The notes under the pieces were generated by a model. The model was given only the letters and a program-made list of their open reading frames with translations. It did not search any database and was not told the origin of the DNA. A DNA stretch of 59,098 nt from an uncultured Christensenellaceae bacterium. GTDB lineage: Bacteria; Bacillota; Clostridia; Christensenellales; UBA3700. The stretch is taken from NCBI GenBank assembly GCA_944376205.1, contig CALWBV010000010.1, positions 1 through 59,098 of the forward strand, given 5' to 3'. Shown piece after piece: positions 1-59,098 of the stretch (position 1 is its first letter; every line of letters begins with the position of its first letter). Position numbers and translations under genes: made by a program.

Positions 1-78
1 ATAAATTACTTCTATCATTCGCAGATAAAGCAATCTGCTAAAAAATAATCGCAGTACCCGTCAAAACCCTTTTGAAAA

Positions 79-546
79 GTGTCCATAAAAATATGTGACA
101 GTCTTGATATGAAAGAACTCGAAGCACAGATCGCAGGACTTGACTTTGACATCGGGCAAGAGAAACAACGCAACTATACATATCTTTCACCTGAAAGCGT
201 AGAAAAGTATTTGAACTCGATTATATGCGGCGATATACAGGAAATGCCCGTGCGGAAACTGATAGTGAAAGCGTTTGTGCGAGAAGTGATACTCGATATC
301 GACAACGTAACGATAACATATAACTTTACCGAAAACTATACGAAGTATAGAGTTACGCAAGAAATAATACAAAAAGTGCAAAGGCAGTCTCGAAAAAAGA
401 CTGCCTATAATAAAAATTTGTGTTCGTATAAACTCCCGCCACATCAAGGCAGTTTGCCTATATACAAACAAAAAAGACGAGAGAAAACCTCTCGCCTTTT
501 TTTGTTTTACTTTCGCCAGCCGCCTTCTTCCCTACATCTCTCGTGA
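79..546 (+). pseudogene. C-terminal remnant of a large serine recombinase
   Basis: The first 100 or so residues match the end of large serine recombinases/resolvases of Firmicutes mobile elements: a helical stretch, then a YLSPESVEKYL segment, then the conserved RKLIVKAFVREVILD and VTITYNF strands that close these proteins. The catalytic N-terminal resolvase domain and the recombinase/zinc-ribbon domains are absent, and a TGA at 73-75 in the same frame shows that nothing continues upstream. The apparent GTG at 79 has no ribosome binding site. Residues after about 105 look like read-through into non-coding sequence. A perfect 7-bp hairpin (383-405) and a terminator lie inside the open frame. 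Most likely this is a dead fragment left by an integrated element; it could also be the 3' end of a gene whose 5' part was rearranged. Confidence 0.75.
476..505 (+). terminator. Rho-independent terminator
   Basis: A CGAGAG/CTCTCG stem with an AAAAC loop is followed directly by seven T residues. It lies inside the open frame of the recombinase remnant, near its 3' end, and probably marks the original end of that transcript. Confidence 0.7.
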
Positions 547-628
547 GCCTGAATAGATATCTCTTTTATACCAACTGAACAATATAATTTCGTCAAATTA
601 TAAAATAATGCACGAAAACAAAAAAACT

Positions 629-667
629 AATTTATATAATTTACATAAGGTTTAAATTATATAATTT
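629..667. repeat. Palindromic intergenic repeat, copy A
   Basis: A 39-bp element with arms ATATAATTTA and TAAATTATAT around a CATAAGGTT loop. It belongs to the same family as the elements at 30531-30568 and 43045-43083. Here both arms carry the change C to T / G to A, so pairing is preserved. It lies about 165 bp upstream of the acetyltransferase gene in AT-rich sequence. The rest of 547-831 shows no gene. Confidence 0.7.
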
Positions 668-831
668 ACTTAATTATAATATAATATATCTATAATATTA
701 GGCAAAAGACCGCTCAATAACATAAACCGCAAGTGAGAATTCCAAGGTTCAACGGCGATGTGACGTCGCATATTGTTTTTTAATTGAAAATGTGGTAAAT
801 TAATATAAATACTGCAAGGAGCGGACATCAA

Positions 832-1326
832 ATGCTTACTATCGACAACTACTCTGATACTTATGAGAATGACGTCAAAGACCTTTTGGTCGAACTGCAA
901 ACACATATCGCTTCTCTCGACAAGCGAAAAGTCATTGTGGTAAAAAGCAATTACAGAGACGACTATTTTGCCTACGTAATGCAAGAGATTGAAAAGCATA
1001 GCGGCAAAATATTCGTGGCAAAAGTCGATGACAAAATTTGCGGAATGATCGTATGCAAAATTTTTCAGGGCGGCGGCGAAGACGAACTTACGACAAGCTG
1101 TCCAAAAATAGGATTTATAAGCGATCTGGTAGTAAAAGCCGCATACAGAGGACAAGGCATAGGCACAACGCTTCTTGCGACGGCTGAAGATTACTTTGAG
1201 CAAAACGGCTGCGAATACACTCAACTAGAAGTTTTTGCGCCAAATACCCAAGCCGCAAAACTCTACTCAAAACTCGGTTTTGAAATAAATTGTTGTTATT
1301 TATCCAAAAGGACAGGAAAAAAATGA
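832..1326 (+). CDS. GNAT-family N-acetyltransferase
   Basis: A 164-residue protein of typical GNAT length. It should transfer an acetyl group from acetyl-CoA to an amine; the substrate cannot be read from sequence. The acetyl-CoA pyrophosphate-binding loop R-G-Q-G-I-G is at residues 106-111, preceded by the beta-4 strand (IGFISDLVV), and the closing motif AAKLYSKLGFE is near the C-terminus. The ATG is preceded by AAGGAG ten bases upstream. The stop overlaps the next start (ATGA), so the phosphoesterase is probably translationally coupled. A weak TTGAAA-like -35 lies around 784, but no clear -10 is seen. Confidence 0.9.
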   Translation: MLTIDNYSDTYENDVKDLLVELQTHIASLDKRKVIVVKSNYRDDYFAYVMQEIEKHSGKIFVAKVDDKICGMIVCKIFQGGGEDELTTSCPKIGFISDLVVKAAYRGQGIGTTLLATAEDYFEQNGCEYTQLEVFAPNTQAAKLYSKLGFEINCCYLSKRTGKK

Positions 1327-2009
1327 TTTTTGTTACAGGCGACACTCACGGCAGTATAGATTTTTCAAAACTCCGAAAATTCGCTGACGAAAACAGCAAT
1401 CTTTCAAAAAAAGATTACGTCATCATTGCGGGAGATTTCGGAGGAGTATGGAACAGCAAAACCCTCGACAAAACGCTGGCTCATTATGAAGCCTTGCCTT
1501 TTACCGTACTGTTCGTGGACGGCAATCATGAGAATTTCGATATTCTCGATACTTATCCTGTGGAATTTTGGAATGGCGGAAAAGTTCATAAGATCCGCCC
1601 CGATATAATACACCTTATGCGTGGTCAGATATTCGAGCTTGAGGGCAAGACTTTCTTTACTTTCGGCGGAGCAAGCAGTACCGACAAGTGCATGCGCAAC
1701 GATCACGAGTCTTGGTGGGCACAGGAAAAGCCCAACTTCGACGAATTGGGCGAAGCGATAGAAAACCTCAAAAAACACAACAATGAAGTCGACTTTATTA
1801 TTACGCACACTTGCGACGAAAAAGCGCTTTACTATCCCCCTCTTTACGTTCCGCCCGTAATGCCTACGGTATATCCCGAAAACAGTATGCTATCGCTTTT
1901 CGAAGATACTGTAAAATACAAGCATTGGTATTTCGGACATTATCACAAGGACGCTCAATTATACACCGAAAAAACCGTCTTATATCAAAAAATCATACGG
2001 ATAGTATAA
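1323..2009 (+). CDS. Calcineurin-like metallophosphoesterase
   Basis: A 228-residue cytoplasmic metallophosphoesterase. The five metal-binding blocks occur in order: GDTHG (residues 6-10), GDFGG, GNHEN, a THT block near residue 165, and FGHYHKD near the C-terminus. This family binds two divalent metals and hydrolyses phosphodiesters or phosphomonoesters; the substrate is not predictable. The start was set at the ATG overlapping the acetyltransferase stop. The frame is open upstream from a TTG at 1290, but the GDTHG block normally lies within a few residues of the N-terminus, which favours 1323. It forms a two-gene unit with the acetyltransferase. Confidence 0.9.
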   Translation: MIFVTGDTHGSIDFSKLRKFADENSNLSKKDYVIIAGDFGGVWNSKTLDKTLAHYEALPFTVLFVDGNHENFDILDTYPVEFWNGGKVHKIRPDIIHLMRGQIFELEGKTFFTFGGASSTDKCMRNDHESWWAQEKPNFDELGEAIENLKKHNNEVDFIITHTCDEKALYYPPLYVPPVMPTVYPENSMLSLFEDTVKYKHWYFGHYHKDAQLYTEKTVLYQKIIRIV

Positions 2010-2173
2010 TTTAACGACAAAGCTTCAAAAAGCTCTTTATGAGCCAATTGCGGCGCCACAGAAGCTCTATTGCGCTTGCAATCGAATTTTATACAAGTAT
2101 TTACTCTATAATATTGCGCTCTAATATATCAATTAAATTATTAATTGAATGCAAACATCTTCTCTGACATAAA

Positions 2174-2203
2174 AAAGGTTCCTTTCGAAAGGAACCTTTT
2201 GTT
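2174..2203. terminator. Bidirectional terminator between convergent genes
   Basis: A near-perfect palindrome with AAAGGTTCC / GGAACCTTT arms, an A run on one side and a T run on the other. It separates the phosphoesterase (plus strand) from the large TIR gene (minus strand), so it can serve both. Confidence 0.8.
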
Positions 2204-2262
2204 ATTAAGATATAAATGAATGAAATTGATTCATTGCATTGAGATTGATACCCTATCAATCG

Positions 2263-5200
2263 TTAACTGTTGAAAAGGAAGTAGCCGATAATACCCAAAA
2301 CAATGGCGATTATTATTACCGAAACTATGATTGTCGCTACCGTAATTCTCTTGAATATACCTATGGAAATACCGAATACTATTGCCAAAAGAACAAGTAG
2401 TGCCATAAATATTCCGAAAGCTATCCAAGCCGTAAGATCGTTTTTGATAGTCATCACTGCCATTGCTATCAAAGTAAGGATAAAGATTATAAATACGATG
2501 ACCGAAACTGTCGTAGACATATAAGACACAAACAACAGATTGAATCCTACATATGCAAAAGTTGCCACAGGTATGGTCAGCGAGTTTCCGAATACTACCC
2601 AGCTTTGTTTGCCGTGAGAAACGATTGAATAAAGATTGCCTGCACTTGCTATTACAAACAATATGGTCATGACTAAACCTGTGCCATCAACATAATAAAT
2701 TCCCGATACAGTGAATGCGTCCAACACTATAAGCATAGCCGTATTTATTATCTGCGTCGTAAAGGCTATACTGATATATTTCTTATTCTGTCCGAATTTG
2801 ATCATGTAGACAAGTTGGAGAATTACAAAGTAAGCCGTCGAAATATACATTGCGACAGAATTAAGACTGTCTACCATTGCTCCTCCCCAGAATGTAGATC
2901 CGATAGTCGCATAAGCAAACGCAAACGCACTGAACGCAAGAGTAAGCAAATAAATGAATATCCTTACGCCTATATTACCCGACTTTGCGATAATCTCAAC
3001 TCTCTTTGCTTTTTTATGCATTTGAGAGATCTGTTCGTCTTCCTCGAGCCTCTTGAGATAATCTACGAATTCACTCTCCTTGCAAATAAAGAGATCGTTT
3101 ACTTTGTCGGAAGGAATAAAGTCCTTTTTCTTTTTGAGAAGCGACTTGTACTTGCGGTTCTTTTTGAGCATTTCCTGCTTGTTCTGAACCATCATGTAAG
3201 TCTCTATATTCTCGGTCTCGACTTCGCAGAGTTTGCTGAAATCCTCGTCGTCCTCGATATTGTTTTTGCAAAGGATGAGTTCTACGGTGTTTATCGCATG
3301 ATATTTTGCGTGCAATCTTCTCCAGTAAAGTTCTCCGTCGAGGGCGTTTTCCTTGATGGCATAGGTATAGAATTGTATTGCCTGCTCGTATTTTCTTCTT
3401 ATGAGCATAAGGTCAGCCATATACTTGAGTCGTTCGCACATGAATACCTTGTTGTCCATCTTGATGTACTTGAGGATATTGTAGTAAACATCGGTAAGCT
3501 CTGCTATGCTGTTCTTGCTGTCAGTATCTGCGATAAGGTTGATTATCTCGTTGGTAACGAGTTTGATGCAGTAATCGTATTGACTCAAGAAAATACTCTT
3601 ATAGTCTATCTTGAATCTCGAAATGCTGGCAAAGTCGATAGATTCGTTTTCTTCTACGTTATACTCTGCAAGGAGGTTGTAGTAGAGGTCCTCCTGTGCG
3701 TTGTCGATATAGAACTTACACTGCGATTCGCTTTTCCATTCAGTCTCGTCTTGTTTACAGTATTTGAATATATCTTCAAGCTCTTTGATAAAGCCTTCGA
3801 ACTTATTCTTTTGAGCAGCTTTTATCAAAGCGTAAATGATATAGTTGGACTCGTCGTAAACGTTATCGTTACGCTTCGTAAAGTCATTCTGCTTGTCTGC
3901 ATGTATGAAGTTGAGAGTACTCTTACGCTTGGTGCGGATGTCCTGCAACGCACTCTCTTTGATATGATACTTTGAGACGAGTTTGAGGAATCTTATATTG
4001 TTGTCGCCGGGTATAAAGTCCAACGCTTTGTCAAAGAATGCATCGCTCTTGTCAAAGGCATTGATCTTCATCATATATACGCCCGTACTTATCTCGTATG
4101 CGACAAACTCGTCTACGGCATTTTCGTCAAGCGTCTTTTGCAGATATTCTTTGAGTGCGACGATTTCGTCATAAGAATAAATATGTTTTTTCGAGTTTAA
4201 CGAAAGTATCGCATCGAATATCTTATACTTGAATTCACTTTCGGTGAGTTTGTTGCCGTTCACCTCGAATTTGCTGTAAGAATAAGATATAACTATTTTG
4301 AGCAAATCAATGATTTTCTGCTTGATCTTACCCTGACCGCTTTTGTACATATGCTCAACGCCCGCACGCAATGTATTGGCAAATAAGCTATTGTATTGTT
4401 TAGCTTTTTTACGGTCGGAGTTGGCAAGAAGATCGTCGATATCTTTTATGTCGGATATAGAATACAGATCAACGAGATTATTGTCGGACAAAGTGGATTT
4501 GATTTCTAATCTTATTCTGTTGAAAAGATATATGTCATCCTTTTGATCTATTTCGCCGATTTTTGCATTGATAAGCGCAGCCGAATCGTATCTCTTGAAT
4601 TCCAAAAGTTTATCTATTATGGTAGCACATTCTTCTATATATCTGTCTGCGCCGTCGTTCGCAACGGTGGCAAGATATACCTCGGTCAAAGAATCAAGAT
4701 TTTTGTTGCCTTTTTCGATATAGCCAAAGATCTCCTTCAAGACCATACTCATTGCCTTGGCTCTCTGTTCGATATTGTAAGCGACTATCTTCGAATAGAA
4801 TTTTATAGCTTGCTGAACGTTACCGTTTTTGAAGCTGTCTGCAATAGCGTCCAAAAACATATTGGCACATTCGCTCATTTCGCTTTGCGAACAGTTCTTC
4901 GCCAATCCGTCAAAATGGTCGAACAGTTCGAATTTTGAACTCTTAAGTGCAAATTCAACGGGATCTTTTGCATTTACCGAACTCATCATAAGTCCCATAT
5001 GGGCTTCTGCATTATCTCCCTTGCTAAGCGCCGACTGATAGTATCCCGTCGCAATTTTGAATCTTCCTTTTTTGAGCGCTTCGCTTGCTATCTTGAGAAG
5101 CTTTGCTACGTCAAGAGAAGTTTCTTCCTGTTCCTGCGTACCGATTTCTCTTATCGTTATAGCGCCTGCTACGGCTTGCGTCTTATCGGCTTTTACGCCC

Positions 5201-6222
5201 GACTGCGAACCGAATTGTTTCTTTTCGATTTTTTCGCCTTTGATTTTGGTCTGCTTGACGCTCTGTACGTTGAAAAGTTCTATTCTTTCGTTACCGTTCC
5301 GATACATCTTGAGTTCATCCATGATGTTTTTGATGATGTTCAGAAGGTTTTCCGACGCTTTGAACTTGCTCATATCGAAAGCCTGCTTGTTTTCTATGAG
5401 CGAAAGAGGTATTTCCTTTGCGTCGAATTTGTCGCTGTCGTATGCAACGATAAGCGAATTTCTGTGCTTGGCACCGGAGTTGAGTTGATTTTGCCATCTC
5501 ACCCACTCGTTTCTTATCCAAGTAGCGTTATAATATTCGCTGTTCTGCGCATAAACTATCATAACTTTAGCCGTACGCAAAGCGTTGTAGATATAAGGTT
5601 CGTACTCCTCACCGGCTATATTACTCAAACTTACACGGCTGTAAAATACTTTATAGCCTGCGTCACGCAAGAAGTCGTACAAGTCCTGCATCTTTTCGCT
5701 GTCCTTGGTACGCTTGTTGTTTTCATCGGTCTCTTTGTAGCTCAAGAATATATCGAAAGGCTGTTGTTTTTTGACGATCTCGTTCCAATAATTTCTTATC
5801 TTATCGATATCCTGCGCCATTTTTTCATAACAAGCCTTGATTTCGGCAGGAGCGCCGAGACACGCTTTTTTGTAATCCTTGTCGTCGCTGAACGCAGTGG
5901 GCATTGCATAGCAAGTAGGAACTCTCTTGCGTGAGCCCTTTCTCTTGTCCACGACAAAAACTATACCGTTGCGCGCAAGCGCAAGTCCCATATGTCCTTC
6001 GTAGCTGTTTTCGTTGAGAGAAAGAATGTCCTCAAAACTGATTTGCGCCTGTGCGATATCTCCCTTACGCAACAATTCGTAGGCGGAAAAAAGACGCATT
6101 CCCTCCTCTGAATTCGACAGTGAATCCTCGTATATCGAGTCACAGTATTTACACTTGAGCTGTCCCACTCCGTAATACTCGAGCTCACCGCCGCAATGCA
6201 TACAAATGTGTTGTTCTTTCAT
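2263..6222 (-). CDS. Zinc-ribbon/TIR protein with long helical region and about ten C-terminal membrane segments
   Basis: A 1319-residue protein. The order is: zinc ribbon (Cys 7, 10, 24, 27); a TPR-like helical segment (about 40-90); a TIR domain (about 154-290) with the opening FDIFLSY and the WIRNEW motif holding Glu239, the position equivalent to the catalytic glutamate of SARM1-type TIR NADases; a long alpha-helical repeat region (about 350-1070); and roughly ten hydrophobic segments from about 1080 to the end. Active bacterial TIR domains consume NAD or make cyclic ADP-ribose signals, so an NADase effector anchored in the membrane is inferred. The start is the ATG at 6222 with GGAG six bases upstream; a TTG at 6234 lies in the same frame but is less likely. 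It has its own strong promoter and is separated by a terminator from the 14-gene operon upstream. Confidence 0.85.
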   Translation of the reverse strand: MKEQHICMHCGGELEYYGVGQLKCKYCDSIYEDSLSNSEEGMRLFSAYELLRKGDIAQAQISFEDILSLNENSYEGHMGLALARNGIVFVVDKRKGSRKRVPTCYAMPTAFSDDKDYKKACLGAPAEIKACYEKMAQDIDKIRNYWNEIVKKQQPFDIFLSYKETDENNKRTKDSEKMQDLYDFLRDAGYKVFYSRVSLSNIAGEEYEPYIYNALRTAKVMIVYAQNSEYYNATWIRNEWVRWQNQLNSGAKHRNSLIVAYDSDKFDAKEIPLSLIENKQAFDMSKFKASENLLNIIKNIMDELKMYRNGNERIELFNVQSVKQTKIKGEKIEKKQFGSQSGVKADKTQAVAGAITIREIGTQEQEETSLDVAKLLKIASEALKKGRFKIATGYYQSALSKGDNAEAHMGLMMSSVNAKDPVEFALKSSKFELFDHFDGLAKNCSQSEMSECANMFLDAIADSFKNGNVQQAIKFYSKIVAYNIEQRAKAMSMVLKEIFGYIEKGNKNLDSLTEVYLATVANDGADRYIEECATIIDKLLEFKRYDSAALINAKIGEIDQKDDIYLFNRIRLEIKSTLSDNNLVDLYSISDIKDIDDLLANSDRKKAKQYNSLFANTLRAGVEHMYKSGQGKIKQKIIDLLKIVISYSYSKFEVNGNKLTESEFKYKIFDAILSLNSKKHIYSYDEIVALKEYLQKTLDENAVDEFVAYEISTGVYMMKINAFDKSDAFFDKALDFIPGDNNIRFLKLVSKYHIKESALQDIRTKRKSTLNFIHADKQNDFTKRNDNVYDESNYIIYALIKAAQKNKFEGFIKELEDIFKYCKQDETEWKSESQCKFYIDNAQEDLYYNLLAEYNVEENESIDFASISRFKIDYKSIFLSQYDYCIKLVTNEIINLIADTDSKNSIAELTDVYYNILKYIKMDNKVFMCERLKYMADLMLIRRKYEQAIQFYTYAIKENALDGELYWRRLHAKYHAINTVELILCKNNIEDDEDFSKLCEVETENIETYMMVQNKQEMLKKNRKYKSLLKKKKDFIPSDKVNDLFICKESEFVDYLKRLEEDEQISQMHKKAKRVEIIAKSGNIGVRIFIYLLTLAFSAFAFAYATIGSTFWGGAMVDSLNSVAMYISTAYFVILQLVYMIKFGQNKKYISIAFTTQIINTAMLIVLDAFTVSGIYYVDGTGLVMTILFVIASAGNLYSIVSHGKQSWVVFGNSLTIPVATFAYVGFNLLFVSYMSTTVSVIVFIIFILTLIAMAVMTIKNDLTAWIAFGIFMALLVLLAIVFGISIGIFKRITVATIIVSVIIIAIVLGIIGYFLFNS

Positions 6223-6262
6223 ACAATTCTCCAATAACTTTTTTCAACTTACAAACAAAAAA

Positions 6263-6283
6263 ATGATAATATTATATTATCAT
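6263..6283. promoter_or_regulatory. Palindrome just downstream of the TIR promoter
   Basis: Perfect 8-bp arms ATGATAAT and ATTATCAT around a 5-bp AT centre, lying 9 to 29 bases downstream of the -10 box and therefore across the start of the mRNA. The arms equal Fur-box half sites, but the spacing (5 rather than 1) is not the Fur consensus. It may be an operator or a 5' UTR hairpin. Confidence 0.5.
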
Positions 6284-6291
6284 GCGTTTTT

Positions 6292-6320
6292 ATTATAACA
6301 AAGCGCCGTGTTTGTGTCAA
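6292..6320 (-). promoter_or_regulatory. Consensus promoter of the large TIR gene
   Basis: Read on the minus strand: TTGACA (6315-6320), 17-bp spacer, TATAAT (6292-6297), a perfect housekeeping sigma consensus. It gives a 5' UTR of about 60 bases before the ATG at 6222. Confidence 0.85.
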
Positions 6321-6471
6321 CACAAAGCCTATATCGTTTTTAATCTTTTTTTTACATTTTCTACATCTTAAATTTACGACTGCCCGATCAGTATACTTGA
6401 ACTTCGGTGCATAATACAGTACGCATTCGATATATGCATACCGTCGCTTGACATCCGTAAGAAAGCCCTAC

Positions 6472-6502
6472 AAAAAAGGAAGCGGTAACCGCTTCCTTTT
6501 TA
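6472..6502 (-). terminator. Terminator of the 14-gene ESCRT-like operon
   Basis: GGAAGCG/CGCTTCC arms (perfect near-palindrome) with a T run on the minus-strand 3' side, six bases after the BrxL-like stop codon. It separates that operon from the large TIR gene. Confidence 0.85.
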
Positions 6503-6507
6503 TGTCG

Positions 6508-7947
6508 TCAGTCGTTGACTTGCGGTTTGACTATAGTTATCTCCGGCATCTTCTTGCCCGAGAATTCGCTGTCCATAAGTCCGAGCTGTTTCTTGATGAT
6601 ACCTCTCATGTTTATTGCGGGATTGAGACAATATTTTTCAAACAAATCGGTATCGACGTCCTCGGGTTTTGTCCAATTGGGGAAAAGCAATTTGATGTAT
6701 GCGCAACAAATTCTCTTTACCGCCGTAACGTCTCTGGTATCGGCTCCGTCCTTGATTTTAATCAATGCATCTACTATGCTGCGAGGAATAATATCCTCTC
6801 TTAAAGCATGCATGATTTCCGCAAAATATTCCGTATTGAGCGCCCAGTCGTTGATCTTTTTATCCTCGCTCATTCTGGGTATCTTCCAACCTTCTATGAA
6901 GCCGTGGAAACGGTCGATAAGCGCAGAATCTCCGAATACTTCGGGAAGTTTGCTGAGCATATTGCAATCGGTGTTCATATTTTCTTCGGAGATGTTTCCG
7001 AGCAATATTACGCCGGCATCGCCCTTGCCTTCTTTTACGCCTACGGTATATACGCCGCTTTCGAGATAGCCCTTCATAGCGCCCTGCATTTCGTTGATGT
7101 CGCCGAATTTTATTGTAGCGACTTCGTCAAGCGCAACGTAATCGTAATTGCTTACGAGACCTTCCTGCTTGATCTGCATATCGTAAAACATCTTGGCTCT
7201 CGTCATAATACCACCCGACGCAAGCCAACCGAATTTGCTTATCTTGGAAAATACGTACGATTTGCCCGTACCCTTGGGAGCAAGCTCTATGAGATTGAGT
7301 CTTTTTTCCACAAACGGCAAAAGTCTCGTCAAAAGATAGATCTTTTCTTCTTCACTCTTGAATCCGGCGGGGTTGTAGTCGATAGCTCCCAGCAACAGGT
7401 CAATCCACTCGTGTATATCAAAATATTCTCTGCCCTTTTTATAGTAATCGAGATCTGTCTTGTAGGGTCTGAAGTCAACAAAATTCTTGATTGAAATTTT
7501 GCCTACTTTCTTACTGTCTACCACAAAACGCAATTCGACGACACCCCATATAGGTCCGTTGGACGAGAGGAAAGGCGCCTTGCATTTTGCCCATACGTCG
7601 AGAGGAAAAGTCGTCTCGTTGTAACCCACTCCGAAATCGGGAAGTTCAAAAGATATTATTCCCGTACGCACGTCCTGTTTTGCCTGAATTTTACATATAA
7701 ATTTGACGGTTTCGCCTTCGGTAACCATCTTATCGAGCAAAGTAGGCCAATCTGCTTTTCGGGGAATCGTCTGTTTTATAAGCTGCGATATGTATGTAAC
7801 GTTTATCGATCCGTCTTCGTTGGCATACTTTCTTAAAAACCAGTCTCTGATAAATGACGGTATTGCAAGTATGGCAAACTGTTCGATCGAAGCGTCTTTT
7901 TTTACGCACATTCCGCCGAAATACTTTTGTACTTTTGTCTCTTCCAT
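6508..7947 (-). CDS. BrxL-like AAA+ ATPase lacking the Lon protease domain
   Basis: A 479-residue protein with the signature blocks of the BREX BrxL/TIGR02688 type: Walker A APKGTGKS (223-230), Walker B YVALDEV (270-276), the GDINEMQGAMKGYLESG block (282-298), LLGNIS, and a likely arginine finger in LIDRFHGF (342-350). Full BrxL is around 680 residues with a C-terminal Lon-like domain; here the protein ends about 130 residues after that finger and has no such domain, matching the short TIGR02688-like form. BrxL itself forms DNA-binding hexameric rings. No other BREX gene (PglX, PglZ, BrxC) is in the window. It is the last gene of the operon, 19 bp after the protease gene. The role in this context is unknown; a ring ATPase acting on a phage or stress target is inference. 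Confidence 0.85.
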   Translation of the reverse strand: MEETKVQKYFGGMCVKKDASIEQFAILAIPSFIRDWFLRKYANEDGSINVTYISQLIKQTIPRKADWPTLLDKMVTEGETVKFICKIQAKQDVRTGIISFELPDFGVGYNETTFPLDVWAKCKAPFLSSNGPIWGVVELRFVVDSKKVGKISIKNFVDFRPYKTDLDYYKKGREYFDIHEWIDLLLGAIDYNPAGFKSEEEKIYLLTRLLPFVEKRLNLIELAPKGTGKSYVFSKISKFGWLASGGIMTRAKMFYDMQIKQEGLVSNYDYVALDEVATIKFGDINEMQGAMKGYLESGVYTVGVKEGKGDAGVILLGNISEENMNTDCNMLSKLPEVFGDSALIDRFHGFIEGWKIPRMSEDKKINDWALNTEYFAEIMHALREDIIPRSIVDALIKIKDGADTRDVTAVKRICCAYIKLLFPNWTKPEDVDTDLFEKYCLNPAINMRGIIKKQLGLMDSEFSGKKMPEITIVKPQVND

Positions 7948-7966
7948 AAAACCTCCGATAGTCTGC

Positions 7967-8728
7967 TTATTTTACTCTGGACAACGTCCTGTCTATGAAA
8001 TATTGAACGATATCCACGGGAATACCGAAATTCATGCCTTCGGCTTCGTCGATACCCGATACTACGACAGCGATGACCTCGCCGTTTTCGTTGAATATAG
8101 GTCCGCCCGAATTGCCGCCGTTGATAGCGCAGTCGGTCATGAGTCTGTCCTGTCCGTTGACGCTGCGACGTTTGTCGCTGACGATACCGCTGGTAATACA
8201 AGTACCGAGACCCAACGAATTGCCTATGACGAATACACGCTGTCCGTTGCGGATACTCTTGCTGTCTGCAAGTTTTACTTTTTTCATTCCTGCGGGAACA
8301 CTGCGGAGTTTAACAAGCGCAAGGTCTTCTCCAACACTGGGATTTGGCGAACCTACCGCCTTTACTTCGAGATCTACAGTCCTTCCGCATATGTAACCTT
8401 TGAGATTCTGAAGCAAGTTGCCGTTTTCCGTAACGACGTGCGCATTTGTTATGGCATAACCGTCGTCGTCAATCATGAATCCCGATCCGCTGAATCTGGA
8501 TTTTGCGTTGTTTCCCGTTATCTCCATAACGCTGTTTATATTAGCGTCGAATACGTCTTCGCCTTTTTCTGCGTAATTAACTATATTGGTGCGTGAATTC
8601 ACGTTGCTCGCAGGCTTCTCGTCCTCTTTTTCAGCGATATTGTCGCAAAAAGCACACTTATACATTTCTTTGCCGTTGATAGTTACGACCTTGTATTCTC
8701 CGCCGCAAATATTACAAATTTTTCTCAT
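7967..8728 (-). CDS. Trypsin-like (HtrA/Deg-type) serine protease with N-terminal zinc ribbon
   Basis: A 253-residue protein without signal peptide or membrane segment, so probably cytoplasmic, unlike classical HtrA. A zinc ribbon (Cys 5, 8, 25, 28) is followed by a linker and a complete chymotrypsin-fold protease: His97 (TNAHVV), Asp135 (GEDLALVKL) and Ser207 (GGNSGGP). There is no PDZ domain. Stand-alone trypsin-like peptidases without PDZ are recurrent parts of prokaryotic conflict systems, where they cut a partner to activate it; that role is inferred. It sits 10 bp downstream of the Vps4-like ATPase and shares the zinc-ribbon head with both TIR proteins and with the SPFH tail, which suggests a common docking logic. 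Confidence 0.9.
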   Translation of the reverse strand: MRKICNICGGEYKVVTINGKEMYKCAFCDNIAEKEDEKPASNVNSRTNIVNYAEKGEDVFDANINSVMEITGNNAKSRFSGSGFMIDDDGYAITNAHVVTENGNLLQNLKGYICGRTVDLEVKAVGSPNPSVGEDLALVKLRSVPAGMKKVKLADSKSIRNGQRVFVIGNSLGLGTCITSGIVSDKRRSVNGQDRLMTDCAINGGNSGGPIFNENGEVIAVVVSGIDEAEGMNFGIPVDIVQYFIDRTLSRVK

Positions 8729-8738
8729 CGTTCACTCC

Positions 8739-10223
8739 TTAAATACCGAAATCGTTTTCTTCAATACCCTGTACGAAAGTCAGTTCTTTTTCTCCTATCT
8801 TATGCGAATCCCCGAAAATCTCTACCGTATATTTACCGGCGGCGATATCCAGTTTTTCGCTCTTCCAGTTTCTTATGTTGCCGCTGCAAGCGTAATTTTT
8901 ACCGTTGATCTTGACTGATACCATAGAAAATTTACGGTCTACGAAAAACTCTATCTGAGGTTTTTCGCAAGGTTGCAGTTTTATAACGTCGCTTGCAAAC
9001 TCTATCACGATATCTTCCTTTTTATCAGGCACCTGGGGTTTTTCCGCAGGGGCAGGATTTACGGGTGCGGTAGGCACATCGGGTGCTTTTGCCGCCGCCG
9101 AAGGGTCTATTCCCGCATATCTCTCAAACTCGACGATTTCTCTCTTGCTTACCGAAGGTCTGACCTGTCTGAAAGCGTTGATGAGATCGTTTCTGGTGAT
9201 TTTAACGATAGAGTCGCTCTGAATTGCTTTGAGCAAAGGGTCTTCTTTGGCTCTGTCGCAAATTTCCTCTATATCGGCACCGCTGTATCCGTCGCTTATT
9301 CTTACAAGTTCGTCAATGCTTACGCTGTCGTCCAATGGAGCGTTTTTAAGAAATTTATTCAACAAAAATCTGCGTGCTTCGCCGTCGGGCAAAGGTACGT
9401 ATATTTTTTGAGAAAATCTTCCCGAACGCATAGCTGCGCCGTCGATATCCCACGGTCTGTTTGTCGCACCCAACAAAAGAAGATTGGGGTTGCGTCCCAC
9501 AAATCCGTCAATCTGTTGCAAAAACTCGTTGACTCGCTTGTCGTTGTGGATATCTTCGCCTCTCTTGCCTATGAGCGAATCCATTTCGTCGATAAAAATT
9601 ATAGCAAGTTTTTCTTTTCTCGCCGTCTCGAACAGAGAGTTGATGTTCTTTTCGGAATCACCTACCCACTTGCTGACGATATCCGAACCTTTTATGGCAA
9701 AAAACGTTGCCCCTACTTCGCATGCGATAGCCTTGGCAATCATAGTCTTACCTGTTCCGGGAGGGCCGTACAACAACACGCCGCCGCCCGTCTTTTTGCC
9801 GTAAGCCGCATATTTTTCGGGATACTTGAGAGGATTTATCATTCTAGTAGTAATTGCTTTTTTGACATCCTCGAGACCGGCTATATCCGAAAAATGTATA
9901 TTGGGAATCTCCGCCGCCGCCCACTGCTTGCCTTCGTCGTCGTTTTTTGACGTCTGACTTTGCGCAGGGGAAGTGCGTCTGTCCTTGGAATTTTCCATCT
10001 CCGCTTCGAGGTTTTCGGCAATGTCTATAAGTCTCTTTGCCCTCTCGATTCTGGCTTTTTTTAGTTCGGGAGAAGAAATTTTCGCCAGCTTGAGCATGGT
10101 CTCCGCCGCCAGCATGTAATTTCTTTTTGCCAAAGCGACGTTATTCTCTTGCTGTGCCTTTTTTGCATTGGCATAATACGCTTCGAATTTGTCTGTCAAT
10201 ATCGAAATATTAAGATTGTCCAT
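8739..10223 (-). CDS. Vps4-like AAA ATPase with MIT-like N-terminus and C-terminal beta domain
   Basis: A 494-residue protein. Residues 1-80 form a three-helix segment with the alternation typical of MIT domains, the ESCRT-III binding module of Vps4. A linker (80-105) leads to a meiotic-clade AAA domain: Walker A GPPGTGKT (153-160), pore loop SKWVGDSEK (184-192), Walker B IIFIDEMD (208-215), LGATNRPWDID (251-260), arginine fingers near 266-269. The pore loop and the block around it read almost like eukaryotic Vps4. A Pro-rich linker (380-400) is followed by about 90 beta-rich residues not found in Vps4. Start: ATG preceded by GGAGAG. It lies directly downstream of the Snf7-like gene, so it probably extracts or disassembles that polymer. 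A katanin/spastin-type role on another substrate is the alternative. Confidence 0.9.
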   Translation of the reverse strand: MDNLNISILTDKFEAYYANAKKAQQENNVALAKRNYMLAAETMLKLAKISSPELKKARIERAKRLIDIAENLEAEMENSKDRRTSPAQSQTSKNDDEGKQWAAAEIPNIHFSDIAGLEDVKKAITTRMINPLKYPEKYAAYGKKTGGGVLLYGPPGTGKTMIAKAIACEVGATFFAIKGSDIVSKWVGDSEKNINSLFETARKEKLAIIFIDEMDSLIGKRGEDIHNDKRVNEFLQQIDGFVGRNPNLLLLGATNRPWDIDGAAMRSGRFSQKIYVPLPDGEARRFLLNKFLKNAPLDDSVSIDELVRISDGYSGADIEEICDRAKEDPLLKAIQSDSIVKITRNDLINAFRQVRPSVSKREIVEFERYAGIDPSAAAKAPDVPTAPVNPAPAEKPQVPDKKEDIVIEFASDVIKLQPCEKPQIEFFVDRKFSMVSVKINGKNYACSGNIRNWKSEKLDIAAGKYTVEIFGDSHKIGEKELTFVQGIEENDFGI

Positions 10224-10336
10224 ATTCTCTCCGTATGTATTTTTCTTGACCGTAAAATTTTAATGACTCTCAATAGCGGTTCTATAAGAATCGTTTCTTT
10301 GACCGCCTGCGTGAAAATCGTCAATTACAGCACAGC

Positions 10337-10366
10337 GACGGACAACGTATTTTACACGTCTCCGTC
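10337..10366 (-). other. Hairpin in the ESCRT-III/Vps4 intergenic gap
   Basis: In the unusually long 170-bp gap between the Snf7-like gene and the ATPase gene. Arms GACGGA and ACGT pair with ACGT and TCCGTC around a 7-base loop, without a T run. No consensus promoter is visible here. It could be an RNA processing or partial attenuation site that sets the ratio of filament protein to ATPase. Confidence 0.5.
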
Positions 10367-10393
10367 ATCCGACTGCATAAAATAACAGTTAAA

Positions 10394-10981
10394 TCAGATA
10401 TCGCTTTCGAGTTTTTTGCGCAGACTTGCCAATTCTTTTTCGATAGCGTCGTCGCTGTCTGTGTCAAGTCCAACTTGTTTGTCGATAAGATCTTTTATCT
10501 CGGTATCGTCGATAGAATCCGTGGAGCCCGAAGCCGAACGGAAACTGTCCTGACTCGTCTCCATGAACATATCCATCTGCTCAGCCTGATGTTCTGCCTT
10601 GCCCATTGCGACTTCGAATTGTTTCTGAACTTCGATAAATTCTTTTTCGTCGGCCAGTTTTGCCATCTCCTTGCTGAGGACGCTCATTCCGCCCAAAAAT
10701 TCTTTGGTCATCATGGTCATATCCTTCATCTGCGAGGTGATTTCGAAGTTGAGCAACATTTCCTGCGCTCTTCTCTGTTGCAACAAGGTCATCTTGTAGC
10801 CTGTCAATGCGAGATTGTATTGAGCTTCGAGACCGTTTTTCTTGGCGATTTTAGCCTTTTCGATCATGGCTTTTTTCTGTTCTTCCAAGGTATTGATCTG
10901 TTTGTTCATCGCATTGATAGTGCGCTTTACAAGCATTTTTTTCTCTATTTCTTTTTCCTGTTTACTCTTAAAAAGTCCCAT
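10394..10981 (-). CDS. ESCRT-III (Snf7/CHMP)-like protein with MIM1-like tail
   Basis: A 195-residue all-helical protein laid out like a CHMP1/Vps2 subunit: a basic N-terminus (MGLFKSK), a long alpha-1/alpha-2 hairpin (about 18-85) with the KNG turn at 48-50, a Met-rich segment holding GGMSVLSKEM (98-106), then QKQFEVAM and a Met/Gln-rich helix (to about 145). A flexible Ser/Asp-rich stretch follows, then an acidic LIDKQVGLD helix, and last ELASLRKKLE (183-192), which resembles the MIT-interacting motif 1 of eukaryotic ESCRT-III except that the Arg/Leu order is swapped. ESCRT-III proteins polymerise on membranes; known bacterial members are PspA and Vipp1, which lack this tail. Its start is one base after the stop of the preceding Snf7-like gene, and it is followed by the Vps4-like ATPase. 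Confidence 0.85.
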   Translation of the reverse strand: MGLFKSKQEKEIEKKMLVKRTINAMNKQINTLEEQKKAMIEKAKIAKKNGLEAQYNLALTGYKMTLLQQRRAQEMLLNFEITSQMKDMTMMTKEFLGGMSVLSKEMAKLADEKEFIEVQKQFEVAMGKAEHQAEQMDMFMETSQDSFRSASGSTDSIDDTEIKDLIDKQVGLDTDSDDAIEKELASLRKKLESDI

Positions 10982-10982
10982 A

Positions 10983-11582
10983 TTAGTCTCCGATATTAGC
11001 CTGTTTTTCTCTCTCGTTATTAGAGCTCGTATCTACGCCGAGTTCGCTGTTGACCTCATCGGCATTCTCGAATATAGCGAGAAGCTGATCGTCCTGCTCG
11101 TTGACTCCGTAGATCTGCTCGTTTTCCACATAACCGCTCTGTATCTCGTTCCAGATATCGTCGGCGGAAGTAAGTACGTTTTCGCTCTTTACCTTGGTAT
11201 TGAGCGCCTTGTTGAGGAATTTGGCGAGACCTTTCTGGTCGCCGAGAAGATTGCCGAGAGAAACCTTGCCTGTGTTGGCAAAGAAACTGTTGTCGTCTAT
11301 TGCCGATTTGAGTCTCTTCATCAATCTGATATTGTAAAGAAGATACATTCCGCGCTTCACGTCTTCATTGCATTCTTCTTTGAGATTCATGATCTTTTTT
11401 GCATAAAACTTTTTGAGTTCGTTGTTTTTTTCTACCTTGCCCTTTTCAAGCAAATCTTCGATATCTTTTGTTTTCTCTACAATACCCGTCTCGATATCCT
11501 GTTGTTGCTTTTCAAGATTGCAAATAGCGTCGACAACGTCCTCTCTTTTGAGTTTTTGATATTTACTCTTAAAAGGCCACAT
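10983..11582 (-). CDS. Second Snf7-like helical protein
   Basis: A 199-residue acidic helical protein. It opens with the same basic MWPFKSK-type start as its neighbour (MGLFKSK) and has a long hairpin at about 13-100, including EDLLEKGKVEKNNELKK and a KRGMYLLYNIRLMKRL helix, which fits the Snf7 alpha-1/alpha-2 core. The second half is acidic (ADDIWNEIQSGYVENEQ) and ends without an obvious MIM1. This would suit a nucleating or partner subunit, as Vps20/Snf7 differ from Vps2/Vps24; that is inference. AGGAG precedes the ATG, and the stop is one base from the next start, implying coupled synthesis with the 195-residue paralogue. No TM segment. Confidence 0.72.
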   Translation of the reverse strand: MWPFKSKYQKLKREDVVDAICNLEKQQQDIETGIVEKTKDIEDLLEKGKVEKNNELKKFYAKKIMNLKEECNEDVKRGMYLLYNIRLMKRLKSAIDDNSFFANTGKVSLGNLLGDQKGLAKFLNKALNTKVKSENVLTSADDIWNEIQSGYVENEQIYGVNEQDDQLLAIFENADEVNSELGVDTSSNNEREKQANIGD

Positions 11583-11600
11583 GCTAGCTACTCCTGTATA

Positions 11601-11942
11601 TTATTTGTTGGTGTAAACCTTGCGTTGAGCAAGCAACAGCTTGATATCCTTGATAGTGCTCTCTGCTTTTGCAAGCGCCTTTTCCTTGTCGCCCTTGGAA
11701 AGTTCGATCTTCAAATCGTCGAGATTGTGCGAGATTTTCTCGTCTATCTTCTTTACTTCGTCAGCGCTGGAAGGCGTGAGATATTTCAAGGTATCCTGCA
11801 ACTTAAGCAATTCCTGACGCATTGCTTCGTTGTCCTCTGCCATAACGAGAAGGATCTCTATGGTCTGGGTATTTTTGTTTGTATCTTCTCTGCTCTTGAG
11901 AATCTTTTCTTTATTGCTTAATTTTTTTCTGAAAAAACACAT
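11601..11942 (-). CDS. Small helical protein of the ESCRT-like operon
   Basis: A 113-residue protein, strongly charged and predicted all-helical by eye. It starts MCFFRKK, echoing the short aromatic/basic N-termini of the two Snf7-like proteins downstream, which in ESCRT-III insert into membranes. The helix around 25-50 and the helix KIDEKISHNLDDLKIELSKGDKEKALAKAE (about 65-94) could form a hairpin. No known family is recognised. AAGGAG precedes the ATG. It lies between the SPFH gene and the Snf7-like pair, so it may be a short third filament subunit or adaptor. A low-information coiled-coil protein of unrelated origin remains possible. Confidence 0.65.
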   Translation of the reverse strand: MCFFRKKLSNKEKILKSREDTNKNTQTIEILLVMAEDNEAMRQELLKLQDTLKYLTPSSADEVKKIDEKISHNLDDLKIELSKGDKEKALAKAESTIKDIKLLLAQRKVYTNK

Positions 11943-11977
11943 AGTCTTAACTCCTTATTCTGCGATTTTATTTATGA

Positions 11978-13012
11978 TTACAATTTGGTTCCGCAACCTG
12001 CGCAGAACATAGCGTCGGAAGGATTTTCCTTCTTGCAGTTGGGACAAACTTTCTTTACGTCGCCAAGTTGTTTACCGCAACCCATACAGAATTTGTCGTT
12101 TTGTCCGTAAGGTCTGCCGCAATTAGGGCAATATCTGCCTGTGGATTTGCTGCCGCCCTCTTTAGGCTCCCAACCGATAATTTTGCAAACTTCGAGATAT
12201 TTTGCATAATCTTTTTGTTTGAGTTCGAGCAAATACTGTTCTCTTTCCCAGTTTTTATCGTCGAGTCTTTCTGCCTCTGCCTTTGCGGCTTCCTCGCGCT
12301 TTTCATCCTCGAGCTTTTTCTTCTCTTCCTCTGCCTTCTGCTTTTTAGCCTGTCTTGCATTTTCAATTGCCTGAATGCTTTCGGGAGAAATGAGTACGTT
12401 TGCAAGCGTAAACGAGAACATTCTCAAGCCGTATTCTTCCTCAAACATCTTGGACAATACTTTGAGTACGGATTGAGCAATTTCATCCTTGTGCTCGCTC
12501 ATTCTGTCATAGGAGAGATTCTTTTCTCTCATGGTCTGTGCGATAGCAGGTTCGATTTTGCTCATCATTCTCATGCTGAGTCTCTCTTTGAGTTCGTCAA
12601 CGTTGAAATTGCCCTTTACGCCGATAAGCTCGAGATATGCCTTTCTGGGATTGCAAATCTGCACCTCGAATTCGCCGTGTGCACCCACTTTGATAGGCAC
12701 GTCCGTCTCGGTGTCTCTCAAGTCAAACTGCGTTCTCGTACCCCAGTTTACCTTGAGCTTTGCGGTCTTTGACATATAGATGACCTCTACGGTAATGTTG
12801 GGGTCGTGCTTTTTCTTTTTGCTGTCAAAAATATCGTAACTTCCGCTGTTGAGGGTATCCATCATCATACCGTCTTTAAGCAAAATAGCGTTGTGTGTTT
12901 CGGGCACGATAATCTTTGCGTCTGCCGGCAAATCGGTTACGCTGAATCTCTTGAAAAGTTCTTCGTTGTTGCCGTCGTAAGTAATAACCTTGTTGATTTC
13001 TTTCTTTGCCAT
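11978..13012 (-). CDS. SPFH/band-7 protein with tandem C-terminal zinc ribbons (YdjI-like)
   Basis: A 344-residue protein. Residues 20-215 form an SPFH domain of the type often annotated as virion-core-like, followed by a charged coiled coil (215-265) rich in Lys/Glu/Ala, then two zinc ribbons (Cys 295, 298, 309, 312 and 323, 326, 337, 340). There is no TM segment. The same architecture occurs in Bacillus subtilis YdjI, encoded next to pspA (ydjF), where it takes part in placing the ESCRT-III-family protein PspA at the membrane. Its position beside two Snf7-like genes repeats that association and supports the ESCRT-III assignment. Start: ATG with GAGGAG upstream. Likely role: membrane-domain scaffold or recruiter for the filament. 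Confidence 0.88.
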   Translation of the reverse strand: MAKKEINKVITYDGNNEELFKRFSVTDLPADAKIIVPETHNAILLKDGMMMDTLNSGSYDIFDSKKKKHDPNITVEVIYMSKTAKLKVNWGTRTQFDLRDTETDVPIKVGAHGEFEVQICNPRKAYLELIGVKGNFNVDELKERLSMRMMSKIEPAIAQTMREKNLSYDRMSEHKDEIAQSVLKVLSKMFEEEYGLRMFSFTLANVLISPESIQAIENARQAKKQKAEEEKKKLEDEKREEAAKAEAERLDDKNWEREQYLLELKQKDYAKYLEVCKIIGWEPKEGGSKSTGRYCPNCGRPYGQNDKFCMGCGKQLGDVKKVCPNCKKENPSDAMFCAGCGTKL

Positions 13013-13081
13013 AATTTACTCCTCAGATTTATTTGATTGTAATTGTTTTTTATTTTGTTTTTCCATATAAAATGGTTTGTT

Positions 13082-15118
13082 TCAGTTGATGCTGACAAAT
13101 ACGGGAAGCGTACATTCTGTCGAAAAAGCTTTGTCTTTTTTCTTCTTTACGCATATCAATATAATGTCAACAACTACGGCTATGCCTGCCGCTATCGCTC
13201 CTATCCAAGCTAATTTTACCACAATTGTAGCCACAAGTGCAACTAAAGCGATAACACTTATTATTATCATAATAAGGCTCAATTTGGATACGGATTTCGT
13301 ATGTTCGCGTTTTTTTGCCTTATAGAGCGAGTCTATATTGTTCTTGCAATGTCCTGCGGCTTCTTTGAACTCCTCTCTTTTTGCCGATCTTATCTTATCG
13401 GGAAGCTTATTGAAGTCGGCGATTATCGCATTGATTTTGTCTATATCTTCGTTTGTATAAGACGTACTTACTTTATAATCTTTAATTCTGTCCGAAAGCT
13501 TTTTGTATATACTCTCGTAACAGTCGTTGATTTTGTCGAAAAACCTCAAAAATCTGTCCTGAATTTTTTTATCGAGTTCCTTATAGACTTTTTCGAGTTT
13601 TGCAAGATTCTCTATTACGGGATCGTCGGACAAAGTTTCGTCTGTGAGTTTTTCAAAAAGTTGCTCTATGCGGTTTTCCTTTTCCTCCGCTATGACGGCG
13701 GGATTGTACTTCTCGTCGAGATACGGACGGTATTTAGGATTTACCCCGTGAAGCGCAAGTTGAATATCTCTCTCCTTTATCGCAAGTATCTTGCAGTAAT
13801 TCTTGAAATTATCGAGAGTGACGCTGTCGTCGGCAATGACGTCTTCGAAACCTTTGATAATTAGATCGAGTTTGCCGGTGTACCGGTCTGCTGCGCCCCT
13901 GTAAGCGTCCTTTTTAAGTTGAAGAATCTTCGTTACAAGCGCTCTTTCTTCGGGCGTGGTAACGCACTCTTGCATCGCTTTGAAAATATCGTGTTCTTCG
14001 AAACCGTTTATCTTAACGAGTTCCTCGTCGTCACGTGCTCTGAATTTTACTAAAAGCAATCTGTGATATAGTCCTACCGAAGGAGGAACTTCCTGCAAGG
14101 CACGTGCCGCAAGCGGCTTGCATTTGTCCCAGTTTCTCGTATTGATAGCGTTGTCGAGTTGCTGCAAAACCGAAATAGCCGACTGCGACATTTTGTTCTT
14201 ATTGAACTCGTCGAGTCTGTCTACGATTTTTGTACGGTCAAAGATTATTCTGCTAATGGTGCTGCCGAGATCGCTGAAAAGCGAATTTCCCTGTCTTACG
14301 CCCTGAAAACTCTGCAAAGACGAAGGCAGGTTTTCGGGAGAGAATCCGTCCATAAACACGGGCACTATCATTTTGCCGTTGGAACCGGAAAGTTTGAGAA
14401 ATCTCGACCACTCGTTTTTGACCCATTTTGAATTTATATACTCACTCTTACTGCATAAGAGAAGCATTACTTTAGCCGTATATAAGCCGTAATAAATATT
14501 AGGCTCGTATTGTCTTACGACGATGTCTTTAAGACTCTTTTCGCTGTAAAATACGTGATAATCCTTTGCAAACTCGTTGTATATCTCGTCTGCAAGCGCT
14601 TTATCTGGCGTCTCTTTGTCGTTGTCGTCACTTTTCTTAAAGCATATAAACACGTCGTAAGGAGGGGTATTCGCCTTGATAGTCTTATATTTTTGTCTAG
14701 CGTCTACTATGCTTTTGAATTGCTTTTCGTAAATTTTTATTTCGTCGGGATAAGCGCATTCGAGAGCTTTGCGATAGTTCTGCGAATCTTTTGGATTAGT
14801 GTCGCTGATAGCAAGGAACGAAGGAAAAGTTTCGCCCTGCGCATCCTGCTCGAACAATACGCTTTGCTCGCAAAGGAAAAGTCCCCAATACACTTGCGAC
14901 GTAACCTCTTTGGGATATTTTTTCAATATCTCCTCGTACTTTGTCTTCGCACCTTCGAAATCCGCACTCTGGCGCTTGTCGTCGGCAGACATAAGGGCAA
15001 TGCCGTATTGACCGTCGAGAGGCTCCTTTGCAAATTCGTTGCCGCAAAAAGGACAGACGTATTTATCGCCCTCCAATTTGACCGCCGCACCGCAAGTAAG
15101 ACACAATTTTAATTTCAC
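13082..15118 (-). CDS. Zinc-ribbon/TIR protein with C-terminal membrane hairpin
   Basis: A 678-residue protein starting with GTG (GAGGT seven bases upstream). Order: zinc ribbon (Cys 6, 9, 22, 25), TPR-like helices (35-140), TIR domain (about 153-290) with YDVFICF, QYEPNIYYGL and WVKNEW holding the predicted catalytic Glu236, then a helical region (290-600) and two adjacent hydrophobic segments near the C-terminus. The N-terminal 300 residues align in layout with the large TIR protein at 2263-6222, so the two are paralogues that differ in their C-terminal part. It lies mid-operon, between the membrane-anchored helical proteins and the SPFH gene. Likely an NAD-consuming effector held at the membrane; a non-catalytic scaffold TIR is the alternative. 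Confidence 0.85.
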   Translation of the reverse strand: MKLKLCLTCGAAVKLEGDKYVCPFCGNEFAKEPLDGQYGIALMSADDKRQSADFEGAKTKYEEILKKYPKEVTSQVYWGLFLCEQSVLFEQDAQGETFPSFLAISDTNPKDSQNYRKALECAYPDEIKIYEKQFKSIVDARQKYKTIKANTPPYDVFICFKKSDDNDKETPDKALADEIYNEFAKDYHVFYSEKSLKDIVVRQYEPNIYYGLYTAKVMLLLCSKSEYINSKWVKNEWSRFLKLSGSNGKMIVPVFMDGFSPENLPSSLQSFQGVRQGNSLFSDLGSTISRIIFDRTKIVDRLDEFNKNKMSQSAISVLQQLDNAINTRNWDKCKPLAARALQEVPPSVGLYHRLLLVKFRARDDEELVKINGFEEHDIFKAMQECVTTPEERALVTKILQLKKDAYRGAADRYTGKLDLIIKGFEDVIADDSVTLDNFKNYCKILAIKERDIQLALHGVNPKYRPYLDEKYNPAVIAEEKENRIEQLFEKLTDETLSDDPVIENLAKLEKVYKELDKKIQDRFLRFFDKINDCYESIYKKLSDRIKDYKVSTSYTNEDIDKINAIIADFNKLPDKIRSAKREEFKEAAGHCKNNIDSLYKAKKREHTKSVSKLSLIMIIISVIALVALVATIVVKLAWIGAIAAGIAVVVDIILICVKKKKDKAFSTECTLPVFVSIN

Positions 15119-15145
15119 TTTTATTACCTCTTTTACCTTTGTAAA

Positions 15146-16903
15146 TTAAATTTCGTCACTCATGTTTTCGTAAATTCCGTCATATTCGGACGCTCTGTCG
15201 ATTACGTTGCGAATAGAATCGAAGACTTTCTGATACGAACGGAATTGCGTCAGATACAAGTTGTATTCGGCAAGGACCTGCCTCAATATGTTCTTTATTT
15301 GAGGTATCCTTCTTGCGTAATATTTGTCTATACTCTTTCTTTTGAGTACGCAGTAGACGATTATCGCTACTCCTGCCACCACACCTACGGCGGAAGCAAT
15401 CATCATATAGTAGCTCAAGAAAAATGCCGCTACGAATATCGCCACCGAAAGACCGAAGCACAAATATGCCGGCCACTGCTTTACTTTCGCTTTGTCTTTT
15501 TGCGCCTTATCGAGATAGAATCTTTCTATATCCTGCTCGGTACGTCCGCTGTCTTTTATATCGACTTTTGCAGAATAATCCTCAATCTTCACGTCGACGT
15601 TATTGAGACGGATATCTTTGTATTCACGCTCTATTTTGTCTACGACTTTTTGGTTGAGCGGCAAAAGATATTTGTAAAGCATAAGTCTCACGTCGTCGCT
15701 GATATCCTTGTCGTTGAGATTTTTGAGCCAGTCCTGAATCTGTTTGCCGAGGTTGATATCCTCGCTCTTTTTCTTTGTTTCCGCCTTGTAGATTTTACGA
15801 GCCGTATCTACGTCTCCTCTCTGTCTGATAATCTCTTCCTGAAGTTCGACTTTATCGAAAATTTCCTTTTCCTTTTCGCAAGGAGCGTCGATGACGTCCG
15901 CCATCTGTTTTTCGATAAGCGCTTTTCTGGTATATTTGGATTTTTTGAGCGACTCGGCTATATTTGCGAGAATATTCTCCGAATTGCATGCAAAATCCAT
16001 ATTCTTTTTCAATATATAGAAATTAACGCAATATTGTTTCAACAGATTAAACTCTTCGCATTTGTCCGTTTGAGTCAACAGCGCATCGTAACCCTCTCTT
16101 ATAACTCTCATCATAAGCTTTCTGTTGTCAAAAGAATTGACTGATTTGGAAAGACTCTTTTCGACAAAAGTTTTGATAGTTTTTTTGATTTTGGGAGAGA
16201 CGTTTTCCGCCCTGTCTGCCATAATCGAGAAAAACAGTAAAAATACCTTGGATTCCTTGCCCTTCTGCGGCAAACTCTTGTATTCTTCCAACCACTTGAG
16301 CGCTTCGTTTTCCTGCTGCGTATTCAAGCTGTGCAGAAAATAGAATATTATCGTATTTCTCTTATCGAGTTCCAAGGCATGCTCAAGCGCCCTTTCCGAC
16401 GCCTTTTTGTCGCCGTTTTTTGCACTGGAAAGACTTATCATAACGGAAGATAGCCAATAGTCCTGCGTCTGATAGTATTGTTTTTCGACGAGCTTGGTCA
16501 TCTTGTCGTTGCCTACGACTTCCTTTTCGAGATTGGTGAGCAATCCGGACATAAGATTTCTTGCCGCATTGAATTCGCCGTATTCGCTGAATCTTTTTTC
16601 GTCAAGTTCTCTTATGGTCTTGTATGCGCTTTCCATCTGCTTATAGCGATTGTAAAGAATATTGATTTCTTCCTGAATAATAAGCGCTTCGCCTACGTTT
16701 TTATCAGAACTGTTGATTATTTTATCGCATCTTTGGAGATTTGACGTAACTTTGTCTCTGTATGAGTCAAGCTCATATTTCGCATTGCTTACGCCGTTTT
16801 CGATAGTCCTTATCTCCGATCTCAATTCGGAGTTGATAGCTTGAAGACGACTTTCTATACTTTCATATTCTCTTAACTCTCTTTTAAGTGATTCGTTACT
16901 CAT
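15146..16903 (-). CDS. Membrane-anchored coiled-coil/TPR-like protein, paralogue 1
   Basis: A 585-residue protein of no recognised family. An N-terminal coiled coil (1-70) leads to a helical region with the block QDYWLSSVMISL (about 150-161) and TPR-like helices, then two adjacent TM segments (about 478-520) and a cytosolic helical tail ending in acidic residues. The same architecture and the block (N/S/Q)DYWL(S/A) recur in the proteins at 19129-20724 and 20721-22493, so three diverged copies lie in this operon. The ATG overlaps the stop of the AAA gene upstream (ATGA), indicating translational coupling with that ATPase. A possible job is a membrane platform or client for the ATPase; this is inference from position only. 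Confidence 0.75.
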   Translation of the reverse strand: MSNESLKRELREYESIESRLQAINSELRSEIRTIENGVSNAKYELDSYRDKVTSNLQRCDKIINSSDKNVGEALIIQEEINILYNRYKQMESAYKTIRELDEKRFSEYGEFNAARNLMSGLLTNLEKEVVGNDKMTKLVEKQYYQTQDYWLSSVMISLSSAKNGDKKASERALEHALELDKRNTIIFYFLHSLNTQQENEALKWLEEYKSLPQKGKESKVFLLFFSIMADRAENVSPKIKKTIKTFVEKSLSKSVNSFDNRKLMMRVIREGYDALLTQTDKCEEFNLLKQYCVNFYILKKNMDFACNSENILANIAESLKKSKYTRKALIEKQMADVIDAPCEKEKEIFDKVELQEEIIRQRGDVDTARKIYKAETKKKSEDINLGKQIQDWLKNLNDKDISDDVRLMLYKYLLPLNQKVVDKIEREYKDIRLNNVDVKIEDYSAKVDIKDSGRTEQDIERFYLDKAQKDKAKVKQWPAYLCFGLSVAIFVAAFFLSYYMMIASAVGVVAGVAIIVYCVLKRKSIDKYYARRIPQIKNILRQVLAEYNLYLTQFRSYQKVFDSIRNVIDRASEYDGIYENMSDEI

Positions 16904-18399
16904 TTTTCCTCCCTGGATGCCGAACGTGCATGCTCACTGCCCCATTTTCTGATTTTTTCAACCTTTTCGGGATTAACTTTTGTAATCGGTATCACCGACT
17001 TGAATACGTCGGCTATGGATTTTTTGTTTACGGCGCTTATGCCGTTGATGAGCGCCGTATGCGCTACGTCCTTGACGGCATATTCGATGTCAGAATAAGA
17101 AAAGCCTTCGCTTATTTTGACAAGTGCGTCTATATCTATCTCATTTGCGCCCATATGCAGACATCTGTCGGCATATTGCAAAATAGCCGTTTTGCGTTCG
17201 TCTGCATTAGGAAGATCTACGAAAAAGATATCCGAAAATCTTCCCTTTCTGAACAATTCGTAAGGGAGCGCATCGATATTGTTGGCGGTAGCCACGAGAA
17301 AAACTCTGCTCTTGGTCTCTTGCAACCAGAACAAAAATTGTCCTAGCACACGCTTACTCGTATCGTTGCCGTCATCGGAAACAGCCATAGCTTTTTCTAT
17401 CTCGTCAACCCACATTACGCACGGGGAAACGTTGTCGATATACTTGAGCGCTTCGGTCATATTTCTCTCGCTTTCTCCCACCCATTTGTCATAGACGCTT
17501 CCCGCATCGAAACGGTAAAGAGGAAGATCCCACGCCTTTGCGACCATTTTTGCCGAGAAAGATTTTCCGCAGCCCGGCACTCCGACAAGCAATATGCCCT
17601 TGGGGGTACTCAAATCGTAATTGAGCAATTGTTCTTCAGTCGCAAAAAACACTTTTTTGCGTTCTTCGAGCCACTCTTTGAGATTTTCAAGTCCCGATAC
17701 TTTGATGTTTCTGTCTACGTAAACTTCCTGTACGCAAGGCAATGCGCTGTAAAGTCTGCTCTTTTGACTCGTCAATTCGTAAAGATGCTTTGCCTCGAGT
17801 CCTTTGTTGTTTATGAGCGCTCCTGCCAGTATATTGTCTATCTGTATCTCCGTAAAACCTCTCAACAAAGTCGCTGCGGTAAGGATATCGTTATCCGACC
17901 AGCGAATAGGGTATTTGCCTTTGTATCTGTCGATAAACTTGCGGATAAGTTCAATACGCTCCTGCGTGTCGGGATAGTCTAAAGTCGTAAGCATGCCGAA
18001 TTGCAAAAGTCTGTTCCACACTCTGTCGGGCGTAATAAGTATGAGCGTACCGCAGTTTTCCTTTGCCTGATACAACACGTTGAGCACTTCCTGACTGTAA
18101 AGATTGCCGTCGCTTATTCTCTTGGTGTCTCCTATCGCAAAAGTAGCGTTTCTGTTCTTTTTGAAGACGTCGCAAACATACGGCATAGGGTCGCTGTCCA
18201 CGTTTTTATACGCCTTGTCGTTGAAAATGCTGACCTGTTTTGCGTCCGTATAGTAATAAACAGGTATGCGCATTTCTTTGGAAAGTTCCCCAAGCATACG
18301 CTCTACCCTTTCTCTCTCCGACGATACAACGACGATGAGAGGCGTACGGGCTACAATAAAATTACGTATTTCTTCTTTTGTGGCTTTATAATTACTCAT
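16900..18399 (-). CDS. Ycf46-like AAA ATPase
   Basis: A 499-residue protein with two halves. Residues 1-215 resemble a degenerate RecA/AAA-like domain without a Walker A, as in Ycf46-family proteins. Residues 230-480 are a complete AAA module: Walker A GVPGCGKS (273-280), pore loop DKWVGESERN (304-313), Walker B VMWVDEIE (328-335), LVATANNIDALP, and GRF with the arginine finger (386-388). Ycf46-type ATPases occur in cyanobacteria and various bacteria; their substrates are largely unknown. This is the second AAA of the operon and clearly different from the Vps4-like one. It is coupled by 4-bp overlaps on both sides, to a small helical protein upstream and to a membrane-anchored protein downstream, which makes those its best candidate partners. 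Confidence 0.85.
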   Translation of the reverse strand: MSNYKATKEEIRNFIVARTPLIVVVSSERERVERMLGELSKEMRIPVYYYTDAKQVSIFNDKAYKNVDSDPMPYVCDVFKKNRNATFAIGDTKRISDGNLYSQEVLNVLYQAKENCGTLILITPDRVWNRLLQFGMLTTLDYPDTQERIELIRKFIDRYKGKYPIRWSDNDILTAATLLRGFTEIQIDNILAGALINNKGLEAKHLYELTSQKSRLYSALPCVQEVYVDRNIKVSGLENLKEWLEERKKVFFATEEQLLNYDLSTPKGILLVGVPGCGKSFSAKMVAKAWDLPLYRFDAGSVYDKWVGESERNMTEALKYIDNVSPCVMWVDEIEKAMAVSDDGNDTSKRVLGQFLFWLQETKSRVFLVATANNIDALPYELFRKGRFSDIFFVDLPNADERKTAILQYADRCLHMGANEIDIDALVKISEGFSYSDIEYAVKDVAHTALINGISAVNKKSIADVFKSVIPITKVNPEKVEKIRKWGSEHARSASREEK

Positions 18400-18875
18400 A
18401 GCTGTATGTTTTTTAGTCTTGTTATTTCGTATAAAACGTCTTGCAACGTTCCTGCGGGAGATTCGTACTCTCCCTTTTTTAGCTGAAAAATTATCTTGTC
18501 CGAAAACGCATCTATTTGCTCAATTATACTCGTGCGTATGGACGTCTGTTCCTTTTTGCTTATAAACGGCAATTGCGACGTGCGGGCAAAAAGCTCCTCG
18601 TCCCGTCTCATTCTTTTGAAAAGCAAAACGATATAATCCGTATCGCCGCACTCAAGACATTCTTCGAGTTGTCTTAAAAACCTTTTGCATCTCTTTTCAA
18701 TCAGAAAATCAATGGTCTTTTTATAGCTTTTCGCCAACTCATTTTTGCCTGCGGAATTGCCCTTATAGTCGGATTTTATTGCCGTAACGACACTCTCTTC
18801 GGTAAGCAAACCCGTCTCCCGAAGCTCGTCGAAATAGGCTATCCAATCCGTGAAAGATCTCAATTTCTTTTGCAT
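18396..18875 (-). CDS. Small helical protein of unknown function
   Basis: A 159-residue helical, basic protein with no TM segment and no recognised domain. It contains pairs of Cys in a helix (LEECLECGD). The frame can start at TTG 18878 or ATG 18875; the ATG is preferred. No strong ribosome binding site is visible, so translation may depend on the upstream gene. Its stop overlaps the start of the Ycf46-like ATPase (ATGA), so it is probably made with and used by that ATPase, for example as an adaptor. Confidence 0.65.
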   Translation of the reverse strand: MQKKLRSFTDWIAYFDELRETGLLTEESVVTAIKSDYKGNSAGKNELAKSYKKTIDFLIEKRCKRFLRQLEECLECGDTDYIVLLFKRMRRDEELFARTSQLPFISKKEQTSIRTSIIEQIDAFSDKIIFQLKKGEYESPAGTLQDVLYEITRLKNIQL

Positions 18876-18889
18876 CAACCGATATACTG

Positions 18890-19114
18890 TTATTTATTGA
18901 AAGAGAAAGGAGGCTCGAGACTCCAGGTAGGGAGTTTCTTGTTTGCTTCGCTCAATCTCTCGTTGGTATATTCGAGATTTTCAGCTTCTATGCTGGCAAA
19001 ACTTTCATGCAATCTCTTTGCGACTTTCTTGGCAAATTCCGTCTTGGGCGCCTTTTCGTCTTGAGATGTCTCCTCGTCTAAAAGGGTCAAATCTTTGTTT
19101 TCGCTGTCTGCCAT
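18890..19114 (-). CDS. Short acidic protein of unknown function
   Basis: A 74-residue protein, acidic and helical, ending in a hydrophobic/aromatic stretch (PTWSLEPPFSFNK). A GAGGAGG ribosome binding site lies ten bases before the ATG and overlaps the end of the 531-residue gene, which argues that it is really translated. No family is recognised. It is placed between a membrane-anchored protein and the small partner of the Ycf46-like ATPase. Confidence 0.6.
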   Translation of the reverse strand: MADSENKDLTLLDEETSQDEKAPKTEFAKKVAKRLHESFASIEAENLEYTNERLSEANKKLPTWSLEPPFSFNK

Positions 19115-19128
19115 ATTTTCTGTCCTCC

Positions 19129-20724
19129 TCAGATAAACTTGATTTCGTTGACGATGTCTTCTTTTGCTTCGTAAGCTTTTTTACAATATTCGTTGAACTG
19201 TCCCAACTCGTCCATACACTTTTTGAGATTATCCAACGCTTTGTTCTTACGCTTGTTGAAGCCCTTGGAAGCCGTTGCTATCCTTATTGCTATAAATACT
19301 GCGATAACGCCTACGGCTATAGCGGCATAAGGCGTCACGAAACATATGCCTATAGCTATAAACAACAGTATAAAACTTATTATGTTGACGAGATTTATGT
19401 ATTTATATTTGAATTTGTTTGCCGAATAAAATTCGTTGAGATACTTTTCCTGCGTGTCGAGGTCGTTGCCGTTTGTCGTTGTCTTGAAAGTGTCTATCTG
19501 CAGATTGTATGCCGCAGGCGTTTCTTTCTTTACGTCGAGTTCGTATTTGTCTACGGCTCTTACAAACCATTCGCTCGTGTTTCTCAAAGCAAATTTCTTG
19601 ACGTTGTCATCTATCTTTTCGTCATACACTGCCCATTCGACCATCTTGGCTCCAACGCTGGAATTTTTACTCTCGAGTTCCTCGAGCGCTTCCATTTGTT
19701 GTTTTGCCGCTTCGATCGAACCTTTCTGCGCTATGACAAACTCGTAATACTGTTTTTGCTTTTTGAGTTCGCTTTCTTTTTCGTCGTAACTCGACATGAG
19801 TCCGATAAGTATTTCGTCAACTCTTTCTTTATAATTTTCTTCAGTCTGCGGCACATCCGACAGCTGTCCGAATTCCTTTACCTTGTCGAGAATAGTATAG
19901 AACTTACTGCAATTTCCGAATATCTTGGATATTTCGGGATACTCCGAACAGTACGCACGGAGATTAGAGTAATTTTCCGACGAGGCAGTAGGCATTGTTT
20001 TCAGATAGTTTTCGTAAGAATCTATAAGCGCATTCGCCTGCTCCACATCGTTGCTTATGATATTGATCCACTGGTCGATCTGCAAAGTAAGTTGTTCTTC
20101 CATTTCGGCAGACTTACCGAAAATACCGTTGAGGAACGCCTGCAAAACAACTGCCGTCTCCTGCTGAAGCATATTGGGGTCGAGAGTTCTGATATACTCG
20201 AAAAACCACTGTTTTGCCGCTTCTATCCTGTTGAATCTCAAATTCATGAGACAGAAGAAAAGACTTGTTTTTATAGCGTCTCTCTTGCCGCTTTCCATAA
20301 GCGCATTGTTGGCAATACCCGCATTGTCGTTGACCCATGCGGTAATAGCGATAAGAGCGTAAGACAACCAATAATCGGACGTGTTCATCCACAATTCTTC
20401 GGACAAGTCCTGAATAGTGGTATTGCGCACGAGGTTTATGTCAAAATCTCTTACAACGCCTATCACAGTACGTCTTATTGCCTTGTAGTTGCTGTATTTT
20501 GCATTGAGAATCTTGTTGATTCTCAAAATATTTTCTCTGGCAATCTGCGGTTCTTCGCCTTCGATAAGATCCTTTCTGAATTGCTTTACGCTAGCGAGGA
20601 TTTTGTCGGTAGTCTTTTGGATACTGTCAGTAGAATCGTCGACGGCATTCACGTTTACGTCAACGTCAGATTTCATACTGCGTATCGAACTGTTTAAGTT
20701 GGATATTAACTGTGTTGCGTTCAT
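19129..20724 (-). CDS. Membrane-anchored helical protein, paralogue 2
   Basis: A 531-residue protein, second member of the operon's three-paralogue family. It has an N-terminal helical segment, the block TSDYWLSYALIAI, a TPR-like pair of helices (FFCLMNLRFNRIEAAKQWFFEYI) that is closely matched in paralogue 3, a long helical middle, two adjacent hydrophobic segments (about 440-480) and a C-terminal helix. No catalytic motif is seen. The ATG overlaps the stop of paralogue 3 (4 bp). The pair may form a heteromeric membrane complex; the family function is unknown. Confidence 0.75.
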   Translation of the reverse strand: MNATQLISNLNSSIRSMKSDVDVNVNAVDDSTDSIQKTTDKILASVKQFRKDLIEGEEPQIARENILRINKILNAKYSNYKAIRRTVIGVVRDFDINLVRNTTIQDLSEELWMNTSDYWLSYALIAITAWVNDNAGIANNALMESGKRDAIKTSLFFCLMNLRFNRIEAAKQWFFEYIRTLDPNMLQQETAVVLQAFLNGIFGKSAEMEEQLTLQIDQWINIISNDVEQANALIDSYENYLKTMPTASSENYSNLRAYCSEYPEISKIFGNCSKFYTILDKVKEFGQLSDVPQTEENYKERVDEILIGLMSSYDEKESELKKQKQYYEFVIAQKGSIEAAKQQMEALEELESKNSSVGAKMVEWAVYDEKIDDNVKKFALRNTSEWFVRAVDKYELDVKKETPAAYNLQIDTFKTTTNGNDLDTQEKYLNEFYSANKFKYKYINLVNIISFILLFIAIGICFVTPYAAIAVGVIAVFIAIRIATASKGFNKRKNKALDNLKKCMDELGQFNEYCKKAYEAKEDIVNEIKFI

Positions 20725-22493
20725 TCCTGCTCCTCCGCGGTAAGATTGAATTTATCAATTGCATCGAACAAATCGTTCGCTTTGAGGTCTGCTTCTTTGT
20801 ATATCTGTCGCCATTGCGCCAACTCGGTAAGCGTCTCTTTCAACAGTAACAGCGCTTTTTCGCACCGCTGCTTGTATATCTTGTTGTATTGACTGACGTA
20901 AAAGCCCAAAACTACGCTGCTCACCGCAAGCACCAGTATGGCAAAAGTCAATATCAATCCGTGGAAATATCCTATCAATACCAAAAACAGTATGAGCGAA
21001 AGCATTATGCCGCACAAGCTTAAAAGAATTGCTTTGTCGGTTAACTGTTCTTTGATAATCTGCTTCTTGAGATGCTTCTTAACTTTTTTAGAACAAGGCT
21101 CCATATCGTTTTCGTTGCAATTCATTACGCAGCCGCTTATGTCGATATCGTAGTTTTGCTTTTCATGCTGTCTGTATTTGTTGACCGTATCCGTATATCC
21201 TTGCTTTATTTCTTCCTGAAGAATATTCACGGCAAATTTTTTGATACTTATGTCAAGTTTGTTATTGTCGTATGAAAAAGCCCATTCAAGCAGCATTTTA
21301 TCCATGGACGCTTTCTGTTCGCTCTTGGGTCTGTACTGCATTTTGTAACTCTCGAGAGCTTTTTCCATATCGCCTCTTGCCGCAACTATGCAATTGTTGT
21401 AGATAGTCTCTGCAATATTTTTTTCCTCTTCGACGTCATAGTCGTTGACGAGAGAATAAAGTACGCTTTCTATTCGTTGAGGCAAGTCTTTTCCTTTATT
21501 GGAAGTTTCGTTGTAGATTTTATTGAGCGAATCCGCCATGAGTTCGTTCTTTTCTGCCTGCGAGAGAAGATCCAACATCGAGTCGTATTGCGAACACGTG
21601 CGTTTGAGCGACAAAAACTCGTGGTGCGTAACGTGCGCCGTCTTTTCGGCAAACTCTACCGTACGTTTTATTATCTCTTCTCTGTAACCCGTGTTGAGCA
21701 TAAGCGAGTTATCAAGCAAATCTTTGAAGTTTTGTTCGACAAGTTCGCTGAGTTCAGCATCGGCTCCGAACGCTCCGTAAAGATATGCCTGTATGAGATA
21801 TTGCCATTCGGGAGTCAGACTCTGTGAATCCGTTATCTCCAAATATTTTTTATACCAACGTTTTGCAGTGTCGATTCTGTTGAATCTCAAAGCAATCAGC
21901 AAGAAAAAGAGACAAGAGTTGTGATAATTGATCGACAAACTTTTGCTCAAAGCTCTCTCTGCAGCTTCTTTTTCGTCGCTGTACCAAAGCATGACAGCCA
22001 TAATGGCATATGCAAGCCAGTAATCTGTATTTTGCAAATACGCCTTCTCTACCGTGCTTCTCAAAACTTCGTCGGATATGATGTTGAGATCCGCACCGAT
22101 GACGAATCCGAGGGTAATTCTTCTCAAATCGTTGTAATGCGAAAAATTCGCTTCGTAATCGTCCGCAAGCTTTGTAAGTTCCTTGGACGCAGTGGAAATT
22201 GTCTTGAAATTAAGGAATTTCTCAACTGTTTCCGTCAGCGCATAAAAAAGATCGCTGGCATCGTAAGCGGCTTTACCAACGTGATCCTTCAATCCCGAAG
22301 TCTTGCTTTTGACGGCCTTGCTCATATCCTTGCAGTTTTCTACCGCTATCTGACCACTCTCTATGGCATTGTCAAGCTCTATCTCAAGCTGTGCATTCTC
22401 ACGCTCGAGGCGTGCAATATTGCTTTGAACGCTGTTGATTTGAGAAATTAGCCGTCTTCTTTCTTCTTCTTCGTAATCGTATTCTTCAGCCAT
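20721..22493 (-). CDS. Membrane-anchored coiled-coil/TPR-like protein, paralogue 3 (first gene of operon)
   Basis: A 590-residue protein starting the operon. An N-terminal coiled coil (about 5-55), then helices, the block NTDYWLAYAIMAVMLW, a TPR-like segment with ALRFNRIDTAKRWYKKYLE, a helical middle, two long hydrophobic segments (about 490-540) and an acidic C-terminal tail. It is homologous in layout and in several blocks to the proteins at 15146-16903 and 19129-20724. AAAAGGAG precedes the ATG, and the consensus promoter lies about 30 bases further upstream, so it should be well expressed. No family recognised; the role as membrane anchor or sensor is inferred. Confidence 0.78.
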   Translation of the reverse strand: MAEEYDYEEEERRRLISQINSVQSNIARLERENAQLEIELDNAIESGQIAVENCKDMSKAVKSKTSGLKDHVGKAAYDASDLFYALTETVEKFLNFKTISTASKELTKLADDYEANFSHYNDLRRITLGFVIGADLNIISDEVLRSTVEKAYLQNTDYWLAYAIMAVMLWYSDEKEAAERALSKSLSINYHNSCLFFLLIALRFNRIDTAKRWYKKYLEITDSQSLTPEWQYLIQAYLYGAFGADAELSELVEQNFKDLLDNSLMLNTGYREEIIKRTVEFAEKTAHVTHHEFLSLKRTCSQYDSMLDLLSQAEKNELMADSLNKIYNETSNKGKDLPQRIESVLYSLVNDYDVEEEKNIAETIYNNCIVAARGDMEKALESYKMQYRPKSEQKASMDKMLLEWAFSYDNNKLDISIKKFAVNILQEEIKQGYTDTVNKYRQHEKQNYDIDISGCVMNCNENDMEPCSKKVKKHLKKQIIKEQLTDKAILLSLCGIMLSLILFLVLIGYFHGLILTFAILVLAVSSVVLGFYVSQYNKIYKQRCEKALLLLKETLTELAQWRQIYKEADLKANDLFDAIDKFNLTAEEQE

Positions 22494-22521
22494 AACGGTC
22501 TCCTTTTTACCGACTTCTTTT

Positions 22522-22550
22522 ATTATATCCTATAAGTTATGCCATGTCAA
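22522..22550 (-). promoter_or_regulatory. Consensus promoter of the ESCRT-like operon
   Basis: On the minus strand: TTGACA (22545-22550), 17-bp spacer, TATAAT (22522-22527). It matches the housekeeping consensus perfectly and has the same design as the promoter of the large TIR gene. No operator-like palindrome overlaps it, so basal expression without induction is plausible. Confidence 0.85.
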
Positions 22551-22943
22551 TATTTAATCTCATTTTAATATATCTATATTAACTCCCGCATCTATAAAAA
22601 CACGACTTTATAAGAAAAACTTCTCAAACACGCATTTTTACCGATAAAGCGTTTTATCTGCATACAAAAATTCATTGGCGAGCGAACTGATAATTTTCAT
22701 AAAATCACGGAAAGTTTAGCTGACAAACGCCGTGTAAAACAGGCTGAAAAGCCTTGATTGAAGCCGTCGGCATAAAGTCGATGACACGTCTGCAAACGGT
22801 AATATAATTCAACCATATTTTAATAACTAATGTCAATCTTTTACATAAAGAATTCGGAACGTCTGCGATAGTGCAAAGACGCTCCGAATCAAAATTATGG
22901 AGGTATAATATATTGCGTTTGACACGCAATACGAATAAGCGTT
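22551..22943. other. Non-coding stretch between two minus-strand operons
   Basis: No convincing gene. The part next to 22551 is AT-rich promoter upstream sequence. Near 22852-22889 lies the terminator-like hairpin listed separately. The rest shows no recognised element. Confidence 0.6.
22852..22889 (-). terminator. Probable terminator of the ECF/ABC operon
   Basis: Long imperfect stem with ATTCGGA and CGTCT pairing with AGACG and TCCGAAT, followed on the minus strand by a short T-rich stretch. It lies 55 bp after the stop of the ECF ATPase gene. Confidence 0.55.
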
Positions 22944-24368
22944 TTATATCTGTCCTTTGGAGCACGCATCGAGAAAAGCTCGTGCCTTTTCCTTTCCGCC
23001 TTCGTCCGATATTTTTCCATCGAGTATTATAGCCGCTTTGTCGCAAAGTGCGTCTGTACACCTTCTGTCATGAGTGGTGGCAATAACGGTGTTGCCCGTA
23101 TCGAGGTGAATTTCGTTGAGCACTCCTACCATACGTTTGAGCCCTTGATAGTCCTGTCCTACGGTAGGTTCGTCGAGGATAAGCACTTCGGGTTTGCAAG
23201 CAAGTACCGCAGCGACTCCTACAAGTCTTTTTTGTCCTTCAGACAACGAGTGCGGATGTCTGTCGAGAAGATGTTCTATACCCAATCTTTCGGCAAGCTC
23301 GAGCGCATACTTGGCACTTTCTGCACCGAATTCCAATTCTTTTTTCACAGTAGGCATAAACAACTGATAATCGGGATTCTGATAGACGACGCCCACCGTC
23401 TTGAACCATCTTCTGCCCGCACGTCTCGAGTGCGGCGCAACATTCTGTACGATTTTTCCTTTTGTAGGTTTGATGAGCTTTGCCATCAATCTCGTAAGCG
23501 TAGTTTTGCCGCAACCGTTTTGTCCCATAAGAAGCATTCTTCCGCCTTTGGGTACAGTGAGATTTATTTCTTTCAAAATATCTTTTTTCGATACTGAATA
23601 GCTTACTTTTTCAAGTGAAAACGCATCGCCCGTGCCAAGAATTTTACCCACGCCGTCATCTATGTACTCTGCCCGTGACGCAAGATATTTTTGCTTATCC
23701 TTAACCTGATAGAGTACTGCGTCCTGCAAGTGCCAAACTCTGTCCACATACTGCATGACCGCATCCAAGCGGTGTTCTATGACAAGCACTGCGTATCCGC
23801 TCCTTGCAAGTTGAGTCAGGCTTGTCATAAGCAATCTCGCTCCCTGTCCGTCAAGATTTGCAAGCGGCTCGTCGAGTATGAGAATTTTTTGTCGCATCGC
23901 CATTACAGACGCCGTAACGAGTCTTTGCTTTTGACCTCCCGACAGCGTGCGTGTCCTTGCGTTTTTGTCAAGAAGCATACGCTCGCAAGCCGTATCGATG
24001 CTATGCGCAATATCCTCTGCCGTCATACCCAGATTTTCGCAGCCGAACGCTATCTCGGACTCCACTCTGTCGTGAATTATCTGTGCGTCGGCATTTTGCA
24101 AAACGACACCGACTTTGCGACAGATTTCGTTCATCGAAAGTCCTTTTGCGGATTTGCCTTCGATATACAATTCTCCGTCAAGATTACCTTTTAACACGTG
24201 CGGAATAATGCCGCAGATTATATTCATCAAAGTACTTTTACCCGCTCCCGAAACGCCCGACAACAAAGCGAGTTCGCCGTACTCCATAAAAAAGTCCGCA
24301 CCGTTGAGCGCAGGAGTATCGCACCCCTCGTAAACAAATCTTATATTTCTCATTCTTACAGCACTCAT
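22944..24368 (-). CDS. ECF-type transporter, fused double ATP-binding protein
   Basis: A 474-residue protein with two complete ABC ATPase domains in tandem, as in CbiO/EcfA fusions. First half: Walker A SGVSGAGKST (38-47), signature LSGGQKQR, Walker B ILILDEPLANLDG. Second half: Walker A GQNGCGKTT, signature LSEGQKR, Walker B VLILDEPTVGQD. It would power the T and S components encoded immediately upstream. The ATG overlaps the stop of the T-component gene by 4 bp. It is the last gene of the operon. Confidence 0.92.
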   Translation of the reverse strand: MSAVRMRNIRFVYEGCDTPALNGADFFMEYGELALLSGVSGAGKSTLMNIICGIIPHVLKGNLDGELYIEGKSAKGLSMNEICRKVGVVLQNADAQIIHDRVESEIAFGCENLGMTAEDIAHSIDTACERMLLDKNARTRTLSGGQKQRLVTASVMAMRQKILILDEPLANLDGQGARLLMTSLTQLARSGYAVLVIEHRLDAVMQYVDRVWHLQDAVLYQVKDKQKYLASRAEYIDDGVGKILGTGDAFSLEKVSYSVSKKDILKEINLTVPKGGRMLLMGQNGCGKTTLTRLMAKLIKPTKGKIVQNVAPHSRRAGRRWFKTVGVVYQNPDYQLFMPTVKKELEFGAESAKYALELAERLGIEHLLDRHPHSLSEGQKRLVGVAAVLACKPEVLILDEPTVGQDYQGLKRMVGVLNEIHLDTGNTVIATTHDRRCTDALCDKAAIILDGKISDEGGKEKARAFLDACSKGQI

Positions 24369-25042
24369 ATCGTCACCACCGCCGCTACCGTTCCCGCCGT
24401 AAACAAGATTGCGAAAACTGCGTCTTTGAATTTGAATTTCACCGTCTTGTACACGGTATAGTTTTTATCCCCCACGACAAAACCTCTGGTCTCCACGCTG
24501 AGCGAAAGCGTATCCGAAATATTCACCAGCCTCACGGCAAGAGGAAGCAAAAACGCTCTGTAAAATACCGTCGGTTTGATTATGCTGCCTGCGCCTCGGG
24601 TTTTCATTGCTTCTCTTATCTGTGCCGTTTCTTTGACAAGCAAAGGGAAAAACGACGTCGCTATCATCATGCCGAGAGTTATGCTTCGTGGCGCTTTTAC
24701 GCTGCAGAGATTACTCACGAGATCGGAAGGTTTTAAGCCTATACCCGGAATTACGGCAACGCAAACCGCAAGTATTCTCACCGCCGCCGAAAGAGTTGCC
24801 TGCGCATCTTTCGATACGGCATACGTGATAAGACAGAATATCCCCGTCATTGCCGCCGCAAACGGTATTACTGCCAAGCAAGCCTTGTAATATCCGAACA
24901 AAAAAAACAGAATCCACACCCCTGCAAGATAGCACCAACCGTATGTACGTTTTGCAAGCAACAGCCCTACCACGAGAATTATTATCCCCGCAAACACTCC
25001 TGCAAGCGGATATAAAGGTCTTCGACAACTCAATTTTTCCAT
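24365..25042 (-). CDS. ECF transporter transmembrane (T) component, CbiQ/EcfT-like
   Basis: A 225-residue protein with five to six hydrophobic segments and the coupling-helix region typical of EcfT (FFPLLVKETAQIREAMKTRG and LSLSVETRGF with the Ala/Arg-Gly coupling motifs). It couples the double ATPase to the S component. It lies between them with a 4-bp overlap on one side and one base on the other, so the three are made together. Confidence 0.9.
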   Translation of the reverse strand: MEKLSCRRPLYPLAGVFAGIIILVVGLLLAKRTYGWCYLAGVWILFFLFGYYKACLAVIPFAAAMTGIFCLITYAVSKDAQATLSAAVRILAVCVAVIPGIGLKPSDLVSNLCSVKAPRSITLGMMIATSFFPLLVKETAQIREAMKTRGAGSIIKPTVFYRAFLLPLAVRLVNISDTLSLSVETRGFVVGDKNYTVYKTVKFKFKDAVFAILFTAGTVAAVVTI

Positions 25043-25043
25043 A

Positions 25044-25850
25044 TTATTTTTTCAAAACTCCCGCTTTTTTCAATTCTTTGGAAATTCGCATTCCTATCAA
25101 AGTACCGATTACGCTTACGGCTACGACTGCAAAGCTCATGCCCACTGCCGCCCAAGGCGCTTTATCCGCTACTGCGGTCATGACTTCGTTGCCGATTATG
25201 AGGTTATATACATAGTTGAAAGGCAGAGAAAGCGGATTGTAAAGCGCTACTGCGAAAAACACCGCCGCATCCTTGTCATAGCCTCTGAAAATTATAGCCA
25301 CCGCCGCTTCGAGCAAGAGTCCGATAACGATATTGTTGACAAACATCGCAGGCGACATCAACAACTGTATCACGCCCGTAAAAACGGATATGAAAAACAT
25401 ACTGCCCGTTTTTCTGACCTTCGACAAGGCAATTGCGGGGAATATCGAAAGTTGCAATCCCGTAACCAATTGCGCTATTCCGAAAACAGTCGACTGGAGA
25501 GGGACTACAAGCGGCATTACCGAACTCGTAACAAGTACTACTGCCGACATTATCGCAAGAAAAACTATGTCTTTGACTTTGAATTTTTTGAAAAGCTTTT
25601 TGCGATTTTCCCCTTCGGATTTTTCATGGCACGCACTTTGCAAAACGTCTTTTTCAAAAGCATTAGATGCGTCTTTTTCTTTCTCGCCGCTATCCGCATA
25701 AATTACGTCGGTTGCGCCCTCTTGTCGCACAGAATCGGAATCACCGCCGTCCACGTATTTTTCAAACATTTCGTCATCTGCCGCAATCGGATTTCCCGAT
25801 TGTACAGAATTGTCGTTATCGCTATGTAAGAGTTTATTTTTGTCTTCCAT
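25044..25850 (-). CDS. ECF transporter substrate-binding (S) component, MptD/Trep_Strep-like
   Basis: A 268-residue protein. The first 85 residues are hydrophilic and acidic, which is unusual for an S component. The rest holds six hydrophobic segments of the MptD/Trep_Strep type, with FGIAQLVTGLQLSIFPAIAL and LYNPLSLPFNY. The substrate is not fixed by sequence. Because the operon also contains a CydDC-like pair, a NOSP protein and DtxR-like boxes, iron, haem or a metallophore is the best guess. The start overlaps the end of the ABC gene upstream by 17 bp. Confidence 0.8.
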   Translation of the reverse strand: MEDKNKLLHSDNDNSVQSGNPIAADDEMFEKYVDGGDSDSVRQEGATDVIYADSGEKEKDASNAFEKDVLQSACHEKSEGENRKKLFKKFKVKDIVFLAIMSAVVLVTSSVMPLVVPLQSTVFGIAQLVTGLQLSIFPAIALSKVRKTGSMFFISVFTGVIQLLMSPAMFVNNIVIGLLLEAAVAIIFRGYDKDAAVFFAVALYNPLSLPFNYVYNLIIGNEVMTAVADKAPWAAVGMSFAVVAVSVIGTLIGMRISKELKKAGVLKK

Positions 25851-27543
25851 TTGTCACCTCGCTTATCTTTCCGTTTTCTATCCTGTAAACCCTGTCTGCT
25901 ATCGCCATAGTCGATTCTCTGTGCGATACGAGTATAATGCCGGCATCCTTTTTTCCGTCTTTGAGAGACTTGAGTATTATTCCTTCGTTGATACTGTCCA
26001 CATTGCTCGTAGGCTCGTCAAGCAATATGAGTTTGCTCCCTCTCAAAAACGCCCTCGCAAGTCCTATGCGCTGTTTTTCGCCTGCGCTGAAATTCTCTCC
26101 GAGACTTCCCGTCTTCTGTCCGTACCCCTCGGGCAAGCTTTGGATAAACTCGTACACAGAAGCTCTTTTACAAGCCTCGTCGATTTCTTCTCTTGTGGCG
26201 TCACGCTTTGCGATACGGAGATTTTCCTCTATCGTATCGTCAAAAAGATATGTGGTCTGACTGACCATGGTTACGTTGTCGAGAAGACTCGACGTGTTTA
26301 TCTCGTCGATATCGCTGTCGCCGTACATTATCTCTCCCGATTCCTTTTGCCAAAAACGCAAAAGAAGTTTGAGCAAAGTCGATTTGCCGCTGCCGCTGTC
26401 ACCCGTAATACCGACGATCTCGCCTTTTTCCGCATGCAAGCAAACATCTTGCAAAACACGTGCAGTGTCGTCGTATCCGAAACAAAGGTCTTTTACCTCT
26501 ACGCTCTCAAAATCGAAATCTTTTTTATTTTCGACAGGAAGCACGGCAGGTTTTTCTGCGATGAGATCAAGCACCCTGTCGCCGCCTGCAAAGGTTTGCG
26601 TAAGGTTACCGGGCAATGCCGAAAGCGCTATGACGGGACCGAAACTTCCCGTAACGATTACGACGCCTACTATTGCCTTGCCTATATCCGTTTTGCCTGT
26701 TGCAACCAGTATGACTCCTACTGCCGCCGCAATAACGGTAAAAAAGGACACGCATACCTCTGTGACAACTTGCGAATACGCAGTTTTGTTTTTGAGCCTT
26801 TTGGCATGTACCAAAAGATTGCCCGATCTTTGTCCGACTTCATTCATTCTCTTTTCGCCTGCATTGTGCAAGACTATATCCTTTATACCTTTTATACTGT
26901 CCATATAAAAAGCATTAAACTGCGAAAATTCACGTCTGTAATTCACCCCGTCCGTCTTCATTTTTGATGAGGATATCAGAGGCATAATAACACCTACCGT
27001 CAGATACCCCAAAAGTGCTACGAGCGCAAAATACGGACTCAATGCAAAAGTCAATACCGCCAAAACGGTCAGGCTTACCGCAACGGCTATGCAAACGGGC
27101 GAAACGGTATGCGCATAAAACACTTCCAATGTCTCTATGTCTGCCGTTATCATTGCGATGATGCTGCCTTTTTGTTTGCTTTCGAGTTTTGCGGGACAAA
27201 GTCTTCGGAGCGCTATGAAGATTTTGTTTCTCAAGACTGCAAGAAGCCTGAATGCGATGAAATGGTTGAGATATTGTTCGGCGAATCTCAAAAGTCCCCT
27301 TATAACACCGCACGCTATCGCAAGCCCTATTATCCAACCGTAAGACAGCGCCACGCCTGCGCCCAGTGCCTTTGCGATACCTGCCGCTCCCAATGCCGTT
27401 ATGCTCATAGCACTCAAAAATCCGAGCGTACCGTTGACAACGGCAAATACCATTGCATAGGCAAGACTGCCGATAAGCACTATAAGCCCCGACATGATTT
27501 TGATGCCGCTTCTTCTTGATTTAGAACTGACTTTCTCTTTCAT
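25834..27543 (-). CDS. ABC transporter permease/ATPase, CydC-like half
   Basis: A 569-residue half transporter: six TM helices (about 15-300), then an ATPase with Walker A GDSGSGKST, signature FSAGEKQRIGLARA, Walker B LILLDEPTSNVD and the switch His (LVSHRES). It pairs with the next gene upstream (4-bp overlap) into a heterodimer resembling CydDC, known for thiol export and haem-linked transport in other bacteria. No cytochrome bd genes are near, so the role here is more likely import or export of an iron-related compound; this is inference. Confidence 0.88.
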   Translation of the reverse strand: MKEKVSSKSRRSGIKIMSGLIVLIGSLAYAMVFAVVNGTLGFLSAMSITALGAAGIAKALGAGVALSYGWIIGLAIACGVIRGLLRFAEQYLNHFIAFRLLAVLRNKIFIALRRLCPAKLESKQKGSIIAMITADIETLEVFYAHTVSPVCIAVAVSLTVLAVLTFALSPYFALVALLGYLTVGVIMPLISSSKMKTDGVNYRREFSQFNAFYMDSIKGIKDIVLHNAGEKRMNEVGQRSGNLLVHAKRLKNKTAYSQVVTEVCVSFFTVIAAAVGVILVATGKTDIGKAIVGVVIVTGSFGPVIALSALPGNLTQTFAGGDRVLDLIAEKPAVLPVENKKDFDFESVEVKDLCFGYDDTARVLQDVCLHAEKGEIVGITGDSGSGKSTLLKLLLRFWQKESGEIMYGDSDIDEINTSSLLDNVTMVSQTTYLFDDTIEENLRIAKRDATREEIDEACKRASVYEFIQSLPEGYGQKTGSLGENFSAGEKQRIGLARAFLRGSKLILLDEPTSNVDSINEGIILKSLKDGKKDAGIILVSHRESTMAIADRVYRIENGKISEVTNGRQK

Positions 27544-29264
27544 ACCGCATCCTCCGAGAGATAACCTTCTTCGAGCTTTTTCTGTGTCCTGAACAATTTG
27601 CCGTATTCGCCGTCTTTATGCATAAGTTCGAGATGAGTGCCCTCCTCGTCAATTCTTCCGTCACGAAGACAGTATATCCTGTCCGCTTTTACAACGTTGG
27701 CAAGTCGGTGCGATATCAATATGACTGTTTTTGTTTCGGCAAGCTCGGTGATATTGTCTATAATTATTTTTTCGCTGTCCGAATCTATATTTGAAGTAGC
27801 CTCGTCGAAAACGTAAATATTCTTGTCGCTCACGAGATTTACAGCAAGCGCAAGCCTTTGTTTCTGACCGCCAGAAATATTGCCGCCGTCTTCGTTGATG
27901 ACCTTTTCGAGACCGCCGTTTTCCATTATAAACGAATGGAGATTTACCTTCGTGAGCGCCTGCCAAATCTGCTGTTCGCTGACGTCGGGATTTACGAGTC
28001 TGAAATTGTCAATGACAGTAGTATTGAAAATGTAAGTATTGTAATTGACCACGGCAATTTGAGAATAATATTTTTCTCTGTCGAGAGAGTGCAAAGGTTT
28101 TCCGCCTGCAAAGACGACTCCGCTTTGCGCCCTCAAAGCTCCCGTAATCAGACCTACCACCGTAGACTTGCCGCTTCCGCTCTCTCCGACTATTGCGGTC
28201 ATGCCTTTGCCGAAAACAGCATTCATTTCGTCTATTACCTTTCTGCTTCCGTCGTAAGAAAAACTTACGTTTTGAAATTCGATCTCCTTGCACTCCGCAA
28301 CGTCTTTTCCCCATTCGGGCAAAGGCTTATTGAGAAGCGCATATATTTTCTTGCCTGCGCTTGCTCCGTTCATAGCTACGTGAAAAGCGCTTCCTAAACT
28401 TCTCAACGGCAGAAAGAATTCCACGGCAACGAGTATTAGAAAAAGTGCCGCAAAAGGATTGAGTCCGCGTGCCGCAACTCCCCATACCGCCACCGCGATA
28501 CCTGCACCTGCACCGCCGAATGCGACAAGATCCATTATCGTAGTACTTGCAAGTTGCATGACTAGCACTTTCATGGTTATCTTTCTGAACTCCTCTGCTT
28601 TTTCGTTCATTCGTACGTTATATTCTTCGTCTGCTTTGAAAATTTTAAGTTCTTTCATGCCCTGCACGGTATCCAAAAATCCGTCGCCCATAGATATGTA
28701 CTTGCCCCAATACTTTGCAAATATCTTCTTTGCATACTTCGATACGGCAACTATCGAAACGGGTATGAGCGGAACGCATGCCAAAAGTATGAGCGCAGTG
28801 CGCCAATCTATAAATACGCAAACTGCAAACAAAACAAGCGGAGCAATCATTGCATAAAAAAACTGCGGAAGATACGCCGAGTAATACAAATCCAACTGTT
28901 CGATTCCTTCTATACTGATTTGCGTGAGTCCCGCCGCATTCATATCGTCTGTGGAATTAACTCCCAAGTCGACTATCTTCTTGTATGTTTTGTTTCTCAA
29001 GTCCTGCTTTACGCTTGCCCCGATACCGTTTCGCAATTTTCCGCTTGCAAAGCTGACGGCTGCTCTTATCGCTATAAGACACGCAGCAGTCGCCGCAAGA
29101 GGAATAAAATCCGATGTCTCTTTCGATAAATACGCCCATGCCAATGCGGTGCATACGCATGCCGTAATCCCCAGATTGAGTATCATGCCTGCCACGGAAA
29201 GCACTACCGTCCATGCAACATAACTCTTTTTATCAAGTAATCTGAATAAATCTTTGTCCAGCAT
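27540..29264 (-). CDS. ABC transporter permease/ATPase, CydD-like half
   Basis: A 574-residue half transporter. The N-terminal TM domain carries the CydD-like YSAYLPQFFYAMIAPL block. The ATPase has Walker A GESGSGKST, signature ISGGQKQRLALA, Walker B YVFDEATSNID and ISHR. In many Firmicutes such pairs are encoded with ECF S/T/A genes as here. Only one base separates it from the lipoprotein gene upstream. Confidence 0.88.
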   Translation of the reverse strand: MLDKDLFRLLDKKSYVAWTVVLSVAGMILNLGITACVCTALAWAYLSKETSDFIPLAATAACLIAIRAAVSFASGKLRNGIGASVKQDLRNKTYKKIVDLGVNSTDDMNAAGLTQISIEGIEQLDLYYSAYLPQFFYAMIAPLVLFAVCVFIDWRTALILLACVPLIPVSIVAVSKYAKKIFAKYWGKYISMGDGFLDTVQGMKELKIFKADEEYNVRMNEKAEEFRKITMKVLVMQLASTTIMDLVAFGGAGAGIAVAVWGVAARGLNPFAALFLILVAVEFFLPLRSLGSAFHVAMNGASAGKKIYALLNKPLPEWGKDVAECKEIEFQNVSFSYDGSRKVIDEMNAVFGKGMTAIVGESGSGKSTVVGLITGALRAQSGVVFAGGKPLHSLDREKYYSQIAVVNYNTYIFNTTVIDNFRLVNPDVSEQQIWQALTKVNLHSFIMENGGLEKVINEDGGNISGGQKQRLALAVNLVSDKNIYVFDEATSNIDSDSEKIIIDNITELAETKTVILISHRLANVVKADRIYCLRDGRIDEEGTHLELMHKDGEYGKLFRTQKKLEEGYLSEDAV

Positions 29265-29265
29265 A

Positions 29266-29784
29266 TTATCCCACCAAAACCGCTTTGTCCAAATCCGCTC
29301 TTACAGAAAAGTTTACTTCTCTGTTCATAAGCTTTACCGTGCAAGCCATAGATATTTTATCGTTGAGCATTTGTCTGTCTATCTCAAATACATAGCCGTA
29401 TTTGTCGTCCTCTTGAACACTCTGCCCCTCCGACAAATTGCCCTCTTGTCCCAATTTGACGGAATTGAGCGCATTGCTTTTGCAATAAAATGTAAGAGAA
29501 TAAGTGCCGCCACCGACTTTAAGCAACATATAGTTGACGCAGTATTGCTCTATCATGCTTTTGCCGACAGCGCTCGTATCTTCTATAGAATAAGGCAATC
29601 GGTATTCTCCCGTCGCATATTCGTCGATTCCGTATATCTTGCCGTATTCCCTTCCGTATTCGTCTTTACCCGATTTCAGATTTTCGACGCTGTCGTTACC
29701 GCATGCGGCGAAAAGACATATCGACGCAAGAAGAATCAAACATACCGTAATATTTACCGCCAATTTCTTTTTGTATTTCTGCAT
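29266..29784 (-). CDS. Lipoprotein of the ECF/ABC operon
   Basis: A 172-residue protein with a lipoprotein signal: basic MQKYKKK, hydrophobic core (8-25), lipobox LFAAC with Cys28, then GND. The mature part is beta-rich (about 85-172), with strands such as GTYSLTFYCKS and VNFSVRADL, and recalls small Ig-like/NEAT-type ligand binders, but no definite family can be assigned. As a surface lipoprotein in an uptake operon it may capture the ligand. It starts at the base after the NOSP-type stop. Confidence 0.78.
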   Translation of the reverse strand: MQKYKKKLAVNITVCLILLASICLFAACGNDSVENLKSGKDEYGREYGKIYGIDEYATGEYRLPYSIEDTSAVGKSMIEQYCVNYMLLKVGGGTYSLTFYCKSNALNSVKLGQEGNLSEGQSVQEDDKYGYVFEIDRQMLNDKISMACTVKLMNREVNFSVRADLDKAVLVG

Positions 29785-30159
29785 CTACTGTGACTCCTTT
29801 TTGTCTTTTTTCAATTGATTTTTTCTCTGCCTCTTTAATCTGACAGTTTCGCTTATGTGCGCTATGACAAGCTTGGGATTATAAAACATCAATCTCGGTC
29901 CGCTGTATTTCATCACCTTGATTATCTTTTCTTTCATCGACGGCTTATAGCATTGTATCTTGCAGTTTGAACAAAACGTCTTGTCGTCACCGAAAGGACA
30001 ATGCGCCCTTCGTTGGGCAACGTAATCCAAAAGCTGTGAACACTCTGAACACAACCCTTGCTTTGTCTTATGTTTTGCCTTGCAATACATTCCGATCATA
30101 AAAGTTACCGTGTCCAAGTCTTTTTTCTCTTTATCTCCCGTTTGTTTTATGTCCTGCAT
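29785..30159 (-). CDS. NOSP (nitrous oxide-stimulated promoter, YgbA-like) family protein
   Basis: A 124-residue cytoplasmic protein with the family's cysteine pattern: MYCKAKH near 28, LCSECSQLLDYV (about 40), CPFGDDKTFCSNCKIQCYKP (about 54-73), followed by MKYSGPRLMFYNPKLVIAH. YgbA of enterobacteria belongs here and has been linked to nitric-oxide stress and iron. It is the first gene of the operon; DtxR-type palindromes lie upstream. Probable metal- or cluster-binding accessory in iron homeostasis, by inference. Confidence 0.85.
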   Translation of the reverse strand: MQDIKQTGDKEKKDLDTVTFMIGMYCKAKHKTKQGLCSECSQLLDYVAQRRAHCPFGDDKTFCSNCKIQCYKPSMKEKIIKVMKYSGPRLMFYNPKLVIAHISETVRLKRQRKNQLKKDKKESQ

Positions 30160-30202
30160 ATACGCCTCCCGAAGATATCTATAGCAATCTTTATTTACAT
30201 AT

Positions 30203-30218
30203 GTTAGCTATGGCTAAC
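30203..30218. promoter_or_regulatory. Perfect DtxR/IdeR-like operator
   Basis: Palindrome GTTAGC-TATG-GCTAAC, lying just after a TATAAA on the minus strand that could be the -10 of the NOSP/ABC/ECF operon. The TTAG..CTAA pattern is that of DtxR-family iron or manganese repressors. The metal is inferred. Confidence 0.65.
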
Positions 30219-30392
30219 TTTATAGTCTAAAAAAATAAATCTTTTTGAAAGACTTATGTCGATTTATCATATGCCTATACGATTATCTTGCAAACATGAC
30301 CAGGATTTTATATGATACGATACACTATAAACTTCTGCTTCGTGCTTGCAACTACATTCTAAAATATTAAATTCGCTTTGTCAACAAAAAAT

Positions 30393-30408
30393 GTTAGCTT
30401 TAGCAAAC
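30393..30408. promoter_or_regulatory. Second, degenerate DtxR-like operator
   Basis: GTTAGC-TTTA-GCAAAC matches the perfect site at 30203-30218 except for one base in the right arm and the spacer. It lies 190 bp further upstream of the operon and about 360 bp before the GH2 gene. The remainder of 30160-30764 is AT-rich with no gene, apart from the repeat and promoter listed. Confidence 0.5.
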
Positions 30409-30530
30409 TTTTTTTATTTTTAATTTTATCTCTCATAAAGCGCAACTTGACGTTTTGATTTTACGAATAAGATGAAAAATTTTATAGATATAACATTAAA
30501 CAAACTGTATAACACAATATATAACGTCAC

Positions 30531-30568
30531 TATATATACAATTTAAGCCTTATGTAAATTGTATATAT
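30531..30568. repeat. Palindromic intergenic repeat, copy B
   Basis: Arms ATACAATTTA / TAAATTGTAT around an AGCCTTATG loop; relative to copies A and C it is in inverse orientation. Flanking TATA runs extend the pairing. It lies 160 bp before the GH2 promoter. Confidence 0.75.
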
Positions 30569-30729
30569 AATAAATATTTATATCATAATATATATAGTAT
30601 ATCCGTATTTTGAAAAAATCATTTCCGATTTGTTGAAAATTTATCCGTCATTTTTATATGAGAGTTAATATAATTCTCCTTATTTTTATGATTTTGATTT
30701 GAGCTTTATAAGTCAAATCGCATGCGGTA

Positions 30730-30758
30730 TTGCAATCGCATAAAAAATGTTTTATAAT
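30730..30758 (+). promoter_or_regulatory. Promoter of the GH2 gene (leaderless transcript)
   Basis: TTGCAA (30730-30735), 17-bp spacer, TATAAT (30753-30758). The ATG follows six bases after the -10, so transcription should start at or next to the A of the start codon. No Shine-Dalgarno is present. Confidence 0.75.
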
Positions 30759-30764
30759 TAAAGC

Positions 30765-32474
30765 ATGAACGAATTATTTACCCCTTGGGCAGACAAAATA
30801 AACACTTCGGAATATCCCCGTCCTCAAATGGTCAGGGAGAGTTATCAACCGCTTGACGGAAAATGGCAATATCTTATCCGTCAAGGCGATCTCACGTTTA
30901 TCCCCGACGAAAACACGCAATTCGACGGCGAAATTCTCGTGCCTTTTTCTCCCGAAAGTTCTCTCTCGGGAGTAGGACGCACGCTTCTTCCCGACGAAGT
31001 CCTCGTATACCGCACGACTTTTTCACGCAAGGAAGATAAAGCACGTGCGATACTGCACTTCGGAGCGGTTGACTACGAGTGCCGAGTTTATGTCAACGGA
31101 TATCTGGCAGGTATGCATACAGGCGGATATACGCCCTTTGAATGTGACTTGTCGCAGTTTATCGAAGACGAAAACACTCTCTGCGTATGTGTCGTCGACC
31201 CTACCGACACCCGTCCGATAAGCCGAGGCAAACAAAAGACCGAACACGGCGGAATATGGTATACTCCCACTTCGGGAATATGGCAAAGCGTATGGATAGA
31301 ATACGTTCCCAAAACTTACATACGTTTTGTTTACTTTACCCCCGATATCGACAAAAAAAGCGTGAAAATAAATCTGTATACAAACGCAGGCAAAAAGCCT
31401 TTCAGCGCAACTGTGGACGGCAAAACCTATAACAGCGAAGGCGACGAACTCACGATACAAATCGACGACGTAAAACTCTGGTCACCCGAAATTCCCTATC
31501 TTTACGATATAGAATTAAAGTCGGGAGAAGATTCTGTCAAAAGTTATTTTGCCATGCGCAAATTTTCCGTAGGTACAAGAGAGGACGGCAAACCCTGTTT
31601 TATGCTCAACAACTCTCCTTACTTTATGACCGGACTTCTCGATCAGGGATATTGGTCGGACGGACTGTACACCGCCCCCAGCGACGAAGCGCTTCAATAC
31701 GATATAAAACTTGCAAAAGAATGCGGCTTCAACACTTTGAGAAAACATATAAAAGTCGAACCGTTGCGTTGGTACTACCACTGCGACAGACTCGGTATGA
31801 TAGTCTGGCAGGACTTTATCAACGGCGGAGGCAAATACAACCCGCTGGCAATACTTATTTTGCCTAATCTGGGAATAAGAGTCAAAGACAGCCATTACGG
31901 TTTTTACGCAAGAAAAGACAAACTTGGCAGAGACCTCTATTACAAAGAAATGGACGAGATTATAGCGACCCTATACAATACTCCGTCATTGGGACTGTGG
32001 ACCGTATTCAACGAAGGCTGGGGACAATTCGATTCGAAAAACGTTACGGATTATCTCAAGGTAAGAGACAAAACACGAATCATAGACAGTACGAGTGGCT
32101 GGAGCGATCAGGGCGGAAAGATAAAAAGCATACATAAATACTTCGTGCCTTTCAAAATGCCGAAAAGAGAAAAGCGCCCCGTATCATTGAGCGAATACGG
32201 CGGTTACAGCATGAAGGAAGAAGGACACAGCTTTAGCGACAAAATCTTCGGCTACGCAAAATTCAATGACGCTAAATCGCTCAACGATGCCATAAAAAAA
32301 CTGTGGACAAAAGAAATAATACCCGCACGCAAGCAGGGACTGTGCGCCGCTATATACACTCAACTCAGCGACGTGCAGGAAGAGGTCAACGGCATAGTTA
32401 CCTACGACCGTAAAGTCGTCAAAGTCGATAAGGATTTGATGAAATCTCTCAACGAAAAACTGTGCGGGAAATAA
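30765..32474 (+). CDS. Glycoside hydrolase family 2 protein
   Basis: A 569-residue enzyme without signal peptide, so cytoplasmic. The N-terminal sugar-binding jelly roll (about 20-180), an Ig-like domain (about 185-270) and a TIM barrel (270-569) follow each other as in GH2. The predicted acid/base is Glu417 in WTVFNEGWGQ, and the nucleophile is Glu477 in SLSEYGG. It is shorter than LacZ, in the beta-glucuronidase/beta-galactosidase-like size class. The exact sugar is not readable. It stands alone between a leaderless promoter and a terminator. Confidence 0.9.
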   Translation: MNELFTPWADKINTSEYPRPQMVRESYQPLDGKWQYLIRQGDLTFIPDENTQFDGEILVPFSPESSLSGVGRTLLPDEVLVYRTTFSRKEDKARAILHFGAVDYECRVYVNGYLAGMHTGGYTPFECDLSQFIEDENTLCVCVVDPTDTRPISRGKQKTEHGGIWYTPTSGIWQSVWIEYVPKTYIRFVYFTPDIDKKSVKINLYTNAGKKPFSATVDGKTYNSEGDELTIQIDDVKLWSPEIPYLYDIELKSGEDSVKSYFAMRKFSVGTREDGKPCFMLNNSPYFMTGLLDQGYWSDGLYTAPSDEALQYDIKLAKECGFNTLRKHIKVEPLRWYYHCDRLGMIVWQDFINGGGKYNPLAILILPNLGIRVKDSHYGFYARKDKLGRDLYYKEMDEIIATLYNTPSLGLWTVFNEGWGQFDSKNVTDYLKVRDKTRIIDSTSGWSDQGGKIKSIHKYFVPFKMPKREKRPVSLSEYGGYSMKEEGHSFSDKIFGYAKFNDAKSLNDAIKKLWTKEIIPARKQGLCAAIYTQLSDVQEEVNGIVTYDRKVVKVDKDLMKSLNEKLCGK

Positions 32475-32480
32475 TAAATT

Positions 32481-32507
32481 TAAAGGCTCTATATAGAGCC
32501 TTTAGTA
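32481..32507. terminator. Bidirectional terminator
   Basis: Perfect palindrome AAAGGCTCTA / TAGAGCCTTT between the GH2 gene (plus) and the methyltransferase gene (minus). Confidence 0.7.
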
Positions 32508-32515
32508 CATTTATA

Positions 32516-33274
32516 TTATTTTGTTGCCGTAATGAATAATCGTTTAAAAGCAAACAATACCTTGCCGTTTTTTTGCATCGGATAAGTTTCTGACAGCTTG
32601 TTTTTCACTACATTTATAAAATCTGCGACTTGATTTTCTTTAAGTTTTTGCATATACGGTCTTAATGCAGTACCCGCCAAAAACTCAAGTATTTTACTGT
32701 GACTGTCCATAACATGATAATAATCAGTAACCCAAATATCTATATTATGCGAGAACTGCGAAAGTAAATCGTAATACTGCCGCTCGTCGTGAATAGTAAA
32801 AATGTCGTTACTGTCAAAACGATTTCCTTTAATCTCATTATAAGCGTTTATTATACAATCATTTGCCGGCATATTGTTGAACAGCGGTATTTGCGCGGCA
32901 AATATTCCATCTTCGTTCAAAACCTCGAAAGAATTGGCGATAAACTGTTTTTGATTGGGTATCCATTGCATAAAAGCATTGGAAAAAACTATATCGAATT
33001 TCCCTAAGTTCCCAAACGGCAACGAGCAATCTCTACAAACAAACTTGACTTCGGGCAATGTCTCTTTCGCTTTAGCAAGCATCTCTCGAGACAAATCTGC
33101 TCCGATAATTTCGCTGTTTTGCCAACGCGCTTTTAGTGCGCGCGTACTCATTCCGCTACCGCACCCTACGTCCAAAATTCTATTTACTTTATCCGCCGAT
33201 ATGCGGTATGTAAGGTCGAGCGAAGGTTGTATCCGCTCTTTTTCAAAACTGTTATATAATCTTGCGTCCCACAT
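32516..33274 (-). CDS. Trans-aconitate 2-methyltransferase-like SAM methyltransferase
   Basis: A 252-residue class I methyltransferase. SAM-binding motif I is ILDVGCGSGMST (33-44), an acidic ADLSREML follows, and FDIVFSNAFMQWIPN is the Tam-like post-motif. The N-terminal MWDARLYNSFEKERIQPSLDL is typical of Tam, which methyl-esterifies trans-aconitate to remove this inhibitor of the citrate cycle. Broader annotation as a Tam-family methyltransferase is safer. No operon partner. Confidence 0.82.
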   Translation of the reverse strand: MWDARLYNSFEKERIQPSLDLTYRISADKVNRILDVGCGSGMSTRALKARWQNSEIIGADLSREMLAKAKETLPEVKFVCRDCSLPFGNLGKFDIVFSNAFMQWIPNQKQFIANSFEVLNEDGIFAAQIPLFNNMPANDCIINAYNEIKGNRFDSNDIFTIHDERQYYDLLSQFSHNIDIWVTDYYHVMDSHSKILEFLAGTALRPYMQKLKENQVADFINVVKNKLSETYPMQKNGKVLFAFKRLFITATK

Positions 33275-33296
33275 ATTTTTTTCCTTTCTTTTCCAT

Positions 33297-34283
33297 TTAT
33301 TCTATTTTCATAATATCCTGCTTTTCATTAAGGGGAAATACGCAAAGCGTTTTGCCCGATTTGTTTTCATCATTCATTGCGACCTTGTTGAGCCGCAAAT
33401 TTGAATAAGTCTTGTAATAGTACGCGCCCTGCGCTGCGTCTATACAGCACGAATAGGTCGTCTTATCAACCTTGCCGTCTTTTGTCAATACGCTGCCCGC
33501 GGGCATAGCTACGCTGTCGAGAATATGAAAAACTTCCGAAACGCAATCTATACTCTCTTTCGCGCCTGAGTACGCAAGACTGTTTTCCTTGCAGAATACC
33601 GCCCTCACGAATCTCGACGGACTGGTCCAGTCACCCGCAAGTCCTACCGCTCCTCCGCCTACTCCGAAAGAAGTCAGCTTTGCAGATTTGCAAAACCCCT
33701 CCTCGGGATATTCTGCTTTCAGATTCATATACTGTCGCACGTTTTCGGTGTGGTAAGGAAAAGGAGGATTATTAGTAATCACCCCGTAGGGATTATCGTA
33801 TATTTTCATACCTTCTTCACCATACTCTACTACTATACTGCCGCCTTGGTCGGCAATAATCCAGTGCAAAGGCGCGCACGGCATAGTCGATTTAAAATCT
33901 ATACCCACTATATCGGTATTTTCCAAAGCTTTTTCGGCTTCATTCAAATCCGCACAGCTTCCCAAAACATAAGGTATAATTTCGTAAGGCGCAAGAGCAA
34001 ATCTGTAAGCGTTTTTCTCTTTTGCATACTTTGCGTTAAAAGGGAAATTCAGTCCCGCCATACAAAGCCCCTTTTCGTTGCACGCCTCCGCATATAAAGG
34101 ATATCCGTCCGTCACGTTTGCCATACCTATCAAGGCATAGCCGTTTTTGAAATCTCCCTCTTTCTTAAATTTGAAAAGATACTCTCTCGGGGTAATGACT
34201 ACTTTCTCCCCGAAGCGGTATTCTATATCCATGTTTCTTCCGAAATACAGATTGTTTTTTACATAAGTAAACGCAGTACACAT
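33297..34283 (-). CDS. Choloylglycine hydrolase/bile salt hydrolase-like Ntn hydrolase
   Basis: A 328-residue protein with the N-terminal nucleophile Cys2 (exposed by removal of Met1) and the conserved pocket residues: Arg16 and Asp19 in GRNMDIEY, Asn79 in AGLNFP, the TNNPPF block (170-175), and SPSRFVRAVF (221-230) with the conserved Arg. These match bile salt hydrolases, which deconjugate glycine- or taurine-linked bile acids; some members act on penicillin V or acyl-homoserine lactones instead. No signal peptide. It suggests, but does not prove, life in an animal gut. Confidence 0.9.
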   Translation of the reverse strand: MCTAFTYVKNNLYFGRNMDIEYRFGEKVVITPREYLFKFKKEGDFKNGYALIGMANVTDGYPLYAEACNEKGLCMAGLNFPFNAKYAKEKNAYRFALAPYEIIPYVLGSCADLNEAEKALENTDIVGIDFKSTMPCAPLHWIIADQGGSIVVEYGEEGMKIYDNPYGVITNNPPFPYHTENVRQYMNLKAEYPEEGFCKSAKLTSFGVGGGAVGLAGDWTSPSRFVRAVFCKENSLAYSGAKESIDCVSEVFHILDSVAMPAGSVLTKDGKVDKTTYSCCIDAAQGAYYYKTYSNLRLNKVAMNDENKSGKTLCVFPLNEKQDIMKIE

Positions 34284-34405
34284 AATTTTACCTCACTTAT
34301 AATTAAATCGCCATGTCAGGCCAGCGGTATTATTCTTGATGTTCGTATTTAGTGTCGGCAAGGCTTGAGTATTTATTCAGCCGCCTTACAAAATTCATTT
34401 TGACA

Positions 34406-35026
34406 TTACTTGTCAACGCCGTCCATAAGCGCTTCTTTTTCTATCAGTATCCCCTCTTCGGGCAAACCTTGAAGTTTATCGTGCCTGTATGTGCGATTGT
34501 TTGCAATAAGTTCGTCAAACGATACCGGATAAAACGCATTGACGTCTACTCCTGCATTGAGCGCATTGGGGTAACTCATCAGCCTCAAATATTCGATCTT
34601 GTCCGTCCTGTTGTGAATATGCCCGTATATGAGATATCCGAGTCTTGACGAGCCCTCTTTTCTGCTGTTTCGCCATTCGAGCATAGGATAGTGACAAAGA
34701 GTTATCATTCTGCTATAAATATTGAGTTCGAGATATTTGTGCACTTCCTCAAAATAATCCGACGGATTGATCTTTTTTAGCCATACGGAATCGTGATTCC
34801 CCTCTATGAGTATCTTCTTGCCTTTGAGCCTTAAAAGATATTTTTCGGGGTCGGGAGCTTTCCACATAAGATCGCCTACGATATAGACGGTATCTCCCTT
34901 GCCGACTTTAGAATTCCAGTTGTCGATTAGCTTTTCGTCCATTTCCTCTACATCGTCGAAAGGACGAAGACAAGATTTTATCACGCTTTCGTGTCCGAGA
35001 TGCAAATCAGCCGTAAAATATATCAT
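34406..35026 (-). CDS. Small metallophosphoesterase
   Basis: A 206-residue calcineurin-like phosphoesterase with all metal blocks: TADLHLGH (5-12), GDTVYIVGDLMW, LIEGNHDSVW, TLCHYP and YGHIHN. It is of the short YfcE-like or MPP-superfamily type with unknown substrate. It is in a minus-strand run with the methyltransferase gene upstream (16 bp apart). Unrelated in detail to the phosphoesterase at 1323. Confidence 0.88.
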   Translation of the reverse strand: MIYFTADLHLGHESVIKSCLRPFDDVEEMDEKLIDNWNSKVGKGDTVYIVGDLMWKAPDPEKYLLRLKGKKILIEGNHDSVWLKKINPSDYFEEVHKYLELNIYSRMITLCHYPMLEWRNSRKEGSSRLGYLIYGHIHNRTDKIEYLRLMSYPNALNAGVDVNAFYPVSFDELIANNRTYRHDKLQGLPEEGILIEKEALMDGVDK

Positions 35027-35042
35027 TGTTTCTCTCCTTTTC

Positions 35043-35822
35043 TTAAAACGATTGTTTGTCAGAAGAATTTTCGCCTACTCTGCCTATGTAAAGTACGCTG
35101 TCATTTCTTTCTATAAGTACTCCGCCCTCGGCAAAGCGTTCGAATAATTGCTCTAACTCTTTGACGTAAGAATCGTAATTTTCATCGTCTTTTTTAAGCG
35201 CATACGATCCCGAAAGACATCTTCCGACAAAATCTCTTGCGCTGTTATATACCGTGTCATTGGAAAAACTCTTTATTTCAAATCCGTCTTTGAAAAAATC
35301 CTCAAAAGATTTTTCGTCCGACGCATCGAATCCGCCCGAAAATCCCTTATAACGAGGACAATATTTTTTATTGATACCGTAAAGCTCTTTGCTCATAGGA
35401 GTGTCCGTGTTCCTCGAATTGTAGATTATCGCTACTCTTCCGCTCGGTTTCAATATTCGCCTGCACTCTTTGGCAAAAGCTGTTTTGTCAAACCAATGAA
35501 AAGCCTGTGCCACCGTCACCAAATCCAAAGTATTAGGACTTATGCCTGTGTTCTCGGCACTTGCGGCAATACTTTCGCAGCCGCCGTACAAAGCTGCTTT
35601 TTCCTGCAAAACACTTCGCATATCGTCGTTAGGTTCGACGCATAAAACTCTGTATCCCGCTTTTATGAGCGGCAGTGCAAATATTCCCGTACCGGCACCT
35701 ATATCGGCAATAACGGCTTTTTTATCCATAGAAGCACAAAGATAATCGTAAAGTCCTTTTGCGTATTCGGGGCGGTAAGCATCGTAAAATTTTGCCTTGC
35801 CCGTAAAAAGATTTTCGTTCAT
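35043..35822 (-). CDS. Class I SAM-dependent methyltransferase
   Basis: A 259-residue protein with motif I IADIGAGTGIFALPL, motif II VLCVEPNDDM and the LVTVAQAFHWFD block of the Methyltransf_11/UbiE-like group. The opening FTGKAKFYDAYRPEYAKGLYDYL is typical for uncharacterised Firmicutes members. Substrate unknown. A short intergenic distance suggests co-transcription with the phosphoesterase. Confidence 0.87.
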   Translation of the reverse strand: MNENLFTGKAKFYDAYRPEYAKGLYDYLCASMDKKAVIADIGAGTGIFALPLIKAGYRVLCVEPNDDMRSVLQEKAALYGGCESIAASAENTGISPNTLDLVTVAQAFHWFDKTAFAKECRRILKPSGRVAIIYNSRNTDTPMSKELYGINKKYCPRYKGFSGGFDASDEKSFEDFFKDGFEIKSFSNDTVYNSARDFVGRCLSGSYALKKDDENYDSYVKELEQLFERFAEGGVLIERNDSVLYIGRVGENSSDKQSF

Positions 35823-35867
35823 ATTAACCTCTTTTCATCATCTTTCTTAAGCAATTCGGCGCAACTA

Positions 35868-37019
35868 TCATTTCATATCTTCTAACGTAAGCACCTTTTC
35901 GTTATCATATATTTTTTTGAGTTCTTCGGCGGTGTTGCACATTGCGCTGTAACGGGGAGTTGTGTAAGAATTGCCATCCTCGTCCTGCTCGTAAACGCAT
36001 ACGAATTCTCTGCACCAGGTACAGAAAGTCAGCCATCTGGTATTTTCTTCAAAGGCTTTGTCGATGTCGAAAATAAAATCGTTTTCGCTCATCATTATCA
36101 TCTTGTTTTCGCTTGCGGCAAAGCACTTTTTGAATCGTGTGGAGTTTGCCGTATCTTTAAGATATTTTTTCCTCGAATTATCGGGATAATAAGGATCGTC
36201 TCCTATGATATCGCACTTATCGTCGCCGACGTACCAATCGGGATCCTGTCCGTTGTAAACCCAAATCAGATTGTTGAGTTTGTGATAGTTTGTCATTCTG
36301 TCGTAGAGGATATTCCAAAGCTCTTTGTATGCGTCTGCACCGCCGGCACCCCACCAGAACCAACCTCCGCTCGCCTCGTGCAATGGTCTCCAAAGCACGG
36401 GAACACCTTCTTCGGACAAAGTCTTGAGATAACTCGAAATTGCGTCTATATCCTCGATTAAACCCTTATAGAGTTTACCGTCTTTATCTTTCAGCGCCTC
36501 GGCAAGATCGAATTCTGTCTGTTCGGTATAAAAAGCACGCGGTTTACCGTCCATGTTATCAACCGTCCAATGCCAGCATATCGTGACGATACCGCCTGAA
36601 TTGTGCCATTCCAGCGCCTGCTCGGAAGTAAAACATCTTGCTCCGCACTCAACTCCCGATATATCCAGCCCCAAAAGTGCAGGATATGCGCCCGTAACGC
36701 TGTAAACGGCTTGCAATTCGTTGGCTTTGAATACCGTCCTCGAACTGTCGGGATCTTCGGGGTCCTGCCTGAATTGAGGGAGGTCGAAATTTTCGTATTC
36801 GTTGATATATTGTCCGCTCAAAGTGTACTTGCCGTATATGCTCTTGAGATACTCCATAAGCTCAACTGCGCACTCGTCTGCATTTGGATTGATAAGCGTA
36901 GATTGCGCTGTTTCATAATGTTCGTCAGGTATTTTTATAAATGCGTAGCAACCGCTCAAAACAAGCGAAATACAAAGCGTCAAAACAAGCGATAATACAA
37001 TTATTGTTTTTCTTTTCAT
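35868..37019 (-). CDS. GH26 beta-mannanase-like lipoprotein
   Basis: A 383-residue secreted lipoprotein: signal MKRKTIIVLSLVLTLCIS and a lipobox LSGC with Cys24. The GH26 barrel follows, with YTLSGQ, the ICWHW block (147-151), acid/base Glu215 in WRPLHEASGGWFWWG and the likely nucleophile Glu312 in MMSEND. GH26 enzymes cut beta-1,4-mannans or related glucans, so a surface mannanase is expected. It is a single gene; the product oligosaccharides could enter through the sugar transporter elsewhere in the window, by inference. Confidence 0.9.
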   Translation of the reverse strand: MKRKTIIVLSLVLTLCISLVLSGCYAFIKIPDEHYETAQSTLINPNADECAVELMEYLKSIYGKYTLSGQYINEYENFDLPQFRQDPEDPDSSRTVFKANELQAVYSVTGAYPALLGLDISGVECGARCFTSEQALEWHNSGGIVTICWHWTVDNMDGKPRAFYTEQTEFDLAEALKDKDGKLYKGLIEDIDAISSYLKTLSEEGVPVLWRPLHEASGGWFWWGAGGADAYKELWNILYDRMTNYHKLNNLIWVYNGQDPDWYVGDDKCDIIGDDPYYPDNSRKKYLKDTANSTRFKKCFAASENKMIMMSENDFIFDIDKAFEENTRWLTFCTWCREFVCVYEQDEDGNSYTTPRYSAMCNTAEELKKIYDNEKVLTLEDMK

Positions 37020-37270
37020 AAAATCCCCCGTACGTTTATATGATAATATGCGTACGCAGGGGTTGTCAATAGAGAATTAAAGTTAGAAATATTAATTAAA
37101 ATTGCACCGTCCAAAACATAAATAGGCATTGATACTATTTTCATTATATAAATCTTGTTATTGTTGAATGTGCCAGCACGGCAACATTAACCGCATAATA
37201 CCAAAGATATTTGTTAACGGATTTATCAGCAAACCTTTCAGCAACAACAAAATTTATTTGATGAATAAAT

Positions 37271-37569
37271 CTAAAACAAAACAACAACAAATATCACAAG
37301 TGATACAATTAGTTTTATAAGACCTACGCCCAAACCGTCCATTTCGAGTCCTCTTATAAGAACACGCAAAATATTGATAGATGTTACTACAATTGCAATT
37401 ATGAAAGTGCAAGAAATAACGTTGTGTGCACAAATGCAATAGCAAAACAAATCAATATTATATTGGCAATTGTTATAAAAGCCACAAATCCCGCCATATG
37501 ACCTAATATTTCATCCCTTTCGTCTGCATGGGCACAAGCATCAAGATACATTTCATAGATTTCGCTCAT
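37271..37569 (-). pseudogene. Frameshifted small membrane protein next to an XRE regulator
   Basis: Two overlapping minus-strand frames make one plausible protein of about 100 residues. The first (37399-37569) begins MSEIYEMYLDACAHADERDE and runs into a TM segment. The second, in another frame, continues with a further hydrophobic segment (FISCTFIIAIVVTSINILRV), a short amphipathic stretch and a last TM to a stop at 37271. A single frameshift near 37405-37425 would join them. The start has GGGAA upstream. It is divergent from the XRE gene and shares operator-like palindromes with it, as in many regulator/membrane-protein pairs. Confidence 0.6.
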
Positions 37570-37614
37570 ATAATTTCCCTTATATATTTAAGTTATTTTG
37601 TCATAATCAATATA

Positions 37615-37660
37615 ACACTATATTTAGTGTATATTAATAATTTTACACTATATTAAATGT
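37615..37660. promoter_or_regulatory. Tandem operator palindromes between divergent genes
   Basis: A perfect site ACACTA-TATT-TAGTGT (37615-37630) and a half-degenerate one ACACTA-TATT-AAATGT (37645-37660) start exactly 30 bp apart, about three helical turns. They overlap the XRE promoter region, which fits autoregulation. Confidence 0.65.
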
Positions 37661-37671
37661 ATAATTGTTAT

Positions 37672-37878
37672 ATGAGCAGCCTCGGTGAAAACTTGAAATC
37701 TTTGAGAAAAATCAACAATATCAGTCAAAAAGACTTTGCCGAAAAAATGCAAACTACTCAACAGCGAGTGAGTGAATGGGAGTGCAATAAGGTTGAGCCT
37801 TCGCTATATAATATCGTAAAAATATTGAAAATCTTTAATATTACTTTTGAAGAACTTATCGACAGTATCGAATTTTAA
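37672..37878 (+). CDS. XRE-family HTH regulator
   Basis: A 68-residue Cro/CI-type repressor that is almost only the helix-turn-helix: LGENLKSLRKINNISQKDFAEKM, TTQQRVSEWE and PSLYNIVKILKIFNITFEELI. The ATG at 37672 was chosen over 37657 because a TATAAT (37660-37665) lies between them, six bases before 37672. That would give a leaderless mRNA; no ribosome binding site is seen for either start. It probably represses itself and the divergent membrane gene. Confidence 0.85.
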   Translation: MSSLGENLKSLRKINNISQKDFAEKMQTTQQRVSEWECNKVEPSLYNIVKILKIFNITFEELIDSIEF

Positions 37879-37923
37879 GGCGTCAATAAATATTAATTAA
37901 GTTGTTGAAACTAAAAAGCATAA

Positions 37924-37953
37924 AAAAAGAAGAGCTTTGCGACTCTTCTTTTT
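37924..37953. terminator. Bidirectional terminator (XRE gene and tRNA)
   Basis: AAGAAGAG / CTCTTCTT stem with A and T runs on the two sides. It serves the plus-strand regulator and lies directly behind the CCA end of the minus-strand tRNA. Confidence 0.8.
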
Positions 37954-38030
37954 TGGTCGAGGTGACAAGACTTGAACTTGCGACCTCACGGTCCCTAACC
38001 GTGCGCGCTACCAACCTGCGCTACACCTCG
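37954..38030 (-). tRNA. tRNA-Pro with anticodon AGG
   Basis: A 77-nt cloverleaf on the minus strand: acceptor CGAGGTG/CACCTCG, D-stem GCGC/GCGC, anticodon stem CACGG/CCGTG around loop TTAGGGA (anticodon AGG), T-arm GCAAG-TTCAAGT-CTTGT, discriminator A and an encoded CCA. The overall sequence is that of tRNA-Pro. The A at position 34 is unusual for bacterial proline tRNAs. Confidence 0.93.
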
Positions 38031-38083
38031 ATTGGTCTGTAATTGCGCTTGATGAATACTTGCTTCTCTCTCAAGGCTTCTAT

Positions 38084-38112
38084 ATTATATCCTCTAAATC
38101 GGAAAATATCAA
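38084..38112 (-). promoter_or_regulatory. Promoter of the tRNA-Pro gene
   Basis: On the minus strand: TTGATA (38107-38112), 17-bp spacer, TATAAT (38084-38089), about 55 bp before the mature tRNA. Confidence 0.75.
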
Positions 38113-38164
38113 GGCTTTTGAAGCACTTTTTTTAATTAATTTTACGCTTTTTCAGACAATATCC

Positions 38165-38208
38165 GAGTGGACGCCCGTTTTCAGGCGGGCTTTATACCAC
38201 TCTTTTTT
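38165..38208. other. Two-part hairpin downstream of the kinase-like gene
   Basis: An outer stem GAGTGG/CCACTC encloses an inner stem GCCCG/CGGGC, followed on the plus strand by TTTTTT. It lies 20 bp beyond the stop of the minus-strand kinase-like gene, but the T run is on the other strand. It may stop plus-strand transcription or act as a 3' stabiliser. Confidence 0.5.
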
Positions 38209-38227
38209 GCGTTTTTTATGTTTTTGC

Positions 38228-38836
38228 TCACTCTACGGGCGGCTTGGTCTTATAGATATCAACGATTATGTCAACGCATTTTTCTATACCTAAAGTACCG
38301 CTGTCAAGCGCTACGTCGTAATTATTTGCGTTGCCCCACTCCATTTCCGTATAGAATTGATAATATGCCGCACGACGCTTATCCTTATCCTTAAGACGTT
38401 TCATAGGAGAATCCTCTCTTTCGCCGTAAAGGTTGACGATACGTTCGGCCCTTTTGTCCATATCCGCATGCACGTACACTTTTATGCAATCTGCGATGTC
38501 ACGCAAAATATAGTCTGCACAGCGTCCGACAATTACGCACGACTCCTTTTGTGCAAGTTCCATGATTATTTTACGCTGGGTAATCCACAGATAATCCTGA
38601 TTGGATATGCCGTTGTATGTTCTTCCCGCCGCAAGCACATTGGCAAGCCAACTTCCGTGTGCCGTGTATTCGCCGTGTTCCTCGACGTATTCCTTGGCAA
38701 GTCCGCTTTCTTCTGCGACCTTTTCGATAAGTTCGTTGTCATAACAAGGTATGCCGAGTTTTGCGGCTACTTCTTTGCCTACCGTCCTGCCGCCGCTGCC
38801 GAATTGTCTTGAAATAGTGATAATTCTGTTTTTCAT
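38228..38836 (-). CDS. Cytidylate kinase-like family protein
   Basis: A 202-residue protein beginning IITISRQFGSGGRTVGKEVAAKLGIPCYD, the P-loop form of the cytidylate kinase-like family found in many Clostridia. VIVGRCADYIL and a lid-like segment with Arg/Lys residues (RAERIVNLYG, KDKRRAAYYQFYT) complete it. It probably phosphorylates a nucleotide, but is distinct from the true Cmk and its substrate is unproven. GGAGG precedes the ATG, and an extended -10 (TGATATAAT) lies upstream. Confidence 0.87.
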   Translation of the reverse strand: MKNRIITISRQFGSGGRTVGKEVAAKLGIPCYDNELIEKVAEESGLAKEYVEEHGEYTAHGSWLANVLAAGRTYNGISNQDYLWITQRKIIMELAQKESCVIVGRCADYILRDIADCIKVYVHADMDKRAERIVNLYGEREDSPMKRLKDKDKRRAAYYQFYTEMEWGNANNYDVALDSGTLGIEKCVDIIVDIYKTKPPVE

Positions 38837-38929
38837 AATTTACCTCCGCTTGTTACGTTTATATTATATCACATTAAAAATCGAAATTGAATACCCTTTT
38901 TGGAAATTACTCAAAATTTTAGCCTTATA

Positions 38930-38958
38930 TTGACTTTGCAAAAATTAACCGTTATAAT
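38930..38958 (+). promoter_or_regulatory. Promoter of the acidic protein/PH-domain genes
   Basis: TTGACT (38930-38935), 17-bp spacer, TATAAT (38953-38958), followed by the small gene at 38996. Confidence 0.75.
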
Positions 38959-38995
38959 TAATTTATCAACGTAATATGATATCAGGGTAATAAGA

Positions 38996-39231
38996 ATGAA
39001 TAAAAAATCAACGAAAAAAAGAAAAGTTTTTTTGACAGCTTAAAAGAATTCGACGAATACGAATCAATGCCGACTCTAGAAGACGACGAAAAAAACTGCG
39101 ACTTCGAAGAATACTCGTATAACAATAATCTGCCTTACGATTTCTCGCCCGATCCCGACGAGAATGATCCCGAAGAAAGAGAGTTTGACAACGAGCCGTT
39201 AGCCCCTAGTAAATACGAAGACGTAAAATAA
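38996..39231 (+). pseudogene. Small acidic protein with homopolymer frameshift
   Basis: From the ATG the frame reads MNKKSTKK and then breaks at a run of seven A. With one extra A it continues KKSFFDSLKEFDEYESMPTL and on as a strongly acidic, codon-regular sequence to the TAA at 39229-39231, a protein of about 78 residues. The downstream frame has no start of its own near the promoter. Sequencing error, real mutation or programmed slippage at the A run are all possible. It lies just before the PH-domain-like gene. Confidence 0.55.
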
Positions 39232-39236
39232 TTCGT

Positions 39237-39653
39237 GTGGAAAACGGAAAAGTATATCTTTCTTATAAGCCCGAATACAAAGATTACATCTCCTCCATAC
39301 TCTTGCCCATACTCGGAGAACTGCCTTTGGCGTGTCTGTTTTCCTTCGTATTTGCTTTGTTCGGAGGAGTTTTGGTCTACTACCGTCCTTTCGGAACAAT
39401 AGGAATAATTGCAGCCGTAGTACTTTTTATACCCGTACTGCTCATATCTTACAACGTGCTTAAGGCAATATTCTTTTTGCTGTGCGCTCCCAAGAGATAC
39501 AAATTTACGAGATATATTCTGACGGACAGACGCATTATGTGGATATACGGTTCGTCTGAAAAAACCTGCGTCAAACTAACCTACAAACAAATTAACACAA
39601 AATATATGGTCTTTCATTCTATATTGAATATTTACTTTTTCATGCAGTTATGA
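39237..39653 (+). CDS. Membrane protein with partial bacterial PH domain
   Basis: A 138-residue protein, GTG start at 39237. Two long TM segments (about 20-50 and 55-85) precede the first strands of a bacterial PH domain (YILTDRRIMWIYGSSEKTCVKLTYKQINTKYM). The next gene shows the same plan with a complete domain, so this one seems cut short: after the strand it ends in HSILNIYFFMQL. It is probably a degraded or diverged duplicate. No clear ribosome binding site. Confidence 0.6.
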   Translation: MENGKVYLSYKPEYKDYISSILLPILGELPLACLFSFVFALFGGVLVYYRPFGTIGIIAAVVLFIPVLLISYNVLKAIFFLLCAPKRYKFTRYILTDRRIMWIYGSSEKTCVKLTYKQINTKYMVFHSILNIYFFMQL

Positions 39654-39677
39654 TACAATCATGTTAAGGAGATAAAT

Positions 39678-40355
39678 ATGGCAAAATTCGACGAAAATTA
39701 TTTCAAGACAAATGAAGAAACGCCAAAAGATTTCGATATCGACTCTCTGATCGGAGAAAACGAACAAAAGCTTTGGCAAGGCAAACCCAACAAAAAAGCG
39801 TATGTAATGTCCAACGTACTCAAGATGTTGCCTTTTGCGCTTATATGGCTTGCAGTTGACGGTACGATGATAGGTCTTATCATTAAATTTGCAAGTCAGC
39901 TGCCCGTCGGAGCAATTATCGGAATGGCTGTATTTTTGCTTTTCCACCTCGCTCCCGTGTGGATATGGCTATACAATATAATTACGGCTTCAAAAAGGCA
40001 CAAAAACATAGAATACGTCTTTACGGACAAACGTATCATTGTCAAGACAGGTCTTATAGGCATTGACGTGCAAAATATTTACTATTCAGACATCCAAAGC
40101 GTCAACGTCAAGGTAGGTCTCTTTGACAAAATATGCAAAGTCGGCGACATATATATCAAGTGCAATCAACACGCTTACGTGCTGTGGGATCTTCCCAATC
40201 CCTATAATCTTGCCAATAAATTTCAGAAAATCGCACTCGATATCAAGACGGATATCAATTATCCCAACGCACTTCGCCCCGACGAAAATACGGGATATAA
40301 AACAAGCTACAAAACACAAGATGACACCAAAAGCGACGATAATCTGAAATTCTGA
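39678..40355 (+). CDS. PH-domain membrane protein
   Basis: A 225-residue protein: acidic N-terminus, GENEQKLWQGKPNKKAYV leading into two TM segments (about 50-72 and 75-105), then a complete bacterial PH-like domain (EYVFTDKRIIVKTGLIGIDVQNIYYSDIQSVNVK ... GDIYIK) and a hydrophilic tail. Such YdbT/bPH2-like proteins are common membrane proteins of unknown role. AAGGAG precedes the ATG. A TACAAT with an upstream TG lies at about 39649-39657 and may give it its own promoter. Confidence 0.82.
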   Translation: MAKFDENYFKTNEETPKDFDIDSLIGENEQKLWQGKPNKKAYVMSNVLKMLPFALIWLAVDGTMIGLIIKFASQLPVGAIIGMAVFLLFHLAPVWIWLYNIITASKRHKNIEYVFTDKRIIVKTGLIGIDVQNIYYSDIQSVNVKVGLFDKICKVGDIYIKCNQHAYVLWDLPNPYNLANKFQKIALDIKTDINYPNALRPDENTGYKTSYKTQDDTKSDDNLKF

Positions 40356-40369
40356 CATTTGAGGTACAT

Positions 40370-41356
40370 ATGATCACACTCTTGCCCGGAAATAAACCCA
40401 ACGTATGCCAGCAAAACCTGATAGACCGCAAATACGGCATGTTTATCCATTTCGGAATAAACACGTTCAACAACACCGAGTGGTCAGACGGAAAGCTTGC
40501 TGTCAATTCCTACAACCCTACGGCTATCAATGCCGATTCGTGGGTGAAAAACGCTTACGAAGCGGGAATGAATTATGTAATCATCATCACAAAACACCAC
40601 GACGGTTTTTGCCTGTGGGACACCCAAAGCACAGATTATTGCGTAAATTGTTCTCCCAACAAGACTGACGTAATATACGAAGTGGCTAAAGCCTGCAAAA
40701 AATACAATATAAAACTAGGACTTTATTACTCTCTCTGGGACAGGCACGAAAAATGCTATAAAGACGACGAAAAATATGTAGAATACATGTCAGGACATCT
40801 CAAAGAGTTGATGGGCGGAAAATACGGCGAGATAGCCGAACTGTGGCTTGACGGCGGTTGGGATAAACGTGCAAAAAAATGGAATATACCCAAACTCTAC
40901 GACCTAGCGCATTCACTCCAACCTCAATGCGCTACCGCTGTAAATCTAACGATCGGATACCCTTGGTCAAAAAAAACCATGAAAAAATTCCAGCCGCAAA
41001 ATTATAAAGAAGGTATGCCGATAAGATACTTCCCTTCGGATTTCAGATTGTGGGATCCGCACTTCACAAGAGAAGACGATCCCAAACTTTATACCTATAA
41101 AGGCAACACGTATTATTTACCCTTTGAAGCGACTATATGTATTCGCAATATGTCCAACTGGTTTTGGGACCCTGAATACAGCAATGACAAATTGGTAGAC
41201 GCCGATTTTATAGTAGACAAATATAAATTGCTTGTCGGCGCTTCGAATTCTCTCGTTGTCAACGTCGCGCCCGATATACACGGCGAACAAGACCCCGAGG
41301 ATATCGAGAGGCTCATGCAAGTAGCAAATAAATTGGGAATCGCTCGCAAAGCTTAA
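40370..41356 (+). CDS. GH29 alpha-L-fucosidase-like enzyme
   Basis: A 328-residue cytoplasmic enzyme with the GH29 core: YGMFIHFGINTF (22-33), ITKHHDGFCLWDT (73-85), KLGLYYSLWD (115-124) and the nucleophile Asp161 in ELWLDGGWD. It lacks the C-terminal beta-sandwich of longer members. GH29 removes L-fucose from host or milk glycans; some short relatives act on other 6-deoxy or pentose sugars. It starts 14 bp after the PH gene and is followed by a terminator and a convergent sugar transporter. Confidence 0.88.
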   Translation: MITLLPGNKPNVCQQNLIDRKYGMFIHFGINTFNNTEWSDGKLAVNSYNPTAINADSWVKNAYEAGMNYVIIITKHHDGFCLWDTQSTDYCVNCSPNKTDVIYEVAKACKKYNIKLGLYYSLWDRHEKCYKDDEKYVEYMSGHLKELMGGKYGEIAELWLDGGWDKRAKKWNIPKLYDLAHSLQPQCATAVNLTIGYPWSKKTMKKFQPQNYKEGMPIRYFPSDFRLWDPHFTREDDPKLYTYKGNTYYLPFEATICIRNMSNWFWDPEYSNDKLVDADFIVDKYKLLVGASNSLVVNVAPDIHGEQDPEDIERLMQVANKLGIARKA

Positions 41357-41370
41357 AAGACTTCAAACAA

Positions 41371-41398
41371 AAAAACGACCTTGCGGTCGTTTTTTTAG
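41371..41398. terminator. Bidirectional terminator
   Basis: ACGACC/GGTCGT stem with a TTGC loop, A run before and T run after, between convergent GH29 and transporter genes. Confidence 0.85.
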
Positions 41399-41406
41399 TG
41401 TTTATT

Positions 41407-42921
41407 CTATTTATCATTACGATCTTCGTTTTCTTTATCCGAAACAGAAATGTCCGAAATCCCTTCTTCTTCCGTGCTTTGCATAGCGGCACTTCCCTCG
41501 GCTTCTTCGGCAGTCTCAAGTGCAAGTTGAGTTTTTTCTGCACGACGTTTTTCAAGTTCGGCTTTTATTTGAGCAAAACGCTCCCTGCTGATATTCGCTC
41601 TGTGCGAAAAGATAATTGAAATGATAAAAATCAGTCCGGGCAACACACCTAACACAACTCTGACCGCCGACAACGCCGCTTCGGGCTGTTGAATTACGCT
41701 GCCGTCCATGCTCTCGACATAACCGAATGCGCCGAGGACCGCCGAAACAAGCGCAATAGAAACACCGTTTGCGACCTTATACATAAACTGCGTTATGCCG
41801 TAATATGCCCCCTCTCGTCTCGTACCGTTGACATACTCGTCAATTTCGACTACGTCGGGTACGCTTGCGTAAGGTAATATCTGTATCGCCGACATTCCGA
41901 AACCGGCGAAAACGCACAAAAGCACCGTCGTCCATACTGTCTTTGCAGGCACGAAAATCGCCGCAAGCAATACAATTGCCATATATATGCATGCTATTGT
42001 GTAGACCTTGTGTTTGTTGAATTTCTCACTGAGTTTTACCCATACAAACGATGAAGCGATTGCGCACACGAGAGGTATAGCAACGAATACCATTGCCATG
42101 GCTCCGCCCGCAAATCCCAGAGAATCGTTGATGAAAAACATGAATACCGCCATTATGATATCGAATCCTACCATACTCAACAGATAGCACATCAATATAT
42201 TGCGAAATTCGGGAAGTTTGAAAAACTCCTTGAGCGTGGCAAAAAATCCTTTGTCGTTTTGTTCTACGACGTCCACACGCTCGTGTATGTTTGCCGCACA
42301 CAAAAGCATTATCACGATAGATATGGCAGCAAATATGGCAGCGGACAGCATATATGCTTTTCTTGCGTCGCCGAACAGTTGATAAAACAAACTTTCCTGT
42401 CCGTCGGCAAACAATGCAAACAACGCTGCTCCGAGAATTATGCCTACGTTGGCAAGCGCTATCCTTATACCGTTGAGCGAAGTACGTTCGTCATAGTTGT
42501 CGGTCATATTCGCCGTTATTGCGTTGTAAGGAATGTAAACGACTGTCCATGTGGTGTTGAACAACATGTATGCAAGCGTATAATAAATCATCTTGCCTAC
42601 CTGTGCGTCGGCGTCGAAAGGCGCAACCCACAACAACAAAAACACAAGTCCGTAAGGTACTGCACCGAACAACATATATACTCTTCTCTTGCCCCACTTG
42701 CTCTTGGTTTTGTCGCTTATTCTTCCCATCATATAATCGGTTACCGCATCCCAGAATTTTGCAATGATAAATACTGCGGAAGCAAGTTCGGCTTTAAGTC
42801 CGCCGACATTGACGAAAAAATAAAGCAAATAAAAAGAGATTGCCGCAAACATAATGTTCGCAGACAAATCTCCAAGACCGTAAAATATTTTTTCCTTGAG
42901 TTTGAGTTTCATACCTTTCAT
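41407..42921 (-). CDS. GPH-family (glycoside-pentoside-hexuronide) sugar:cation symporter
   Basis: A 504-residue MFS transporter with about twelve TM segments. The GPH signatures are visible: LGDLSANIMFAAISFYLLYFF at the N-terminus, DAVTDYMMGRISDKTKSKWGKRR between TM2 and TM3, and DVVEIDEYVNGTRREGAYYG late in the sequence. It imports a glycoside with Na+ or H+. The C-terminal tail (about 450-504) is long, hydrophilic and Glu-rich, which is not typical. It is probably linked to the GH29, GH2 or GH26 enzymes of the window. Confidence 0.9.
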   Translation of the reverse strand: MKGMKLKLKEKIFYGLGDLSANIMFAAISFYLLYFFVNVGGLKAELASAVFIIAKFWDAVTDYMMGRISDKTKSKWGKRRVYMLFGAVPYGLVFLLLWVAPFDADAQVGKMIYYTLAYMLFNTTWTVVYIPYNAITANMTDNYDERTSLNGIRIALANVGIILGAALFALFADGQESLFYQLFGDARKAYMLSAAIFAAISIVIMLLCAANIHERVDVVEQNDKGFFATLKEFFKLPEFRNILMCYLLSMVGFDIIMAVFMFFINDSLGFAGGAMAMVFVAIPLVCAIASSFVWVKLSEKFNKHKVYTIACIYMAIVLLAAIFVPAKTVWTTVLLCVFAGFGMSAIQILPYASVPDVVEIDEYVNGTRREGAYYGITQFMYKVANGVSIALVSAVLGAFGYVESMDGSVIQQPEAALSAVRVVLGVLPGLIFIISIIFSHRANISRERFAQIKAELEKRRAEKTQLALETAEEAEGSAAMQSTEEEGISDISVSDKENEDRNDK

Positions 42922-42946
42922 CTTTCCCTTTTTGACTCTTAAGAAT

Positions 42947-42976
42947 ATTTTAATCGGTTAGATCGTGTGTAGTCAA
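42947..42976 (-). promoter_or_regulatory. Promoter of the sugar symporter gene
   Basis: On the minus strand: TTGACT (42971-42976), 18-bp spacer, TAAAAT (42947-42952), 25 bases before the ATG. Repeat copy C lies about 70 bp upstream of the -35. Confidence 0.65.
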
Positions 42977-43044
42977 GCAGCAAATCGTTTTTCATGCAAA
43001 AAGCACACAAAAGGATTACATGCCGCTATATATTATAATATAAT

Positions 43045-43083
43045 AATTTATACAATTTACATAAGGCTTAAATTGTATAAATT
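43045..43083. repeat. Palindromic intergenic repeat, copy C
   Basis: Arms AATTTATACAATTT / AAATTGTATAAATT, 14 bp each and perfectly complementary, around ACATAAGGCTT. It lies between the sugar symporter and the end of the second AAA operon. Confidence 0.8.
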
Positions 43084-43088
43084 AATCT

Positions 43089-43139
43089 CTTCACGTGTAC
43101 ATGCATACGCATATATGCGTGGAATACGCACTTGTGAAG
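43089..43139 (-). terminator. Possible terminator of the second AAA operon
   Basis: A large imperfect inverted repeat directly behind the AAA stop codon: outer CTTCAC/GTGAAG, inner perfect palindrome ACGCATATATGCGT (43107-43120). No T run follows, so rho-independent termination is uncertain; copy C of the repeat comes next and may add to it. Confidence 0.4.
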
Positions 43140-43141
43140 CT

Positions 43142-44284
43142 CTATTTACCCCTTGAAAAATTAACGTATCTTTCGTAAGTCTCCCTTGAAATACTGGGAT
43201 TGATCTTAACAAAAGCCTTGTCAAACATCTCTTTTGTCAAAGGTATAGGCTTGTCGCCTTTTTCTGCTTGAATCTTTTCAAGCGCCAATCTGCAGGCTTC
43301 TTCTACTATACCGCAAATATCCGCCGCAGAATAATATGCCGTGGCTTCTCCGCTGTCAGCCCTGTGGGTGCGTCTCTGCGTTTCCTCGACAATATCGTCA
43401 AGCGTAATTCCCGAAAGCTCGATGCCTTTTATTTTTCCCTCAATTATGGCACGTATAGCAGCTTTATCGGGCGGCGTAACGTGTACCAAATGAGAAAATC
43501 TCTTATATCTCAAGTATGCTGGGTCGATTACGTCGGGACGGTTGGTCGCACCTATCATAATACGTTTTGACCCGTCAACTCCAAAACCGTTTATACGCTG
43601 TAAAAGTTCCGTCGTGACTGCAGCCTTATAATCCTTTGTATCCTGTCCTCTTCGGCTGAAAATGGATTCGCATTCGTCCACAAACAATATCGCTCCGTCG
43701 GGACAAGCGTCGATTTCCTGGAATATCTGTTTTACTGCCTGTTCGGACTCGCCTACGTACGACTTGAAAATATCCGCAGGCGTAACAATAAACAGCGGCA
43801 GTTTCATGGCATTCGCTATAGCCTCGGCAAACATAGTCTTACCCGTGCCGGGTGCCCCGTACATAAGCATTCCCAGACCGCCCTCGATATGATAATACTT
43901 GAGAATATCGGGGTGCTGTGCCATAAATATAAAACTTTTGACAAGCGCCTTAACGTTGTCGAGTCCTTTTACGTCTTCAAGTGTGGTGTCGGGCACTTTG
44001 CTCTTAATGACCGAACCGTAACTTGCCGCAACGTCAGTGAGTTTTTGATAATTCTCTCTGTATTTAGCGCTCTTTTCGTTGTCAGTACTTCTCTCGGAAA
44101 TCTTAAGGGCAAGCTGTGCCGCCTGAAAATACTTTTGTCTTAATTTTATCTTTTCGTCATCCGACAAATCTTTTTTATCTTTTTTGCCGCCCAAAATACC
44201 TCTTATTTCATTTGTGACGGTGCCAAACTCTTTTTCAAGTTGTTCGATTGTCGATTCAACATTTTTCTTTTCTTTTTCCGCCAT
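43142..44284 (-). CDS. Second Vps4-like AAA ATPase
   Basis: A 380-residue protein. Residues 1-90 are helical, with KLRQKYFQAAQLALKISER and AKYRENYQKL resembling MIT helices, preceded by a charged coil. AAA domain: Walker A GAPGTGKT (143-150), pore loop FKSYVGESEQ (173-182), Walker B ILFVDECE (199-206), IGATNRPDVIDP (244-255), Arg residues in LRYKRF (258-263). The closing helix ISRETYERYVNFSRGK matches the C-terminal helix of Vps4-clade ATPases. Compared with the ATPase at 8739-10223 it has no beta-domain extension. It is last in an operon after three helical/coiled-coil genes, its likely substrates. Confidence 0.88.
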   Translation of the reverse strand: MAEKEKKNVESTIEQLEKEFGTVTNEIRGILGGKKDKKDLSDDEKIKLRQKYFQAAQLALKISERSTDNEKSAKYRENYQKLTDVAASYGSVIKSKVPDTTLEDVKGLDNVKALVKSFIFMAQHPDILKYYHIEGGLGMLMYGAPGTGKTMFAEAIANAMKLPLFIVTPADIFKSYVGESEQAVKQIFQEIDACPDGAILFVDECESIFSRRGQDTKDYKAAVTTELLQRINGFGVDGSKRIMIGATNRPDVIDPAYLRYKRFSHLVHVTPPDKAAIRAIIEGKIKGIELSGITLDDIVEETQRRTHRADSGEATAYYSAADICGIVEEACRLALEKIQAEKGDKPIPLTKEMFDKAFVKINPSISRETYERYVNFSRGK

Positions 44285-44306
44285 AATTCCACCTATAATT
44301 TATATA

Positions 44307-44873
44307 CTATGCAGAAGCAGTATCCGCACTGCACTTTTTATCATACTCGTCACGGCATTTTTGCAATTCTTTCTCTGCCTGGTTCTGATAGTCTGCCATA
44401 ACTTTATCCTTTGCACCTTTTTCTATTGCTCCGTAGAATGAAATACTATCTATAAGAGATTTCATTCTTTTTTGGATTATTCGAGTATATTTTCGTATTT
44501 CCATTTTTGTTTTTAATTTACACTTACCGTGAATTTGAAGTTCCACATCAAAAACATATTCAAAATATTCATAAGCGTCGTCCACGATATCCATCGTTTC
44601 CATTATAGAATCAGCAATTTTTTGATCGAAAGATATCATCTCTAAAAAGTCCAACAGGCAATATTGTAAATCATAGAATTGTTTTAGCATGCACGTGATA
44701 GGATTGTCTTTGCCAAGCTTTTCTTCATTCTCGACAACTTTACGTGCAATATTATTCACGTGTGCTTTATATTCAAGTTTTCTAAAATCGAAGTCTTTTT
44801 TAGTGAATGTTTTATCTTCGTTTTGCTTTATTTGCTCATCCTTGCTTATGTGTTTATTTTCGTTTTCCAACAT
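44307..44873 (-). CDS. Divergent ESCRT-III-like helical protein (short)
   Basis: A 188-residue helical protein. A charged N-terminus is followed by MLKQFYDLQYCLLDFLEMI (about 63-81), a MDIVDDAYEYFEYVFDV helix and a basic helix with KYTRIIQKRM, ending EKELQKCRDEYDKK-CSADTASA. The protein encoded upstream (44951-45697) has the same order of blocks and nearly the same final helix, so the two are paralogues. Size, helical content and the Met/Phe-rich central helix recall Snf7 proteins, but the match is weaker than for 10394-10981. It lacks the IDDI-x-F tail of its paralogue. Confidence 0.55.
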   Translation of the reverse strand: MLENENKHISKDEQIKQNEDKTFTKKDFDFRKLEYKAHVNNIARKVVENEEKLGKDNPITCMLKQFYDLQYCLLDFLEMISFDQKIADSIMETMDIVDDAYEYFEYVFDVELQIHGKCKLKTKMEIRKYTRIIQKRMKSLIDSISFYGAIEKGAKDKVMADYQNQAEKELQKCRDEYDKKCSADTASA

Positions 44874-44904
44874 TATTTTTCCTATCCATCCTTATATGTC
44901 ATCA

Positions 44905-44935
44905 GGTATGTCGGCAATTAACTTGTCGGCATACC
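44905..44935. other. Hairpin between the two paralogous helical genes
   Basis: GGTATG/CATACC arms with an internal loop made of two TCGG copies and an inner CAA/TTG pair, in a 77-bp gap. It occupies the same relative place as the hairpin at 10337-10366: between a filament-type gene and the next gene of the operon. Confidence 0.45.
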
Positions 44936-44950
44936 TATTTGCCGCATAAA

Positions 44951-45697
44951 TTACATAAAAGTAATATCGTCTATATTGCCGGGATTTGAGCTGTTACCGC
45001 TGCTGTCAGCAGGAGAAGCGGAAGTATCTGTGCTGTGCGTTTTGTCATATTCGTCACGGACTTTTTGCAAATATTTTTCTGATCTTTCTGCAGTTGCATC
45101 AACTTTAATATTTTTTGAATTGCGCTTTTTGAAGCTTTTGCCGATATCCTTGCCAAATTTTGAGAATGCTTTCAAGAGACCGTTTGTCATGCCGTTTATA
45201 TTTTTGATTGTGCTACCGATGCCTTTTAATCTGTTTCTGACATTTGAAGTAGCCTTTCTAATCTTATAATTGTTCTTTACTCTTGCTAAAAAGCCGTATC
45301 TTTTGTTTACATCGACGTTAAACATACTTCCAATAGCATTCATACAGCTATCAAAACTGCCATCGATAATTTCCATTGTGCTGCTTATGACATTCATAGC
45401 GAGCGCCACGTCGCTTATGATTGTTACAACCTCTTGCAGATTGAATAACACATCGTAAAAAGATCTCAACATTTGCGTCTTAAAATGTTCTTCGCCGCAC
45501 TCTTTTTCACTTTCTACAAGTTGTTGCGCAAAATATGCAAGCTGACTTTGCAATTCTTTCTTTTGATCTTCAAGCTCGGCTTTCTTTTCGGCAAGCTCTG
45601 CCTTTTTTTGAGCGTCTTTTAGTTTTTTCTCCATTTTTTGGTCCAGCTTACTCCAACTGTCTTCAAGTTGCAATGATTTTTGCTCATTCTTTGCCAT
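44951..45697 (-). CDS. Divergent ESCRT-III-like helical protein (long) with IDDI-x-F tail
   Basis: A 248-residue helical protein. An N-terminal coiled coil of Lys/Glu/Ala heptads (20-55) leads to MLRSFYDVLFNLQEVVTII (about 76-94) and a Met/Ser-rich helix (ISSTMEIIDGSFDSCMNAIGSMF), then a strongly basic region (130-195), the helix EKYLQKVRDEYDK shared with the 188-residue paralogue, a Ser/Asn linker and the tail NIDDITFM. The tail matches the end of the protein at 45715-47190 (GIDDIIF). In ESCRT-III the ATPase-binding motif sits in just this position behind a flexible linker. GGAG precedes the ATG. Membrane binding through the basic region is plausible. Confidence 0.6.
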   Translation of the reverse strand: MAKNEQKSLQLEDSWSKLDQKMEKKLKDAQKKAELAEKKAELEDQKKELQSQLAYFAQQLVESEKECGEEHFKTQMLRSFYDVLFNLQEVVTIISDVALAMNVISSTMEIIDGSFDSCMNAIGSMFNVDVNKRYGFLARVKNNYKIRKATSNVRNRLKGIGSTIKNINGMTNGLLKAFSKFGKDIGKSFKKRNSKNIKVDATAERSEKYLQKVRDEYDKTHSTDTSASPADSSGNSSNPGNIDDITFM

Positions 45698-45714
45698 TTT
45701 TTTATCTCCTTTTT

Positions 45715-47190
45715 TTAGAATATAATATCATCTATGCCGCTTTTCTTTTGATTTTTTTCTTCAGTTTCCTCTGATGTACTTTCGTTTTTAGATACCGACA
45801 CTGAATTAATTGTCTTTCTTGCATACTTTTTCTTAATATCATCAGCTTCTTGCTGCTTGCGATTTTCCATATCTTCTTGAGAGGAATTTGTTCTTGCTTG
45901 TATATTATTGGTAGCTTTATAGTTATTCCACTGATTACTAAAAAGAATATCTCTTTGCATGCGGCTTGCTGTTTGGTTTTTAATATTTTCCAACATATTA
46001 TCGATATAAACCAAAGTGTCATTTATAGCATGTTGGTCAATACTGTTGTCCAATACGTCCATGAATGACCTAAAATTAACAGGTCCGAACAACGTTTGGA
46101 AAAATGCAGGTTGTTCTCTTTGATAGAATCTGTAATAAAACTCCAATGCTCTGATTTGGTTTATCAGTCTGTTACCCGCAAAAACATTGTTTTGTATAAC
46201 TCTCAAAGCATTATCAAAATGTTCTTTTTCTAATTTTTTATTTTCTATTTCACCATCTAAATATTGCGCTTCTAAATTGAATTCATCAATGCTTATTTCG
46301 CCTCTATCCGATTTAGCAATCAAATCCTGCATTTCGTTTTCTTTTTCATCTATATCGGCTTGCATCTGTCTGATCGTCTGAATATAACCAGACATTTCAT
46401 CTTTTGTCCTCTTGATTTTATCTTTAATTGACCTAAAGAACATGTCTCCGTCAACAATTGTATCTTGCATATTAGATACTCTTGAGAATGCATCTTTCTT
46501 AAATCTTATGCATTCAAAATCTCTTTCCTTAACAGGCTTGCCAATTGATTTTACTGCGCACCATTCTTCAACTATTTTGAAAAGTTTTTGTATACGATGC
46601 GTTCCGTAAATACCTTTGGCGGCATCTTCACGCCAAGCTATTAATCCGGTTTTTCCGTCTCCCAATATGGCTTTTGCATACTCTAAAGCTTTTTGAGATG
46701 CCTGGTCGTACACTTCATTTACTTTTTGCTGCAACTTTTCAAGCAAATCTTTTGCTTCTTCCAGAGTCTGCTTACTTGATTCTATTGATTCTTGAGATAT
46801 AAGATTATTTACTCCCAAAATAGAATCGTCAATAAATTTGCAAACCTCGTCTTTCACGTTGACCATATTTTTTTCTCCTTTGTAATTTTTGAATTTATCG
46901 GTTATTTTATTTTTTTCTTTGATATATGAATTTAGTTTGTTTACCGCCTTGTATGCAGAGAGTTTTACGGCTATTTCGGTAAGTTCGAAAATAGCGTTTT
47001 TCATGTCGGGAGTAAATCCTCCGTTATCAAATCCCAGGTGCAATATCTCCTCAATTTCCTCTCTTATCTCGTAAGAAAATCTTTGACACTCATCAGAGTC
47101 ATATCCGTTTCTTTCGATATTTTCAAAGTTTCTGGCATAGTTGATTTTGTTTGCGTCCAGTAATTCTACTATTTTCCCAACTTGTGACAT
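45715..47190 (-). CDS. Coiled-coil protein with IDDI-x-F tail and internal start
   Basis: A 491-residue helical protein. ATG 47190 was chosen: GAGGAG lies seven bases before it and the previous gene stops at 47192. Residues 1-105 form one helical domain. Residues 110-240 hold a second coil and a conserved-looking block (YGTHRIQKLFKIVEEWCAVK). Residues 255-400 form long hairpin coils with a Snf7-like rhythm (KIKRTKDEMSGYIQTIRQM to RVIQNNVFAGNRLI). A Gln/Asn/Ser-rich linker ends in SGIDDIIF. An ideal ribosome binding site before an internal ATG (46864-46866) could also give a 383-residue form. This gene and its two downstream neighbours look more AT-rich than the rest of the operon. Function unknown; a filament or adaptor for the AAA is inferred. 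Confidence 0.65.
   Translation of the reverse strand: MSQVGKIVELLDANKINYARNFENIERNGYDSDECQRFSYEIREEIEEILHLGFDNGGFTPDMKNAIFELTEIAVKLSAYKAVNKLNSYIKEKNKITDKFKNYKGEKNMVNVKDEVCKFIDDSILGVNNLISQESIESSKQTLEEAKDLLEKLQQKVNEVYDQASQKALEYAKAILGDGKTGLIAWREDAAKGIYGTHRIQKLFKIVEEWCAVKSIGKPVKERDFECIRFKKDAFSRVSNMQDTIVDGDMFFRSIKDKIKRTKDEMSGYIQTIRQMQADIDEKENEMQDLIAKSDRGEISIDEFNLEAQYLDGEIENKKLEKEHFDNALRVIQNNVFAGNRLINQIRALEFYYRFYQREQPAFFQTLFGPVNFRSFMDVLDNSIDQHAINDTLVYIDNMLENIKNQTASRMQRDILFSNQWNNYKATNNIQARTNSSQEDMENRKQQEADDIKKKYARKTINSVSVSKNESTSEETEEKNQKKSGIDDIIF
46864..46881 (-). promoter_or_regulatory. Internal ribosome binding site and ATG
   Basis: On the minus strand AAAGGAG (46875-46881) stands eight bases before an in-frame ATG (46864-46866), inside the coding sequence where it reads Lys-Gly-Glu-Lys-Asn before Met-Val-Asn. 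It divides the N-terminal helical domain from the rest of the protein. Confidence 0.6.
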
Positions 47191-47191
47191 C

Positions 47192-48373
47192 TCAATTCTC
47201 CTCACACACGTCTTTGATGAATTTTTCCACTGCTTTTTTCACGGATGCATGTTTATCTTTGAATATGTATATATCGTCATCGTAAAACACACTTGAATTA
47301 TAGTGTTTTTTACGTATAAGCCGTCTTAAATACTCATCGTTATCTTTGCCGAGACACTCTGCTATTTTGCTTATCTGATGTTTTTTCAGATATCTGTGTC
47401 TGCCTTTGCCGTTGAATATCATCATATATATTCCGTAGGACGGAATTTTTCCGACATATTCTGTGACAGCGGCAAGGTTTTTCTTCGTCTCAAAACCGTG
47501 CGGACCTATTCCGCCGTTAGCGTCCGCTTGGGCAATTTTCAGATAAGTATCTCTGCTTATCTTTTTCAAAACGGAAAACTCTCCCTTGCCTGACAAGAAA
47601 TCTTTTGCTTCGCTTGCCGAAAGTCTGAAAACGGCAAACAACGGAGCTCTCTCTTCGTCAAAGCACGAACGCCATACAGAAAAAGCAAAATCGGAATTGT
47701 TTGTTTCGTTTACCTTTATTTCTTTAGACGCCTCACTTTTGTATTCTCCGCCGAGCGCTTTTATTTTCGCATATATATCGTTTTTAAGTTCATTGATGTT
47801 AGAATATCCGTCAAATTTGTCTTTCTTTATTCTGTCGATTACCTCTTTGGGCGGATTATCGAGCATGGCCGCAAGTCTTACGGCACATTCGAGTTTTATT
47901 TCGGTCAAAGCGTCTCCAAACTGTCCTTCTTTTGAAGGATCTTTTTCTGCCGACGTTCTGACATTACTGTTTACGTTGTAACATACTGCCTTATAATAGC
48001 GATAAGCCGCATTCCATCTGTCCTTAAGGCTTTTGCTTGAATCCATATATCCGTTTTCATAATAGTAGCCCATACGCATCAGTGCCGCAGGATGAAGCGC
48101 AAAAGCCGCTTCGCTGCATAAGTTCAACGCTTTATCGAGATACTTGAATCTGATGGCTTTTGCTTCGTTTGTCGAAGTCAACCACTTATAATATGCTTCT
48201 TCCGACCTTACGAAAAGTTCTCTGTTTTCGGCGTCTATCACAAATTCGCAATTTTTTTCGGGAAAGATATCTTTCTTACATCTAGGACAGCACCATCTGC
48301 CGTCATACAATTCAAGCGGTCTGCCTATATCGAGAGCTGCGCCCTTCTTATCTTTACAATTTCCGCACTTCAT
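47192..48373 (-). CDS. Zinc-ribbon/Sel1-like helical protein
   Basis: A 393-residue soluble protein. The N-terminal Cys pairs 3/6 and 29/32 form a zinc ribbon, as in the TIR and protease proteins of the first operon. Residues 50-190 are helices with a Sel1/TPR-like repeat (AALMRMGYYYENGYMDSSKS, WNAAYRYYKAVCYN). The C-terminal 170 residues (from about FAFSVWRSCFDEE) are mixed alpha/beta with no recognised fold. The ATG overlaps the stop of the MBG protein gene (ATGA), so both are made together. Possibly a cytosolic adaptor for that membrane protein. Confidence 0.7.
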   Translation of the reverse strand: MKCGNCKDKKGAALDIGRPLELYDGRWCCPRCKKDIFPEKNCEFVIDAENRELFVRSEEAYYKWLTSTNEAKAIRFKYLDKALNLCSEAAFALHPAALMRMGYYYENGYMDSSKSLKDRWNAAYRYYKAVCYNVNSNVRTSAEKDPSKEGQFGDALTEIKLECAVRLAAMLDNPPKEVIDRIKKDKFDGYSNINELKNDIYAKIKALGGEYKSEASKEIKVNETNNSDFAFSVWRSCFDEERAPLFAVFRLSASEAKDFLSGKGEFSVLKKISRDTYLKIAQADANGGIGPHGFETKKNLAAVTEYVGKIPSYGIYMMIFNGKGRHRYLKKHQISKIAECLGKDNDEYLRRLIRKKHYNSSVFYDDDIYIFKDKHASVKKAVEKFIKDVCEEN

Positions 48374-51300
48374 TCTTGCACCTCCTCGGCATCACGTATT
48401 TCAAAATCTTTTCTCAAACCGCTCAATACGTAATTTTTGCTTTCGACTTTTGCCTCGACATAATACTCTCCGACTTGCGAAGGCAAGGTTTCGAGTTTTT
48501 CGCCGCTAATCGTATAATAAGTATAGCTGACGGTTACTTGTCCGTCATATTCCTGACCTTCTGTGACAACATAAGGTGCGTGCGTTGACTCGTCAAAATC
48601 GAACACGGTCTCGTCGGACCATATTGCCGCTATCGTCTTTGGAGAAATAACAAAAGTATCCGTCTCGTAAGATATAGCGTAATTTTTGTTGATTTCGTTT
48701 TCTTCAAAGCTTACGCTCAAAGTATATTCTCCCGCATCGACAGCGCTTATCGCATCACCGCCGAATTGAGGCTCACCCAAAGCTTCAACGGTGTCTTTCG
48801 TCACGAGTCCTGTCGCTTTTACGCTGAAAGCTCCGCCCGCTGTTCCGTCATATACCTTGTCTGTTGCGACTGCGCTCACGGTAAGCTGTTTCTTATTTAT
48901 AGTATAACTCTTTTGAGTTACTCCCGACAAGAGGAAATTAGTATATCCGTCTGCAAGTTTTGCGCTCACCTTATACGAACCGGCATTTATCGGAGCGCCC
49001 TCGAGAATAATGTCTTCTGCCGTGTAGTACGTATATACGACTTTGACTTGTTGAGCGTATTCCGACTCGTTGATTGTAATATAAGGCGCATGCGTATTTC
49101 CGTCATACTCGAATTCGCTTATACCCGACCATTCCGCAGTAAGCGTTCTGGGCGATATGGTGAACGTGTCCGTATTGTATGTAATAGCATAATTTTTGTT
49201 GATTTCGTTTTCTTCAAAGCTTACGCTCAATGTGTAATTGCCTACGTTTACCGCACTTACCGCATCACCGCCGAATTGAGGCACGCCCAAAGATTCAACG
49301 GTGTCTTTCGTCACAAGGCCTGTTGCTTTTACGCTGAATTCTCCGCCCGCTATTCCGTCATATACCTTGTCTGTTGCGACTGCGTTGACGGTAAGCTGCT
49401 TTTGAGATATCGTAAATATATCCGTCACATAAGAGATGTCGTAATTTTTATTGATATCGTTTTCGGCATAGCTTACGCTCAAAGTATAATCGCCTACATT
49501 TATTGCGCTGACTGCGTCATCTGCGTATTGAGGAGTACCCAGCGATTCGAGAGTATCTTTGGTCACGAGTCCCGATGCGCTGACGCTGAATACTCCGCCC
49601 GCTTCGCCGTCATAAACCTTGTCGGTTGCCAAGGCATTGACCGTCAAGGTTTTCTTTGAGATACTGAAAGTATCGGGGGTATATGTTATATCGTAATTTC
49701 TGTTGACTGCGTTTTCTTCGAAACTTACGCTCAATGTGTAATCTCCCACATATACCGCACTTACGGCATTGCCGCCGTAAACGGGGGTGCCGAGAGAAGC
49801 GAGAGTGTCACTGCCTACGAGTCCCGATACGCTTACGCTGAATTCTCCGCCTGCTTCGCCGTCATATACTTTGTCTGTTGCCAAAGCGTTGACGTTGATA
49901 GGCTTTTGCGTAATGCTGTAAATCTTTTGTGTACTTCCTATGAGAGTATAATTGGAAGATCCTGCCCCGAACTTTGCGCTTACCGTATATTCGCCTGCAT
50001 TTCTGCCGTAGCCTTCATATACGAGATTACCGAAAACTACATTCATATCTTCTTCGAGTACGCCCGTAATGTCAGTAGCTTTGGGATAACTGTATTCGCC
50101 GTTGAATACAAACTCGCTTTGCTCTTGCCAAACGAGAGAGACTTCCTTTTTGGCGATAGTGTAAGTTTTTGAGCCGTCGCTCTTGATAACGTAATTGGAA
50201 TTTACTGGCAAGCTTGCTCTTACCGTATATGTGCCTGCGTTAATACCGCCCGACAAACTGTATGCCAACGATTCAATCACATCTGCCTCTTCTGCCGAAA
50301 CCGCATCGGTCAGCGAAATGACCGCAGGGTGCTGAACGCTTCCGTTGTAAACTATTTCGCTCTCATCCCACACGCAGACAACAGGACATTTAGCGATGCT
50401 GTAAGTATACGAAGCACTTGTGTCGGTCTTGTAATATTCTGCGCTGTCATTTGTGAGCGTAGCTTTATTGGTATAAGTACCTGCATTCGTCACGGCAACT
50501 ATATCGGTAGTGAAATAGAGACTGTCGCCGCTTATCAAATCTTCTGTCACATAATCGCATACTGCCTGTTTAGGTGTACCGTCATATACGGCGCTTTCGG
50601 GGAAGCTCCATGAAAATCTGACAGTTTTTTTGTCGACATTGATATCGATGTAATCCACAACGCTGGACGTCAAGGAAGTAAGCGAAGACGACGCCTTGAC
50701 CGTTACGGAGAATCTGCCCGTTCTGTCGGGAGTAACTCTCGACAGAGTTGCTTGTTTTTGCGTGCCTATCTCCTGCGACTGCGTATCGTCCGACCATACG
50801 TAACTTAAATCAAAGCCTTCCACGGGAGCGATTGCTTGCACGTCGAAAATTACTACGTCGCCGTAAACGAACATATTCGTAGGGCTGTTGGTAAAGACCT
50901 TTTGTATGTCGGGCGCGTTGAGCGACCATTCGGGAACAACGCAAACCGTACTGTCTTTAACAGGCAAGGAGTTGTCTGAAAGCATTTGCGTAAGGCTGTT
51001 TATCTGACCTCTTGTTCCGCCGTAATCGTAATACCATTTGAGAGTAAAACCTTCTCTGGACAATTCGTCCAACAAATCGTCGGCACAACTTTCAGCAACA
51101 TATCTGTATTCGTATGTCTTGCCGTCAAGTACGGTATATTTGAAAGTATCGTCGGGCTCGTAGAGAGTGTCGTTGTCCTCGAGAACTTGTACTTTATATA
51201 TCTTGTCAAAACAGATCTCTGCGCCGTAAATATTTTCAGTCACTGTTTTTCCGTCGACATTATTGCCGTCTGCAACGATTTCTTTGAATACGTATCCCGC

Positions 51301-52392
51301 ATTGTTGAGCATGCTCCAATGAAGGCTTGCGTCATCGGTATAATCGCCGTTGACGATATATTCTATATTATTTGCCAACGCATAATTTCCGAGGTCGAAT
51401 ACTTCTCCCTTTTTACCTGTCCAAGTGGGAATAATGTCTTGTCTTACCTGCGCACTTTCCGTCCAGTCGTAGCTGAAAGTGATATACGCTTCGTCCTGCG
51501 ATATATCGGAAGGATACATGGCATTTGCAAGCTGGATAGCTCCGCCTATTTGACTGCCTATCAATTCCTTTCTGTATTCGTCGATCACTTCACGCGACAC
51601 ACCGACGCTCACGGAATCGCTCAATTGATTGCTTCCGATAGTTCCTTTGATAACGAGTTTTTCGTTGCCTTCGATGACTATATTTTTCAATTCGTCGGAA
51701 AAGATAAGGTCGGCAGATACGGAAACTACTTTCTTACCGTTGAAAGTTTGAGGAATAACGGTTTTATTTCCCCTGCCGCCCGCAACGCCGACAGCCTCGT
51801 AACCTCCGTTTTCTTCGTCATAACTGAACAATACTGCCCTGACTTCGTTGTCCTCACCCTGTCCGAAATAACCGTTGGATGCGATAAATACCGAATAACT
51901 GAAAGTAAGAATAACGGCTACGGCAACTACTGCTATCAATGCCGCCTTTGCCAAAACAGACGGCTTGAAATCAGATGCCAATGCGCATACCGCCGTCACT
52001 ACCCACAATACTATGTGAGATATTACAGCAAGCGCCACCGCAGAAATCGTCATCACTTCGTAACCCGAAAATCCGCCGTTAAAGGACAACATGAGTATTG
52101 TCAATATTGCACTCAACGCAAGATAAATTATCCATAGCGCCAGCGAATATCTGAATCGGAAATTGGTAAAACATACCCCTGCTATAAAAAGTCCGTCGGC
52201 AATCAGCATAATGAGTGGAAATGCGTATATTACCGCTCCGTATCCTGCTACCAAGGCAACTATAAGGGTCATAAGATCGCAAAAAGCTGCGATACCTGCG
52301 CATACGATGAGCAATATCCTGTCGCTCGAAAGACGCTTGAGCGTACTCGGTGAATAATCGACATTGTTGTCTTTGAACAAATCGCTTTTCAT
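48370..52392 (-). CDS. Giant membrane protein with MBG/YDG repeats
   Basis: A 1340-residue protein. The N-terminus has five to six TM segments (about 25-175). A Leu-rich/BspA-like stretch follows (VIPQTFNGKKVVSVSADLIF, about 215-250), then beta-rich domains including a PKD/Ig-like one (about 500-610), several MBG-like domains, and four near-identical YDG repeats of about 84 residues built on ATDKVYDG ... YTLSVS ... ISKKT. It ends in a short hydrophilic tail. MBG/YDG domains are normally found in exported adhesins, so the C-terminal 1100 residues should be outside, held by the N-terminal membrane domain. There is no sortase motif. GGAGG precedes the ATG. Confidence 0.85.
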   Translation of the reverse strand: MKSDLFKDNNVDYSPSTLKRLSSDRILLIVCAGIAAFCDLMTLIVALVAGYGAVIYAFPLIMLIADGLFIAGVCFTNFRFRYSLALWIIYLALSAILTILMLSFNGGFSGYEVMTISAVALAVISHIVLWVVTAVCALASDFKPSVLAKAALIAVVAVAVILTFSYSVFIASNGYFGQGEDNEVRAVLFSYDEENGGYEAVGVAGGRGNKTVIPQTFNGKKVVSVSADLIFSDELKNIVIEGNEKLVIKGTIGSNQLSDSVSVGVSREVIDEYRKELIGSQIGGAIQLANAMYPSDISQDEAYITFSYDWTESAQVRQDIIPTWTGKKGEVFDLGNYALANNIEYIVNGDYTDDASLHWSMLNNAGYVFKEIVADGNNVDGKTVTENIYGAEICFDKIYKVQVLEDNDTLYEPDDTFKYTVLDGKTYEYRYVAESCADDLLDELSREGFTLKWYYDYGGTRGQINSLTQMLSDNSLPVKDSTVCVVPEWSLNAPDIQKVFTNSPTNMFVYGDVVIFDVQAIAPVEGFDLSYVWSDDTQSQEIGTQKQATLSRVTPDRTGRFSVTVKASSSLTSLTSSVVDYIDINVDKKTVRFSWSFPESAVYDGTPKQAVCDYVTEDLISGDSLYFTTDIVAVTNAGTYTNKATLTNDSAEYYKTDTSASYTYSIAKCPVVCVWDESEIVYNGSVQHPAVISLTDAVSAEEADVIESLAYSLSGGINAGTYTVRASLPVNSNYVIKSDGSKTYTIAKKEVSLVWQEQSEFVFNGEYSYPKATDITGVLEEDMNVVFGNLVYEGYGRNAGEYTVSAKFGAGSSNYTLIGSTQKIYSITQKPINVNALATDKVYDGEAGGEFSVSVSGLVGSDTLASLGTPVYGGNAVSAVYVGDYTLSVSFEENAVNRNYDITYTPDTFSISKKTLTVNALATDKVYDGEAGGVFSVSASGLVTKDTLESLGTPQYADDAVSAINVGDYTLSVSYAENDINKNYDISYVTDIFTISQKQLTVNAVATDKVYDGIAGGEFSVKATGLVTKDTVESLGVPQFGGDAVSAVNVGNYTLSVSFEENEINKNYAITYNTDTFTISPRTLTAEWSGISEFEYDGNTHAPYITINESEYAQQVKVVYTYYTAEDIILEGAPINAGSYKVSAKLADGYTNFLLSGVTQKSYTINKKQLTVSAVATDKVYDGTAGGAFSVKATGLVTKDTVEALGEPQFGGDAISAVDAGEYTLSVSFEENEINKNYAISYETDTFVISPKTIAAIWSDETVFDFDESTHAPYVVTEGQEYDGQVTVSYTYYTISGEKLETLPSQVGEYYVEAKVESKNYVLSGLRKDFEIRDAEEVQE
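48640..49895 (-). repeat. Intragenic YDG repeat array
   Basis: Three tandem units of about 255 bp (roughly 49140-49895) and a fourth at about 48640-48890, separated by one unrelated Ig-like module. The fourth and its closest copy are nearly identical at DNA level at 48681-48890 and 49191-49400, offset by exactly 510 bp. This indicates recent duplication or gene conversion. Confidence 0.8.
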
Positions 52393-52405
52393 TTTCTCAT
52401 CCTCC

Positions 52406-54163
52406 TTACAGTTCTATTTTTTCAGGTGAAGGCAAGAAGCCTTTTGCGCCAAGTTTATCCTTGTCGAATTTATATACGATATTTGCATTTTGCTTTTTGG
52501 AATTTTCGATTATAAACAAAATGCAATCTTCGTCTTCTTTGCAATATTTGCGGTTTTTGGCATATCGCATTCTCAAAGACAAAGGCAGCATGCCTGCATA
52601 CTTTCGGTAAAGTTTGTTGCCTTTTGCATAGTCGTTGTATTCAATGCCCTTTATGCCCGTCTTGGCTATAGCGCAAAAATCGCACATGTATTTTTTAGGT
52701 TTAGGTTCTGCATCGCTGTAATAAGTTCTGCCACAACACGAACATGTCACAATATTTGACTTGGGCACCAACGTCATTTTGTCTCTTGCAAACGCAAGAT
52801 TCGACGTAAGGCGTTTGACATTGTCGTCGCAAACAAACGTAACTTCCGGATAAGGGCAATTCTTGCATTTGCATATCATCCTTGCACCGGAGTCCAATTC
52901 TACAATATCGTCTTTGCATACGTATCTTACGCAAGAGCTGCCTACACGTATATTTTCCTGGCAGCTGATTCTTTTGATATGCGATGAGAATACTCCGCTT
53001 TCTTTGACCTCCTCCAAAATCTTGTCGAGCGTAATTGCAGAATTATCCTTATCATCAAAAGTAATGCGAATGTTATCCTTCTCAAAAGAAGTAAAGAGAA
53101 TTTTATCCCTGCGGTTGACAGAAAAACGTATTTTCCCTGAATCGACAAGCAAAGCTCCCGATTTACAATTATTGCAAGACAAATCGAGTCTGCCGCCTAT
53201 GCCGATAACCGCTTTGAGGACAGTCTTACCTCCCAGCTTGATATCGTAACTTTCGTTTTGCCATTTGACGTGCGAAATATTCATTACCGTAAGACTTCGG
53301 CAATACAATCTGACGTTTTCGTTGGGGCCTCTGTCGACCATGCTTTTTATAGTCAAAGTATCGGTTTCGCCCGCAAGCACAAGACAGTCGTCAAGATATT
53401 TTGTCGAATTTGCGTCGGATAAATTGTTTTTTGTCAATTTATCGAGCGCCTCTATTACGGTATCGGTAAGCGCACGACTGTTTTGCGAGGGCTTGAAATT
53501 TTCTTGAGTCTTGTCAAAAGACAACAGACTTTTGCTGATTTCCTCGGCTTCTTTTTTGTCAAAAGGAATAATTTGTTTTGCAGTCTTTCTGAAAAAGACC
53601 TTGCCGAGTATAGGAACGGCTTCGCCCGTACCGTCGGTAATCTCCAATCTCAACGAAGCTCCGTATATGTCTTCGGACTTTTCTTCGCCCTTGCATTCCG
53701 CTACTTCAAATACGTAATCGGGATAAAAAAGTCTCAAAAATTCCTCTATACGCTGCTTGTGTATTTCGACCTCTTTTTGATCTGTACTGTCCTCGTGAGG
53801 AGCGTATTCGACAAGCGAAAAGTTTTTGTGAAAATGCTGTTTTACCTTTTCTACCAATTCCAACCATTCCGCATTGTGATTCTTGGGAGCGCTTCCTCTG
53901 AATACGGCAAACCAAGACGCACCGTCATTATCTATCTTTGCGTCTACGCTCTCGGTATTGCGGGTGTCCTTATCTCTTGTAAGTATGAATTCTTGAGATT
54001 GAGTACTTATTATACCATCTTTTGTATTTGCTTTATCAATTATATCTTGAAGTATATAGCCTTCTGAACGCATTTTGACTGCACACATTTTGACTATGCT
54101 GTCAAAAGTAGACTTATACTCGTTCCCGACATATATCTTCGATTTTCCTGTTTGTTCTCCCAT
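52406..54163 (-). CDS. Cysteine-rich protein of unknown function
   Basis: A 585-residue soluble protein with no recognised family. The N-terminal 190 residues are mixed alpha/beta and include an ASWFAVFRGSAPKNHNAEWLELV segment. The middle region is helical. The second half has several Cys pairs likely to bind zinc: CNNC, CKCKNC, CSCCG and CDFC, the last two forming a zinc ribbon. Its neighbour downstream in transcription is the MBG protein, and upstream is the zinc-finger-rich helicase, so the operon is rich in metal-binding modules. Nucleic acid or protein binding is possible. CGGAGG precedes the ATG. Confidence 0.65.
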   Translation of the reverse strand: MGEQTGKSKIYVGNEYKSTFDSIVKMCAVKMRSEGYILQDIIDKANTKDGIISTQSQEFILTRDKDTRNTESVDAKIDNDGASWFAVFRGSAPKNHNAEWLELVEKVKQHFHKNFSLVEYAPHEDSTDQKEVEIHKQRIEEFLRLFYPDYVFEVAECKGEEKSEDIYGASLRLEITDGTGEAVPILGKVFFRKTAKQIIPFDKKEAEEISKSLLSFDKTQENFKPSQNSRALTDTVIEALDKLTKNNLSDANSTKYLDDCLVLAGETDTLTIKSMVDRGPNENVRLYCRSLTVMNISHVKWQNESYDIKLGGKTVLKAVIGIGGRLDLSCNNCKSGALLVDSGKIRFSVNRRDKILFTSFEKDNIRITFDDKDNSAITLDKILEEVKESGVFSSHIKRISCQENIRVGSSCVRYVCKDDIVELDSGARMICKCKNCPYPEVTFVCDDNVKRLTSNLAFARDKMTLVPKSNIVTCSCCGRTYYSDAEPKPKKYMCDFCAIAKTGIKGIEYNDYAKGNKLYRKYAGMLPLSLRMRYAKNRKYCKEDEDCILFIIENSKKQNANIVYKFDKDKLGAKGFLPSPEKIEL

Positions 54164-54173
54164 AACACCTCCG

Positions 54174-56993
54174 TTATTTGTCCATCTTGAGCATTTTTCT
54201 TATCTCCGCAACCTTGTTTGCTTCTTTTTCGAGATTTGCACAGAAAGACTCGCCCTCGTCGTGTTTGAAATCCCATGCCGCCCTTATATATGCCGCAAAA
54301 GTACGGGCAACTACGGGATGCAAATATCCCTTGATTCCCTCGCTTGCACACTTGGGACATCTCGCCGTCCACTTCTCGTCAAATGTGATGACGTGCGGTT
54401 TGGGTCTGCATTCGCTGTAATCGCACACCGAGCATTGTTTTATGCTGTCCTTGTCTATGCCGAAACGGCATTTTACGGGACAACCCGCTTGGCATTTGCA
54501 ATTTGCGCACAGCGTCGCAAGCTCTACCGCCGCCGTGTGAGGATTGTGACGGTACGCATTGATGACGGGGCACTTGCCGTCCATTTCGTTTTTGAATCTC
54601 GAACAGTGCAGCATAGAACACAGTTTGCTGCAATAATAATCTCTGTCACCTTTATCGCCCGTATTGCACATAGTGCCTTTAGAACTGTTATTGATGGATA
54701 TGCATTTATAACCTCCATCTATATTTCTCACAAAAGCAGTGCCGCAAGTAGAACACTTGAACTCATAGACGTTGATTTCCTCCATAAGCGTGCCGTCGGG
54801 ATTATCCTGAATGCACTGTTTTTTTGCTATGCAGTAAAGTGTGCCTTTTTTCTTTCTTTCCTCGTATTCTTCTTTTGAATACAATGCGACTTTGCCGCAT
54901 GCGGGACATCTCACGGCAACCATTCTTTCGTTGTTGCTACCTGCGATTATCGTAGCGTCGCCGCTATTGCTAGACAAAAGTCCTATTGTATTGAAATAGG
55001 CAAGCGCAAAGCCTTCGAGTTTGTTCATATCCGCAAAAGAATATATCTTTACGTCGTTGGTCTGACCGAGACGGAAAACACGTCCTATGCGCTGATCCAT
55101 CGCCAAGGGGTCGGGAGTCACCTGGAAATTGACTATGACATTGCTTTTTTGCAAGTTAACGCCCTCGGTAAACGAACTGTCTTCAATTATAAGAACGGCG
55201 TCTTCTTTTTTGTCGAATTGATTTTTGATTGCATCTCTGTCCTCATCTCTTCCGATCAAGATTCTCTTTGCGAAATTCTTATCCGACATGAGAGCACTCT
55301 CAACCTTTTCCCACTGGCGGTAACCTCTGCTGGTCCTAGGCAAATCGTAATCGAAAAATACGAGTACCCTCTCTCCCTCATGCTTTTTGAGCAACTGTTT
55401 GAGTTCGGCAATTTTATATTCGTAACTATCCGCGCCGTTGGTAATGAATCTGAATACATTGTCGGCTTCTGCCGCACTCTTACGTTTCAGCTGCTCCCAA
55501 TAATACCCCTGCGTATTTTTCTTATCGAAAAGTTTTATGTTGTCAAACGAACCCGTAGCTCCCAAAATAACGGAAACCAAAAGTTGGGCATATCTTTCCT
55601 GCGGTCCCTCTATGTCATTTGGTCGTGCAAACTTCTGAATATACTCTTTGAGTGAATAATACTTTCCGTCTGCAAACACTGCTTTGTTTGTATTGATTTC
55701 GTTCAGATTGACTTTTATCTTTTTCTTTTCATATTCGAATTCAATCTCATCTGATACCTGCGTAGTTATCGGGAAAAAGTAGGTGTTGAAAACATATCTT
55801 TTTCTGCTCAACCTATTGGGCTGACGAATCATAATGGTACGCAAAACTCCGTTGTGATAAGCGCTGGCGACCCTCTTGAGTATTTCCTTTCTTATCTGTT
55901 CGTTGTCAGACAAAAATCTTTCTCTTAATATTTGTCTTTCTCCCTCGGTGCCTTCGGAAAAGTTTTTCTCCTCGCCTTTAGCTTTGAGATAAGCGGCAAA
56001 AGCGTCGTTGAAATTGTTGTCTATCTCATACTTTTTAACTGCCGTAATAAACTCTGCTACGGTATTGGCGCCGCGGCATACGTTGTTTTTATAATATTCT
56101 TTTTCCTTGCGGTAACTATCCGTCCTGTATTTATCTTCCTTTTCGTCAAAGTCATCGGGATTACCGCCTTTGCAGCGAATAAAATACCACAGTCTGAACA
56201 TCTTGTCGAGATTTCCTGAATGAGGAGTCGCCGAAAGTAATATGCAATATGTACTGTTGGCTTTTTTCTTGGTCTCCATCATGAGAGAGAGAAGTTTCAT
56301 TGACTTTGCATACCTGCCCTCTTCCATACAGAGATGGTGCGCTTCGTCCACGACTACCGCATCGAAAAGCACGTCTTTGATAGCGCCCTCTTCCCAATTG
56401 GCAAAATCCTCTGCCTTGACGATAATAGGACTCTTGGGGCGTATGAAATCTGTGCCTTCTACGGCATCACATTCGCCGAAACGGGCTTCCTTAACCTCTT
56501 TCAGCACCCCTTTGCCCATACCGAATTTTATCTCGAGGACACCTTTCCAATCGTCATATACCTGTTCGGGAACAACCAACAAAAGGGATTTTATTTTACC
56601 TCTTGCCGCAAGTTCACTCAAAACGATACAAGCCTCGTAAGTCTTACCGCTGCCTACGACGTCCGCCAGAAGTCCGAATCCTCTCAATTCTTTGAGAAAT
56701 TTTTCGGCAGCAGTCTTCTGATGTGGCAAAATTACATATTTACTGTTGGCTTCATCGTGGATATAAGTCTTTTTGATTCCGTATTCGCTTTTGTCATCTT
56801 TTTTCTCATAAGCGTTGAGATCTATTTTAAGCGTTGCAAAATCGTCATAGCGGTCCAACTCCTCCATGCATTCCATCATCTTTGCCATAGTAGAGTCATA
56901 AGCGCATATTTCGCCCGATAGACCCGCTTGTTGCAAATCCTTGTCAAACGCTCCGTCCACGCAGTCGATACTGTATTTTTTTTCTTTGTCCAT
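54174..56993 (-). CDS. SNF2-like SF2 helicase/translocase with C-terminal zinc clusters
   Basis: A 939-residue protein. RecA1: VILPHQKTAAEKFL, motif I VVGSGKT (112-118), motif II VVDEAHH (214-220), motif III LLSATPHSG (252-260). RecA2: VLVFFDYD, TEGVNLQKSNVIVNF and motif VI QRIGRVFRLGQT, the form seen in SNF2/RapA enzymes. The final 230 residues hold many CxxC pairs in at least four clusters (CPACGKV, CSTCGTAF, CANCKCQAGCPVKC, CPKCASEG). It would translocate on DNA or RNA; such helicases are frequent parts of defence loci such as DISARM, but no methyltransferase or PLD partner is present here. Confidence 0.88.
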   Translation of the reverse strand: MDKEKKYSIDCVDGAFDKDLQQAGLSGEICAYDSTMAKMMECMEELDRYDDFATLKIDLNAYEKKDDKSEYGIKKTYIHDEANSKYVILPHQKTAAEKFLKELRGFGLLADVVGSGKTYEACIVLSELAARGKIKSLLLVVPEQVYDDWKGVLEIKFGMGKGVLKEVKEARFGECDAVEGTDFIRPKSPIIVKAEDFANWEEGAIKDVLFDAVVVDEAHHLCMEEGRYAKSMKLLSLMMETKKKANSTYCILLSATPHSGNLDKMFRLWYFIRCKGGNPDDFDEKEDKYRTDSYRKEKEYYKNNVCRGANTVAEFITAVKKYEIDNNFNDAFAAYLKAKGEEKNFSEGTEGERQILRERFLSDNEQIRKEILKRVASAYHNGVLRTIMIRQPNRLSRKRYVFNTYFFPITTQVSDEIEFEYEKKKIKVNLNEINTNKAVFADGKYYSLKEYIQKFARPNDIEGPQERYAQLLVSVILGATGSFDNIKLFDKKNTQGYYWEQLKRKSAAEADNVFRFITNGADSYEYKIAELKQLLKKHEGERVLVFFDYDLPRTSRGYRQWEKVESALMSDKNFAKRILIGRDEDRDAIKNQFDKKEDAVLIIEDSSFTEGVNLQKSNVIVNFQVTPDPLAMDQRIGRVFRLGQTNDVKIYSFADMNKLEGFALAYFNTIGLLSSNSGDATIIAGSNNERMVAVRCPACGKVALYSKEEYEERKKKGTLYCIAKKQCIQDNPDGTLMEEINVYEFKCSTCGTAFVRNIDGGYKCISINNSSKGTMCNTGDKGDRDYYCSKLCSMLHCSRFKNEMDGKCPVINAYRHNPHTAAVELATLCANCKCQAGCPVKCRFGIDKDSIKQCSVCDYSECRPKPHVITFDEKWTARCPKCASEGIKGYLHPVVARTFAAYIRAAWDFKHDEGESFCANLEKEANKVAEIRKMLKMDK

Positions 56994-57007
56994 ATTCGTT
57001 TCTCCTA

Positions 57008-58984
57008 TCAGTCTCCGCCTTCGACGTCAAATTCGTCTACTCCGTCAAACTTGAGAATTATATCTTTGTATTGTGTATATTCGCCAATGCCATTGCTGCC
57101 GAAAGGTCGGGTTTTTATACTGTTGTTTGCGCCGTTTTTGTCGAGATCGTTTTTAAGAACAGGTACGGCTCTGCCGTCTCCGTCGACTCTGATGCCTTCT
57201 TTGAAATGTAACCTATCACCTAATTCAATCTTTTGCAGAGATCCATCCGACATCTGCTTATAGAAATATATTCGTCCCTTTCCTTTTCCGCCCGCTACGG
57301 TCTTGAGATTTATCTCTTTTTCTTGTTCACGTCGAATCTCACTGTTAGGCTCTCCTATTACAATAGGAGCTGAATCTTTACTAGGTTTACGGGCAGTAGT
57401 GGAAAAAAGCTCATCGTTTTCAATCCATTTTTCCCATATAATCGTTTCATCTTTTTTTCTTTTCTTAATTGTTGATCCCACCAGATAATCTTTTCCATCA
57501 GGAGGAATTTCTGTTCCTTTCTCCAGAAAGAACGTAAGAATTTTTTCGTTTTTATTTCCCGATGTTCTCCACTGCCATGTTCCGTATGACAGCGAAGCCG
57601 CAGTTTTTATGCTGTAATTCATGAGCGCAACAATTGCTCCTCCGACAGCGGGCGCAAACGCAGAATCCTCATATGAGAGAATATTGAATCCGTCATCGTC
57701 GTTGCAGAAATCGTCAAATGTGATGACCTCTATTTTTTCAAATCCGTTTTGTTTGAGACTGTTCTTAATAAATTTTACAAGTCCGTAGGTCTCGACAACT
57801 CCGCCCGAAAGTGCGATTTTGGTCACTTTATCGTTTACGGGGCGATTTAATTCGCTGATTATGTAATCGGCGATTTTGCTTGCGATTTTATCTCCGTTTG
57901 CGATGCCTATACACTTGCAAAAATCTTCTCTCGTTATGTCCTGCTGAATAGTGACTTCTCTTTGAATGCTCAAAGGCACTTTGTCTTTGAATATGTTGTC
58001 ATAAAGCGCATCGGGGAGAGAAAGCGCTACCTTGGCATTTTTTATTTCCGTCAACATCAAAAACTGTTTTGAATGCAATCCTCTTTCGGCTATAACGTCT
58101 CCGTTTTTGTCTGAAACGCCCAAGGTTTCTCTGCCGCTCAAACGGCTCTCTATCAAGTCTCTTACTGCATAATCTATGTCGTTGCCGCCTATTTCGATAG
58201 GCAGATTGTGTCCGTCCATACCGTCAACGAAAACCGTATTGCCGTCAGCGCTCAAAGACAATTTGGCTACCGAAATATCTTCCTCGCCCATATCGACAAT
58301 GACGAGTTGTTCGTTTTTCTTCAAAGCGCCTCTGTGATAAGCGTAAAGCCCCAAAGCTTTTGTCGCCGACAAAACTGTCGCAGGCTCCTTGCCGAAAGCG
58401 TACTTAATAAGGCGCTTAAGCTCATCAATCATGTTTTTTCCCGCTTTTGACGGATAGACGAGAGTATAATCGATTTTGTCAAAACTTTCTATATTTTTTG
58501 CCGTCTTGAGTTTTTCTATTGCAGGTTTGACGATATTCTGCGCAAGGTACACAAAAAAACTTTCGCAGACTTTTTTAGGCGTAACGTCGCCCTTGAAAGT
58601 CATATCCATCTCGACTGCTTCTTGAAAATTTGCAGAAATCTTTTTGATAACGGGAAAATAAAATTTTGGAAAGTCATAACCTTCCGAATAAAATTTACGG
58701 TTTGAAGCTGTGATATCTTTATCCTTTTGACGTGCCAAAAGAGATAAAAGGGTTTTGATTTTTACTACTGTGATAAAAGGTCTGTCCGTACCTCGGTAGA
58801 CGTCGCTGCCGAAAAGCCACTTGTGATTATCCTCATCGTAATATACAATTGCAGGCGTAACTACGCTGCCCGTTACGTTTTTATCGGCGAGTTTACCGTA
58901 GACGGTATTTTCACCGTCTTTATAGGCAAAAGCCACCTTTATTTTGTCACTTCCCAAGTCAATAGCTACTTTCAGCGCTTGCAT
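57008..58984 (-). CDS. Hsp70/DnaK-like ATPase with altered phosphate-2 loop
   Basis: A 658-residue member of the actin/Hsp70 superfamily. Phosphate-1 is AIDLGSDKIKVAF (7-19), the adenosine motif IALSGGVVETYGLV (390-403) is clear, but phosphate-2 reads VDMGEEDISVA (230-240) where DnaK has DLGGGT, so nucleotide handling is probably changed. The substrate half (about 430-658) has a short beta domain (LGDRLHFKEGIRVDGDGRAVP) and no typical lid. It is unlike housekeeping DnaK and close to the Hsp70-like proteins found in accessory operons. First gene of the operon; AAAGGGG precedes the ATG. Confidence 0.83.
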   Translation of the reverse strand: MQALKVAIDLGSDKIKVAFAYKDGENTVYGKLADKNVTGSVVTPAIVYYDEDNHKWLFGSDVYRGTDRPFITVVKIKTLLSLLARQKDKDITASNRKFYSEGYDFPKFYFPVIKKISANFQEAVEMDMTFKGDVTPKKVCESFFVYLAQNIVKPAIEKLKTAKNIESFDKIDYTLVYPSKAGKNMIDELKRLIKYAFGKEPATVLSATKALGLYAYHRGALKKNEQLVIVDMGEEDISVAKLSLSADGNTVFVDGMDGHNLPIEIGGNDIDYAVRDLIESRLSGRETLGVSDKNGDVIAERGLHSKQFLMLTEIKNAKVALSLPDALYDNIFKDKVPLSIQREVTIQQDITREDFCKCIGIANGDKIASKIADYIISELNRPVNDKVTKIALSGGVVETYGLVKFIKNSLKQNGFEKIEVITFDDFCNDDDGFNILSYEDSAFAPAVGGAIVALMNYSIKTAASLSYGTWQWRTSGNKNEKILTFFLEKGTEIPPDGKDYLVGSTIKKRKKDETIIWEKWIENDELFSTTARKPSKDSAPIVIGEPNSEIRREQEKEINLKTVAGGKGKGRIYFYKQMSDGSLQKIELGDRLHFKEGIRVDGDGRAVPVLKNDLDKNGANNSIKTRPFGSNGIGEYTQYKDIILKFDGVDEFDVEGGD

Positions 58985-59013
58985 GTTTTATCCCCTTTAT
59001 GCGTACACCCACG

Positions 59014-59042
59014 ATTATAACATATAATATAAGAAAGTTCAA
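59014..59042 (-). promoter_or_regulatory. Promoter of the second AAA operon
   Basis: On the minus strand: TTGAAC (59037-59042), 17-bp spacer, TATAAT (59014-59019), about 30 bases before the Hsp70-like ATG. No other promoter is seen down to 43142 and gaps are short, so nine genes are likely one transcript. Confidence 0.8.
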
Positions 59043-59098
59043 GTGCCAATTTGTGTAAAAACCACAACTTATTACAGAAATTTACAAAATTTATCACC

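What the first reader, a model, noticed from the sequence alone, without database searches (positions are those of the whole stretch)
8739..13012. Bacterial ESCRT-III/Vps4-like module with an SPFH scaffold
Five consecutive genes encode a YdjI-like SPFH/zinc-ribbon protein, a small helical protein, two Snf7-like proteins (one with a CHMP1/Vps2-like layout) and a MIT-AAA ATPase whose pore loop reads almost as in eukaryotic Vps4. Known bacterial ESCRT-III relatives (PspA, Vipp1) work without a Vps4. A full filament-plus-disassembly-ATPase set in a Firmicutes-type genome would be a bacterial ESCRT-like machine. The SPFH neighbour repeats the PspA-YdjI association of Bacillus subtilis, which supports the assignment independently.
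Basis: partly seen in the sequence, partly recalled or inferred. Interest (0 to 1): 0.96.

Follow-up and report, generated by a model that had tools for sequence, protein, structure and literature searches.

The report
Bacterial ESCRT-III/Vps4-like membrane-remodelling operon
A patchily distributed gene cluster of uncultured Clostridia-type bacteria encodes, side by side, a relative of the Snf7/ESCRT-III filament proteins, a second protein with a predicted ESCRT-III-like fold, an ATPase that groups with Vps4, and an SPFH protein (likely a membrane scaffold), so these bacteria likely own an ATP-driven membrane-remodelling machine of a kind that a recent survey described as confined to archaea and eukaryotes.

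Summary
On the minus strand at 8739-13012 lie SPFH/zinc-ribbon, 113-aa, 199-aa, 195-aa and ATPase genes. The five genes recur in this order in 72 of 80 fetched loci; a Vps4-like AAA core is in 78 of 80. The window's 195-aa protein has no Pfam hit of its own, but its counterpart in an equivalent operon (41% identical) passes Pfam's Snf7 cut-off (34.0 vs 27.3 bits). All three above-cut-off Snf7 hits in 247 genomes of the order are members of this family. The 199-aa protein is ESCRT-III-like only by predicted fold (top five Foldseek hits are archaeal CdvB2, none significant). The ATPase has a weakly supported MIT domain and groups with Vps4/CdvC/spastin (98/97.7), away from p97 and FtsH. The module is accessory: 24 of 247 genomes of the order, 9 of 46 of the family. 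Its window neighbours are TIR, trypsin-like and BrxL genes. Divergent copies fuse the Snf7-like domain to FtsK or RuvB-type motors. Best reading: a bacterial ESCRT-III/Vps4-type remodelling module, probably serving envelope defence. Membrane binding, polymerisation and disassembly are inferred.

The parts
11978..13012 (-). SPFH (Band 7) protein with C-terminal double zinc ribbon, 344 aa; likely membrane scaffold/recruiter
   Evidence: Pfam Band_7_1 3.4e-19, Zn_Ribbon_1, DZR; two or more CxxC pairs near the C-terminus in 74 of 75 family members; first gene of the unit in 72 of 80 loci
11601..11942 (-). 113-aa helical protein, role unknown; conserved between SPFH and the 199-aa gene
   Evidence: found in 73 of 80 loci; no significant family match
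10983..11582 (-). 199-aa ESCRT-III-like protein (by predicted fold), second candidate filament subunit
10394..10981 (-). 195-aa Snf7/ESCRT-III-family protein, main candidate filament subunit, with MIM1-like C-terminal helix
   Evidence: 41%-identical counterpart in an equivalent operon has Pfam Snf7 34.0 bits, cut-off 27.3; AF2 helices 7-48, 52-107, 112-149, 159-194; relaxed MIM1-like tail motif in 77 of 81 members vs 0.18% of shuffled tails
8739..10223 (-). Vps4/CdvC-like AAA ATPase, 494 aa: N-terminal MIT-like domain (about 1-76), AAA core (about 105-370), C-terminal DUF7862-like domain (below Pfam cut-off)
   Evidence: NCBIfam CdvC model aligned 8-369 to 6-364 of 370, 221 bits, cut-off 650; tree; MIT; Vps4_C match in 49 of 49 single-AAA members at E<=1, window just below cut-off; DUF7862 23.2 bits, cut-off 27
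7967..8728 (-). zinc-ribbon trypsin/HtrA-like protease, 253 aa; possible effector or processing protease
   Evidence: Pfam Trypsin_2 1e-28; homologues detected in 24 of 80 loci, GxSGG in 24 of 24; 10 nt from the ATPase gene
6508..7947 (-). BrxL-like Lon-type ATPase, 479 aa
   Evidence: NCBIfam BrxL 408.9 bits, cut-off 329.3; in 5 of 80 loci and in the G306 operon L107
13082..15118 (-). zinc-ribbon/TIR protein, 678 aa, with W-x3-E (WVKNEW); possible NADase effector
   Evidence: Pfam TIR_2 1.4e-10; motif read from the sequence
15146..16903 (-). 585-aa coiled-coil-type protein, same operon
   Evidence: ORF; homologue beside a divergent copy of the module in L059 (L130 is the same contig by length and coordinates)
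16900..18399 (-). second AAA ATPase, 499 aa, same operon
   Evidence: Pfam AAA 1.1e-27; homologue beside the module in L059; very long branch in the tree
22522..22550 (-). perfect sigma-70-type promoter (TTGACA-17-TATAAT) ahead of the 22493 start; possible promoter of the operon
   Evidence: consensus scan, 12 of 12 matches; the number of promoter-like sites in the region is not above shuffles (25 vs 29.9)
2263..6234 (-). second zinc-ribbon/TIR/TPR protein, 1323 aa, with its own perfect consensus promoter at 6320-6292
   Evidence: Pfam TIR_2 2.4e-08; promoter

Best explanation
Window 8739-13012 is a conserved five-gene unit whose 195-aa protein belongs by homology to the Snf7/ESCRT-III family and whose ATPase groups with Vps4/CdvC, so it is predicted to work as a bacterial ESCRT-III/Vps4-type membrane-remodelling machine. 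Inferred steps: the SPFH/zinc-ribbon protein marks or recruits to a membrane site, as YdjI does for PspA; the 195- and 199-aa proteins, many of which carry a phenylalanine next to basic residues at the N-terminus (57 of 81 and 75 of 78), assemble there as a composite filament; the C-terminal MIM1-like helix of the 195-aa subunit binds the ATPase's MIT-like domain; the ATPase threads subunits through its SKWVG pore loop and remodels or takes apart the polymer. Because the module is accessory and in the window stands with TIR, trypsin-like and BrxL genes, its probable use is to repair or wall off membrane damage (for example at phage entry) and to set off those effectors when repair fails. Shown: gene content, conserved order, homology of the 195-aa family to Snf7 through a counterpart in an equivalent operon, grouping of the ATPase, patchy distribution. 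Predicted: folds, MIT, MIM1-like tail. Untested: membrane binding, polymerisation, disassembly, defence.
For: Five-gene order in 72 of 80 loci; Vps4-like AAA core in 78 of 80. Counterpart of the 195-aa protein in the G306 operon TIR-type-SPFH-113-199-195-ATPase-BrxL, 41% identical to the window's, scores 34.0 bits for Pfam Snf7, cut-off 27.3. 3 of 247 genomes of the order have an above-cut-off Snf7 hit and all 3 hits are members of this family; in the control of that search Sulfolobus (a CdvB bearer, recalled) rings, below the cut-off. 21 of 110 homologues found with the wide profile carry PF03357 in the database's own annotation. Folds. MIT. The MIT-like part is kept even where the motor changes: 23 of 80 loci carry it on an AAA of another type, 21 of these followed by a Vps4-like AAA. 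AAA tree. Relaxed MIM1-like tail in 77 of 81 members against 0.18% of shuffled tails. Divergent paralogues: 7 of 9 fetched stretches have an ATPase matching the Vps4-like profile, in L103 and L105 only weakly. SPFH precedents: YdjI is required to localise PspA (PMC8581546, abstract); archaeal Meth_adaptin ESCRT loci carry an SPFH protein with coiled coil and zinc ribbon (PMC10936438, passages).
Against: The window's own 195-aa protein hits no Pfam family and a Snf7 scan of its genome is empty. Profiles A1-A3 found no ESCRT-III chain in the PDB; the wider A6 found CHMP2A only at E 3.6, below unrelated helical proteins. No Foldseek match is below 0.001 for either model, the first row for the 195-aa model is not an ESCRT-III protein, and VIA-align ranks BAR-type and other helical proteins above ESCRT-III for it. 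The MIT match is thin: 3 of 41 members hit Pfam MIT, fewer than DUF1771 (9) and TPR_8 (5), the window's own fragment hits nothing, and against yeast Vps4's MIT it does no better than shuffles. The NCBIfam CDC48 model scores slightly above CdvC (232.8 vs 221.3 bits), p97 is the best PDB hit (two-domain score), and p97 D2 as sole partner is not rejected (p-AU 0.072). In L057 and L061 no Vps4-like AAA core is seen (L061 runs off its contig), and the ATPases of L103 and L105 carry another lid, AAA_lid_6. Canonical MIM1 occurs in 0 of 81 tails. hhalign gives no usable link between the 195- and 199-aa families. L108 and L109 have no Vps4-profile neighbour.
Confidence: 0.7

Rival explanations
1. A PSP-like system: the helical proteins form a static membrane-stabilising scaffold recruited by the SPFH protein, and the ATPase is a CDC48-type unfoldase acting on other clients rather than on the scaffold.
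For: SPFH-PspA link known in B. subtilis; CDC48 model scores slightly above CdvC; p97 best in the PDB; canonical MIM1 in 0 of 81.
Against: The 195-aa family hits Snf7, not PspA: PspA_IM30 is not among the 25 families shown for A2 (of 69) or A6 (of 48), and none of the 13 PF04012 hits in the order lies at a module position. The ATPase groups with Vps4/CdvC/spastin and stays with the 195-aa gene.
Confidence: 0.13
2. A phage-defence unfoldase-protease system of the IetAS kind: the AAA feeds a partner to the trypsin-like protease or TIR effector, and the helical proteins are only coiled-coil sensors or adaptors.
For: PADLOC IetA profile 140.5 bits on the ATPase; trypsin-like protease next door in the window and found in 24 of 80 loci; patchy distribution.
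Against: The curated NCBIfam IteA cut-off is far from met (121.5 vs 510 bits), and the IetA profiles also match the 499-aa AAA (106.1 bits). The protease was not found in 56 of 80 loci (some are short; 31 of the 41 long ones also lack it) while the ESCRT-like genes are constant. The 195-aa family passes Snf7.
Confidence: 0.1
3. A Cdv-type cell-division machine that replaces or assists FtsZ.
For: A CdvC-like ATPase with a Snf7-family partner is the archaeal division pair; a Snf7-FtsK fusion exists in L101.
Against: The genome has FtsZ; no match to the 195-aa profile in 37 of 46 genomes of the family. CdvA was not searched for.
Confidence: 0.03

Closest known systems
Archaeal ESCRT/Cdv systems (CdvB-CdvC; Meth_adaptin-type loci with SPFH/zinc-ribbon protein, PMC10936438)
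   Same: Snf7-family protein encoded just ahead of a MIT-AAA Vps4-type ATPase; SPFH protein with zinc ribbon nearby, as in Meth_adaptin loci
   Different: Bacterial hosts; CdvC equivalog cut-off not met (221 vs 650 bits); non-canonical MIM1; TIR/trypsin/BrxL neighbours; no winged-helix or adaptin domain above cut-off in the ten proteins; FtsZ present
Bacterial PspA/Vipp1 with YdjI (B. subtilis PspA-YdjGHI)
   Same: ESCRT-III-superfamily protein with an SPFH partner
   Different: Here Snf7-type rather than PspA-type, two candidate subunits, and a dedicated Vps4-like ATPase
PspA/Snf7-AAA+ associations in bacteria noted by PMC11237479 (passages seen)
   Same: They report some bacterial PspA with a two-AAA protein, and TM-bearing Snf7 homologues with an AAA+ ATPase; two-AAA ATPases occur in 21 of our 80 loci too
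   Different: In the passages seen, bacterial Vps4-like ATPases have snf7 'displaced' by a TPR/6TM gene; a conserved SPFH-113-199-195-Vps4 unit is not described there
IetAS anti-phage system
   Same: AAA ATPase next to a serine protease (IetAS make-up recalled)
   Different: Family score far under the cut-off; ESCRT-III-like proteins are added

Membership tests
ESCRT-III (Pfam Snf7, PF03357) | Sequence match above the curated cut-off | tested here: inconclusive
   Window protein itself: no hit. Counterpart in an equivalent operon, 41% identical: 34.0 bits, cut-off 27.3. 19 of 73 A2 members match at E<=1, best 3.3e-4.
ESCRT-III | Predicted helix layout of the 195-aa protein (long hairpin, then further helices) | tested here: met
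   AF2 (pLDDT 70.5, pTM 0.45) helices 7-48, 52-107, 112-149, 159-194. Layout only: 25 of 50 top Foldseek rows are ESCRT-III superfamily but none is significant, and VIA-align does not discriminate.
ESCRT-III | Fold, 199-aa protein | tested here: inconclusive
ESCRT-III | C-terminal MIM1 motif (D/E)xxLxxRLxxL(K/R) (recalled consensus) | tested here: not met
   Canonical pattern 0 of 81; relaxed pattern without the Arg 77 of 81, 0.18% in shuffled tails. The RuvB-fused paralogue in L103 reads ESEIDRRLANLR, close to canonical.
ESCRT-III | Polymerises on membranes | not testable with these tools
   Needs biochemistry
Vps4/CdvC | N-terminal MIT domain | tested here: inconclusive
   PDB: 2mpk (chitin synthase; MIT domain, recalled) first, E 0.0025; VPS4A 1yxr E 0.71. 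Pfam MIT in 3 of 41, best 1.1e-4, window fragment none. hhalign to three MITs P 8.7e-4, prob 23%, 36 columns. CdvC model aligned from residue 8.
Vps4/CdvC | AAA core in the meiotic clade | tested here: met
   98/97.7 support for one side with Vps4, CdvC and spastin against p97 D1, D2 and FtsH; sole pairing with p97 D2 p-AU 0.072; few reference rows.
Vps4/CdvC | Curated NCBIfam CdvC equivalog cut-off (650 bits) | tested here: not met
   221.3 bits
Vps4 | Vps4_C helix (PF09336) | tested here: inconclusive
   Window 20.3 bits vs cut-off 21.3; 49 of 49 single-AAA members match at E<=1, best 3.7e-8
PspA/IM30 (PF04012) | Sequence match | tested here: not met
   No hit at E<=0.001 in the own genome, which includes the module
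IetA/IteA anti-phage ATPase | NCBIfam cut-off 510 bits | tested here: not met
   121.5 bits

The most novel reading that the evidence does not exclude
Bacteria have true ESCRT systems: a Snf7-type composite filament, an SPFH recruiter and a MIT-Vps4 ATPase working as an accessory membrane-damage defence armed with TIR and protease effectors. The family has also radiated, keeping the MIT-like adaptor while swapping motors and forming Snf7-FtsK and Snf7-RuvB fusions that couple ESCRT-type polymers to DNA motors.
Probability: 0.45. Interest if true: 0.96.

Novelty: new variant of a known kind. Interest (0 to 1): 0.88.

Why it matters
[quoted passage not shown] A conserved bacterial Snf7-type/Vps4-type pair would contradict both and raises the question of transfer from archaea versus deep ancestry. 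It offers a small system, workable in laboratory bacteria, to test how a Vps4-type ATPase drives filaments, and a possible new link between membrane remodelling and bacterial immunity.

Tried and rejected

The first AAA tree, with the two long-branched window AAAs, left the family in a polytomy; these two rows were dropped. Alignments hold part of the loci, near-duplicates and short copies left out: A2 65 of 80 loci plus 7 database proteins and the window, A3 60 of 77 loci, A4 48 of 80 loci (single-AAA forms only; the two-AAA forms and the split L017 ATPase left out), A5 40 of these. Mutual exclusion with PspA could not be tested because PspA is nearly absent in the order (2 of 247 above cut-off). 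Cdv-type division is not favoured: FtsZ is present. A phage or plasmid origin found no support: no relative in viral contigs, no plasmid match.

An early count of 66 of 80 loci with a TIR protein overstates: it is homology across the zinc-ribbon/TPR/TIR region. W-x3-E followed by W or Y as first match is seen in 19 of 80 loci, and the two long members scanned show no Pfam TIR. The reading of W-x3-E as a TIR catalytic site is recalled. Of the nine PF03357 hits, four were matched to family loci; the other five (G395, G259, G378, G441, G304) were not examined. An ATPase count of 80 of 80 by phmmer was refined on re-checking: in L057 and L061 only the MIT-like part and another AAA type match. Literature searches for a bacterial ESCRT-III/Vps4 operon; the passages seen in four opened papers do not describe this unit. 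Only open-licence papers are held.


Full report
Observation. Pfam confirms Band_7_1 plus double zinc ribbon in the first and AAA plus AAA_lid_3 in the last; the three helical proteins have no significant hit. Intergenic gaps are 35, 18, 1 and 170 nt, and the tight spacing continues into a trypsin-like gene (10 nt) and BrxL (19 nt). A perfect TTGACA-17-TATAAT box at 22550-22522 precedes the 22493 start, and another precedes the 1323-aa TIR gene, though promoter-like sites as a whole are not more frequent than in shuffles; the core probably lies inside a long operon (22493 to 6508).

Conservation. A scan of species genomes with the 195-aa alignment gave 80 loci (the best 80 of 91), mostly titled as Clostridia or Clostridiales MAGs. 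An AAA protein matching the window's ATPase follows the 195-aa gene in 80 of 80, and the order SPFH-113-199-195-ATPase holds in 72 of 80, with TIR or other genes sometimes between the 195-aa and ATPase genes; the other 8 lack one or more genes or differ in order, some because the contig ends. Re-checking showed three kinds of ATPase. In 57 of 80 loci the match is to the MIT-like plus Vps4-like core. In 21 a longer protein has the MIT-like part, an AAA of another type and then a Vps4-like AAA. In 2 (L057, L061; the latter runs off its contig) only the MIT-like part and the other AAA are seen. So the MIT-like part is kept while the motor changes. Identity of the 195-aa proteins to the window's runs from about 50 to 85%. 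Among nine divergent stretches (L101-L109), 7 have an ATPase matching the Vps4-like profile, weakly in L103 (66 bits) and L105 (26 bits), whose ATPases carry another lid (AAA_lid_6); L108 and L109 have none.

ESCRT-III identity of the 195-aa protein. By its own sequence the window protein is silent in Pfam. Across 73 members the commonest Pfam match is Snf7 (19 members, best E 3.3e-4). The counterpart in genome G306, in an operon TIR-type-SPFH-113-199-195-ATPase-BrxL and 41% identical to the window protein, scores 34.0 bits, above the 27.3-bit cut-off. A PF03357 scan of 247 genomes of the order gave 9 genomes with hits; the 3 above the cut-off all fall on members of this family, a fourth hit too, and five were not examined. 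In that search's control Sulfolobus acidocaldarius (a CdvB bearer, recalled) rings but stays below the cut-off. The protein database annotates PF03357 in 21 of 110 homologues found with the wide profile. The AlphaFold2 model (mean pLDDT 70.5, pTM 0.45) has helices 7-48, 52-107, 112-149 and 159-194, the ESCRT-III arrangement. Foldseek fills 25 of its top 50 rows with CdvB, CHMP1B/IST1, CHMP2A-CHMP3, Asgard ESCRT-III, Vipp1 and PspA, but the first row is another helical protein and no E-value is under 0.09; VIA-align is not discriminating. PDB profile searches found no ESCRT-III chain with A1 or A2 and CHMP2A at E 3.6, aligned nearly end to end, with A6. A conserved C-terminal helix fits a relaxed MIM1 pattern in 77 of 81 members against 0.18% of shuffled tails, but the canonical Arg is missing: canonical MIM1 0 of 81.

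The ATPase. The NCBIfam CdvC model aligns over its whole length, residues 8-369 to 6-364 of 370, at 221 bits, far below its equivalog cut-off of 650; the CDC48 model scores 232.8 over the AAA part only. The first 77 residues as a profile find chitin synthase chain 2mpk (recalled as an MIT domain) first among PDB sequences, E 0.0025, and VPS4A 1yxr at E 0.71. In Pfam 3 of 41 members hit MIT, best 1.1e-4, fewer than hit DUF1771 (9) or TPR_8 (5), and the window's own fragment hits nothing. hhalign to three known MITs gives P 8.7e-4 (prob 23%, 36 columns), with the ESCRT-like profiles as negative controls; pairwise, the window fragment beats most shuffles against VPS4B and CdvC but not against yeast Vps4. 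A 30-row tree puts the family with Vps4, CdvC and spastin at 98/97.7 against p97 D1, D2 and FtsH; a sole union with p97 D2 is disfavoured but not rejected (p-AU 0.072) and the order among family, CdvC and Vps4/spastin is open. SKWxGx(A/S)E in the pore loop is found in 54 of 80 loci.

Setting and distribution. The module is accessory: 1 of 243 genomes sampled in the class, 24 of 247 in the order, 9 of 46 in the family. In three genomes of the same genus the neighbouring ECF-transporter block is conserved (65-75% identity) while no window module gene is found beside it; in one of the three (L128) the contig ends too soon to tell. The genome has FtsZ and no PspA hit. Neighbours in the window are two zinc-ribbon TIR proteins with the W-x3-E motif, a trypsin-like protease and BrxL. 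Across 80 loci, 24 have the protease (GxSGG in 24 of 24), 5 BrxL, and 66 a homologue of the zinc-ribbon/TPR/TIR protein, but W-x3-E with W or Y next is seen in only 19 and the two long members scanned show no Pfam TIR. A constant core with changing effector-type neighbours fits a conflict system; this is inference.

Divergent loci. L101 and L102 carry three 195-aa-type paralogues each. In L101 one is fused to an FtsK motor (10506-12419, FtsK_SpoIIIE 1.6e-45); L102 has a counterpart of like length (633 aa) that was not scanned. In L103 one is fused to a RuvB-like ATPase and its Snf7 part has E 2.4e-5. In L105 a gene next to the Snf7-like one joins a stretch that weakly matches the MIT part (15 bits) to RuvB. 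The fused paralogue in L103 has a near-canonical MIM1 (ESEIDRRLANLR).

Literature. [quoted passage not shown] PMC7615534 (passages) says bacteria lack a clear Vps4 homologue. PMC8281802 (passages) leaves open which ATPase serves PspA/Vipp1. PMC11237479 (passages) reports Vps4-like transfers to bacteria without snf7, and some PspA or TM-Snf7 genes with AAA+ ATPases, the closest precedent. PMC8581546 (abstract) shows YdjI localising PspA.

Verdict. A bacterial ESCRT-III/Vps4-type module is the best explanation (0.7). Sequence and genome evidence carry the homology of the 195-aa family and the ATPase; fold prediction carries the 199-aa protein; everything about membranes, polymers, disassembly and defence is inferred from the families.

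Noticed in passing
window 43142-58984 (-): Second operon: AAA ATPase (380 aa, weak Vps4_C), two helical-looking proteins that resemble each other by eye (188 and 248 aa), a 496-aa coiled-coil-type protein, a 1340-aa protein, an SNF2-like helicase and a 658-aa actin/Hsp70-like protein (by eye); possibly another ATPase-plus-helical-protein conflict module.
   Followed up: partly
80 loci (L057-L077, L079, L080): In 23 of 80 loci the MIT-like domain sits on an AAA of another type; in 21 of them a Vps4-like AAA follows in the same protein. The adaptor stays while the motor changes.
   Followed up: partly
L101 10506-12419; L102 8769-10670: Snf7-like N-terminal domain fused to an FtsK/SpoIIIE DNA-translocase motor in L101; a counterpart of like length in L102, not scanned.
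   Followed up: partly
L103 4966-6633; L105 5791-8325: Snf7-like domain fused to a RuvB-like ATPase in L103; in L105 a stretch weakly matching the MIT part joined to RuvB.
   Followed up: partly
L108 7224-9063; L109 8923-9504: 195-aa-type genes without a Vps4-like ATPase nearby; in L108 next to a RelA/SpoT-domain protein.
   Followed up: no
L002 2439-4553: ATPase gene of 704 aa with two full AAA domains, both of the good-scoring kind.
   Followed up: no
L024 11901-15710, L035 12698-16507 and similar proteins in other loci: About 1,270-aa zinc-ribbon/TPR-type proteins after the ATPase, homologous to the TIR proteins but without a Pfam TIR in the two scanned.
   Followed up: partly
window 22522-22550 and 6292-6320 (-): Two perfect 12-of-12 sigma-70 consensus promoters, ahead of the operon and of the 1323-aa TIR gene.
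   Followed up: no
window 16900-18399 and 15146-16903 (-): A second AAA (499 aa) and a 585-aa protein in the operon; homologues of both sit beside a divergent copy of the module in L059, which is the same contig as L130.
   Followed up: partly
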